Positions 1 to 64,000 of a stretch of 64,000 bases of DNA are shown in pieces. The stretch's first letter is position 1, and every line of letters begins with the position of its first letter. The DNA lies in the NCBI RefSeq assembly GCF_963576615.1, contig NC_088711.1, forward strand, positions 8,488,869 through 8,552,868. The letters run 5' to 3'. A program made the translations under genes and the position numbers. The DNA is from Watersipora subatra (Eukaryota; Bryozoa; Gymnolaemata; Cheilostomatida; Watersiporidae). The notes below the pieces were generated by a model. It did not search any database and had not been told where the DNA came from. It was given only the letters and a program-made list of their open reading frames with translations.

Positions 1-830
1 GCAACTGACTAAAGCTTCCCTGCTAGTTTTACTTGCAACTGACTAGAGATGCACTGCTAGTTTTACTTGCAACTGACTAGAGCTTCCCTGCTAGTTTTAC
101 TTGCAACTGACTAAAGCTTCACTGCTAGTTTTACTTGCAACTGACTAGAGCTTCCCTGCTAGTTTTACTTGCAACTGAATAGAGCTTCACTGCTAGTTTT
201 ACTTGCAACTGACTAGAGCTTCACTGCTAGTTTTACTTGCAACTGACCAGAGCTTCCCTGCTAGTTTTACTTGCAACTGACTAGAGCTTCACTGCTAGTT
301 TTACTTGCAACTGACTAGAGCTTCACTGCTAGTTTTACTTGCAACTGACTAGAGCTTCACTGCTAGTTTTACTTGCAACTGACTAGAGCTTCACTGCTAA
401 TTTTACTTGCAACTGACTAGAGCTTCACTGCTAGTTTTACTAGCAACTGACTAGAGCTTCACTGCTAGTTTTACTAGCAACTGACTAAAGCTTCACTGCT
501 AGTTTTACTTGCAACTGACTAGAGCTTCACTGCTAGTTTTACTAGCAACTGACCAGAGCTTCCCTGCTAGTTTTACTTGCAACTGACTAGAGCTTCACTG
601 CTAGTTTTACTTGCAACTGACTAGAGCTTCCCTGCTAGTTTTACTTGCAACTGACTAGAGCTTCCCTGCTAGTTTTACTTGCAACTGACTAGAGCTTCAC
701 TGCTAGTTTTACTTGCAACTGACTAGAGCTTCACTGCTAGTTTTACTTGCAACTGACTAGAGCTTCACTGCTAGTTTTACTTGCAACTGACTAGAGCTTC
801 ACTGCTAGTTTTACTTGCAACTGACTAGAG
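1..830. repeat. 34-bp satellite array, about 24 copies
   Basis: Head-to-tail copies of a 34-bp unit that begins gcaactgactagagcttcac and ends in tgctagttttactt. Copies differ at a few fixed positions (cttcac/cttccc, actag/actaa, tacttgc/tactagc), so neighbouring variants have been exchanged. The array runs off the left edge, so its true size is unknown. It lies downstream of the last visible DUOX exon and is therefore probably inside a DUOX intron. Confidence 0.97.
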
Positions 831-1370
831 CAGCTATGGCCAAATGGCGGATCTAGATCCGGATCTGGATCTTTTTATTTTTTTTGTGGATCTTTCAAGT
901 TGGCTGTTAAAAAAGATTTTTGAAGTATTTTTTAAAAATTTGGTTTTAAAAGGTTTTTTATAAACTTTTCTGAGAATTTTTTTGTAAATCTATTGTATTC
1001 AGCAATGACTTTTGTGAAAAATATCATGAAACATGACTCATAAATACCCATTTTCATGAACATTAAGAGTCGCAGTAAGTAGCAGTAAACCGCGTTTTGA
1101 TAGTATTGTGAAGTCAAAGCCCTCTCATCATTTTCTCACTGATATCAGACATATTTATTACATCACATTCATTCACAGATTTTTAGTCAAATTAAATATA
1201 TAAAAAGACTTTTTAAATCGTATTTTATGCCTTGTTTTAAGATGTACACAAATAATTGCATGTGTATGTATAGCAAAAAAGAAAAATGCACATCTTCGGC
1301 TCGTTGCGGATCTTTAATGTGTCAGATTTAGCTGTAACGGATCATGGCCAAAATCAGTTGGCCATCCCTG
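831..1370. mobile_element. hAT-like non-autonomous DNA transposon (MITE) inserted in the satellite
   Basis: This 540-bp segment interrupts the 34-bp satellite. Its ends are imperfect terminal inverted repeats, CAGCTATGGCCAAATG on the left and CAGGGATGGCCAACTG on the right read inward, matching at 13 of 16 positions. It is flanked by a perfect 8-bp direct repeat, gactagag, at 823-830 and 1371-1378, which is one satellite segment duplicated on insertion. An 8-bp duplication with CAGxxxTGGCCAA-type ends is characteristic of the hAT superfamily. The AT-rich interior has no transposase-like frame, so the element is non-autonomous. Confidence 0.85.
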
Positions 1371-1420
1371 GACTAGAGCTTCACTGCTAATTTTACTTGC
1401 AACTGACTAGAGCTTCCCTG
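1371..1420. repeat. Right-hand remainder of the 34-bp satellite
   Basis: After the MITE the satellite resumes in the same register for about one and a half units and then ends near 1420. This shows that the MITE is younger than the array. Confidence 0.9.
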
Positions 1421-1515
1421 TGGTTTTCACTATATTCAAAAAACTATAAACTAGTTGCAAACTTTTAGTCAAATTCAGCAATACCACCATTGAATATTTT
1501 TGAAGTAAAACTCAC

Positions 1516-4500
1516 CGTCTCCGCCGCACACCAGGAGGAACTAAGGTATGCCCAAATCTCATCGCTGCTGATTGGAAGACATGCATTATCTGTGGATACA
1601 CTTCTGGCTTGTAAACTGCAACCCAGTTACAGAAAAGCTGATGCACAGAGATGAGTAAAGTATTCATTCTAACAAAAGGCTAACCTCCAACTAAATTCCT
1701 GGAGATGCATTCTTCTCATCAGCAGACAATCAACTAACATTAGAGATACAGGGTAGGCAACTCCCAATATTATTATACAAAATCTGCTGTTTTGCAAAAA
1801 ATATTTTTGGTGCCCTCGAAATGCTTCAAGTTTAGCATTTTGATTTTTTATTGACCAATTTTATCAGCAGCACCATCAGTGTACAACCTATCAACCAGAG
1901 CTGCTGCCACGGGTGTCAAAATACTAGACATCTGTAGATGATTGGTCAAATACAACACAGCTATTAATCTACAATTGTAGTGGCCAGAATTGTTCACGTA
2001 AATCAATTTACAGCAACAAAGTTGTAGTCAAAGGTTATTGATAGCCTAAACTTTATAGAGACTCGACTAAGAATTCATAGAGCATATCAGCTTTACAAAC
2101 CAGTGTAGGGGTCCAGACTAAATGAGTTTCCAAAGGCATCAGTTTTCAGCCATGAGGGTAGCCAATCGTACACAATCACTTTCTGTAAGGATAAAAACGA
2201 ATTGCAATGACTGTGCTTGGACACTGCTGGTGAATAATGATCCAGGGCAGCAGAATGAACTAATATGACAAAGGAAAGTCAATCAAGAGCATACCTGGTG
2301 TGTAGCAATCACCCATTTTCTTGCCTCATTGAAAATTTTCTCATCGTAGTGTTCCTTAAACTCCTCCTCTGAATATGTTTTCTCAAACCCAAACTCCTTC
2401 TGGACTTGCTCATCGTTGTAGGCTCGGTAGAGCAGCTCAGTGATCCTGTCAGCCACGGCATTGTGATATCGATACCAAAAAATCCCAAAAGTTAACAAGA
2501 ATGGGTTCTCATTTCCTCGCGGATTTCCCAAGCCTGTGACCGAACGAAATAAGACAGCTTATCAAAATGGAAGCTTTAGGAATAAGCGAAGAAAATGGTC
2601 AAAACACCATCCTCATTCTCAGTTATGGTGCCACCTAACGCTGCATGATGACCACCATAATACTTTCTATAGAAACAATCATGATAGAACAACTCACGAA
2701 AGAATCTCTTCACATTTTTGAGGTAATGATCGCGTGGGGGAGGAGGATTAGCCATGGGCAGACGAATATTATTAACTGCAGGAAAATCTTTATCCCCATA
2801 CTGCTTTTCATCTTCTTCGAGTTCGCCTCTCTCGGCCTGGTCCTTTGTCGAAAGCAATCTGCCTCCTTTCAAAAGCCGCAAGGCATCGGCCCATGTCTTT
2901 CCAATGCCATACATGAGCCCCCCATCAATCCATGGCGTTATCTCATTCAACTAAAAATATAAATATAAATATATATATATATGTTGAAAATTCAAAGGCA
3001 CATCATAGTTTTACATTAACATTTGATAGAGGCAATTTACATTTTGAATGTCTACCTTGTTGTTATACATAGAAATTATATGATATAGCGGCGCCCCGAA
3101 CTGCAGAGTTTATGCCACACTAACTCTAAGTCTAAATAATGTGCGTTAGTTTAAATACAGCAATAATAACTTGGAGTCACTATATGAAGCATAAAAACAG
3201 AATTATATAAAATAAGGTAAAACTATAAAAATATAAAAAATGCTAAGAATCAATAAAACAATGTTTATGTTCCATGGATTTCATGTTAAAAACAGGTAAG
3301 TTGAGGTGCACTCTTGGCTATACAGGAGAAACAATGCATAGATCATCACGCTGATTGTGATATATTATTATTACAACTATTATTATTACTAAAAATTCCC
3401 CTATCATACAGCCCACGACCAAAGTTATAATGGAAAAAAAGGGTACTGCTGGTTGAGAAATGCAATATTAGCAGTCACATGGCACTGCAGTGCAATAGGA
3501 GAATTGCAATGGTAAATGCAATGGTAGCTGTAATGTACTGGGTGTTATTATGTACAACAAACAGCAATAATGAAAGGAACATATTATATGTTTATATCTC
3601 TCCCTTGCAATAGGAGAAATGCAATATTAGAAGTAAAATGGCAAGCTGCTGTGTAATATACACAGGCTGGGGGGCTGTATATTATAGGTCATAGCAACCA
3701 ATATCAAGAAGCTGTGATATTTATCTAGATTTCTGTATTAATATCTAAAAAAATTATGCTGAATTTAAAAATCTAAACAGATTTTAGATGGTATTTAGAT
3801 TTTAACATATTGCACACCATCGGACACTATATACTTCGATCTTGTAAATAAATTCGAATGATTATTCTTATAACTAAATATTATAATAATCTTATAAAAT
3901 CGAATAATTATTCTTACAATTAAATATGGTAATAATCTTATAAAAATCGTTAGAAAAATATCATCGTCATTTCCTTTACTTTCACTGCTTTGGACATCAG
4001 TTGGAATACCAAAATACTCATTATAAGTGTCCAAAATGTCAGAGTCAGGTAGAATCGGCAAAAAAGAAACGATTACTTTTCAGTACTTCTACGTTAATTA
4101 CAGAAACCTTCCGGCAATTGGACAATGCCATAGACTGGTAAAATGGGCACGTTTTTCTTGTGAAATGCGCATGACCTAATGGTTCTACTCTCTGTCGCAC
4201 AGCCTTATCAGCGTTTCGTTGGCCGGTCTTAATTTTGATTAAAAAAGGTTTGTCAAGTTTTAATAGCGACTTAAGGCCAAATTAATCTATCTACTTATGT
4301 ATAATCTGATGGGTTAGTTTTAGGATATTGCGTCAATTTTTCAAAGACTTGGTAACATATTTAAATAAGTTTATATGTGTTTTGTATCATTATTATACTT
4401 GAACGACTTTGCACAAAAGAGGTTAAGTTTCTGATGGGATTTCGGTACAAGGGTTTGGTAATGGCCGTTGACAGATAATTTTTCGGGAGTCGTGTGCACA

Positions 4501-7500
4501 TATGCATTTATCATAAAGCTCCCAAACAATCGCTTCGCTCGTGTTTGGTTGTGGGATAATTATTGTTATTATAACTTAGTGTTCACTCTAAATTAACATA
4601 ACATATTTATAGATTATACATGTAAGAAAATATAATTTTTTATATAGTTCTTTTTTTTGCAATTTGTACAGCCAACATTTTTACATTGGTTGCAAGCTTT
4701 TTCTTTGAATGACTTGTACTTTTTTTCTTAAAATGACTACCGGAAAGCTTGACATAATTTTATAATTGTAATTAAAATTTAGCAATAGCAGTCAATAAAT
4801 TATCAATGAACTTAACAATAACTGCTGTAAGAGAAAAGAATATATCAAATTGAGTGACAACGAATGTATGCAGCTGACGAAGAATCCGCTCTTGCTAACA
4901 CCACACGAATCACTCAAGCCAACAAGGGAACTGTAAGCAATGTGTGAATTTTCTCCAAAAGGTTTTTTTTCCCGAAAAGCTTTGTCACCAAATCTCCTTG
5001 GTGTAAAACACAATCGAGAGAAATCTTTGACAAAAACCATAGTTGGTATCGTGAGATGTTAAATATAATAGATTTACGCTTATGACACGCAAACAACTGC
5101 CATGCCTGTTCTCTTGGAGAGTTTGGACTGAAACCAGTCCTTCCCATGTCATATCTTGAACGCAGCAGGGGAATCAGGATATCGTCTTTTCCCTCAGGAT
5201 TCAATACTTCATGCTTTGGCACTGTTATGTTGAAATATTCGGGGGGACATCCGGGTCTTTGAGCATCGAGGATTTCCTCTACAACCTGCTGACCTAGATA
5301 AACATTTAGATCCTCTCATTATAATTATTCTCAGGAGCTCTACAGAGTATGCGCTAGAAATTTTAGACAGAGCATGAGAGATAGCAACTCCACTGAGCTA
5401 AAACCGCAGAAACCAGTCACAAATGAGCTATCCGCTACATGACCTGGAATGTTCATACATAGGAGATGCTGATAAGGTAGATATGGTTTGAGCAGCAGGT
5501 GCAGATATGCAAGCGAGTTGCCAACTAAGCAATAATGAAAACTCTCAGTAGTGTTCATCACAAAACTACACGTAGTAAAAGACAATATCACCATTTCTAC
5601 ACTTACATCTGATTCCTGATTCTATACTTACATCAGGAGATCTAAATGCTCGATTCAATTGGACTTTTTATCTCAAGTCTACATAATATAATATCATTCC
5701 GACTACCAAAAGCATTATAAATGCGGATCGCAAACCAAATGTTTTCACAATCCGTGAGCTCAAAATCAACTTTGTTCCAACAATTCAATCGACTGGATCC
5801 CACGACTACCCATTCGATTTCACTTCATGCCGAATTGACATCAGCACAATTGAATAAAACTAAGTTAGGAATTATCACTATGGTATGAATATTTAAGAAG
5901 GTGTGTTTATTACATGACAGTTTGACAGGTTTCAACAATTTTCTTCAGTTCAATTCGAACAATTCTCCGCTATTTCAAATCTCTTGTTCATGTTTTTGTA
6001 TTCAAGTACGCTTACTTCCATGATGAAAGGACGTAAGAAAAGCATGGAGAATCCGCGTCACCCTGTACGTGATAGAATTATAGTAATACAATTTGTGAGA
6101 AACTCGTTATGCTCGAATGCCTCTGGCTGCGCAATTCTAAGGCTGCGCCTATTGAAAGACAGGTTACTGAAATGAAAGACAAACAAGAAGTCGACAAACC
6201 TAGCTCGCTAGGCATATGGTTCTAAGGCTAGAATACTTGGCCTACTCCTCTCAATTTAACAGGCTATAAAAATGACGCACCTAACTGCAACATTTTCAGA
6301 CTAACCAAAAAACACCAGAAAAGCTGTTCTCCCTCTGTATGACGGCATTCCTGTCTCTCCACTCATCAGAGCTGTACTGATGTTCACAGGATTCGGTCTG
6401 TTCTGACCGGATGGTTTATAAACACCATCCTCATAAGCATGAGGCAGCCTCCTGAACATTGGAGAATCTAAACAAAAAATGACCCATTATAAATGCCAGC
6501 AAGTGAGTGATAAATATTTTTGGTCATATCTGCCGAATACAATGAAATAGAGTGGGTGAGCGGGTGGGTGAGTAGGAGTGCGCTATGCTACCTTGCCATA
6601 CGAAAAGACTGAGTATAGAATTTTTTTTAATTTAATTAATTTGGCACATTTATAAACAAAATAAGACAGAATTTTTTGTCCCACTTGGATGAACAATTTT
6701 TATAGTAGCATATAACTTTTGTTAAGAAAATCTTTAAATGTGACACAAAATAAAAAAACTATTGAAGGTCAGGAGAGGTACAACTGCCCAAACTGTTTGC
6801 ACAAATAGTTTGCACAAATAGTTGGAAATAATATGGGTTCGACAACATATATATTTTTGTATATTTTTTTGCATCAAAACAAAGCACTCCAGCAATATAA
6901 TTAGCTAATCACCTGCACCTAATAGCACCCGAAGATTCACTATCTTTTGAATAAAGATATTTATCAGCAGATTATTTTGCAAACAAGAGTTAAAAACTAA
7001 AAGGAAAATACAGTATATTTTAGAGCATCTATGAAAAAAAACTATTCGATTCATCTGTAAATTCACTGGCACAATATGATGAATTCTAATAATTGAGCCA
7101 CTTTCACATTGTTAGTCAACAAAGTTGGCAGTTATTTACGCCTTATTTACGCCAAATGGTTGTTGTTGATGATACAAGGCCAAAATCACAGATTACAACC
7201 GCATTTCAATTTCAGGACAATATAACTTTCATAGATTATCTGCACAAATATTGATTTTTTGATGGCAATATCAGAACATCTTGGAAGCAAAACTTGGCTT
7301 TAAAGCTTTGCAGAAGCAACGCTGCCATGGTTCAATGCACCAACACTTGTTTTCAATTGCCATCTTCCAATCAGCATTAAGCAACAAGGAAGTTCAAAGG
7401 TCACACTATCCCAACTACTCAAAATTAACAAGCTCAATTAATGAAGGACAGCACATAACCTGCTGCGCCCCAATCCGGATGTGCTCTGTTGTTGTACCAG

Positions 7501-8090
7501 CCATCATAGCCGGGAAACTCATAGGACGTCTCCACAACCAGCCTCCAAACAGTTTGCAGAAAGTCATCAGCTGTTTCATTCCCGTAGTAGGGCACTGGTA
7601 CTTTGTAGTCTAAAGATATATATATATATATAAAAACAAAGTAACAAGAACACAATTGAATGTACAGAAAGAATAACTATCTAAATTTACGTTTGGATAG
7701 ACTAATAATAAATTTATTATAAAATAGAAATACCACATGGCAAAGCATTCAACTCAAAACAAATCCACTTGTGACATTAAGTATATACCGGTATTACCTA
7801 ACGTCAAAACTTTTTCATAAGACATCAAAATAACTACCATTGTCGCCTCAAACAGTTCTAAACGGTTCAAACATTTGATAGCTTATTTTCTTAATCTTTG
7901 TATAGCATGTGTCTTATAAAAAGGTTGTTATGAAGAACCGAATTAGCCTTGTGTGAATATACGTGTACTTGTACGAAGTAAACAACAATTCACCATTAAA
8001 CACGTGTTATTCATAAAGTATCTTACCGTCACATCGCGCAAAAGATGCAAAAGCCAAAACTGCAAAACTTATAAAATGTGAAACCCCCAT
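1516..8090 (-). CDS. Dual oxidase (DUOX), N-terminal peroxidase-like part, partial
   Basis: DUOX is a membrane NADPH oxidase that releases hydrogen peroxide outside the cell. Only the extracellular N-terminal part is in the window; the EF-hands and oxidase core lie beyond the left edge. Exons in coding order: 8027-8090, 7460-7609, 6306-6467, 5106-5293, 2698-2950, 2295-2533, 2101-2182 and 1516-1615. All phases agree, giving about 412 residues. Residues 1-20 are a signal peptide (SHFISFAVLAFASFA core). Family landmarks are YDGWYNN, the RPGCPPEY block, NEITPWIDG, RLGNPRGNENPF, and HTLVPPGV near the end. The proximal haem histidine motif RYHN is kept (H296). The distal GQxxxHD motif reads GQQVVEE (126-132), so haem peroxidase chemistry is doubtful. 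The intron after 5106 starts with GC rather than GT. Family assignment is secure. Confidence 0.95.
2951..5105 (-). other. Large DUOX intron with an apparent GC-AG boundary
   Basis: No exon is seen here. On the minus strand the preceding exon ends CCAAGAGAACAG followed by gcatgg, and the next begins after tttttag. The GC donor is the only boundary that keeps the frame through the conserved PREQ-LNEITPWIDG join. The intron holds a (TA)n tract near 2965-2982 and two diverged copies of a roughly 56-bp AT-rich unit at 3846-3950. The rest shows nothing recognisable. Confidence 0.6.
8001..8006. promoter_or_regulatory. CACGTG E-box in the first DUOX intron
   Basis: A canonical E-box lies about 85 bp inside the DUOX start. 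Because CACGTG turns up by chance every few kilobases, this is only a candidate site for a bHLH factor such as the BMAL encoded in this window. Confidence 0.2.
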
Positions 8091-8901
8091 CTAAAATGCT
8101 GTTTTCTCGTGGATGTAAACTTGTTACTACGAGGTCGAGTTTAGAGTCTGACTGGCATCCCAGCTCCCGTGCTTCTGTTTCCCTCGATATTTGTAGGAAA
8201 CTTTTTAAACCAATCACCATTCATTTTGAAATGAACTAGGGTATTTTACATATGCGACGTGTAAAACGTCGTAATCATTATATTGTATTATTATAATACA
8301 GAACGTGATTGCATTTATAGACAGCAAAGTAGGCGGTGTGTCACGCCCACAAGTTAAGGCGCGTGTTACTAGAATACTGTTTTGATGAACAAGGGGTTTT
8401 AGTAAAAAATCGACCCAGAGTATCACAACCTTCTAACGTCAAGCAGTTAGCCAACATGTGAGTACTTTACATGTATATTTGTCAGATTTTTGCTATTTTC
8501 TTAAAAAATAGATTTCATCCTATTTCTAGAATTACCATACCAAACTTTTATAGTGTCATATTTAAATATGATCGTCGGTAGACAAGTTTTTATTCTGGTT
8601 GAAGCTTGTACTAGCTTATTTTGGATTTTTATTTGATAGGGTTTTTTTGTACACACGGCCAATGTTTAATTTGTTACCTTTTTTGCCTTGGGGCCAAAAA
8701 TCCACCAATTAGCTCGATTAACCTCTACAGTAGTTTCCGAGAAACGTATTATAGTAAAAACACCACGCCGTTACTTTTAGTGATTTATTTGGAAGTCGAG
8801 CATTACCTATTCTCCAACTGATGATTATGAATAATATGAATGTATTACTCTGGTTTAAACAACCAATGCTATTGTCATGATATGCACACAGAATTATCAA
8901 G
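8091..8901. promoter_or_regulatory. Shared (bidirectional) DUOX/DUOXA promoter region
   Basis: The start codons of DUOX (minus) and DUOXA (plus) face away from each other across this 811-bp gap, which holds no supported exon. A divergent DUOX-DUOXA arrangement is known in vertebrates, where the pair is co-expressed. No core promoter motif can be assigned with confidence; a TATA-like element is not obvious among the AT-rich sequence. Confidence 0.7.
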
Positions 8902-11900
8902 ATGGGTTTAGAAGTTTCTACCGAAGCAGTTGCAAATGCAACACTGGGCAAGTCCTATTTTGGATTCAATCGGCACCTTGGAGTATGGCCGACGCAATAC
9001 CCTTCAATAAAGACTGCAGTGACTGTTGATGTATTAGAAGCTGGTCTCATATTGGCCTTTGTGATGCTAGCATTCTGTTTCTATATTGTCCTACCCGGTA
9101 TTAGAGGGCAAGAGGTAAGAGCTGTAAGGTGTATAAAAATGTTTACATTTGTATGCGTTTTAATACATGGCCCACTATCATTTACTAGGTTTAAAAATCA
9201 CAGGTTTTCTAAGCGCAGGTTATGTATTAGATGTCTGTGAAAAAAGAAGACCTTGCATGATCATCATGTTGCTTTTCGTCGAAACATTAATCTCTAGTTG
9301 CAAACCAAATATGCTAAACCCTGCAACATCCTGGTAATGCAATGATGCATACATTTATCCAAATCTCCGGTTGGTCTTATCAAATGTTTTGTGCAGTCGC
9401 CTAGCTTCTATCAGCGGTAGAAGTATCTTTACTGTTAAAAATATAACAGTGTTGACAAAAGATCAAGATTACGCCTGCTGTTTCCATGATAGTGAACAAA
9501 CTCATAAAACTTTGCAAAAGACTGATTACATTTTGATAAAGGAAATATTCAGGTTTGGAACCCCAAGTTCTGCTGCGGAGAGCTCTAAATTTAGATGGTG
9601 TGCATTTGTAATTGGGTAGGAAAAATGTGAGAGAAAGTAGCTTGTGCTTTCATTTAGTGAGTCAATGCGTTGAAGGACTATGTAACTTCAAAATTTAGAA
9701 GTCACACTTACCGCGCTTGATTTAAAGCTTAGGTTGAATGCATGTCTAAATGTATATACCTTGGCAACATTCTCTTCCCTTTTTGTAGCGACTCTACTGC
9801 TTCATACGAATCACTATGAGCCTGTTTCTCGGTGCCTGTGTCCTCCGTGAGTATGTCTATTCCAACTGATCGATGATACACTCTACATTAATGCATAGTT
9901 ATGCTAACCATGCATTTATGCAGAGTTAATCTCTTTATCTATTGTACACATGTAGTAGCCTACTGATTTATACATGTAAGTATAGCTGGACTGTTGAAGG
10001 ATAAGGCACACCTGCTTATATCAAGAGGTTTGTAGCTTTCAGTGAGGAAGTGTTAAAAAGGATCAAATTTCGGTCTAATGCTTTGTTAGTAAACATAAGC
10101 TCAAAAGAGATCGAGTAGGCAAATACGTGTAAAGACTATGCGTTTCCTCATCTTTTGGCCGATTTAATCCAAATTTTACACACATATGCTTTGTGCCTTC
10201 CGCCAGTTCGCTAAAAATAATTGGTTTTCAAATTTCGTCTGGTTCCTAATAACCACCCATTTCAATTGAGAAAAAGAGAAATCGTTAACATCACCAGGCT
10301 TGTCGCTATACACATACATTATTTCTATATGCCTCTTTGAAACTATTGCAAATTGGTTTAGGCAGTCAGTGCTCTCTCAAAAACTGAAGAGCAAACATCA
10401 GTGTTTCATGGAATACATTATCTGAGATTCTAAGGCAGAAGTCAAACTTGGATAGCCGGTGTAATATCAGTTGGAATTAAAAACTGCTTAATAATTGTTT
10501 GCTGGGGAAGTTAGCCGAGTGACCACAAGATTAATAGTTTGCCAACTGGGTTTAATTCTTGCAAATCTGCTAACTACTACTAACTCTGATTGATGAGGGA
10601 GTAGCAGAGTCCTAGCATTTTATTTCCTTGCAACCGAAATGGCTCGCATCTTATGTAATGTCTTTCGTCGGTTTGTTTGTTCGGGTCACACTGATGTATA
10701 TCTTCTGCGGTGAACAAAGATTCCGTTACAACAGTTTCATATCACTTTTGACACCAGTACGTGACAGCCAGTTTCAATTTTCCGTCATTTAAATGTGTCA
10801 ATAAAATCACTGCTTCTCAAGTAGGTCAGAAGAAGGGGAAGGCGGAAGTAGGTTGCAGGCACTCGTCACTCAGTGCAAAGCAGGCTTGAGATTTTGATTC
10901 CATGGCATCTCAATTAGTCTCTTAACAATAGAGTACATACTGAAAATGTAGATGAAAGCTAGCCGAGCCAGTCTAGATTAGGGTTAAGCAACAGCCCCCC
11001 TCCAGGCAGCTTGCATTCAATTGCTAATATTTTCTTTTCTCAATGTCAACACACTTATCTGAAGGGTATTCAGTACTATGATAGGCTTAGTAGATTATAG
11101 TTCAGTTAGACTGTTGTCCTCACAGTTGTAAAATAGTTCTCCTGGAAAGTGAATTACGGAGAGAATAAAATGTTAGTTCAAATTCCTATGGTTTGTGACA
11201 TTTTAGCTAATAAATCAGTGCAGCAGCGCTTACAGATAGATGTTCAACAAGCGTAATTTTGACAACCTTCAACAAGTGTGTAATGTTGACAACCTTCAAC
11301 AAGTGTAATGTTGACAACCTTCAACAAGTGTAATGTTGACAACCTTCAACAAGTGTAATGTTGACGATATGAGAGGCAAAAGAAAAATCATTACCTACTA
11401 AAAAATACATTCATTTTGGACCAATCGTAAGGTTCAACCTAAAGAGAAGACCAATATTACTAGCATTAATTTTGTTAAAGATAATATGGTATGACTCGGC
11501 AGCCAAATAAACGATATTGTTGTGATTTCTTTGAGAAAAAAAAATTGAAACTGAATGGTTTTGAAGTAAGCTATGTTAGTCTTAGCTGTTGACATAACAA
11601 GAAGAGTATTACACTAACCACATTGTGTTATCATTTCCTCTTGAGGCTTATACCCTGTTGAATCTGTCATCTTCATCATTCTTTTATTAGCATAAGTTCA
11701 CATTAATAGCATTCAAGATTGCTCGACGAACGGCAGTTGTTTAAAATATTGCATGAAATGAAAATATTTTTAAATTATTTTGGAGAAAATATAAAACATG
11801 AGTGTATTATTACACCTGTTACCCGCCCACACATCATCGTCGTGTTGAGTCATTTAAACAGAGTTTGCAATTGATTCGTGTCTGCTGATGCCGCCATGTC

Positions 11901-14900
11901 TATGACTCATAGAGCTGATGACTCATGGCTGCCTCTGTATGCACTGTCATCTATCGCTTAGCAAAAATATCGATGCACCTAGCTTCAATATCAGTTAATG
12001 TGAGTAATTATTTATCATCCTGTAATTCATAACATACTTTCCCAAGATGTAGCAAACAGGATCCTTTTTATATTTATAAGGATCTAATTTGACGAAATCT
12101 CTGACTACACGATTGTGTGAAAAGCTCTATCATTAGATAAGAATGTGTTTTGACAATTTCAGTCCGCTTTGACACTGGCTTCTTGATAATTGAGCGCACA
12201 CAGCGTGTGTTTATTAGAGCTGAATCATGTCAATTCTACTTATTCAGCCAGCCATTGTTGCTGATAAATCCATTTATTTGTGGTTACTTTCCGGGCGCTC
12301 TGATTACAAGGCTTGATCCGCCCTAGTTGTTAAGCCACTGAATGACTCGCCAAGCAGGAAAAATTGAGAGGGTGCAGAACCGTAGAGCCTTGACTGGCCT
12401 GATTCAACTTGGCATCACACTCTTTTTAGAATCATGGGCCACCTTACTGCCATAATGAAATCAATTGATTTAGTAAAACTACACCTACTAAGAGAATTTG
12501 TATAGTCAGCATCGTTGAACAAGAGCTTTCCTATGTAAAAAGGCAGCGGTGGAATAAGCGCAAGCAATTGTTCTCCGTAGCCTGTCAGCGTGCTCATTTG
12601 CTTTGCTATTGTTTCCTTGTCTGAGGAAGTATGCTCAACAATCAGACAAGCTTCTCACGCAAATCACTTTTAAAAGTATGAATAGTATTCACTCGGTCAT
12701 GAGGCAAAAGTATCCCTGTTATCGACCTATTTGTAGGCAGTCTTATACTGTATTTATGGATATTGATCTATTGTCCATGAGCTCTATCCGCCGCTCATTT
12801 TGCATCCTCTGCAAGAAAAATGAGTAGTGTGACATTTGGCAAACTCCCGTCTTACATCCGACTGTTTTAAGAGAAGTGGCTGGTGCAAACATTCCTTTTA
12901 GGCTTGTGAGATCATGAATGATTCGTCTCAACTCAGTGATTTACGTTTTTCCTCATGGATAAGAGTCGTGGTTTAATTTTCGTAGAACTTGTAGAACTTG
13001 ATCAGCTACTTTCACTCATTTCTTCAGTTACCCCTCACATCACTTCTTCAGTTACCCCTCACATCACTTCTTCAGTTACCCCTCACATCACTTCTTCAGT
13101 TACCCCTCACATCACTTTTGCGGTTGCATACGAGGAAATATTTTTGTGTATACTAGTTAGGATACTGGTCTCTGCGATTTGAATTCACGGTTCTTTTAAG
13201 GTTTTATGTTTATGCTCAATTTGTGCTTGCTTCAGTGTGCAACTGGGGTCAGGAGTGGGAAGTGGATGAACTCACCACTCATACCCACTACAAAGCATTT
13301 ACAAACAGGACAATTGAAGCTCATGTTGGTATCAAGATTGGTCTGCGTAATGTGAATATTACACTCAAAGGTAAGCCTATGCTCTATCATTACCTTTCTT
13401 GCTACATGGCACAACAATTTATACATGCAATCCTTTTTTTGAAGGATCTCTTTTGGTGAATGAGCAAATGTTCAACAGTATTACTAGACCCTTTGTTGGA
13501 AAACTAAATTCTCATATACAACATTGGTACTCATTGTGAATATAGTCAGTAGCCATAAATTATATATTAAATTTATCCTCATTTTGTCCCGATTTCAAAT
13601 TTGTAAATTTGCAAATTTTTTGTTTTTTTAATGGTTGAAGATAACAATCTGATCACACCACATACATCTTTATTTGCTTATTTCAAGTCATATACATGAT
13701 ATACTAGCAGGTTTTCGTTGATGTAGGCGTGCCAGAGTATGATGCGATTCCTGGCGAGAGGATCAACTATAACGAGCGGTTCTGGTGGTCATTTCCGTGG
13801 CATCAAGGAAGAATTGGTTTTGGACCATATGGTGAGTATTGAGCATTGATTATTTTTTGATATTTTCTCAAATTGATAGGCCTATTTCTTTGTAGACCAG
13901 ATCTAGATATGAGTTTTATTTATTGGGTTGTATAGAGTTGTCTAATGAGGAGTTTTGTCTATTGGGTTGTATAGAGTTGTCTAACCAGGAGTTTAATCTG
14001 TTGGGTTGTATAGAGTTGTCTAACCAGGAGTTTTGTCTATAGAGTTGTCTAACCAGGAGTTTTGTCTATAGAGTTGTCTAACCAGGAGTTTTGTCTATAG
14101 AGTTGTCTAACCAGGAGTTTTGTCTATAGAGTTGTCTAACCAGGAGTTTTGTCTATGCTAAGCATTAATAAATCACAGTCATTAGCATCTATTAGCGTCT
14201 CATTTTCAGCGAAAGTATTTTCTGTATACTGTTGCAGTAGTAGTGTGTTCAAAAGTTTATTATATTGGAATATTTACCATAATAATTGCTGTGTCTGTCC
14301 ATAGCTAAGGTTGGATGTTGGGGAAAAAATTGCATTGCATAGGATTTGAACTCTCAAATTTCAGGATAGTAGACCAACACTCTAACAGCTTCGCCATTCG
14401 ATCACTCACTCCTGCGTTGGAATAATTGTATGTATTGTTGTTACACCCGGTGATCTCTCACAATACACTACACTGCTAGGGTACTAGCATTCATACAAAG
14501 CCATTATGACCTGACATCCTGATATATTAAAGTGGTGTTTTATTTCATCTCATTGGATATGTTTTCTCCACGACCCAACTGTTTGACATCTCTTATGTAA
14601 TTGGTTAGTTGTTTGTATTGTCATTAGAATGGTTATGTTTGCATTGTATATTGAATCGTGATTTGTATATTGACTCGTGATTTATAGGTGCCGTATAGTG
14701 TATGTAATGAACAGAGAAACGTTCAGAGTATGAACTAATAGTTCTCTATCAGATGCACATTTAAGTAGAGGGAAGTGTTGTGTACAAAGTCATGCGTATA
14801 AACTTACAGACTTCACACTCGATGAAGTCTGTAAGACTTCGCATCTCTCCATGTTCACTTCTAATATGTACAAGTTTAGCACAAATGCCATCACTACTAT

Positions 14901-17900
14901 TCCATCTTGTTTATGCACTGCCAAAAACCTAATAAAATTTATCGCTGCCTTCATATGTCAATTTCTTTCAGTCATTCTATGAAAACTACATCTATTAAGA
15001 GAAGTATGCGCAGGCTGAAGCTATTTGTGGTAGTCAATCAACTAGATCATATAGGTTTTTATTGATTACATATCAGTTAGCTTTTCCTCACAGCTCCTTA
15101 CTAGTTAATTCATGTCATACGCAAATTCATTTATCAGTAATCTAAATATTGCTTTACATTGACCAACTTCCAAAATGGAAGTTGAAAAAATGAAAAAATT
15201 AATTGGGTGTCGAATTGTCACTATTTTCTCAAGAGTTCTGACTGCAAAATTCACAACTCAAAGTCATCTAACAAAAATGAAATGCGCTTTTTAGCATGCT
15301 GTAACCTTTTTACTTATTACAGTTGACCCTGACTACCTCTGCTTTAGGCTGTTTCTGACTGAACAACTTCTCACACCAACCTATATCTCATCAACCTATA
15401 TCTCACCAACTTATCTCACACCAACCTATATCATACCAACTTATATCACACCAACCTATATCACATCAACCTATATTTCACCAACTTATCTCACACCAAC
15501 CTATATCACACCAACCTATATCTCACCAACCTATATCACACCAACCTATATCACACCAACCTATATCACATCAACCTATATCACACCAACCTATATCACT
15601 CCAACCTATATAACACCAACCTATATCACACCAACTTATATCACACCAACCTATATCACTCCAACCTATATAACACCAACCTATATCACACCAACTTATG
15701 TCACATCAACCTATATCACACCAACCTATATCACACCAACCTATATCACACCAACCTATATCACATCAACCTATATCACATCAACCTATATCACACCAAC
15801 CTATATCACACCAACCTATATCACACCAACCTATATCACATCAACCTATATCACACCAACTTATATCACACCAACCTATATCTCACCAACTTATCTCACA
15901 CCAACCTATATCACACCAACTTATCTCACACCAACCTATATCACACCAACTTATATCACACCAACCTATATCACATCAACTTATCTCACACCAACCTATA
16001 TCACACCAACTTATATCACACCAACCTATATCACATCAACCTATATCACACCAACCTATATCACACCAACTTATATCACACCAACTTATATCACACCAAC
16101 CTATATCACACCAACTTATATCACTCCAACCTATATCACACCAACCTATATCACACCAACCTATATCACACCAACTTATATCACACCAACCTATATCACA
16201 TCAACCTATATCACACCAACCTATATCACATCAACCTATATCACACCAACCTATATCACACCAACTTATATCACACCAACTTATATCACACCAACCTATA
16301 TCACACCAACTTATATCACTCCAACCTATATCACACCAACCTATATCACACCAACCTATATCACATCAACTTATCTCACACCAACCTATATCACACCAAC
16401 TTATATCACACCAACCTATATCACATCAACCTATATCACACCAACCTATATCACACCAACTTATATCACACCAACTTATATCACACCAACCTATATCACA
16501 CCAACTTATATCACTCCAACCTATATCACACCAACCTATATCACACCAACCTATATCACACCAACTTATATCACACCAACCTATATCACATCAACCTATA
16601 TCACACCAACTTATATCACTCCAACCTATATCACACCAACCTGTATCACACCAACCTATATCACACCAACTTATATCACACCAACTTATATCACACCAAC
16701 CTATATCTTATCATCAGAGTTTTTTATGAGATACTTCTAATGCCCCATTTGACGGAATAACATTTGCAAAATTTTGCTTGGCACTTTTCTCATTGCTCTT
16801 TAAACTTTTTTTAATGATTGATGGACATTCTCACACAATTTGGTATGTCTCTTATAATTTCACGGAACAGTTGGCATCACGCATAAACAACACAAGTCGG
16901 CGCCATGGCCACCAGTTTCAGTGACAGTTTAAGAGAGCTTGATGCCTCGTCTGCCCTTTGCAAAGAGGTCATGCCCTAATTTTATGCTGCTGGATAAGCT
17001 TACAGCAAATGCTTGCTTTCTTAATAGCATTTCCTCTAAGTAATAATTGACCAAGGTCCACCATATCTAGGCCATCATCACTCCAAGACTTGCGCAACAT
17101 GACAATCTCGGATATGATAGGCTGAACTCTTTCTCTTTCATATTTGTATGCGTCAAGTTTATTAGCTAATATTGGTTGGTATCACGGGCAGCACTTGAGC
17201 ATTTCAACTTTCTTCAAGTTTGTATCTTTTTAACTTGTATATCTATCATTATGCTGTCAATAATGGTCTGTCCAAACCTCTTCATATGTTTGCTTGAAGA
17301 ACTTATAGCTACCTATAAAGTTGTGCTTGCATACTCGTACTTGCTAGAATTCATTAAAAGGGCATAGCTGCGTTCTGAGAGTGGATTTCTACTCATGCAG
17401 AAAAGGCGTGGATAGCATTCCATTTGTTGTTATTCTTTTTCCTCATACATAATTTGTTTAAAGAATTTGAACGCTGTGAGAGTGAGATTTCATGCATGGG
17501 TGCGCATGTTAGGGTGCAGTATTCAACTCACTGCTTTTGTCAACACGTCTGAGAATATCTAAATATTTAGATACGTTTTCTTGCCCTAGAAATGGTTTAG
17601 AAATTAAACAGAAACTAAAGGTTCTTATCGCTGCCGCCTTATCTAAGTTGTATACTCTGTTATGTTTGGCTATCCGCTGTCTTTTCAGCTGCCGAGGTGT
17701 CACAAGAGTTTCGAGAAGCGCAGTACAAAGGTCTTCCCTATCCCATCCTTTGGGTAGCCGAGTACTTCACTTTTGATGGTGAGGGCATTCGTTGGGGCCG
17801 CAACTACAGAACCGCTGGCTGGTATACACATATAATGGAGTGGTAAGTTGCCGAGAGCTAAACTGCCCAACGGTGTTGATAGTTGCGCCATTTCGGAGTT

Positions 17901-20900
17901 ACAGAAACTCACCACCTTAGCCAGAAATCCAAAGGTTTCTTTCTGATCGCTTCACAGTGTCATCGCCTGTCCGCACCATTATCAGTGTCTCTAGAATCTG
18001 CAACCATAAAGCTGTAGTAGTTTACATGTATGCAAATGTGGTGGCTGCTAGTTTCATTTTTAATGATGTTGATATATGTTAATTAAGGTGTGATTGTCTA
18101 TTTATGCTGGCTAGCTTTGCCAGTTTAGCTAAATTAAAAACTAAAGAATGCCAACTGAAATAACCTTTAACAGACTGTAGATGCAAACTTTCCATTGATA
18201 TCAGGAGTTGCATAGCCAGGTTAAAAAGGTTTAATTTGAACCACTTTTTTTCAAAGTCATTTATCGGCCAGTCACCTACCCGAAACTTGTTAAAGGTATT
18301 TCTAGTAGTTCTACTCGCTGACCCTCTGACAGCGTGTGATGCTGACATTGAACTAGCTGCACACATAATACACAAAGTTCATTGTCCATAATGTCCGTAG
18401 CAAAAGCGATCACTGCAAATTATCACATTACAAGCTCCTTGCTTTTAAATGTCCTTCAGTATTTATTTTTGGTCAGTTATTATACCAGCTATTATTATCA
18501 GTTATTATACCAAGTTCAGAGTTGGCTTTTAATATACAACAACTTTTTTTTAAAATGTTACCATGACGAGAAAAAACACATTAAATGATGGAAAGTGAAA
18601 TGGAAATGCTCTTCTCAAACTGAGCAATAGCACCCACTGAAGTTGAAGTTTTCTCCAAAGATTATCAAAAATTTTCAAACAGTTTCCATTTCATCTCTGT
18701 GTATCCTATTCGTTATTTTGATGAACATTATTTGCTATTTCCGCTTTTTCTTAATATATTTTCAGGAAGTATTTAAGCTCATGATATGTATTACTTGCCG
18801 GAAGACTATGGATTAAATATTTATTGGAACTTTGAGCAGTTGTAATGTTCTTTTAAAACAAAGTGTCTATTTTGTTAAATATTGCTTACGCCAAGGCATT
18901 CAACTGGGATCGTTAAACAGCTACATGTAGCAATAAAATACCTCTAAAATACAAGGAGTTGTCTGCTTCTTTTAAAGATCAACTGATATTAGAGAGCATA
19001 TCGCAGATCTTCTACTAAAAACCTGTAGAAGCGGTGACCAAAAATACATTTGTCTAGAATGAAAGAGAAAACAGTTCCCAATTTCATAGAAAGTACTATT
19101 TTTTTCTGTGTAATCACTGCACATTTACTGAACTGCTACCTAAATTCACTACTATTATTATGCATGTGTTTTAGGACTGCATTTTGCTGTTGGCTTTTAG
19201 CCAATGTGCTCTATTTCATGAATCCCAGACTGGGTGGTTATATGACTATGATCATGGGTGGTTTTCTCATTACCGGCAACATTCTCTTCTCTTCCATTCG
19301 TAACTTCAATGAGTTGGTGATTCCATTTGAGAGTGGCAAGCTTGAACCGGTCTATGGCTGGTGCTACTGGCTCAACCTTGTAGCCGGTCAGTTCCAAGTT
19401 CTTAGTCTACATCATTATTTTCCGTGACATATTTGCCTGCACAGGCTTGTTTTAGTAATAATTGGAGAAGCCTTTGTGTGCCATATGAGGGTGATAACAG
19501 GTAGTAGCTGTGTACAGTAGTTTTACTGGATGGATAAATTTCCTTCAAGTTGAGCTATTTTTATACTAGCTGATGAGAACAGAGTACGTATTTGCTATTT
19601 GATCATTTGCGTATGTTCGAAGGATATGTATTTGGAATGGATGAGGTATTTTTCCAGTTGAGGAATGTTGACACGTGAAATATGGAACAGTGGTAAGATA
19701 AATGTGTTACAAGAACCTTAAATATTACAAAAGCGTTCTAAGAATTACTCATTGACTCATGTTCATTTAATGTACAGGGTATTTATATAGCATTTAACTG
19801 TTTTATGCTTCACCTAAAGCTTTCTGCATGTCATTTCCTTATCGATTACTAGGTGCGACTCATCTGATTGGTTAAAATTTTTAGTTCCTCATGCGCCTTA
19901 ATTATTGACCCTAGAAAGATTTCTTTGTATTTACTCATGTACTAAAGTCATCATCTGGTATAACGAGTGGTGTGTAATGAGTGGTGTGTAATGAGTGGTG
20001 TGTAATGAGTGGTGTGTAATGAGTGGTGTGTAATGGCAGGTGGGGTAACACCTATATATATATAATAATAATATCTCATTTTCTTGTAGGACTTCTCAGT
20101 ATTCTCATAGGGCTCGCTGTCGTCATTCTCGATATCTTCATCCCTGATTGGCTCGCTGCCTTCTTTGGTGTTGATATTCTCAAAGACTACGAAGAATTTT
20201 ATCCAGGTCACCCATTTATAAGACTCTTGATAACCTAGAACAGTTTTGAACTGTTGTTCCTAATCCCACCTTATAAAACTATTATGAATCCACACATTCC
20301 TACCTACAAACATAAAGTATGCGTTTGTGGTTACAATGTTATGCTAGCATGGTAAGCGCTTGACTGGATTACTGAATAATTTGTCAGTCAAGTTGAAAGC
20401 TTCTCACTAAGTTTTCATGAGGCAGTAATTTTGCCCAGGTTTGGAAAATATCATATTGGCTTTCAATTTCATAGGGAGTTATGTAACTGGAGATTTCTGA
20501 AAAGCAATCTATCTGCAAAATATGAATATATTTCGAATTTATGTACAAGGTTTTTGAAGATCGTGTGGGTATTCGCAAACAACATGTCGAATGTCTGCAA
20601 TGGCCCACCAATCTGTATTTATGTAACCTAGTTTTCTCGCTATAGACTTTTTAATAAAACGGAAGCTTTGAATAAAGTAGCCCCTAGAGGTTGAGCAAGC
20701 AAAGGTCAAATTACATTAGGACATCAGCGGTCGCTGTAGTTTATCTTTTCAACGATCTTTCTTGTTTAAAGACTGACAACCTCTTCATAGTTACTTACTG
20801 AATGGATATTAACTTCTTTAAACACTTTGTATTCATGGTGTTGACTTGATAACATCAGTTGCGTGCTTGAGTATGTGTGATTCTACATATATACAGACAT

Positions 20901-23900
20901 TTTTCAGCTGTGTGCGTGCGTGCGTTTGTGTGCGTGTGCGCACACACACTGTATGCTGTGTACACACATACTTGCGTATGCAGCTTAGAGCTGTCTGTAT
21001 ATAGGTAGAATCACACATACTCGTGTACACAATTGAGAACTGTCTGTATATAGGTAGAATCACACATACTCGTGTACACAACTAAGAACTGTCAGTATAT
21101 AGGTAGAATCACACACACTCATGTACACAACTGAGAACTGTCTGTATATAGGTAGAATCACGCACTCGTGTACACAACTAAGAACTGTCTGTATATAGGT
21201 AGAATCACACACACTTATGTACACAACTAAGAACTGTCTGTATATAGGTAGAATCACACACACACACTCATGTACATAACTGAGAATTGCCTGTATATAG
21301 GTAGAATCACACCCACTCATGTATACAACTGAGAACTGTCTGTATATAGGTAGAATCACACACACTTATGTACACAACTAAGATCTGTCTGTATATAGGT
21401 AGAATCACACATACTCGTGTACACAACTGAGAACTGTCAGTATATAGGTAGAATCACACCCACTCATGTATACAACTGAGAACTGTCTATATATAGGTAG
21501 AATCACACACACTCATGTACACAACTGAGAACTGTCTGTATATAGGTAGAATCACACATACTCGTGTACACAACTGAGAACTGTCTGTATATAGGTAGAA
21601 TCACACATACTCGTGTACACAACTGAGAACTGTCTGTATATAGGTAGAATCACACACACTTATGTACACAACTAAGAACTGTCTGTATATAGGTAGAATC
21701 ACACATACTCGTGTACACAACTGAGAACTGTCTGTATATAGGTAGAATCACACACACTTATGTACACAACTGAGAACTGTCTGTATATAGGTAGAATCAC
21801 ACACCCTCATGTACACAACTGAGAACTGTCTGTATATAGGTAGAATCACACACACACTTATGTACACAACTGAGAACTGTCTGTATATAGGTAGAATCAC
21901 ACACACTTATGTACACAACTAAGAACTGTCTGTATATAGGTAGAATCACACATACTCGTGTACACAACTGAGAACTGTCTGTATATAGGTAGAATCACAC
22001 ACACACTTATGTACACAACTGAGAACTGTCTGTATATAGGTAGAATCTATGTTTGTCTCATTCTACTTATATATAGACAGTTTGCAGCTGTTTTAGTACA
22101 GTGCTGTTCCAAGATTCGACAAATGAATCTTCTGAAAAATTATTTTTTTTCTCATCGTTTCATCATAGACACCATAGATATCATAAGCCTCAGTGCCCCT
22201 TGAGATTAATCACTTTTGCCTTGTTTATCTTGTTTCCTTCAGCTGCTATATATATTGGCGCATGGCTGCAGTATAGCATCTGGCCACTGCATTATTTCTT
22301 GCTCAGACTTTTAATGATTTTAGCAAAAGTGTCAAGCTGCTTTTATGTAAATAGGTCAGTTATTTATAGGCAGAGTTTGGTTTGTGCATAACTAGTTTTA
22401 TATGGACAGGAAGATTATTTTTGTGTTGTGTTTGCTTACAGAGACCGAAGATGCTGCGACTTCTGACTCATCAACCTCCAGGAATGGAGGAAATGTCGAG
22501 TCCCCTCCCTCCTCTTCTACAAATCGTCAGTCAACGGTTGCCATGCCACAGTTTAGGAAGCGAGGATTTACTGTCAAGGCCAAGGTAAGGTGAAGCTTGG
22601 CATTTATGTGCGTGTTCTCTCGGCTGCCTTTTACTGCAAGGTGAAGTGGCAGAGTTAGTAGAATGTAGCTTTAGAAATTGCTATGCGCTTGCAGAGGCCC
22701 GTTGCACCTCCTCGAAGAGCACCGAATCCAGACGTGGGGGGTGACGAAGAAGGAATGGAGCTCTACGAAAATGCTCCTCGATTGCGTCAGGTCAATGGAA
22801 GCAGGTTAGTCTATACTTTTTTATTGGGAGATAAGAATTTACAGAAGTGAAATTATTTTTTGTGTCGCTGCTTGCTGCTGTTGTATTTGCTTGTCTATCG
22901 TGTATGTTTCGGCTTGATTCGCTAATTAGCACGGGAAACGGAGGATCAACTGATCAAGGATTTGCTATTTCGTTAGAAGGAAGTGCTTATTCAGTATCTG
23001 TGTTAAGATTTTTAAGTTGCTTGTCGCAAGGTAAAACGTGTATACAGTAAGTAGCTGTGCTTGACCTTTACTGACCTTCTAATTTTCACTTTTAGATAGA
23101 TGTGCTACTTTAGCTCTTGATCTCCTTTGTGTTTTTATTATTTCATGTCATAGAAGTACTACTTGATAGATACAGTTGTTAACGCAGCGCAGCTGATATT
23201 AGTTTACCAAGCATAATAAGCCTTATGTGACCTCAATTCCTACCTAACCTTCTCTAATCTATGATTTTTAAAAAGGCTTTGAAATCTGGCGTGATCATCA
23301 AGTTCTGGCATGGGCAATTGGAAACGTCTGTTTTACAAATTCGTCTGAAGCTGTCTGTTCTGTAGACTATTTCCCAGACTTTCAGGCATGAAAGACAACT
23401 AGCATATCCTGCTTAAATACTCACTTTTTATTGAATTTGATAACTTTTAGATTGCTTGCCTCGGTTTCCAACTTTCTAGAGTCTAGACCATTTGTGCTTG
23501 TTTAGGACATTTCTAGCAGGAAGTGGCGCTGGCATGGAGTGATTCACTCTCTCTCTCACATCAAGATTATGGAAATATGGAAAGCGTTGCTGTAGTTTAA
23601 ATCCTTTTATGCCAAAATGCCAATAACAAGCTTTTTATTGGCATTCTGTTTGCTGTACTGTTGGAATGTCGAACCTTCTGATAGTACTTATAACTAGTTT
23701 TAAGATCTGGCTCTTTTAAGTAAAAGTTCACTTTAGCATGTTGCATGATAATGTGGCTTTCTGAACTACCATTGTTTATCTAAAATGCTTTGTGGTTTAT
23801 GTTGTTCTTTGTTTCCAGGTTACGACTGGGGTGCGTGCATAGACCAACCTCGTTCATTCTTGCTGCTTGTTTATTTTTAGTTATTGGCGCTGTCAAACTG

Positions 23901-23969
23901 AGTAACTATGCTATTCATAGCTTTCATTCTTATCTGTCGTTTCCTTCTCTCCCTGTTATTTACATGTAA
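8902..23969 (+). CDS. Dual oxidase maturation factor (DUOXA)
   Basis: DUOXA is a multi-pass ER and plasma-membrane protein needed for DUOX to leave the ER and to produce peroxide. Exons: 8902-9114, 9789-9846, 13236-13370, 13727-13831, 17689-17842, 19175-19386, 20090-20206, 22442-22584, 22695-22804 and possibly 23819-23969. Phases agree throughout, giving about 416 residues through exon 9 and 465 with exon 10. TM1 (about 47-66) ends in the hallmark LPGIRG. Exon 2 gives TM2 (SLFLGACVL). Exons 3-5 form the large extracellular loop, with N-glycosylation sequons at N114 and N131. Exons 6-7 carry the last three membrane segments, including AFCCWLLANVL. Exons 8-9 encode a hydrophilic, Ser/Pro/Arg-rich cytoplasmic tail, longer than in the human proteins. 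Exon 10 is hydrophobic, was found only by splice-site fit and may be wrong. An AATAAA lies at 24574. Confidence 0.93.
10140..10265 (+). repeat. Dispersed repeat copy A (DUOXA intron)
   Basis: The segment tttggccgatttaatccaaa ... catatgctttgtgccttc ... ggttcctaataaccaccc matches, with many substitutions, stretches at 42340-42460 and 42705-42780. This is an old interspersed repeat family of unknown class. Confidence 0.65.
10503..10570 (+). repeat. tRNA-like segment, possible SINE head
   Basis: A box-like sequence (ttagccgagtg) is followed about 35 bp later by a B box-like sequence (gggtttaattctt), the spacing of an RNA polymerase III tRNA-type promoter. It does not fold into an intact tRNA by eye. 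It could be a decayed tRNA-derived SINE or chance. Confidence 0.35.
11241..11365. repeat. 25-bp tandem repeat, about 5 copies
   Basis: Copies of gacaaccttcaacaagtgta plus atgtt in a DUOXA intron. The first copies carry small indels and the later ones are identical. Confidence 0.9.
13018..13117. repeat. 24-bp tandem repeat, 4 copies
   Basis: Four near-perfect copies of tcttcagttacccctcacat plus cact, about 120 bp upstream of DUOXA exon 3. The unit length is a multiple of three, so it reads as an open frame with a repeated SSVTPHIT; this is not a gene. Confidence 0.92.
13903..14157. repeat. 29-bp tandem repeat in a DUOXA intron
   Basis: Degenerate longer copies (with ttgggttgtatag) lead into about five regular copies of agttgtctaaccaggagttt plus tgtctatag, starting about 70 bp after DUOXA exon 4. 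Confidence 0.9.
14278..14490 (-). repeat. Dispersed element with tRNA-like promoter, copy 1
   Basis: On the minus strand, tggcgaagctgttagag resembles an A box and gagttcaaatcct a B box about 45 bp later. The right part contains actgctagggtactag, matching actgccagggtactag at 33248-33264, and the left end contains a tgtctgtccata block like that at 33045. The two copies therefore belong to one family. There is no open frame. Confidence 0.55.
14803..14835. other. Perfect 13-bp inverted repeat (hairpin)
   Basis: cttacagacttca and its exact reverse complement are separated by 7 bases, inside a DUOXA intron. Function unknown; no U-tract or gene end is nearby. Confidence 0.85.
15370..16710. repeat. 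15-bp minisatellite, about 88 copies, with 195-bp higher-order period
   Basis: The unit is caacctatatcacac with C/T variants (caacttat) and rare tcact variants. Because 15 is a multiple of three, one frame stays open for 343 codons (SHQPI/SHQLI repeats); the block lies in the intron between DUOXA exons 4 and 5. The rare tcactcc variant recurs at 16121, 16316 and 16511, exactly 195 bp (13 units) apart, and again at 16616. Confidence 0.97.
19964..20037. repeat. 14-bp tandem repeat, 5 copies
   Basis: Five copies of gagtggtgtgtaat just before DUOXA exon 7 (20090). The array ends about 50 bp from the splice acceptor, where it could affect splicing. Confidence 0.92.
20870..22090. repeat. 49/50-bp minisatellite, about 21 copies, with reversed copies at both flanks
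   Basis: The unit is tgtacacaactgagaactgt followed by ctgtatataggtagaatcac and a short CA-rich spacer of variable length. The regular array spans about 20985-22050, in the DUOXA intron between exons 7 and 8. On each side sits one partial unit in the opposite orientation: gattctacatatatacagac at 20880 and cattctacttatatatagac at 22060. Confidence 0.95.
22805..23818 (+). other. Last proposed DUOXA intron
   Basis: Begins gttagtc after exon 9 and ends tttccag before the tentative exon 10. It contains a short open frame (22847-23050) with no recognisable family. If the intron is retained, the protein would end after about 15 extra residues. Confidence 0.4.
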
Positions 23970-26420
23970 ATCACTGTTTGTTCAAGATATGTGATATAAG
24001 GCTGTCACTGTTTACCAGCCATTACCCAAGTCAAAAGTTAATCTTATATCACAGTATGCTTCCTCAATGAACTCTTATTAGCCACTTGTATCAGCTTGTC
24101 CTCTCACAGTCTGCTATCGTAAACCATTATCCGGTTATGTTTTGATCAAAGCACTTTGTTGACCAAATCAAAGGCAAATGTGAAGAATAGAAATTGTTAA
24201 TTGTCTCCCTTGCTTCTTTCCCAATATTCATATCCATATCTCCTATCCATCCTATGCATGATTTTATATGTGCAATTATTATTGTAATGCACTGGACGTG
24301 AATGGCTTACACAGCCAGGCTACAAGAGATCTACAAGAGCTCTGCGAGGCTGGTTAATGAATGCAAATAAGTGAAAATTGAGAGCATATCTTACAAAATA
24401 ATATGTCAAATTTCCTTGCAAAACATTCTTTAGACCGAAAAATGAAGCTCTTTCATTCCCAGATGATGGGTCACCAATTACTTGAAGCACTCTGTTGTTT
24501 CAACTTGACTCGCCTGAATAGTATGTTGTTATAGTCATCGGGATGACCTTTATGCAGATTATTATGCTAGTATAATAAAACATTAGATAGTGAATTACAT
24601 TGAGATTTTGTGGCGTTTCAAGGCAGCTTAGCGCAAATCAAGTGTGATCAAGCGATCAGTTTTAAAATTTGTTATTATTTAATTATAAAAATTACCATTT
24701 TATTTAATAATAAAATTATTATTAAAATCTGCAGCTTTGAATAATCGAGAATCTTGCCAGTCAGCATCTTGTCTCATCTCTGGAAACAGCTGTGACAGCA
24801 ATGTTTGTGGATCAGCAGACTGATATCCTTCAGTTTGTATATTGATACATATCGATATGGTCTCTGTACACTGACTAGTTAACTTATAATGCTCATACTG
24901 ATTGCAGTGAAGCCTCGGCTGATAAAGTGAGCTTACATGAAGAATAAATCATTGGAGTTGTGATCTCTTCATGTGGCTCTCGGCCTCGCACGCTCTTAAG
25001 TTGCAAATCTGGAATTTAACATTCTTGATGGCACCAAAATCAATTGGATTTCTTGTTTTTAAATTTTTGTACCCATGTTCGTTGCAAGTATAGAACATTA
25101 CTTATATTTTCATAATTTTATGGTCACTTCATAGGATCTTATATAGAATTTATCTTGCACTTTGTTAGTATGTTGTACACATTTATCGCTTATGATAAAA
25201 ATACATTCTTTTTTCTTATCAGCAAACTTGTTTAACAGAGCTAGTTTGTCAGTTATAATTTTACATAAATTCGATTGTTGATTTGTTACAACTAGTAATA
25301 CTACATAAGGCTCATTATTCTGCAGAATCGGCTTTAGGGTAAATTTGTAACAACTTCCTAGAAATGCCTTTGTCAAGTATTCTTTTTCCATGTTTGAGGT
25401 ATTCACCACTTTTTAAAAATTTTGACAAGTACTATTATTAGAAAAATAAAAAAATGCCGTACAATATCTTGTGTTCACATATATTTGTTCAATAGATTAA
25501 AGGTCTTATTTTTAAACCAGTACACTAGCAGAGTAATGGTGAGTTATTCTTCAATATTAGATGGCATGGTTGTTCATTTGGTGCCTGGAACAATATTTTA
25601 ATTTGTTACAACTTGAAGCATATGGCTACTTTCATCATTTGGTTGGGTGGTGGAAGACAACGTCGTGTCCAAAGGCTTTTTCAAGTTTGCAACAAATGAT
25701 TGGCTGTTTTTTCTTAAGGCTAATTGTACTTGAGTTACTAATAAATTTTACCTATGTCATTAGTTTAGTAGAATGTCTACATCTTGTGTTCTACCGATTG
25801 ATAAGCTTGGAGTTTGCCTTGTTGGCTTGTGAAATAAGTTTAGCTCATAATAATTTTTATTACAGTGTACCTTTTTCAATTACCGGCAAATGTAATTTTA
25901 CAAGGTTAGAATACAACATACATTTATTGAGAGAATCGGCTACAAAAATATATTAATAGATTTGGTGTTCAGCCAGCAGGTCCATTATGTATTGCACTAA
26001 AATAGATAAAGTTTGTTTAGCTAGCAGTTGAAAAATGTTTTACAAAAGTTGTCAAGGCACAAAAGATATTTACTTGAACATATGTAGCTTTTTTTAACGT
26101 TTTTGGCTAAGTGAGTTGTTTTTATTATAACATCACAGAATTACTGACGTGAGCTGTCTAACTACAACATATGAGGAGAAAAAGAGAATGAGGTCACAAT
26201 AGCGTTTCAGAAGCGAATGCCGGCAGGTTGCCAGCGTATTAGGCTAAGTAATCACTTCTAGAGGAAGTCATCAGGGACAGCACCGCTCGGCCCCGTAATG
26301 ATAGCCATAGTAGGAGTATTAGTAGTCACTGCAATAATGAATTTAATTATTATGGAATGTATCACTTGAACGCTTAAAGGAGTAAGAGATACATTCAAAC
26401 TCGCTGCACACCGCAACTTA
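23970..26420. other. Intergenic region between DUOXA and the secreted-protein gene
   Basis: The two genes converge here. Open frames at 25110-25409 (minus) and 25561-25956 (plus) are AT-rich, match nothing I recognise and have no coding-like partner exons. A minus-strand AATAAA at 26121-26126 could serve the gene that ends at 26421. An AT-rich inverted-repeat patch lies at 24660-24725. Confidence 0.6.
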
Positions 26421-29400
26421 CTAGTAGTAGAAGTTAGGCTGAACCATTTGATCTTGTGAGCAGTGTGAACAAGCACAGCTTGCAACCTGTTTCCAAAGGA
26501 TAATTCTTTCACTATCCGCTTCATCACTCCCAAACCCGCTGTCATAGGCATCTACTACACCCATGTACATGTTTCCATCCTTCTCTGTAACAAGCAGAAG
26601 CTAAATAGTTCAGCTAGAAGGTGTTTTGGGCTACGCCTACTGTCTCTGTCTTTGGGCTACGCCTACTGTCTCTGTGACACCTATTCAACGGCCACCTGAC
26701 TTGCTGGCAAACTTTTCCAATGTATGTTAGATGTATGTATTTATGGTTGTTATGTTAATGTTAGAAAGAGTTTATTGCCCTTGTGTTGCACAAATTGAGA
26801 AGACAATTCTTCTTTTATGGTAAATGGTGGCAGCAGTTGCTCACCTTTCCAATAAATATCATACGTGTCCTCCACAATATGCTGATTCTCCTGACTTCCA
26901 CATCGTTCTTTCTCTTCTCTTTCAGTTTCATTCATTCTCCTGTCGACTTCCATTCTTATCAGATCTGTATCCACTTCCTGTAATAATTATACGCGTCATA
27001 AAACTTATTTGCATTCCATTATTATAATACTGGTATACATATTTGGTAGTTTATGTCTAACACAAGTCTAACAGACCAAGTTATATGGAGTTATCCTTTC
27101 AACAGCTTTAAACAAATCTTATTGTGACGCTAAAATCAAGATTATGGTATGATAGTTAATAAAATTACCTCATCTGTGATCCCATCAAGGACATCTTTCA
27201 ACTCTGAGAGATATCGGGCTTCTAGAACATGATTCAAGTAATATTATTGGTGCAATTTTAATATCTAGACTCACAGCTTTACGATTTCAACAAAGTTCCA
27301 GCGTGAATAATTTTTCAAGAAAATACGTTCAACTGATTTACGATTTATCTGTTATAAAGTTAGCTTTTTGTTGGTGAATGTACCCTTATTCTGCTGGTTC
27401 ATAGCGCAAATGCTGATACTATGATTCTAGCTATTGTGCCAACTTTTTTACCTTGGATCAAGGCCAGGTAGCGTGACTAAATGCGTCTATAAGAGTCATA
27501 CGAACGACTAGCTCTGACAACTAGTTTTGTGATATGAAGTGTAAAACTACATGTACAGTCTAGTAAGCAAGGGTCGGTTTGGAATGACCGCCAATAGCTA
27601 GGAAAGTTGTTTTGTCATAGATGCAGAGGTTGTTTGAAGCAAATACACCAGATCTAAGGCACAGTATATTCACACTCTGTTTGGATAAGAGGATAAATAC
27701 AAAACACCGCCGAATATGTGTATACAACTTATAACGTTATAAAAATGTTAGTAACCTACTTTTGAGCTCTCGTTCCTTCTCTCCTTGAGTGGGTGGAAGA
27801 ATCCTGAGATCTTTATTCAACAGCATTCCAGCTCCTTGCTTGAGCATCTGCTGTAATTTTCTCTGACCACAAGTTGAGACGGGTAGCGGCGCTGCCTCCA
27901 TTTGGCCAGACTTCAACTCTGAGGCTTGACCAATCAATTCTGCCATCTATAGTAGCACATGTTATTAGTCAAAATAATGTCTTGGATGTTATTAGTCAAA
28001 ATAATGTTTTGTGATACCTTTGATCTTTTGTAAAGGAATACTAAGAATGAATTGAGATCATAGGTAATAATTTGACCATTTACCTTCTCAGACTTATCTG
28101 TTGTACTCCTCACTCCAGGGCATGTCATGTTTTCTTTCTCTAAAGTGTGTTTCAGCTCACTTACTTTGTCATCAAAGCTACCCTCTTCTAGTTCCTTTTC
28201 TCTCTCTTTTTTCTGGAATAAAAAACCCGACAAGGTAACAATTGGGTTAAAGGAAACATTGACTCATAGTAACTGCCACAATGTGATTGAAATATTTTTT
28301 TATAATATGACCACATTACTTTTGTTATCTGTAAAAAAAACATAAAATCATCATAACATAACCTTGTAAGGAAATATGTGCATTGGTCATTGGTTGAGTC
28401 GACTTATAAGGATGTAAGTATAAGGAGACGACCTTATAAGGAAGTTTTAGGAGTCAACTTTCCTGATTACTGTCTTTTCATTTTTATCTGTCTTTTGTCA
28501 TGTAATGAAAAACATCATTTTGTTGACGATTACCGACATCAATAAAAAGGTATACCTATATACATAAGAAAATATGTACATTAGTCTTTGAGTCGTTGTA
28601 TAGCTTATTCAAATTGTAGATTTTCACGACTGTTTGTCTTAAAACATTCTCAGCTTTTGCATAGCAGAGTTTCTGATAGATTTATAGTCTATAACTGCGT
28701 TTAGCACCATTTAATGTTCATAACATTCAGAGTTGCTATGCGAAGAGATCCTCTTATTAAAACAGCAAGAGAGACAGCGTACATTTTCCCAATCTGAAAT
28801 TGCTTCCTCAATGGCATCATCTTTCTCATCATCGCCTGTCCGATCTCCTTTCCATTTGTCAGCAGAAACATCTTCTGGTATATCACACTCATCATCAACG
28901 CTGACTGTCAAACAGAGGAGTAGGTTAAGTGAACAAGGAGTTTAGCCAGCTAGCTGGTCAGAAGTTCTTAATTGCTTCTTTGAAAGTAATAATAAAGTAA
29001 TAATCTATGAATAGGCTCTTCATCTAATACGTAGGAAAAGTAAAACTTGACACGTTTAGTAGCATCCTGGAGACACACATAAAAGAGACTTGGTAACATG
29101 TGCGCAGCAAACAAATGCCTCAACCAATTTTCAAGAACTCGTATACATGTTTGAAAAAATTTCCGAAATGAATAATATGCGAGGTCATGTTTAGTAACAA
29201 TTTGTATAAACTATTCTACTAACTCATTGCTACTGGAAAACTTCACAAATATTTTCCTGTCTTTTAATTACAAGTTTATGTTAAAAATGCTGCAAAATAG
29301 TGTAATAATCGTTTAACTCAACAATGTTTGGCATAATGTATAACTAAATAACATCTACTTAACAAGCTTTAAAAAAGTTTTTACTGAAAGAATTCAAGAG

Positions 29401-32400
29401 CACTCTTACAGCCATGTTCATCATCCAGTGCGATGGCCGCCTCCCTTGCTGCATTGAAGTTTTCTTGCAGTTCAACGTCATCACGGAGTTTAGTTGAAAG
29501 CATATTAAACTGAAAAAAATCAAAAACAATAGATTTTTAGATTTTTGAAGGTACTGCAAGCACTTCCACTCAAGAATAGTCAGTCATAGAAAAGATGAAA
29601 ATTCTGACGCAAACGTACCTCAATCATGTAAATGTAGGTGAAGTTACACCAAAGATTAGAAGCCTTATTCCGCTTATTCATGACATTTTCGTAAGTCTCA
29701 ACAACCTTGGTAAGGTTAGCTAGTAGTTGGTCTCTGACAGCCTGTAGGTCCTCATCATTTCCAGAATTCGTTTGTCTCTTCTTTCTTTTCATTGCCTCCT
29801 GCAATCAATGGACTAACTCTAACCCTAGCACAATCATTATATGCAACTTTGGTTTGGTGGTTGACAAAGGATGAATGATTCTAGTGGTCTATTCAAGCGG
29901 GTACCATCTATCCATAACACATTTTATCTTACATGTATTTGAGAAAGCTTAGTGTTCATTAACGAATCCAACAAAATCCTAAAGTTTTAGCTCTTACAAT
30001 GACAAGTATTGCAAAGCATTCATTCAAGGTTGACAGAAACTACCTGACTGCATAGACATAGATATCTACATAGATATAAATATCAACATTGACTTATGGT
30101 GACATAAGCATCAACATATACATAGATGTGCGCAAAGACATCGAAATTAACATTGACATAGATGTCGACAGAGACATTGACATAGATACCGAAATTGACA
30201 TAGACATCGACATAGGCATCAACATAGTCACGGATGTTAATATAGATCTCGAAATTAACATTGACATAGATGCCAAGATAAAAATCAACATAGACATATA
30301 TGTTGCCATAGATATCAAAATCGTTGAAGCTATCGTAATCTACATAGACATTGGTATCAACGTAGACATGGATGTTGACGTAAACATCGACATTGACATG
30401 GGTAATCAAAGCTTGGCATCAAATAAACACCTTCATACACTGATGATACACAATACTAGATCATCGGATTGGTGTTAGTCTAATGCAGTCCTGCTATGGC
30501 AAGAATATGCACATGTAATTCATCCATAGACTCATAGAGCATGTAAATATACAGCAATGCATCTTATAAGTTACCATGTTGCCTGAAACAAACATATCTC
30601 TGTCATCACTCTTTTCTTCACTCTCCACTTCTTGGCAGATTGTAGGGTCAAGATCAGCCAGCTTCTGCAGCCTCCTTGCAAGCAAGTTATTTCTGTTGAT
30701 TTCCGTAAGCTGAAGAGAACAATAGCGAACAGGAGGTCAGCTGACATCTTAAGGCATATGATTAAGATTAGAGACTATTATCTGAGTTTTAGTAATAGTT
30801 ATATTAGCTGAGTTGTGACCTTGACCTGCTAGGGTAAAAAGCTTACTCCCATTTTCTCTGATTATGAATAATAAATAAATAAAAGACCTCTGTTCACAAC
30901 AATTCTTGGATATCTTGTTTATGTTATACAAAAACATGTGAATGAAGGATTATCCTCTCATGTTGTAATTGAAGGTTCATCACTCAGAATCTGTAATATG
31001 ATTTAACACATTTTATAAACAATTTGTACTTTTTTATGTTGTCATCCTTACTAGAGCCTTTACGGAAACGTTTATATACAGAGATACAGTACTAGTTTAT
31101 GCACGAGATCTTTGCAAGCCACATGAGTGTCGAATCACCACTCTACTAAACAACGAAGCAAATTTCTGTTAAAGATTAATGATTTTTTATCATAGTTTTA
31201 TATAAATCTTTTTAGGAATAAAGGCTTTTCCATATATGTAAATAATGAACTTCGTTGGATTAAATAACCTGGCATAAAAAATTTTCTAAACAAAACTCAC
31301 CAATTCTGCGGCTTTGTTTATTTAACCTTTATTTAATATTTATGGAAATTAACATAATATAAGCCAAAGTTGCAAATAAAATAGGTCTACCTCAACATAA
31401 TAATCCAGGTCTCTGCATTCATATGGCGCATAACGCACGCCTTTATTTGAATAGTACAGAACTGGCAGATCGTAGTAGAAGAGTGCTGCTCTATGTCCTC
31501 GAGACTTGAGGTTTACCTCTACCTCACACTGACCTATAATGGCCAACATAAATTCAGTGCAATCATCTCAGCTGAAATGTTTTATTATCAAGCACCAGCC
31601 AGTGATTTCTTACCATGTTACCAATTGATTTAAAAGAAATTGTGTGTGTATGTAAATCAAGTTTACTTCACTCATCGTATTATCCGTAAAACTGCACAGA
31701 TCCTCTCGGGGTATTTATCTCATCAAAGTAATATAAAAAATAAAAGAAATTGCTGTAGCTTAAACTTCTAAGGTAAGGCAAAAAACCCTGACTATGGTAT
31801 TTATATTAGTATTAGCACCGCTAGGTTATGTATCCGATTCAGTATCTGCTCGATTTTTTTTAAATCAATCAACAGCTCTAACACTTTTCCCAATATTTAC
31901 TATTAATTGTATAACCATGTCTTCGCTAACCCAGGTTTTTATTATCTATATCTATATTTCTCAGAGTCAGTTCATCTGTCTGTCATTCTGGCTATAGCTA
32001 TTAATTGAATAGCGTAGCTGGGCAACAATGCTGACGCAATGTCATTGCCTACCAGCATTTGAAGCTTACTAACTAGCACAGTGGAATTTTTCATTGGCAA
32101 TGCGTCAGGCTACTTGGCAATGGCCTACCACTTGCTGGAGAGTTGCCTGCTAGCAAGTGGTAGGCAAATCTCATCACTTCTCATTGTTTATGAGCTGATT
32201 TTTAATAACCGGACAACGCCGGGAGGCACAGCTAGTTCAGTTATAAGTATCTAATGAATTCTCAAATAAGTTATTTTTTTCCTGCCTGAGCTATGTAGCT
32301 GATAAATTCAAAGTGTAATGCTCCTGCTTTAGTCAAAGTGTAAATAATACATAGCACAATTCTTTTTTACAATGTTTTAAGTTATTACAACCACTCGTCG

Positions 32401-35400
32401 GCTAGGAATGCAAAGTAATACATTTACTAGCATCACAAAACTAAATTCACATATTTCTTCCGCAAACACTCACAAATAAAAATACGTATAATTTATTTAT
32501 ACTTTTTGTAATAAAAATGACTATCAATCAAGCAACAACAATTTTTAGAACAGTATTTGAATCTAATGAGATTTAGCGGATTGGTATTTAAATCGACTTT
32601 TGATCTTCAATTTCTATTTTATATCTATTTCTCCTCAATGAACAGTAACTATCAATGGGATTAAAACTATCAGTTTTTTAAACCTGAACTCAAAGATAAA
32701 AGCCGATGTTATTCCATAGATAACTTACCATATCCTTCATAGAAATCGCTGCAGTCATACGTGATGTTAATGATGATAGCATTGTTACACAAGTCAGTGT
32801 CCTCATTCAGTCTCAACGGATCAGCAGCAATAACCAGTTGTGCCTGATGAGCTACAATAGTGGCATTACCCTATAGTAATGTGTATTACAACAGGTAGTC
32901 GATGGAAAATGCCTGCTATGGTCCATGTCTACTCAGCTATGGAAAGCTCTTCTAGTGGTGCATGTATACAATTACATAAAACCAGCTTGCAGCTGTACAT
33001 GTATACACTTAAATCTTTACTATAATAAGATCCGTGTTCATCTGTCTGTCCAAAGCCACGCTAGGAGCCTTAGGAAAAACAATGGTAAGCATGGTAATCG
33101 AACCCAAATATTTGGATTCTCAGCCAAGCACACTACCATTTGCCCTACCCAACCACCTTTACACATTGAAGAATAATTGTGCACATAGTTATTACACGTA
33201 CATATGATGATATCTCATGTCATCATATGATATCATGTGATATCTCATATCTCATCGCAGAACTGCCAGGGTACTAGTGGACTAGTACATATAAAAAGAC
33301 AAACATTCTTTGACTAAAGCATAAAAACTTATGCAGTTATGACCTAACTTGAATTGAATTGCACTGACAGACCTTTGTAGTTTAGACTGATATACTAAAC
33401 TTGAATTGAAAGTGTAGATAAAGAAATATACTATCACTAGATATGGCATGGCGTAGCAGGTGATTGTTAATATCCTACATAGATCTTATTAGATCAACCT
33501 TATAATAGAAACATACAGCCTTTGATCAGATATAAGAATAAACAAAGTTAGTGAACCTACTATTATCTGCTGTAATCATGGTATTGGAGCAAAGGCTAAT
33601 CTTTGTAGCTGAACTTAGAACGACATCAGTCAAGGAAATACTCTCCATTTCTCCAGCATCCAAGGCACCTGGAAGATTAACTGGACATCAGGTATAACAG
33701 TGTTAGGGGCACAGATAACAGTGTTAACACAAGTAGTATCAGCATATATTAGTACAGAGGTAGGCATGTAGTAGTACAGAGTAGGCATGTGGTACTACAG
33801 AGTAGGCATGTGGTACTACAGAGTAGGCGTGTGGTACTACAAAGGTAGGCATGTGGTAGTACAGAGGTAAGCCTTTTAGTACTGGAATAAGCATGTCATA
33901 TTCTAGGAACAGGAATATAATGAGATGGAGGTGAGCATCTAGTAATCTAGAGGCAAGCATATACCAGAGGTAAACATATAGTAGCAGAAATGTAAACAAA
34001 TAATAATAAGCAGTCATACCTCAACATACGAGTACCCCAACATGCGAGAAAATTGAGATATGAGCAGGGTTTTGAACAAGTTTCTTAGTGTAGAAGTAAA
34101 CATATATTAGTATAGAGGTAACATATATTAGTATAGAGGTGAATATATAGTAGTATAGAGGTGAACATATAGTAGTATAGAGGTAAACATAATATGTTTA
34201 CCTCTATACTACTATATGTTCACCTCTATACTACTATATATTCACCTCTATACTAATATATGTTTACCTCTATACTAATATATATTCACCTCTACACTAC
34301 CATATTATGGTAGTGTAGAGGTGAATATATAGTAGTATAGAGGTGAACATATATTAGTATAGAGGTAAACATATGGTAGTGTAGAGATGAACATATAGTA
34401 GTATAGAGTTGAGCATGTAATATTATGCTCCACTTCTTCAGCCAAAGCAAGCAAAGACATTGCGAATATTTGGAATGCATTTAATCAAATGGAATTACTC
34501 TTTCTGCAAAGGTATTCACTCAGGTAGATGGTCAAAGCATGGAATGTAGGAAGTGTTTGTATTAATTGCTCAACATACTTTCAACAACAATATCTCCCCC
34601 TAGGAGAGGAACATCAGTCTCCATGTCGATAAATCCCCTGCTCATACAGTCCACCACACTATCTACGTAGTTTTCTCGCTGAGCGACTGTAGACTCCCAC
34701 TCATCAAACCAATAGTCGATTTCGCTATAGCCCATAGACGACCTCTTGTCTCTATATGTAATCATAATTCCTTGTAAATGACCATCAAGCAATTAATTCA
34801 AAATAGTAATTTCTCGAAGACATTCCGCAACTCACAAATAAGTTGGAAATAAAACTGACTGACAATAAGACAAGAGTAAAACAGTTTAAACTGACTGGAG
34901 ACACCGTCGGAAAGAGAGAGACTGATATCAGCTATTTAAGACAAGGAGAAGTAAAGCAGTCTTATACCTTGAAGCATCCTGTTTTGACATTCTAGTTGAT
35001 CGCTTTTGATAGTTCGAACCAGAGGCACCTGATGGGCCTGAGTGACCTCCGGTAGGGCCAGTATAGTTGGTACCTCCGCGCATGCCGCTACCTCCAGAGG
35101 AACCACTACCTCCATGCATGCCGGTAGCTCCAGAGGAGCCATTGTCACCATAGGGGCCAGTTTCATAATAGCCACAGTCTCCCGCGACCTTCTCCCTGAT
35201 ACCTGTAGATATGAGTGAATTGAATTCTATTTTTTCATCAAGACGATTCCAAAAAATATACCATAAAAATCATTGATGAAAGCTCCATGTGCATAGTTGC
35301 CTGGCTAATTGAGGTGCAGAGCCCAGTATGACATAAATGTACATGTCATCTTTCCTATTATTTACAGTTCATGCCATTAAACAGCATGTGCAATTTACTT

Positions 35401-38400
35401 ACCAATATACATGTACTCTGCCATGCTAAAGACCAATAGTTTAACTTTTTGCAATAAATACATGTATATATACAGAAGAGACATCTATAAGAAGTCATCT
35501 GTTCACAATATGTAGTGTAACCGCAGCACAATGCAAACAAAACATCTTTAGCGAGCAGACAACTTCATATCAAGTTGATTATTGTGTGAAAAATTTAGGT
35601 TGAGTCTAAACTACATGTAGTTGATTTACCCATAATATTTGGTAGATAATGGTTGTAAAAATATCAGCGTCATCAAATGTTAAAAAGTTTTTCTAGCAAT
35701 TATTGGCGGTCATAATGTTATATTTTGTATATTATTGAATTAAATAATATATTGAATATTATTATTTTATTGAGTGGTCAGCATGACCAATATTATCTTA
35801 GTATGATTGGTTGAAAAAATCTTTTAACAAGTTTCAACAAAAATTTTAATACAAAATCAATTTATAAATGTACTTAAGAGCATACCATCATCACTCTGAA
35901 TGTACTTGCGAAGAAATACAAGAACTGACTGAGCAAGTTCTTGCGATCTCATTGGCATAGCCTCTGGCCCATTGTTTTTCAACTTTAGGTCCTAAAACAT
36001 ATTAGATCATTGTTACAAGATCTTACAAGTTTCTGCAGAAAATCTAGCAGGCTCATATATACTCTACAACTACTGTAGTCTATTAGTAATACATGTACTA
36101 GTAACAGTTTACTAGTTTATACAGCTTTCTATAGATGCTTACAGCATTCTAAGTTTATATACATGCATATATACTACAAGACTCTACAAAACTCAACAAG
36201 ACGCTACAAGACTACAAGATTTTACAAGACTCTACAAGACTCTACAAGACTCTACAAGACTTTACAAGACTCTCAAGACTCTATAAAACTCTACAAGACT
36301 TTATAAGACTCTACAAGACTTTACAAGACGCTACAAGACTCTACAAGACTCGATAAAACTTTACAAGACTCTACAAGGCTTTACAAGACTTTACGCACAT
36401 CTCTATGATCACATCGATATGTATATAATGTACAACATTCTTGACAAGATTCATTGAATTTCAAATACTCTCTTTACAGAATTGAATAGATTCTCTGTAA
36501 ACATGTCTAGAAATGGTCAAGTCCGTATATACTCTACAAGTTTTTATATAGAGGAATTCATGGATACTCTGCACGTTTCTATATAGAGAAGTTAATACAT
36601 GTATATACTCTACAGAATTTAATATAGAGAAATTCATATATACTCTACAAATGTCCATTTGCTTGCTTCCTTATGTCTACACACTGTACTATTGTACAAC
36701 AGAATGTTTTCTGTTCGCATTTATAAGTCTTTCTCCTAAAGTCTCAAAAAGTTGAGTTTTGTTGATAATAAAAAGTTTATCTTTATATATATTTACATTT
36801 AATATCTAGAAACTAGAGGGTTGATTGTTATAATTTTAAAATTTTAACAGAAACAAAAATAAGACAAGTTGAGAAGTTTTCATCACTATTGAGCTACATT
36901 TTATAGACGTGCAAACATATCAAAAACTTTATTGTCTGACCTCCAAAGCTGATAGACAACTTTGATCCAGAAGTTTTTCTCCCAGATTAACCCTGCAAGG
37001 TTGTGATCTTTCAAAGCTTGACATGAGTTCTAGGTCAATGGGATCATCACACTTGGATACAATTCCAGCTCGAGCAATGCCAGGCGACATTCCCTCAGCC
37101 GTCACGTTGACAAACAGACAAGCTATAAATAAACAAGCATTAACCAAACAAGTATATATAAATACATATTTATATTATTACATATTATGTTATATTATAT
37201 TTTATCCATTATATACCATATTATATATATAAATATATACATAAATATATAAGCAAAACTAAGTTACAAGCTTTATCAAAGAACAGAATATGATGCAGTT
37301 AAGTAATTGTTGTGAACTCAGGGCAGATACAAAGCATGGAGATGTTTCTGAACGAGTGTCTCTTGTATTGCATACATTTTCGCCGCCAATGCTAAAATGT
37401 CTATCAGCCAGAATGCTGTATAAATCTAATGGAGTTTGCATAAAGTACTATTTTTCTTTCCTTGAAACCATATCTGTTCTTACCAAAAGTAAACACCAAA
37501 GAAACAGGAGTATTTGTAGAACCAAGACTATATCTACCTGGGCCACACTTGATGTCAGCCGAAGTCGTTTCTGTATCGGAAAGGATGTACTCTCCACCAC
37601 CAGCTGGCACATCAACAGTCATCTCTGATCCAAGACTGATGGAATTAGTTGCCACGCATCTGCTGTTGATCATCACTTTGTACTTGACTGTCATGTCAGC
37701 GTCTCCCATATTTTCCACAACTAACTTCACCTCCCCTCCATATAGACTCTGTCAGGTAAAAACACCATTAACGCTGTGTCACTGTCATAACATCAATTTT
37801 ATGAACTTTTATGACAGTGCTTTCTCGTTTGGCTATTTTAATAATGTATTTCAAACTTATGATTTTCTCAAATCTTTGCATCTTCTCACTCTGCCTATGC
37901 CTAAATTATGTTAATTATAAGTTTTAAGATCTTTTATGGCTTCTGTCCTCATATTTACATGACAATTGCATGTTTTCAACTCATTTCAACTTATGTGATA
38001 GAAACAAATTGCGTACAACTTGTAGCAATTATTTTGAAAATGTTATTGCTAGCTTCATTAACAATTTTTTACTTAATATCTGCTCTCTTAACGAAGAAAG
38101 GTACTCATATTTTAAGCACTATAGATGTATGTCAAACCATTCATTTGATTTGTAGCACTAATTATGATTCTTGCATGACATAATTTGGAAAACATTTCTG
38201 TTTGTAATGAAAATATTGCCAATAAAGTAATATAGGCTATATATATATTTATATATTTATAATATATATACTACATATAAATGTGTATATTATACATATA
38301 TTTATACATAATATATATTATTATATATAAATAACATAATAATATATATAATAATATGTATTATATATTATTATATATAATATATATTGTTATATATAAT

Positions 38401-39858
38401 AATATAACATATACTAATATATTTAATATATACAGTGATATATTTATTATTTATATATTATTATATATAATATATATTATTATATATAATAATATAGCAT
38501 ATACTAATATATTTAATATATATAGTGATATATTTTTTTCACTGTATATATTATACATATATATTATATATATTATAAATATATATATATGAAGGTATTT
38601 TCTAGTTTTGGCAAACACTTTATATTTCATTAAATATTATTCTACAATCAAATAAAGATATATATATATAATAAAGATATAAATATAATAAAATATAATA
38701 TATATAATATTATATTATAAAATATAATATAAAGATATATATATATATAGATATATATATCAAATAAATAATATATATTATTATATATAAATAACATAAT
38801 AATATATATAATAATATGTATTATATATTATTATATATAATATATATTATTATATATAATAATATAACATATACTAATATATTTAATATATACAGTGGTA
38901 TATTTATTATTTATATATTATTATATATAATAATATAACATATACTAATATATTTAATATATACAGAGATTTTTTTTTTTTCACTGTATATATTATACAT
39001 ATATATTATATATTATATATATATATATATGAAGGTATTTTCTAGTTTTGGCAAACACTTTATATTTCATTAAATATTATTCTACAATCAAATAAAGAGT
39101 ATCTCGTACTTAAGAACACATTTGCCAACTTTTAATGCTGAATGTACCTAATTGTGAACCCCTATTGATCATAGACATTACCATATAGGAAATAAAGCTA
39201 TGTCATAGTTAAAAAGCTCGCCAACAAACCTCAAGTGTCGATGCTTTTTCATAAGCTGGAACCGCTCCAGATGGCACAACAAGGTGAGCTTTCAGCTTGT
39301 TGAACTGTACGCTGACATCCTCTTGAGCCGTGGCAGCTGAGATATACGCAGAGAGCTCATTATTAATTTATTATACAATAGTTATAGTCAGCGACGAAGC
39401 ACAAACCTAACGATTCTAGAGATGAATTATTAACTTGGCTGATATGCCAACGCCAGCAAGAACAAGAATATACGAAAACAATTGCAGCATTTCTTTTACT
39501 TGTCACCACAAGTGATAAGTTACACTATATACATAAATGTTATTGTCATTTATGTATATATATCTATTTTATATTTTATATTTTATTTATATTCTATTTT
39601 ATTTTATATATTTTATTTTATATTTTATATATTCTATTTATATTTTATTGTCATAGAACTACACAATCATATGTATGTTTAGTTAGCTATTTTCATACTA
39701 AATTAACCAAAACAAGCCTCGATTTATAAAAATAAATCTACAGAAAAATAATTGCGGCTTTTGGCGAAAAACGAATAGGTATAAGCAGACGTATAGTAAG
39801 ATATGCACTTACTAGAGATGAGAAGCGCGGAGAGAAGAGCAGAAGCTAAAGACTTCAT
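26421..39858 (-). CDS. Unrecognised secreted glycoprotein, about 900 residues, 19 exons
   Basis: I do not recognise the family. Exons in coding order: 39813-39858, 39230-39336, 37484-37748, 36941-37122, 35886-35991, 34968-35202, 34579-34751, 33561-33668, 32729-32870, 31391-31533, 30575-30709, 29619-29798, 29410-29509, 28783-28904, 28084-28212, 27760-27946, 27169-27221, 26845-26977, 26421-26584. Every junction keeps frame except exon 8 to 9, where a short exon may be missing. Exon 1 is a signal peptide (MKSLASALLSALLIS). Exons 2-4 look like an Ig/CARDB-type beta domain (EVKLVVENMGDADMTVKYKV). Exon 6 is Gly/Ser-rich. Exons 7-10 are Cys-bearing. Exon 12 begins with a furin-like RKKR. Exons 12-18 are charged and probably helical. 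At least eight NxT sequons (such as NVT, NYT, NAT, NIT, NLT, NFT, NMT, NET) fit an extracellular protein. No membrane anchor is seen. Confidence 0.85.
26624..26676. repeat. 25-bp direct duplication
   Basis: tttgggctacgcctactgtc plus tctg occurs twice in tandem in the last intron of the secreted-protein gene. Confidence 0.85.
30050..30405. repeat. Degenerate 6-bp-based repeat (acatag/acattg type)
   Basis: A low-complexity tract of gacata, gacatt, gatgtc and aaatta-type hexamers in the intron between exons 11 and 12. Because the period is a multiple of three, all frames on both strands stay open and give artificial I/D/Y/V-rich peptides. It is not coding. Confidence 0.85.
31945..32235 (+). mobile_element. 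Helitron-like non-autonomous element
   Basis: Starts with TCTATATC and a block shared with other copies (gttcatctgtctgtc at 31970). It ends with a short hairpin (CCGG at 32209-32212 pairing with CCGG at 32219-32222), 9 bases and then CTAG followed by T, the usual form of a Helitron 3' end. It also holds a 13-bp hairpin, cctaccacttgct/agcaagtggtagg (32124-32164). No target duplication is seen, as expected for Helitrons. It lies in an intron of the secreted-protein gene. Confidence 0.6.
33018..33275 (-). repeat. Dispersed element with tRNA-like promoter, copy 2
   Basis: The minus strand carries tagggcaaatggtagtg (A box-like) and gggttcgattacc (B box-like). The outer blocks gttcatctgtctgtcc at about 33034-33049 and actgccagggtactag near 33248-33264 match copy 1 at 14278-14490. 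Confidence 0.55.
33765..33875. repeat. Roughly 20-bp tandem repeat, about 5 copies
   Basis: Copies of gtagtacagagtaggcatgt with small indels, between exons 7 and 8 of the secreted-protein gene. Several copies are shifted by one or two bases. Confidence 0.85.
34090..34415. repeat. 22-bp repeat arranged as two back-to-back palindromes
   Basis: A gtagtatagaggtgaacata-type unit runs forward to 34191, reversed from 34193 to 34304, then forward again from 34306. The first centre (34192) has at least 55 bp of perfect arm and about 100 bp with one indel. The second centre (34305) begins ccata-t-tatgg. This block could form cruciform DNA. Confidence 0.93.
36165..36392. repeat. 10-bp-based tandem repeat (actctacaag)
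   Basis: About 20 copies of acaagactct/acaagacttt variants in the intron between exons 4 and 5 of the secreted-protein gene. Confidence 0.9.
38230..39110. repeat. Very AT-rich block with a roughly 450-bp tandem duplication
   Basis: TATATAA-rich sequence in which the stretch beginning gaaggtattttctagttttg occurs at 38591 and again at 39031, and an ataacataataatatat-type stretch at about 38330 and 38790. The two halves are copies with small indels. It lies in intron 2 of the secreted-protein gene. Confidence 0.85.
39550..39655. repeat. tattttata-type low-complexity tract
   Basis: Degenerate (TATTTTATAT)n repeat in the first intron of the secreted-protein gene. Nothing else is visible here. 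Confidence 0.75.
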
Positions 39859-40679
39859 CTCTATTCACAGTTTCCTCTCAACTGCTTGGGAGGGCGAGCC
39901 GAGAAAGAGTGGTAGACAGCTCAGCAGCAGTTGCTCAAGCTGATTGCCAGGTACGACCAGTATATGGCATAAAATCAATAACTCGCTGTCGGTTCATTGG
40001 ACAAAAAAGTTTAATTTATTATGCTCATTGTATAGATTCTCGTCGTCAAAATAAATTCGAAGAATGATACAAAAATCTATATATAAGAAGAATGCGAGAT
40101 GCCTCAGAGGTATCGAGCGATTGTCGAATCAATAATATTGTCACAACAACTTTGATTCTGGTGGACAATGTAGTGGATAAACAGCCACAAACAAAATATA
40201 TGCAGATAGCTAATCAATCAAGTAGAGACATAGAAGGTATTATAATTGTAGTCAGCGAATACTTCAATAGGCAACCCTGGACAAGCAACTCTAGTAGTAA
40301 CCCCCTATAGATATCAATGCAAAAAATTAATTCTCAAATTATTTATAATCTGGGTAAAAAGCTATTTTTCAAGAGATGTTTTTATATATTTGCATTTATG
40401 CAAAATCAGATATTCTAATTTGCATCTAATTTAGTCTAGATGCCGACCAATTGCTGCCAGCTGTGAAATGTAGCTAATGCTTTAAGTCAAAAGTGACAAA
40501 CATGTCTCTAATGACAGCAATTTTTCATAACTGTACATAATTATTTTATTTATGCCTTTTGTAAACATGTTTATTAAAATAAGACAAAAGTATGCAAAAA
40601 ATAATTTCGTTGTAAATTTCAAATCTAAAATGTTATAACGAGGCCATTGCCATATAATTATTTTTTATAGTCTAACTTA
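39859..40679. promoter_or_regulatory. Upstream region of the secreted-protein gene
   Basis: The first exon starts its reading frame at 39858 on the minus strand, so its promoter should lie in this segment. The sequence is AT-rich, with no clear core motif. A 72-codon frame at 40092-40310 has no recognisable family. Confidence 0.4.
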
Positions 40680-41170
40680 GTGCATAACACTATACCGACA
40701 CTATATCGACACTATACCGACACTATACCGTCACTATACCGACACTATACCGGCACTATACCGCCACTATACCGACACTATACCGACACTATACCGACAC
40801 TATACCGACACTATACCGGCACAATACCGCCACTATACCGACACTATACCGACACTATACTGACACTATACCGACACTATACCGACACTGTACCGATACT
40901 ATACCGACACTATATCGACACTATACTGACACTATACCGACACTATATTAACACTATACCGACACTATACCGACGCTATACCGACGCTATACCGACACTA
41001 TACCGACACTATATTAACACTATACCGACACTATATCGACACTATACCGACACTATATCGACACTATACCGACACTATACCGACACTATACTGACACTAT
41101 ACTGACACTATACCGACACTATATTAACACTATACCGACACTATACCGACACTATACCAACACTGTACCA
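40680..41170. repeat. 12-bp minisatellite (cactataccgac), about 40 copies
   Basis: Regular 12-bp units with attaac and atcgac variants. The multiple-of-three unit keeps one frame open for 141 codons of YRHYTDTIP-type repeat; this is an artefact. Confidence 0.95.
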
Positions 41171-41349
41171 ACAAGACTTCAATAATTGAAACAAATTCTC
41201 TTTTTATTGAGTTGAGTTTACTTGATTTTGTTTGAAAAATTCCTGAATTTCTTGGGATTTGATTAGAACGATAGGTAAAGTGACTTACTAGATGGATTTA
41301 ACAAACAAATTACATTATTAAGGAACGTATTGCTGTGTACCTGTGTTAG

Positions 41350-41525
41350 TCTATATATGTATAAATCTCAATGTTCATCTGTCTATTTTTTGTCCAATTG
41401 TTCTGTTATAGAGATAAAGTTTTATGGATGAAAAATCCACTGCACATTGGATCAGAACTCACAACCTCCAGTTCGGCAGACAGGCATTTATCTAATGCAC
41501 TCTTGTAGGCAATGCAGCCGGTACT
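41350..41525 (-). repeat. Helitron-like start with tRNA-like promoter, copy 3
   Basis: Begins TCTATATATG and aatctcaatgttcatctgtc on the plus strand. The minus strand holds a tgcctacaagagtgcattaga / gagttctgatcc A/B box pair. Its right side merges with the 19-bp array at 41525. Confidence 0.5.
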
Positions 41526-41692
41526 GTATGAATTACACAGAAATAAACACGGTACACATAAATAAACACAGTACACAGAAATAAACACAGTACACATAAA
41601 TAAACACGGTACAAAAAAATGAACACAGTACACATAAATAAACACGGTACACAGAAATAAACACGGTACACAGAAATAAACAAAGCACCTTC
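41525..41692. repeat. 19-bp tandem repeat, about 8 copies
   Basis: Copies of aaataaacacggtacacag with g/a and cag/cat variants. Frames on the minus strand read as repeated FIYVYCVYFCVPC and are artefacts. Confidence 0.9.
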
Positions 41693-42339
41693 ATTTAAAA
41701 GTTGGAATGGTAAATGTACAATGTTGATTAAAAATAAATTTTCTGTTCAAAAAACCTTTTTATTGCCCGTGCAACTCTGGGCATTCAATCGACTAATGGT
41801 TATAAAATTGAGTTACCATCTATACCAGCTATTTAGCCCTGTTATTGTAAAACTATCGTCAAAAGCAGTTTAGGCTCATGATTTTTTACCAAATGAAGAA
41901 AGGTCAGTGTAGGAATAACCACTGTGATCATTCAGTAAACAGAGCTGTAAAAAGTAAACTGCGGAATGGCAGACAGCCTTTAAATTTAACAATATGCTGC
42001 CTTAATTTTGAATTAATTTGAAGATTTCTTTGTGTAAGATAGTGAGTTTTTTTATATTTTATTCATAACCACATGATTTTATAATTAAAAAAGGAGTCTA
42101 ATAATATATATCCCATCACATTATAATGATCTATAAATTATTATAACATCAATATTAATGGATTTATGAAAGTAAAATAGGAAACTGATGATGACTATCA
42201 TGGGCCATTAGCTTTGCTTTTTGGATATTATTGCATTATTTTCAAGTATCTCTATTAAGAAAATCTCACTTTGTCATTGTGTGTTGTTCTCATTGTCATT
42301 TGTGTTCGTTAATCTGCGTAAATGCCATGCGATTCCATA

Positions 42340-42680
42340 ATTTTTGGCTGATTTCATCCAAACTTTCAACCCATATGCTCGTGCCTTGTGCCAGGTCACC
42401 AAATATATTTGGTTTTAAAACTCCTCCTGGTTCCTGAGAACCATCCCTCTGAACACTCATCTGATTGGAAACTAATGAATACACCTTTATGTACATTAAG
42501 GACATTTACCCACAATGCACGTGTTCATGGATTATTACCCTCAATGAATGCGTTCATGGATTATGGCTGCGAAAACAGTGTAGCAGTTTGCATTGTAACA
42601 ATTTGCACTGAGTATCGACAGGGGCTGCTGGCTACCTGATTGAAAATGAAATAAATCTGGCTGACAACGAGCTTAATACT
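42340..42680 (+). repeat. Dispersed repeat copy B
   Basis: Carries tttttggctgatttcatcca, catatgctcgtgccttgtgc and ggttcctgagaaccatccc, diverged from copy A at 10140. It is followed by acattaaggaca and aatgaatgcgttcatgg blocks that recur in copy C. Confidence 0.7.
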
Positions 42681-42699
42681 AGTCCAGTATAATATTTAT

Positions 42700-42960
42700 G
42701 TTTCCCCAAAAATTATTTAAAATATTCGGTTTCAAAACTTTATCCAGTTTCTGAGACCCAACCTCTTAAACATAGATTAGAAACTAGAGAATGCCCCTTT
42801 GCATACATTAGGGACAATTGCTCTGAATGAACGCATTCATGGTTTGTTGTTGTGAGAGCAGTATAGCAATTTTTGTTGAAAATTTGCATGAGTCCTGTGA
42901 GCTGTCTATCTGAAAATGAAAGAAATCCTGGACAATGTTGGGTTGAATACTAGTCTATAC
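42700..42960 (+). repeat. Dispersed repeat copy C, tandem to copy B
   Basis: Repeats the plan of copy B with many changes: a ggtttcaaaactttatccag block, then acattagggaca, gaacgcattcatgg and ctgtctatctgaaaatgaaa. B and C look like an old duplication about 325 bp apart. Confidence 0.65.
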
Positions 42961-43395
42961 ATATTTATAGTCGATGCTATATATATATATAATCTCAAAG
43001 TTTGTCGTCGTCGTTCCAATCTAGCAATGAAGATTTCATAATACAAGAGATTTGATCTCGGAATGTCCCATTCACAAGGCAAGAGATTTGATCGCGGAAC
43101 GTCCCATTCACAAGGTGATACTCTAATCCATTGAGCTATGCGAGATGCATTGGATTCCTTGGGCGATATTAGTCATTGTCTAAGTTAAAATACGCACAGC
43201 ACTTTGAGTTACCCAACGACACTAAAACTTGCTCTCACAGCTCTTATTAGTAAATTTAGCAATACGGATACTAGCTTACTCAAATTAACCAATAGCAGTG
43301 TGCCTGATTAATGGCAAGTGGCAGGCAACTACATTACCTGCCACTGTTTATAAGTGGGTTTTTTAATATCTGAGCAATGATGAGCATTCTGCTAG
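42950..43395 (+). mobile_element. Helitron-like element with tRNA-like segment, copy 4
   Basis: Starts TCTATACATA, with an aatctcaaagtttgtc block. It includes a minus-strand A/B box pair (catagctcaatggattagag, gatcaaatctc) in 43065-43145. It ends ...gagcattctgCTAG before T, with a 9-bp hairpin agtggcagg/cctgccact near 43316-43345. It is related to the element at 31945-32235. Confidence 0.5.
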
Positions 43396-43439
43396 TTTGA
43401 TTATGGATACAAAAATGTATGTGGCCACATCTCAGGGCA

Positions 43440-43955
43440 TATGTATACATGTTCACATAATGCATATGTCTACATGTTCCCATAATGCATATGTCTACAT
43501 GTTCACATAATGCATATGTCTACATGTTCACATAATGCATATGTCTACATGTTCACATAATGCATATGTCTACATGTTCACATAATGCATATGTCTACAT
43601 GTTCACATAATGCATATGTCTACATGTTCACATAATGCATATGTCAACATGTTCACATAATGCATATGTCAACATGTTCACATAATGCATATGTCAACAT
43701 GTTCACATAATGCATATGTCTACATGTTCACATAATGCATATGTCTACATGTTCACATAATGCATATGTCTACATGTTCACATAATGCATATGTCTACAT
43801 GTTCACATAATGCATATGTCTACATGTTCACATAATGCATATGTCTACATGTTCACATAATGCATATGTCTACATGTTCACATAATGCATATGTCTACAT
43901 GTTCACATAATGCATATGTCTACATGTTCACATAATGCATATGTCAACATGTAGA
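43440..43955. repeat. 25-bp minisatellite, about 20 near-identical copies
   Basis: cataatgcatatgtctacat plus gttca; the only common variant is gtcaac for gtctac. The high identity suggests recent spread. The array ends in acatgtagacatat, a short inverted copy of part of the unit. Confidence 0.96.
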
Positions 43956-46900
43956 CATATCGGTATCTTTGCTTAGCTATAGCTAGAGTCAACTACCTTC
44001 AACGTTGGTTTTTGCAAACCGCTAAACATTATAATTAATTTTCAGGGCCTCAATTTTAATTTCAAATATTCAAGATTGAATATTCCAGCCGACCTTTGCA
44101 CCGTTGTCTAGTCGCAAACAACAATCTTGACTAAGCATACAAATGGTAAGAAGTAAAACACAAATATAGCTTGCTATATAGCTGTCCCCTTGTAATATAG
44201 CTATACCCTTGCTATATAGCTATACCCTTGCAAGGAGTTGTATATACAAATAGTCACTCACTGCATACACGAGATACTATAAGTGGACAAGCTAGCAGCT
44301 CATCGCCACAGAAAGAACATTCAAGGCAATATTGATTACCCTACACAGAGTTATAGATTAGGTTTTAGCTCCGGATTTGAAAATTTGAGACGAGATTGAT
44401 TTTAAAGCATTTACGAACAGATACAGTTCACTGACCGCTTTCAAGTTTCACTTCCATTACCTGAATAGGTAAGGAGAAAAGATCAAAACTGGTGCAATGA
44501 CTACTTTCACTTTCATATGTAAAGACAAACTGTTGTAGATGACCTCAGAAAAGATTGTTGTGGCTATCGCAGGAGACAAGTAAAGATGTTTTTATGATTG
44601 CAACTTTTCATCTTTAGCCAAGCATAAGAATCAAAGAAACCTTAACAGTCGTCTGATGTAACCAGGTTGTTAGAGCGGAGTACGCTGACCTCAGCCTTGC
44701 TTGTGTTTAGTTAACTACTTTTGAGCATCAGAAATTACAAGTACCTCCTGCACACGACGTGATGGTCTTCATTGCTGCTAGGAAATATTACAGTGCGGTG
44801 TAAGATCTATAAGACTACACATAAACCTAGAGGTTGACCTTCATTATCAGTTTTTCACCTCTGTTTTAGAACATTTGGCAGCTTCCATCACATTCAAGGT
44901 CAAGTCGTGTTGAGACGAGGCTCTTTGCAAATGTTTGATCCAAATAAATATTTCACGTTCATAATGCGAGACGATAAGGCTGGTGCATGCTATATCGCCA
45001 TATGTCGGCGATACAATACATCGCTGATAGCCTGTGGTAACAGCGTTCACGACAACGATTATACAACACGGTCACCAGAAATGATGAACTACCGGTACCG
45101 CAGAAGTTATCGTGAAGGGACATAATAATAGATCGAGCAATCTCCAACAGCCAACTACTATCGCCGGAGTGGATCGCATTGTACAGACTGTAGCGGATGC
45201 ACGTCGAGATATCAAGAAAGTTTGACTGCTGCAATGTTTCTTGACATATCTGTGTTGCCTGGGCGATGCTGTCGGTCTAAGGTGCGCATGGCCGACAAAT
45301 AATCGCTGAGAGCACAACACCGACATATACTGCGATACAGTGTAAACCAGCCGTAAGCTCCCACTATAATCATGTGACAATTAAAATGTCACCAAATGCA
45401 TAGTTTATTGGGTAGTCTTTGAATTGAAATTAATTGTTAAATATGACACAAGATGAGTTGAATAAATAAAAGAAATAGCAATGTATTGTTAAGGACTCCG
45501 TTAAATGTTTACTTATCTCTTAGGACACTAAAGATGCAATCTAAAAGGTGTCACTATTGACTACCTGCAGGGCCTTGCTAAAAGCTTGTGTCAACAATGA
45601 TGGGAATGCATTATCATAAAATCATAACTCAGGTATTCAATGACACAGTCCAAAAGAAAATCTTTGGTCATAAATCGTTAGTTGAACATTTTTTAGACAG
45701 TGGTTCACAAGCTACAAGCAAGTGATCCTTCAGTTGCTATCAAAAAGTGGAAATGCAAAGCCTTTACAAACATTTTAAAATTCACTAAATTTCTATAAAA
45801 TGTTTGCTTTTGCGTTCCACAGTAAAACTTTGAAAATGGTAAGAACTTAAAAAAGGGTGCTGGAAGTGCTGGTCAACCTAACAGGTTGTTATTGCCGAAA
45901 ATTATGCCGCTCCCAACGCTTATGTGTAAAGAAGTAGGAAAGTGATCGAAAACAAAAAGTTATTTCTTTGAGGCTGAGACTGGCTAATTAGGTTCATAAT
46001 TTTTAGCTATAAACTAATTGACCACGAACATATCATTGGCAGTCATTAATATTACTAGCAGTACTAGTCTTTAAAAAGTTCTCTCCAGGGAAAGCTTTCT
46101 AGCTTCTACGAGAATTACCAATTGTTAACTCTGGTATGTGACTTCCGTTAATTACTAGCTTATTAACAGTATAATTGAGGAGATATCTTCATTGCTTCAT
46201 AGGCGTTATGGTGTGAGTAGATGTGAGTCAACTACATTTTGCCAATTTTCAAGGTTATTAAGTAACTTTGATTTATACTTTGAAATAAAAATTAACTTAA
46301 AACCTAACTTAATACAATATGTTGACAACGAAGAAAAAATTAAAAAAAGTCAGGGTTTGTTTAAGATTATTCTAAGAAAATGTCGAGCACGAATGCTTCA
46401 GCACCCCTCAATTTGACTTCAGCTGCTACCCCTACATGAATAGTGCTTTTACCATGTGACTCTTCAATAGATGAAAAAAATTTTTGTATTCAAAATCTTT
46501 TGTAGTATCGGCTGTATCATTGACGACAAAAAAAGTATAAAGAAATTGACAACTTCAGCATTGCCATGCATCTCTCGATATTTGGAGCAAATTCGGTCTC
46601 AAATATACACAAGTTTTATTGATATTTTCCTTAGGACAGAGCTTTAAACGTTCTGGCTTAAAGTCTAAGTCTTTTGTCCCCTTCTACAATACACTACTCG
46701 GTCACTACCAATACGAATATTTAAGAAGAATGCACTAAATGCTAATGTTGTTGAGATTGCTTTAAATTGAGGCACTTTCATTGTCATCATGCAGTCTACC
46801 AATGCTTCAGGCAAACACTGTGAGCACCTAGTCTTATATATTACTCGTTATTATTAAGGCTGTTTCATCTACATTTAGGAACAACAGACATGATACGTAG

Positions 46901-49000
46901 ACTAGCGAGTCTCTATGCATTTGCAATATTCACATGAAGATTTAAGGCTAATCTACTTGAAACCTACTCAGTACTGTTTAGCAAAAACACCAAACAACCC
47001 ACTATCCCATTCTTTACAGATCACCTGTCTACAACCATCGATGGTCTTTGGAACACATGCTAAGCCAGCTCAATTGTTATACTCTACAATGGGACACATA
47101 ATATGACACAAGTTTGATGCAGGAGGATAATCAATACGGGCAATATGAATATTGATCAGCGCCATGTAGTACTATATACTGCTCTTCTCACACATGGAAC
47201 GATTAGCAGCCACCTCTCATAAGACGCCATTATTCCGTAAGGTTTTTTCACACAAGTAGTTGCAAATATAACAGACTTGACAAAACACAATATGTTATTT
47301 TTTTAGAGTCAAATAAGCATAACTTAAAATTTATTCACACCTGACAAACATGTGTTTCAGGGTTTAAGCACACCCAAGCAGTTCTCAATTTAGTTGGCAA
47401 TCTCCCTACAAAATTATCACAATGCTTACAAAATCAGTTTTTGATCATATTAGCGCTAAGTTATAGGTCAACAATGGACTTTCAGGTTTAAAATTTCACT
47501 TCAATCTTTTTCCTCGAGTTTATTCATACATTTAGTAAGTTTCAACTAACTGTAAAGAGTCAGCAGTAGCACATGAACCATTGACTAGGAGTAGCCTTTA
47601 ATATTTGGAAGCTAAGCAGTAGCTCCTCTAGTCTAGGAAAGTGTCAAAGTACATGTATGTCTGAATATGAATATTTAAAGTAACATTCGGTTAATAAACA
47701 AAGTCTTTGGTAAAAGAGAATTTCTTTACTTTTTTAAGATTGCGTTACGACTACTAATATGTGGGCAACTTTAATCATACATAAACCTGAACATAAACAC
47801 TCCTGAGTCAAATCATGATATAAAAAAAGCATTTAATGTTATAAAGCAGCTGGTGGCACAGCTCTGGGGCTGACCATCCCTCAGAATTCCAGTTTTATAT
47901 AGGACCTGCTGAATAGTGCCTACTCATCTGGTATAAACTGACAACACATTATATACACGTATATATACCTATTTTACCTGTACATTTGTGATTTGAGCAC
48001 TCTAGTGTCAGCATATTGGCTTTCTTAAAGTCTGCGGAGCAACAGTTGTTTCATGGTAGGAAGTCAACTTTCATTGGCAATGAGATTTGTCTCCCTTGCT
48101 CGCGCTGAGCTGCACTGATGAGGCTTCAATAGCCAAAACAACACTGTCTGTGCTCGGGTATACCTATATATATATATATATAGTCATATATAGCATATAC
48201 ACATGTGTGTATATGCTATATATAATATTGCTAGCGCTGGCAGAGTTCTACTAGTCTCCATGGCAATGATAATGATGCTACTTTGCCTAGAATTAAAAAA
48301 ATGACTATTCAGAAAATAAATCTATAATATCGAAATAATAATAATATATATATTGCGTATTTTTATCAATATACATGACACATGTCAAGAACAACCATAT
48401 AAAAATATATAATTGTATAATTAAAATACATGCAAAATAGAAATAAGCTATACATCAATAAACATGATTAGTAGAATTTTATATAAAAATATTTTTACAA
48501 AATGCTTTGGCAAATAATTGCGTGAAATTGCGTTGAACTAACACAGAAAAACAGCTTGTTGCGCAAAACACAATATCGAAAACTATGACCAAAACATATA
48601 ATGAAGCAGAGCGTCTGGCAGCACGGACGGGAGGTCGAGCAGGACATAATGACTTTGAATAACACCCTTATTTGTAATTATTAATTGATGCGTAGAAATG
48701 AATGCACAGTATTATACATTCATTGATCGACCTTATTGCAACAGAATATTAAACGGTATTAATAAGGATGAATCGTTTAGTGCTATGACGACTATTTCAA
48801 GCTTATTTCCACTTTTCCTCGGAAACTTAGCTCAAAAGCTTTGCCGAAATGATCGCTGGTTACCAGACTGTTTCTAAATAGCTTAAACTTGAAAGTATCA
48901 TGCTCACCAAAGTTGCAGTCTCTAGTGAGCACAATGACTGCAACTCGGTCCAAAGTTGCAGTCTAAAACATGATTTTTCATATTTGCATAAAAAACTCCA
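43956..49000. other. Gene-poor region 3' of BMAL
   Basis: No supported gene. A ccttgctatatagctatac triplication lies at 44185-44230. The stretch 44880-45380 is richer in GC than its surroundings and has overlapping open frames on both strands, but no frame resembles a known family. A 17-bp palindrome is at 48187-48222. Frames at 46192-46416 and 46915-47106 match nothing I know. Confidence 0.55.
48187..48222. other. 17-bp near-perfect palindrome
   Basis: tatatagcatatacaca and its exact reverse complement with 2 bases between them, next to a (TA)n tract. It may extrude as a cruciform. No role is evident. Confidence 0.85.
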
Positions 49001-52000
49001 TCACTGCATGTTACCAAAAATCCAAGGTAAGGATGTGCCGTCTACGCTGCCCCCGAGACCACCATCTGGTCCCAATATGCTCATAATAAGAGCCTTGGCG
49101 GTGTCATTGTTAAGGTCTGTGTCTGGCTCACTGACAACTGGTGCTGCATCTGCTCGTACACTGCTGCTCTCAACTGAACTGTCTCTAGAGCCAACTTTTG
49201 ATATTTTAGGTATTATAGGTACTTCTGAAGGCGTGTAACTTGGAACTGCAGTTACATTCATAAGAATGTGCTGCAACTCAGACGTGAGAGGGTTTGTGAA
49301 GGAAGAGAAGACAACCCTGACACATATGTGAGTGAATTCAACAGTTCGCATTCCTAAAACAGAGGAGACTAGCTTTTCATTGGTTTTGGTCGTCATCTCG
49401 AGAAGGTCCTTAATTTGTGAGGCATCCTCGCTGAGAAAGAAGTCGAAAACAATGTTGCCTAGAACTTCTTGTGGCAGAAATCCTGTGACATAAGTGACCC
49501 TGCAAGTGACATGAACAGTGGTTTTGTGGATTAAAAAGGTAACAGCGATAAAAGAATAAACACGGTATTGCATCTTTTTTAATGTTTTGGTTTATTTAAT
49601 GTTTTTTTCAATGTTGAGGTTTTGAATTTTAACGATAATGAAGCTAGAATAGTGTACCTTTGAGCTTATTAATTCAAAGCTATTCCGTTTTGCACTTGAC
49701 CATCTGAGTGGACTGAGTTCCAAATGACTACTCATCATCCAAACAGATCATGTCATCATATTAACTAACATTTTATAATAACCTGCGATCATGCATAGCA
49801 CACAAGCGCGAATAAAACAGTCATAAAAAGAAATTGGAACGAAATCTTTTTGTCGAAAGTGTGTGCAGCTAAATTTAAAACGTTTTCTCCGAACATAACA
49901 AGACAATACAGCAATTTTGAACAACAACCAAAAGGTTTTTTGACTGTTGAAAAGCCAAAAAACCTTTTAAAGTGATAAGTTCAAAGGTATAATTTTTAGG
50001 CTCCATGTATAAACCGCACTCCAAAATTTTAGGTTCACAAGTGTGGCTTATACACGATGGTTTACGATAATATTTAACATCTGTCGCAAACTTACATTCA
50101 CCAAAGTGTCAACAACGAAGTGTCAACAATGCTTACTCACTTTTGAACTTGTTTTTTTTAAAAGTTTTTTAAAGAACTTTTCAAAAACAACTTTTAAAAA
50201 AAGCTCAAGCAGCAAGTAAAACCTGTAGCAATCAGTTCAATCCAACAAAGTTTGTGTTGAAGTGAAATTGAACTTTTTTAATTTTATTTAGTTTAATTAA
50301 TTTTATTTAACTTAATTAATTTTAAACTCAATTTTAAAAAACCTACTGTGGGTCGACAAAGGTGAACTGGTAATCAAAATCGAGTCTGGCATAGAACTGC
50401 GTGGGCTGCATATTCATGTGGCTGACAGAGTCGATGTACTGCTGAGTGAGACGGGGACACTTCCTCGCAATGGCCACAAGGCAAGCGAGATTAGATGAGG
50501 CCTCCGATGGGTCGGTGACGCCTGCATCTAAAGCAACTTTGGACGATGCCCACGTCTTCAAGAAACCTTTGCAGTAGAGGTTTACGTAGCTGTGTGCTGT
50601 AAGTACGTTTTCATAAAATGAATAACAGCTAGGTGAATCTGTTTTCATAATTGACAAGCACTTTTTGGAATAGAAATATATTAACAGCTTACCCTATTTA
50701 GTCATACGTAGAAAAATAGCAACATCTTAACTACCTAACCTCTCAGTTCAGTGTACATATGATGTACTAGCGCACAGCATATATTCGAAAACAAAAAATA
50801 AAACTTTGTACATAACTCTCTGAAATTGTCATTTAAGAGAGTTATGTACCCACGTACAGTGAAAATTAATGAAGTAATGGTTTTTAGTTACCAAGCATGA
50901 GTGCGCAGAGTGAATCAGCGTCGAATGACGACAATAGCTAGTTGAGAGTTTCTATGCACTGTCAATGATCAATAGGAACTACTACCTCTTTAGAATGTTC
51001 CTATATGTCAAGTATATATATAGAAACAGTATATATATAGTAAAAGTCTATATATAGTAATCACAAATATGATGGCTTTCAACTAAATACTTGGCTGCTA
51101 AATAAAAATTAGATTATAGTATACTTCTTTTACGAACGACTACATATTACTACGTACTACATATTACTATGTACTTCATATTACTACGTACTACATATTA
51201 CTATCTACTACATATTACTACGTACTACATGTTACTACATACTACATATTACTACATATTACTATCTACTACATATTACTACGTACTACATATTACTACG
51301 TACTACATATTACTACGTACTACATATTACTACGTACTACATTTTACTATCTACTACATATTACTACGTACTACATATTACTACGTACTACATACTACAT
51401 ATTACTACGTACTACATATTACTACGTACTACATATTACTACGTACTACATATTACTACGTACTACATATTACTACGTACTACATATTACTACAAAGACT
51501 GAAAGTTAATTTATAACAAAATGCAAATCAGCTAAAGCTGAAAATTATTTGATAAAACATTAAAGAACCAATAGGAACTGTCAGGCTACCGTACATGTCA
51601 CCTGTAGACGCTAACCGTTATTGTGACCGGTACATATTACCTGTACACGTTACCTTTATATGTACTAGTAATCTGTACTTGTATTCTGTACACATAATCT
51701 ATACATATAGTCTGTACATATGATCTGTACACATAACCTGCGCATGTAATTAGTACATGAAAACTACATGTGATCTGTTCATGCAACCTGTACATGTACT
51801 CCTGTACATCTAGTTTGTGCATGTAATCTGTACATGTGCTCATGTGCATATAGACTATATATATATAGTCCGTGCATGTAATCTGTACGCATAGTTTGTA
51901 CATATAGTCTATGTACCTGTAATCGGTACATGTAATATGTATGCATAGTCTGTACATGTAGTTTATATACTTGTAATCGGTACATGTATTCTGCACATAT

Positions 52001-55000
52001 AGAGTGTGCATGTAGTCTGTACATATAATTTGTACATGTAGTCTGTACAATAATAACCTGTACATGTAGTCTATGTACCCGTAATCGGTACATGTAATCT
52101 GTACATGTAGTCTGTACAAGTAGTCTACATATATCCTGTACATGCAGTATGTACATGTATTTTGTACATGTAGTCTGTACACATAGTCTGGACAAGTAGT
52201 CTGTACATATAGTCTGTATATATAATCTATACATATAGTCTGTATATATAGTCTGTACATGTAACCTCTACATAGAATCGAAATTATGCTAAAGGTCAGC
52301 ACCTGGCCTTTTCTTTTTCATTTGGTCATAGGGCAAGTCTGGTTCAGTTTTCAAGACAACTTCGGGTTGAAGACGGGTTTTCATGCGACAGAAGAATGAC
52401 CTGGCAGCGCCAGATGATTCAACGGCAAGTTCCTCCTTAGGGACAACTCCTGGATTTACAGGCTCCATCGCTGCATTTCACACAACAACGAGATAGTTTT
52501 ACTGCCTAAATGTGGAATGAGTGCAACCGACATAAACGAGTCAATTTTCACCTCATACGAGCACCGCGTGGTGTTCCCACCGCCAAATGATACAGCAATA
52601 TCACAATATTTACTTTAGTGTTATACTGGCTGCACAGCATCGATAACTCAACCACCGTAAAGGTAACACGACATTATGGCTTCAAAAAGTCCAGGCTTAA
52701 GCATAATGCACACTGCCTTCAATCAATAACCCTGACACTGGGCAAATGTTACCAACCCTCGCGCTAGATACATAAAGTCATGTATATAACAAACTACCGT
52801 TACCAGTGACTGTGTCAATAACCACAGTGGTTAACTTATAAATATATTCATAAATTATTGATAGACATAATCCAGTGTATCATATTTAACTATTTTGTAG
52901 TGACACACCATCGCTTGCAGGTCAATGGTACATTCTTCAAGAGCAGCGTCAACAAAACTCTAAAATATTAATGCTCTTGACATGGAAATTTGCTCGACAT
53001 CCCTGAAATACGTTACTAAAGCTGGATGGCTACCAACACGCGAGTTCCTCTAGTAACACTCAATCCAGACCTTTCTATCACATGGCAAGGTTAAATCCAA
53101 TGATTTTGAATTTATAATTTTTGACATTGACTTTTTATCGTCATACAATCCATCAATGCATTGAGACACACGCCTATATACTAGAACTATATACTAGAGC
53201 TATATACTAGAGCTATATACTAGAGCTACATACTAGAGCTATATACTAGAGCTATATACTAGAGCTATATACTAGAACTATATACTAGAGCTATATGCTA
53301 GAGCTATATACTTGAGCTATATACTAGAGCTATATACCAGAGCTATATACTAGAGCTATATACTAGAGCTATATACTAGAGCTATATACTAGAGCTATAT
53401 ACTAGAGCTATATAATAGAGCTATATACTAGAGCTATATACTAGAGCTATATACTAGAGCTATATACTAGAGCTATATACTAGTCAATACATTCAACGCT
53501 AACACATATTCTCTTGCAGAACCAGTTCAAGTCGGTACCAAGTGGGTTATGAGTAGAATTAAACGTATTCTGCTGTTCTAGCACATCACATACAACACAC
53601 AAAGGATAAAACGAATTCCTTGACTGAAAATTGAGAGACGATAGTAAACACTTACTTTTGGCATCAATAAACACCTCCCTAGCCTTAGAATCAGAAGTCT
53701 TCAATTGCTTTTTAACAGTTTCGACATCCTTTCCATATAGCACTTCAAAAATGCTTTGACCAATCAGCTCTGTATGCTTGCAGTGAATGAAGTTGGTAAC
53801 AGACTCGGACACATAGAGAAACTTGCCTCGATCGCAGGCAACGACAAACAGGAAGCACTCGCTGCTCTGCAAGCAGCACGCTTTCAGTGACAAAGTGAAA
53901 TAAACAGCTGTGAAAACAACATGCCAGTCCTACAACTCTACATAAATAGAAAGTATAAAAACGTAGCTTCATGTTTGAAACATATATTGGTGGCGTATTA
54001 AAGAAATGGTTCTAACTAAAATGCAGCCCTACAGCACGCTACAAAGATTCATGAAACCTAGATAGCTCACAGATGTGAAGAAAATGAGAAACATGCATGA
54101 TGATGCGGAGATGGTGGTGCTGACACGATGGTGCTGACACGATGGTGCTGACATAATGGTGCTGACATGATGATGCTGACATGATGGTGCTGACATGATG
54201 GTGCTGTCATGCTTGCAACAGCTACATTTATTATAACAAAGAAAGTTGCTGAGTACAGACGTGGACACAGTCGCTCCAACATGCTAACAAGATTTGTAAC
54301 TCATGTGTGGAACTCACTTCTAAAACAGCTTTTAGCACCCTTTCACTGGAGAAGGCAGGTGACTGAGGCGTCTCGCTAGATGCTGTAACTTTAGACCCTG
54401 AAATTTATGAGTCTAATGTTAGAACGCAGGACTAATATGAATTCAATTTAGTATTTGTATACCATTTGTTATATGTTTAAGTAGATGGGATAAAAATACG
54501 AGCATTAATTACACAGATAAAAAGGGTATATGTATAAAATGCTGCCAGCAGAACTGCATATTTACATCAAGTTACAAGCAACTCATCTACTCTACTGTTC
54601 AGAGTGTTATAGAAAGCAGTCTGTATCTAATTCAAACTGCTATACAGAACACTCTGTATCAAATTCAAACTGTTATATAGAACACTGTATTAAATTCAAA
54701 CTGTTATACAGAACGCTCTGTATTGAATTCAAAATGACATAGAGAACACTCTGTATTGAATTCAAAGTGTTATACAAAACACTCTGCATTGAATTCAAAG
54801 TTTCATACAGAACAGTCCGTATTGAATTGAAAAAAAATTGACTGGAAACTTGTATCGATGTATTGACTTCCAATCGTTTAGACTTTAAAGAGTAAAAAAT
54901 ACTTCAGCTCCACCATTTTGATACGCGACAGCTTCGTGTAGGCAGAGGCATATTTCCATCAAGTTACAAGCAACTCATCTACTCTACTGTTCAGAGTGTT

Positions 55001-56368
55001 ATAGAGAGCAATCTGTATTTAATTCAAACTGCTATACAGAACACTCTGTATCAAATTCAAACTGTTGTATAGAACACTGCATTAAATTCAAACTGTTATA
55101 CAGAACGCTCTGTATTGAATTCAAAATGACATAGAGAACACTCTGTATTGAATTCAAAGTGTTATACAAAACACTCTGCATTGAATTCAAAGTTTCATAC
55201 AGAACAGTCCGTATTGAATTGAAAAAAAATTGACTGGAAACTTGTATCGATGTATTGACTTCCAATCGTTTAGACTTTAAAGAGTAAAAAATACTTCAGC
55301 TCCACCATTTTGATACGCGACAGCTTCGTGTAGGCAGAGGAAGTGATGAATGGTCAAAGGGCAACATAAATCAGACATTGATGACTTCAGATATACAGAA
55401 TTGTCGATAATTATTATCTACATTGTTCAGACGAGCTTAAAATCCGGCTGGAGATACTGAGTTCTACAGTAAGTTAATACTTGGTATGTTACTGATGGAA
55501 TATATTGATTTTACGTGACGAACAGTAAATAATTGTAATAAAATTATTGTTATTATATTGTATAATAAAGCGACAGATATTAATCAAAAGTAAAAGCAAC
55601 ACAGCTGTTTCAGACTCCCACTCGTATCACGTATGTTAATTATACCTTTTATAGCCTTCATGTGCTGCACAGCCATCCTTAGAACAGTTATCTTGTCAAG
55701 CTTTCTAGGCATAGCCCCGCACATGGGGATCAGAGTTGAAAGGTCACTAACGTACTGCACCATTTTGTCCCTCCTTTTCTTCTCCACAACACTATGTACA
55801 GTCCTGCAATTAATAATAATCGGGTAAGAACAGCAACAACTTCAATTAGTAAGCAATCGTCATTTCGGGTGAGCACAAAAGGCTTGCAAACTTGATATTC
55901 ATTCACATTTGATATCTAAATTATTAGGCCATGGCGAGATCCTGAAAACGCAATGTCAAACCCAAGCATCATACTAACATTGAGCAGATCAAAGCAGATT
56001 AGTCTGAGACTGAAAAGAAATATTGTCTAATATTGGCATACTTAGACTGATATCTAAGCAGAATATTAGCTACCAGACTTTCTAGACATAATCCATATAG
56101 AATTTTGGCTAAAATAACTTACTTAGATTTAGATGGGAGGTCTGAATCACTGTCATTTCCATCTTCTGTATAGCTCGCTGATGCCACATCACTGTAAACC
56201 ATTCAAATTAGCAGCGTTACAAGTCTTACCAATGGCAATAGCCTAGCATGTTGTTTGAATGAAAACATTGTTGAAATTAACTGCCTCATCATCAACAGCG
56301 TCTATTGAATACTATTGTATATGTACACATAATGTGTTGAGCAATACCTACCTGACCTGGTCACTCAT
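49001..56368 (-). CDS. BMAL (ARNTL/CYCLE) circadian bHLH-PAS transcription factor
   Basis: BMAL pairs with CLOCK, binds E-boxes and drives the circadian loop. Exons in coding order: 56352-56368, 56123-56191, 55646-55803, 54318-54397, 53656-53866, 52303-52470, 50347-50596, 49001-49499. They total 1452 bp, 483 residues, with consistent phases. The bHLH (about 30-80) has the E-box contact residues H32, E36 and R40 and the family signature MPRKLDKITVLRMAVQHMK. PAS-A (about 105-230) shows FLFVVACDRGK, LIGQSIFEVL and ARSFFCRMK. PAS-B (about 235-390) shows CLVAIAR, FTFVD and GFLPQEVLG. The last 35 residues (ALIMSILGPDGGLGG, LPW) match the vertebrate BMAL activation tail that contacts CRY and CBP; Drosophila CYC lacks it. 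The PAS-B-to-tail linker is only about 45 residues. The frame stays open upstream of the chosen start to a possible acceptor at 56416, so the start may lie further out. Confidence 0.95.
51135..51497. repeat. 17-bp minisatellite (tactacgtactacatat), about 21 copies
   Basis: Tandem attactacgtactacat units with ctac and tacat variants, in the BMAL intron between the PAS-A and PAS-B exons. The plus-strand YYVLHITTYYILL-type frame is an artefact. Confidence 0.95.
51600..52265. repeat. Degenerate 13-bp repeat (tgtacatgtagtc type)
   Basis: About 50 diverged copies of tagtctgtacatg/taatctgtacata in the same BMAL intron. The minus-strand 221-codon frame of YRLYVQITCTDY type is a repeat artefact and ends 37 bp short of a real exon. 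Confidence 0.92.
53175..53485. repeat. 13-bp minisatellite (agagctatatact), about 24 copies
   Basis: Near-identical head-to-tail units in a BMAL intron, about 170 bp from the PAS-A exon at 53656. Few variants (agaact, ctacat) suggest a recent array. Confidence 0.96.
54108..54206. repeat. 14-bp tandem repeat (atggtgctgacatg), about 7 copies
   Basis: Copies differ at acacg/acatg/acataa. It lies in the BMAL intron between exons 4 and 5, about 110 bp from exon 4. Confidence 0.92.
54560..55345. repeat. 392-bp tandem duplication in a BMAL intron
   Basis: The segment from catcaagttacaagcaactc to cttcgtgtaggcagagg occurs at 54565 and again at 54957, almost identical. Inside each copy are about six roughly 37-bp sub-repeats (gttatacagaacactctgta ttgaattcaaa type). 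Confidence 0.93.
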
Positions 56369-56481
56369 GTTGATGTCATCAATTGGTATGGAACATAGTG
56401 TTTTACCTTCAAAACTCTAAAACAGCCCATATTAGTCATTTACAAGTCTGAGAACTGAAGTAGCATTTGAATCTATGTTAG

Positions 56482-57271
56482 ACCATAACTGTCACGAACA
56501 ACTTTCATCGTATTTGCTAGGTAAATCAGACACGCTGATTCCGATTTTGTACTCAAAATAAAGATTAGTCCACTAACCATCAAAGTCATTTAGGCTTTTT
56601 TAAAGCGTTTCAATATCCGTTTCGAAAACAACACAATCGGCATTACAAGCTCCGCCCATAAATATGTGACAAAACCTAGCTTTTTCAGGAACGGAAGTTA
56701 GAAATGTTTAGTCCGATTTAGAATAATAGAGATGGGTGTCTTAAAACCCATTATTATCTAAATCCAGCCTGTAAAATAATTTCAGTTTTTTATGAAAGGT
56801 ATATAAACTATTTCAAATTGCTCGTAGCTTGTTACATGACGTTTAAATGGGCTGAACGCCGAAAAAAATGAGCTCAAAAAGCGCGGTTTTATCACAAGCT
56901 AGCGTTGTTATCGGGCTTTTTAAAATATGCAATGCTAAATAGCTTATCTACCTTTCAAACAAGGCTGATATTATTTTTAAGTCTGAATTTAGATATTTAT
57001 GGATTTTAAAACACCCATCTCTATTATTCTAAATCGGTATAAACATCCCTACGTAACTTCTGTTCCTAAAAAGCTAGGTTACGCCACGTATTTATGAACG
57101 GAGATTGTTATGCTGATTGTGTTGTTTTCGAAACCGATATTAAAACGCTGTAAAAAAGCCTTCCTTACTCTGAAAGTTAGTGGACTGATCTTTATTTTGA
57201 GTACAAAATCGGAATCAGCGTGTCTGATTTACCTAGTAAATATGATAAAAGTTGTTCGTGACAGTTATGGT
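56482..57271. mobile_element. Foldback element with 340-bp inverted arms
   Basis: The left arm 56482-56821 and right arm 56929-57271 are inverted copies with scattered substitutions, separated by a 107-bp loop. The outer ends are accataactgtcacgaacaa and its reverse complement. No clear target duplication and no transposase frame were found, so it may be a foldback-type or long-TIR MITE, or a local inverted duplication. It begins 114 bp upstream of the assigned BMAL start codon. Confidence 0.85.
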
Positions 57272-58025
57272 TCAAATACCAACATTGTTAACGCAAGGAG
57301 AAAATTATGTATGCTACAAAGAAAATTGTGTTTAAATAACGGTTGTTTTAATGGTGAGTTTTGGTTAATCACGCTTTACAACAAAGATTGCGTCATGTTT
57401 TTATGACTTGAGAAATTGTTACGGCTCTAAAACTAAAAGTATGAAAATGGCTAGAAAATTCCCTTTCGTAATCTGCTTTTGATGCAGAAGAAAAATTATT
57501 GATTCTCTTTGATATATGTTTTACTACCTGCTTCAGACCTTTTGGCCCTTGATGTTGCATAGCCGATGTGATATTGATTACGTAGCAAGCAACATCAAAT
57601 GTTGGCTAAATAACTACTCAATACATTAAGTTTACAATGCTCAGCTTAATAGAGACTAAAAACTGATTTTAATAGTGCTAACTAAAAAGTTGATTCATGT
57701 AGATAATCAATCACGATTGTCCCAGCTTGTGGTATATAATTTGCAAAATCTATAAAATTCTATGTTAGGTAAAGAAAATGAGAAAAATAGTGCTACCTGC
57801 AGATTTCAAAACTGATATTGAGAAGGAGTTGTCTATAATGAGATTAAACCTGAATGTGTGAAGATTTTTGTTGGTTTTACATAATATATACCTAATTAAA
57901 ATAAAAAGATTAGCTGATAACTATTGAATTGTCTTTTTGTCTAAAAAAGATTAGTAAAAGATTAACTATTAGGATTTTTTTCATTTAGTAACCTTTACCA
58001 TATTACTTGAAAAATCACTCAACAA
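57272..58025. other. Intergenic, nothing recognised
   Basis: AT-rich sequence with no supported exon, RNA gene or repeat. Confidence 0.6.
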
Positions 58026-58027
58026 AT

Positions 58028-58852
58028 GTGGCATACTCGCATGGAAGGTGGCATACTCGCATGGAAAGTGGCATACTCGCATGGAAGGTGGCATACTCGC
58101 ATGGAAGGTGGCATACTCGCATGGAAGGTGGCATACTCGCATGGAAGGTGGCATACTCGCATGGAAGGTGGCATACTCGCATGGAAAGTGGCATACTCGC
58201 ATGGAAGGTGGCATACTCGCATGGAAGGTGGCATACGCGCATGGAAGGTGGCATACGCGCATGGAAGGTGGCATACTCATAGGGAAGGTGGCATACTCAT
58301 AGGGAAGGCGGCATACTCGCATGGAAGGCGGCATACTCGCATGGAAGGCGGCATACTCGCATGGAAGGCGGCATACTCGCATGGAAGGCGGCATACTCGC
58401 ATGGAAGGCGGCATACTCGCATGGAAGGTGGCATACGCGCATGGAAGGTAGCATACTCATAGGGAAGGTGGCATACTCATAGGGAAGGTGGCACACTCGC
58501 ATGGAAGGCGGCATACTCGCATGGAAGGCAGCATACTCGCATGGAAGGCGGCATACTCGCATGGAAGGCGGCATACTCGCATGGAAGGCGGCATACTCGC
58601 ATGGAAGGCGGCATACTCACAGGGAAGGGGGCATACTCGCATGGAAGGTGGCATACTCATCGGGAAGGTGGCATACTCCCATGAAAGGTGGCATACTCGC
58701 AGAGAAGGCGGTATGGTATACTCACCGAGAAGGTGGCATACTCGCAGGAAAGGTGGCATACTCGCAGGAAAGGTGGCATACTCGCAGGGAAGGTGGCATA
58801 CTCGCAGGGAAGGTGGCATACCCGCATGAAAGGTGGCATACTCACAGGAAAG
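58028..58852. repeat. 20-bp minisatellite (ggtggcatactcgcatggaa), about 41 copies
   Basis: Highly regular 20-bp units. Variants cluster: gtggc-type copies on the left, ggcggc-type in the middle, ctcataggg-type at the block edges and cgcaggaa-type on the right. Because the unit is not a multiple of three, the repeated peptide has a 60-bp period and several frames on both strands stay open (up to 197 codons). They are not genes. Confidence 0.97.
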
Positions 58853-61800
58853 TTTAAAATTATCAATATAGTCTAGTTTACAAAATCAATTAATAGTTGC
58901 TCCCATATTGTGAATAATTTATTTATCATTAGTATAGTGCGTATATTTACTATAGTATTCGTCAATACTATTTTTATATTATCAGCATATATTAATTTAT
59001 ATGGTGACTGCTAAATCAACATATTTTATTATATAGTTCTACCAGTACAGATATTATGCAATACAAAATGAGCTGGAGCTGTCAATGCGTCCAACCACAA
59101 GTTTTCATTGATCACAGCATTGCAAAGGTTGACTAGGTTGATCTTATTGGCATTTTGTTTCACCATATTTGGCTTGGTTTTATAATATTAACAAGACAAC
59201 TATTACCCAGACCAGAAATACAAAAAACCTTCGTATACATTTAGACAGAACCACTTTGAAATTCGATTTTTATGAAAGGTGCATCATATTTGGGTTCTAC
59301 ATTAATACGTATCTATTTTCAAATATACAATTAATACACAGAGAACAAAACAAAAATTATCTCTGATGTGTCGCAAGTAAATACTAATGATATTGGCCTT
59401 AATCTATACAAATTTGAGTGAAACAGTGTTAAAAGCATGAAAACTTTTATCACTTGTCCAGTATTGTAGTGTCTTCATGTATAAGTTCCCCTGGATTAGA
59501 CCCAAATGCGATATCCATTTGCAAATCGTCCAAAAAGGATGCAAGTTAATTTTTGAATATACTGTAGATGCTGGATGTGTATGTATATTTGAACTTAAGT
59601 TAGAACTTCTCTGTACTTTACATGATACAAATAAGCATTGTTCAACGTATCAAAATCTTTTTGTTTATGAGTAATCCTCTGCGGATTCTTCAGAATGAAA
59701 TCTTAATGATAGATAGCTACTGATGTTGGGAAGCCTTTAAAATGCAGCTCAAACAGTTAGTAAAATCTAGAACTCAAACAACCATTCTATGTCAACACAC
59801 TCAGCAAGAAGACTCAAGATACATTGCCTAACAGATCGTTAAAATACTGAACATTACTAAAGTTAATAAACAACAGATGCGTTAACGTTTAACCCATTCC
59901 AGTGCAAAAATAACTGGATTAAAATGGGTACGCTACAAGAAACTAAGAATATCAAAAGCAACATCTAAAATAAACATAAGCTATTACTGTTTCAGACTAA
60001 AATGATTCGGATTGAAATAGAAATAGAAGTTGGTGCTAAATATTCACTATTTAGAACCATGACAGAGATTGATGTCAGAAAACCAAACAAACAACTCCGA
60101 CATAATGGTACACTCTCAACTATTAAACTTCCTCAGAGTTGTTTTGTACGTAGCATAGCAGAATGTAATGTTGGATGATCGTTCATTTATGAGAGATTTA
60201 CGAACAGAGAAAATTATACACAGACAGTAGAAAGGAAAAGATTCCAAGTGCTGCAAGCACTTGTCGGTTAATGCTGGTTTCGACAAGTTGAGAAAAACAA
60301 TGAATACCATAAAATTGAAAGAAGACAGCAAACTGACTGAATTATACTCTTTATACTCTATTATATAGTATAAAACTTCTGATAAAATGTCTAAGTTTTA
60401 GACCAGGGTGCAAACACTTAGTTGACTCACAATGTCACGTAATAAAAATTTATTGTGATCTATGGCACTTGTGTCAATGAAACTTGAACAATTATTTCTT
60501 AGATTAAACAGTTTTCCAAGTTTTCAATGAAGTTGGAAGCTTACAATTGAACATTGATAAAATTTCAGTGACGCATCATCCTTTGCTAAAAGCTGGTACG
60601 ACCTGCTAAGGTGTGACAAACACTTGCTACAAATTTCCAAAAGCAGGTATATGCCATGTGAGCATATGTATTTATGTATCAGGGAAAGACTTACTAATCT
60701 TCAGCCTTAGGTTCATGCCTTGCGGTTATCATTTGAAACATTCGATCGGTTTTCACTTTAAATATGTGAATAAAATTCCATATAAAGCTTTACTTCTAAA
60801 TTTTTTACATTTGCACTAGCTAATTGCGGCACTTGGTAGTAGCGCGGACATAAAAAATTGCATTGTCCAAGACGCCCAGGGTGAAAGGATTGTGTGCTAG
60901 TTTTAAAACTACCATTACTGAAATAAGAAAAATGCATACAAAACTCTTGTTAAACTGATAGAGATGTCAGGCTTTTTAGTTTTTTTTGAAAAAAATGATG
61001 TAGAAAAAATATAAATAATTCAAAGAAATAAAACTTTTTAATAATTTTTCTGCTAGAAACCAGTTCAGTTTAAAAAAAACATTAGATACAAACTTCTGTA
61101 TTTAACAAAAAGAAAAATCTAATAAAACTAACAGGTGTTGTTCGCATCAGCAATAAAAGTGTTTCTTTTTTATAAATTCTATTTGAAACAATAGAAAATA
61201 TTTGCAAAACCAAAAGTTTCAACATGAAAGTCTGAAACGTAAGCTTTTAATGTAGCGCGTGTAGAATTTTTGTTAAAAGTGCCCTTTTACTTGCCTGATA
61301 ACTTCTTTTTTTCTTTTCTTTCTAACCATATCAGAACACACATTCACTAAAAACAAACAAAACATACATGCAAATAAAAACAATTTTAATGGAATAAGTT
61401 GCCACAGTTTTTGCCACTAGCGATTATCTAAGTAAAAATGTTTTGGAATGTAGCTTCTCATATTTTAGTTGCGTTGTAAACTTGGTGACACAGAATAAAA
61501 AACTAAAATTTTAAGTTACACACATATATTAATAATTTCTTTTATAATGCCACATTGTTCTTAAAAAAAAGAATTGACATTCAGTGACTACTCCTACTGC
61601 TAGAAAAACCCGACTTACGCACCGAGTATATGTACTCCCCATACTGTAGCGAATTGATTAGCACGGTGTTTTCCATTTTTCCAAAAGCCAACAATTTAAA
61701 TTAGCTGCTGACACACAAGTTGTCTCAAACTAAAGGCACAAGCTTAAGAGCTACAATTTAGAACACTCCAAAAGGTTATCTGGTAGTATAAAAATTTGAG

Positions 61801-62389
61801 TGAGTCATTGATCTGATACTATCAATGTAATATAGACTCATTGATCTGATACTACCAATGATGCAGTATGTAACTATTTGCACTTCAATTGCAAGAGCTT
61901 TACCCCATGCAATTTATCTGTTTTATACCACAAATACATACTGCAGAAAGGCAAATATGCTGCTGCTGTCGCAAGCATGATGACTCAGAATTTATTGATG
62001 GTTGTCTCATCACACACCAAGGGTAAAACTTCTCTTTTCTTATACTAAAAAAATCTAATTAACAGTGCAATCTGTTAATCTGTCCTTTGTTATTTAGTGT
62101 CCTTACTAATTTTTCTCTTCGATTAATTTAATAAACCCGAAGCTTTGCACTTTCATTTTCAAGGTTTGAAAATACATTTGTGTATGTTAACAATTGGGTG
62201 AACAGATTTAAGCTTATGTAGATACATTTGGTAGGTTGAAAATTTGCGAGAGATTCTTTAATATCTATGGAGCTGATAATACTTAGGCCCGGTCTATGAG
62301 TTGTCTGAATACCCCTAAGACGACAGGACACTCTAAATTAATAGGTGCAAGTAGAGTGTCTCAGGGGAAACAGTGTGCTACAGCATTAT
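58853..62389. other. Intergenic, largely featureless
   Basis: AT-rich with no supported gene. A short direct duplication of cattgatctgatactatcaatg lies at 61807-61862. Confidence 0.55.
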
Positions 62390-62965
62390 TAAATTGTGAC
62401 AGTGGGTAGATGTCTAGTGATTATGCAGTTTCTGGTAGTACTCTCACATAACGTATAGTTCTGGGAAAAAAGCTGTTGTGAAGTAAACTGGAGGTTGCAT
62501 ATAATGAAATGAATTCCCCATAGCTAACTACACGAGTGACAATTATTGTTTTAGATCTATTTGTGATTATTTTATTTTAATTGGATGAAATAACACTGTG
62601 TCGATCCTCGTTTTGGAGGATTTTAGTACATAAAACTACCCTACGGTTTTGCCTTTGCCTGAATAAGGTCGGCCACCCTAACTGTTTATGGGCTTTGGTG
62701 ATACCGTCACAACTTTTCCGACTGCTCACAAATCTAATGGCTCTAATCTGTACACCTTCGAATGAGTTTATCATAGCTTTGTTGGTAGGGGTACACATTA
62801 CATCAGCATACTCTAAGATGGGGCTACATAGGCTGGTGTAAACGAGCAACCAGTTGTTTTAGGGTAATTTTACTAGCTTTCTCAGTATCAAATGCAATAC
62901 GTTGGTCAAAGTGTAGATGTTGTGCAGAATGACACCTAGATATTTGTGTTTTCTACCCACAGGGC
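62390..62965 (-). pseudogene. Decayed 3' end of a non-LTR retrotransposon (LINE) reverse transcriptase ORF
   Basis: The minus strand reads, in order, KYLGVIL, then after a frameshift SLCSPILEYADV, then LGWPTLFRQRQNRR, then NSFFPRTIR. This series is the usual C-terminal end of jockey/CR1/RTE-type reverse transcriptase polyproteins. Stop codons and frame changes interrupt it, so it is inactive. The catalytic core is absent (5' truncated), and no poly-A tail is obvious. Confidence 0.85.
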
Positions 62966-64000
62966 ACGCCACGAGTCAAGTTTGTGTTGTAACTAGGGTT
63001 TAGTCAAAACCCTAAACCCCATGTTTAGGGTTTTGATGATATGGCGTGAAAATTTGAAAAATATTTGTCACTCAGTACGATACCATGCACTAGTTCCGTA
63101 AATAGGTCTTGTATCCAAGTTGTATGAAACGTACAAAACTGTCAACAGCTGTTAACGCAATACACTCGACAATCAAGGAAAGCTATACCTCTTTTCTAAC
63201 GTCACTATAATATTGGATTAGTATTTATTAAATTGAAACGAAAAACAAAAAAAACTTATTTTAGAGAGAGTTGTTTGACGTTATATCCAGATTTGTTAAT
63301 GCAACATATGGTTGTTTGTTATTTTTCTCATCGAAGTATAGCAATAATATTAAGACACGTTTACTCTAAGGGCATGGCGTCTGCATCAAACAAAAAAATC
63401 TGACAGAAGCGGAATGAGATGAAACGTCACTGCAATACCTACACACTAATATTTTGACAATTACAGATTAATAGCACTTGTCGTCCCTTCTCCCCGATCG
63501 TCCCGTCTAAAACTTGTTTCAAACGACTCGTTAACGCAAGGTTTACAACCCGTAATCCTACTAGCTGACGGCAAGCTAAATCCTACGATTTCACGCTACC
63601 CGGAAACAGTCCTCGTGCTAGATCACAAGTTTTGAAGATCTATACAGACCCCTCTAATACACAAAATTTCTGCTGTCGCAAAAAACAACAGTTTCAATTA
63701 TAGTATGATATTATAGTATGGTATTATAGTGCTGTTTCATCATGAAAAATGTAAAAACAGTTTGGTGTTATAAAATAAACTGCCACGAGTCTTCGGTGTG
63801 GTAGTTGTCATACACGCTAAAATTCATTTAAAACTACGTCGGTTTTAAATGAATTTGAAGTCTGCTTTGACTAGCTACTTGCAAATGGTTTTTGAATGCA
63901 AATTGCTGTATTCTAAATGAGTAGATCTTCCGTGCACAACTTTAATTGTTGCAAATGAATTGGATGATTGCTTGTTATAGCCGTTTATTAGGCACGCGAA
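62966..64000. other. Right-edge intergenic sequence with two hairpins
   Basis: A 14-bp inverted repeat tcaaaaccctaaac/gtttagggttttga lies at 63004-63036, and a 14-bp inverted repeat aattcatttaaaac/gttttaaatgaatt at 63821-63855. No coding sequence was recognised. Confidence 0.6.

Follow-up and report, generated by a model that had tools for sequence, protein, structure and literature searches.

A nineteen-exon minus-strand gene with a signal-peptide motif and two furin-type sites, possibly encoding a secreted, multi-chain protein without a convincing family match

Is the minus strand from 39858 to 26421 of the window (the whole 64-kb stretch of DNA analyzed here) one gene and, if so, what would its product be? 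An earlier note had read it as nineteen exons joining in frame, with one gap, into a roughly 900-residue secreted glycoprotein of no recognizable family. The chain itself is confirmed: 19 exons are separated by 18 introns, every intron is GT-AG, and with matching phases the exons join into 2691 nt, which encode 896 residues plus a stop. All 19 join gaplessly, such that the proposed gap is unneeded. The reading frame and splice pattern, like the signal-peptide and cleavage motifs described below, can be read directly from the DNA. The modelled frame contains a single stop, its last codon, versus 43 and 92 stops in the other two frames. G+C per codon position is 0.53/0.39/0.42, neighbouring exons (686 codons) have 0.52/0.38/0.45, and the introns are flat at 0.30; taken singly, three exons have a codon-usage score below 0. 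The features are listed below with their basis, that is, the joined model and two runs (on the region and on the whole window) of a home-made gene finder, used in two versions that differ in having strict or softened splice weights; the runs cited in the list are those with softened weights.

39813..39858, minus strand: exon 1, carrying the start codon and the core of the signal peptide (model; same ATG and exon in both runs)
39230..39336, minus strand: exon 2, end of signal peptide and start of domain A (model, both runs)
37484..37748, minus strand: exon 3, encoding the core of domain A, which is of beta type (model; weak DUF7407 match)
36941..37122, minus strand: exon 4, remainder of domain A, four Cys (model, both runs)
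35886..35991, minus strand: exon 5, helix-prone stretch (model only; skipped in both runs)
34968..35202, minus strand: exon 6, read in the modelled frame as a Gly/Ser-rich spacer (boundaries: model, both runs)
35069..35158, minus strand: ten consecutive Gly-X-Y triplets, residues 251-280 (modelled frame)
34742..34751, minus strand: furin-type site 1, R-D-K-R, residues 314-317, spanning the exon 6/7 junction (motif, modelled frame)
34579..34751, minus strand: exon 7, start of domain B (model; both runs share only the donor, with the acceptor at 34770)
33561..33668, minus strand: exon 8, domain B (model, whole-window run)
32729..32851, minus strand: exon 9, domain B (model, both runs)
31391..31533, minus strand: exon 10, domain B (model, whole-window run; region run shares only the acceptor)
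30575..30709, minus strand: exon 11, helix-prone, where domain B ends (model, both runs)
29619..29798, minus strand: exon 12, containing furin-type site 2; the charged C-terminal part begins here (model, both runs)
29775..29786, minus strand: furin-type site 2, R-K-K-R, residues 546-549, inside K-R-K-K-R (motif)
29410..29509, minus strand: exon 13 (model, both runs)
28783..28904, minus strand: exon 14, acidic (model, both runs)
28084..28212, minus strand: exon 15, charged, helix-prone (model, both runs)
27760..27946, minus strand: exon 16 (model, both runs)
27169..27221, minus strand: exon 17 (model, both runs)
26845..26977, minus strand: exon 18 (model, both runs)
26421..26584, minus strand: exon 19, including the stop codon (model; both runs share only the acceptor)
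26121..26126, minus strand: AATAAA past the stop, a candidate poly(A) signal (motif)

With softened weights, the finder called one gene from the same ATG, recovering 13 of the 19 exons exactly in all five settings on the region and 15 when run over the whole window, where doubtful small plus-strand genes were also called. Depending on the setting, the region scored 79.2 or 115.2 and the plus-strand control 0.0 or 12.5; under one setting all 20 dinucleotide shuffles scored 0.0, and under the other 19 did so and one reached 1.7. The strict version, whose controls were likewise low (0.1 for the plus strand, 0 in 15 of 15 shuffles), called two genes in the region and matched only 5 to 6 of the 19 exons exactly in five settings. 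Several modelled splice sites score below 0.5 even under softened weights, which is probably why they were missed at the strict threshold. Because the frame is continuous, the coding statistics are consistent, the exons chain from the same ATG, and the controls are low, we consider a single protein-coding animal gene to be well supported and the model convincing.

Some boundaries could vary. Within exon 3 lies another in-frame donor, after 37538, whose use would remove 18 residues; both donors score 1.9, and in both runs the finder chose the one other than that modelled. The stop of exon 19 overlaps a GTAAGT donor, and a splice from 26422 to 26328 would give the alternative end ...NFYYYDY. AATAAA occurs three times in the 621 bases past the stop, a motif that is frequent in A+T-rich DNA. 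The search for paralogues within the window returned matches only to the gene's own exons (a candidate at 60556-60642 is at chance level, E 0.57, and contains a stop), and Rfam at gathering thresholds found nothing in the 64-kb window.

At the N terminus, the signal peptide that had been proposed is present by motif, with the core ASALLSALLI and with Ala occupying -3 and -1 relative to a cleavage position after residue 19 (cuts after residue 15 or 17 also satisfy the rule). Chou-Fasman means lend weak backing to two other features of the earlier description, a beta-rich N-terminal domain (domain A) and a helical C-terminal half. Residues 133-151 form the highest 19-residue Kyte-Doolittle window (mean 1.64), above any window in the signal peptide. 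The customary membrane threshold on this scale is 1.6, and this segment of borderline hydrophobicity may be membrane spanning, in which case the cleavage sites would be cytoplasmic.

Between the two domains, two frames are open through exon 6, and the Gly/Ser-rich spacer belongs to the modelled one. Its run of ten Gly-X-Y triplets is in part a 36-bp tandem duplication: 2 of 20000 shuffles reach its length, rising to 109 of 20000 once one repeat copy is removed. Four further triplets lie out of register with the ten. The likeness to the Collagen triple helix repeat (PF01391) consists of these triplets and a weak match over residues 251-299 (E 0.32); the run differs in being very short, poor in Pro, and partly duplicated, and at 11.2 versus a cut-off of 27.2 bits the Pfam model does not place it among collagen-like sequences. 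Downstream of the Gly-X-Y stalk, neither Pfam nor PDB sequences revealed a domain of C1q or TNF type.

One furin-like site had been reported; the motif is indeed there, but in two copies. Shuffled sequences average 0.23 R-X-K/R-R sites, and two are reached by 2% of them. The observed pair flanks domain B, with one site separating it from the spacer and the other from the charged part; cuts there would divide the protein into three parts, A, B, and C, with 7, 7, and 8 Cys. The K-R-K-K-R stretch could alternatively serve as a nuclear signal, or it could be a basic patch that is left uncut. All eight N-glycosylation sequons were found, but their number is near that expected by chance (shuffled mature chains average 5.7, and 20% reach 8) and thus does not demonstrate glycosylation; the term "glycoprotein" was based on these sequons.

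No convincing family match was obtained in Pfam, NCBIfam, PHROGs, or PDB sequences, and within these four collections the earlier statement to that effect holds. Domain B has no Pfam family (exons 8-10 match only Potex_coat, E 0.2) and, to E 10, no match among PDB sequences; the C-terminal part has no convincing match in either collection, and the searches of Pfam, NCBIfam, and PDB pointed convincingly to no enzyme family. BLASTP found no match between domains A and B up to E 10 that would mark them as an internal repeat. Among three pieces searched against PHROGs, A and B returned nothing, and the C-terminal part matched families of unknown function (E 0.024 and 0.078) that we took as charged-helix noise. 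Gly-rich linkers (from E 0.022), ISG15 (E 0.59), dUTPase (E 1.5), and RavA (E 1.2) in the PDB were taken as chance, and collagen-like adhesins plus one hydroxylase in NCBIfam (E 0.12-1.4) lie far under the cut-off. Viral contigs searched with the whole protein gave two pattern matches, and prokaryote genomes, searched with just the 217 residues of domain A out of 896, gave 65; none of these matches was confirmed, as expected for an animal protein. These tools do detect families in this genome: four of eight neighbouring pieces score above the Pfam cut-off (DuoxA twice, HLH, and PAS), with one below and three unmatched, and the neighbouring BMAL1 bHLH plus PAS-A pieces match BMAL1 at 1.2e-40.

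The reading that we favor, tentatively and at something less than an even chance, is that of an 896-residue precursor of a secreted extracellular structural or adaptor protein rather than an enzyme. Its signal peptide would be removed after residue 19, and furin-type proteases would cut after residues 317 and 549, releasing chain A (beta-type domain plus Gly-X-Y spacer), chain B (second Cys-bearing domain), and chain C (charged, helix-prone), which disulfides would hold together. The placement of both furin-type sites at domain boundaries and the distribution of Cys were counted in favor of this processing. Expression, secretion, cleavage, disulfide linkage, and role are all features that we infer from the sequence. 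The family would be either lineage restricted or diverged past sequence detection; that it is a new extracellular family, built from two Cys-bearing beta-type domains with no detectable mutual similarity, a helical part rich in charge, and a collagen-like spacer of short length in a furin-cut three-chain complex, we hold to be unlikely on present evidence.

A somewhat doubtful possibility, though one to be taken seriously, is that the gene is a fast-diverged member of a known animal family and that its domain A forms an Ig-like beta-sandwich. Searched alone, domain A matches DUF7407 (PF24156) in Pfam at E 0.0012, mostly through exon 3 and over 62 of 74 profile positions, and none of seven reversed or shuffled copies did better than E 0.17; moreover, the family searches covered Pfam, NCBIfam, PHROGs, PDB, and the viral and prokaryote sets. 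However, the match does not reach the curated gathering cut-off (19.5 versus 28.2 bits), domain B and the C-terminal part provide no comparable link in Pfam or PDB sequences, and the family's own function is unknown, its name being absent from the literature searched. Transglutaminases carry Ig-like C-terminal barrels; neither their core nor their C-terminal domain appeared in Pfam to E 10, a search in which HMMER filters hide most weak matches.

Two joined genes, or a second half that stays inside the cell, would have exons 1-10 encoding a smaller secreted or membrane protein and exons 11-19 a charged one with K-R-K-K-R as its nuclear signal. Composition does differ between the halves, the strict finder split the region, the hydrophobic segment is borderline, and the last exons weakly resemble the PHF1 Tudor domain in the PDB (E 0.77). 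That resemblance is at chance level, however, phases are continuous through all 19 exons, the softened finder returned one gene throughout, and the strict split is probably a product of its threshold, making this arrangement improbable. A putative role in the extracellular matrix or body-fluid defence, as had been suggested, fits the protein's anatomy. Yet a defence factor specifically, in the form of a recognition protein that is cleaved and carries a collagen-like stalk, appears very improbable: the signal-peptide motif, furin-type sites, and Gly-X-Y run agree with it, as does the presence in the neighbourhood of DuoxA and probably DUOX (DUOX/DuoxA being a mucosal-defence pair), but gene proximity carries little weight in animal genomes, the short Gly-X-Y run is Pro-poor and frame dependent, and lectin, C1q, fibrinogen, SRCR, and thioester families are all absent from the Pfam results.

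If the family were truly new, the fast-evolving secretomes of invertebrates would gain an extracellular protein whose processing layout is unusual. The locus is a sound gene find, but unmatched secreted proteins are not rare: a study of molluscan mantle secretomes (PMC4897951) reports such proteins in all those surveyed, and if other invertebrates follow the same pattern, the present case would not be exceptional. Our candidate resembles the lineage-restricted modular proteins of the mantle in its signal-peptide motif, modular build, low-complexity segment, and lack of a family match, a likeness of layout by which we claim no link to molluscs or biomineralization.

The candidate gene is real and probably a single gene, as judged from the chaining of its exons, the controls and the behavior of a gene finder on the whole window. 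On the minus strand, from 39858 to 26421, 19 segments separated by 18 GT-AG introns of matching phase combine into a single 2691-nt frame (896 residues plus a stop) that has no stop but the final one, versus 43 and 92 stops in the other two frames. The nineteen exons proposed in the earlier note thus do join in frame, and the gap it allowed for is not required, the frame being continuous across all 19.

Codon usage points the same way: against a reference of 686 codons from neighbor exons (pieces of DuoxA, BMAL1, and the presumed DUOX), the log-odds score is +87.8 for the coding frame, as opposed to −189 and −296 for the two other frames, where every stop counts −3. Codon-position G+C is 0.53/0.39/0.42 versus 0.52/0.38/0.45 in the neighbor exons, and the introns (about 10.7 kb; each slice carries one additional exon base) have a flat G+C of 0.30. 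By exon, three of 19 score below zero (exons 1, 9, and 19, numbered 5′ to 3′ along the gene), and exons 2 and 5 lie near zero.

The gene finder works by simple dynamic programming, using average amino-acid frequencies and generic splice matrices, and its outcome varies with splice weights. Strict weights yielded two genes in the region, with 5 to 6 of 19 exons exact (five settings); the plus strand scored 0.1 and dinucleotide shuffles 0 (15/15). Softened weights yielded one gene with 13 of 19 exons exact in all five settings; in controls at two settings, the region scored 79.2 and 115.2 and its plus strand 0.0 and 12.5, while 20 shuffles gave only 0.0 at the first and zeros except for one 1.7 at the second. 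Applied to the whole window with tandem repeats masked, the softened finder returned one 19-exon gene with the same ATG and 15 exact exons, adjoined by partial DUOX, DuoxA, and BMAL1 genes, plus two small, doubtful plus-strand predictions. Other features of the window are as follows:

8881-22804, plus strand: DuoxA (dual oxidase maturation factor) gene, matched by Pfam at roughly 8.9-9.2 and 19.0-19.4 kb, with further predicted exons at 17.7, 20.1, and 22.4-22.8 kb
49001-55841, minus strand: BMAL1 (ARNTL) gene, with bHLH and PAS-A exons
62577-62858, minus strand: open frame that resembles the terminal part of a reverse transcriptase from a non-LTR retrotransposon

DuoxA lies head to head with a minus-strand gene at about 1.3-7.7 kb that we take, by resemblance, to be DUOX; two pieces of the latter (43 and 80 residues) had no Pfam match. 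The last BMAL1 exon ends in a stretch resembling the C-terminal activation segment of vertebrate BMAL1, and a 392-base unit in this gene region (54556-55340) occurs as two tandem copies with 98% matches, which either duplicated recently or reflect the assembly. Minisatellites are abundant (15371-16707, 20987-22047, 43437-43959, 58028-58843, and others), with units of 11 to 49 bases in up to 89 copies; several stay open over long stretches in more than one frame.

The least certain joints surround exon 6 (35202-34968), which is stop-free in two frames. The modelled frame, Gly/Ser-rich, requires exon 5 and an acceptor before 34751; the gene finder's frame skips exon 5, which is missing from the softened models of region and whole window alike, and uses an acceptor before 34770. 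Both routes rejoin one downstream frame. Codon usage in the remaining 18 exons (6.9 modelled versus 9.0), synonymous choice alone (−4.0 versus 1.3), and a more usual-looking codon-position G+C favor the gene finder's frame, whereas neighbor-gene codon usage (10.2 versus 1.6) favors the modelled one. Both exon 7 acceptors are weak (−0.8 and −0.1), and the exon 5 splice sites are passable (0.7 and 1.7). On these scores and the Gly periodicity, we lean toward the modelled frame as the likelier; alternative splicing here is possible. Elsewhere, a second in-frame donor in exon 3, after 37538, would remove 18 residues (both donors score 1.9), and the exon 19 stop overlaps GTAAGT, from which a splice to 26328 would give a C-terminus of ...NFYYYDY; an AATAAA lies at 26126.

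The protein begins with a signal-peptide motif (hydrophobic core, Ala at −3/−1) and carries two furin-type R-X-K/R-R sites (shuffle mean, 0.23; two reached in 2%), where the earlier note had one. Cuts after residues 317 and 549 would yield three chains:

Residues 20-317, chain A: beta-type domain, then ten Gly-X-Y triplets (251-280, modelled frame); 7 Cys
Residues 318-549, chain B: between both furin-type sites; 7 Cys
Residues 550-896, chain C: acidic, helix-prone; 8 Cys

When the segment was shuffled, a Gly-X-Y run at least as long arose in 2 of 20000 cases, and in 109 of 20000 with one copy of a duplicated 12-residue unit, which mirrors a DNA-level duplication, removed. The eight sequons previously noted are present, but the glycoprotein label is unearned, because their count is near shuffle level (mean, 5.7; 20% reach eight). 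Chou-Fasman helix/strand means (1.00/1.00 for A, residues 20-200; 1.01/1.02 for B, 318-496; 1.06/0.93 for C, 550-896) run in the direction of the proposed beta-rich N-terminal domain and helical C-terminal half, but the effect is weak. Residues 133-151 are hydrophobic (Kyte-Doolittle mean, 1.64) and may form a membrane segment.

The main rival to the reading preferred below is that the protein belongs to a known family and has diverged. Whole-protein Pfam searches gave DUF7407 (E 0.014) and Collagen (E 0.32); domain A alone, the beta-type domain of mostly exons 2-4, gave DUF7407 at 0.0012, below its cut-off, and DUF5462 at 0.056, with none of seven reversed or shuffled controls better than 0.17. 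We take the DUF7407 signal to hint at an Ig-like sandwich, presumed from the look of such sequences. NCBIfam, PHROGs, and PDB sequences gave no convincing match, so the earlier finding of no family holds within these sets and Pfam; neither viral contigs scanned with the whole protein nor prokaryote genomes scanned with domain A contained a relative. This is not a general failure of the tools on the W. subatra genome, since four of eight neighbor pieces matched Pfam above cut-off (DuoxA, 2e-07 and 1.6e-20; HLH, 7.8e-13; PAS_11, 1.2e-05) and the bHLH and PAS-A exons of BMAL1 matched BMAL1 in PDB (1.2e-40), though the other half of the eight short pieces fell short (one with a match below cut-off, three with none).

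The best-supported reading is a protein that is secreted, made as a precursor and cut into linked chains, with a structural or adaptor role outside the cell. What the analysis establishes is the gene structure and its motifs; we infer a gene that would be expressed, whose product would be secreted as a precursor and cleaved into chains that may remain linked and act outside the cell in such a role. A possible analogue is found in the molluscan mantle: according to PMC4897951, all surveyed mantle secretomes include lineage-restricted, modular, partly repetitive secreted proteins, and the candidate protein may be comparable to these.
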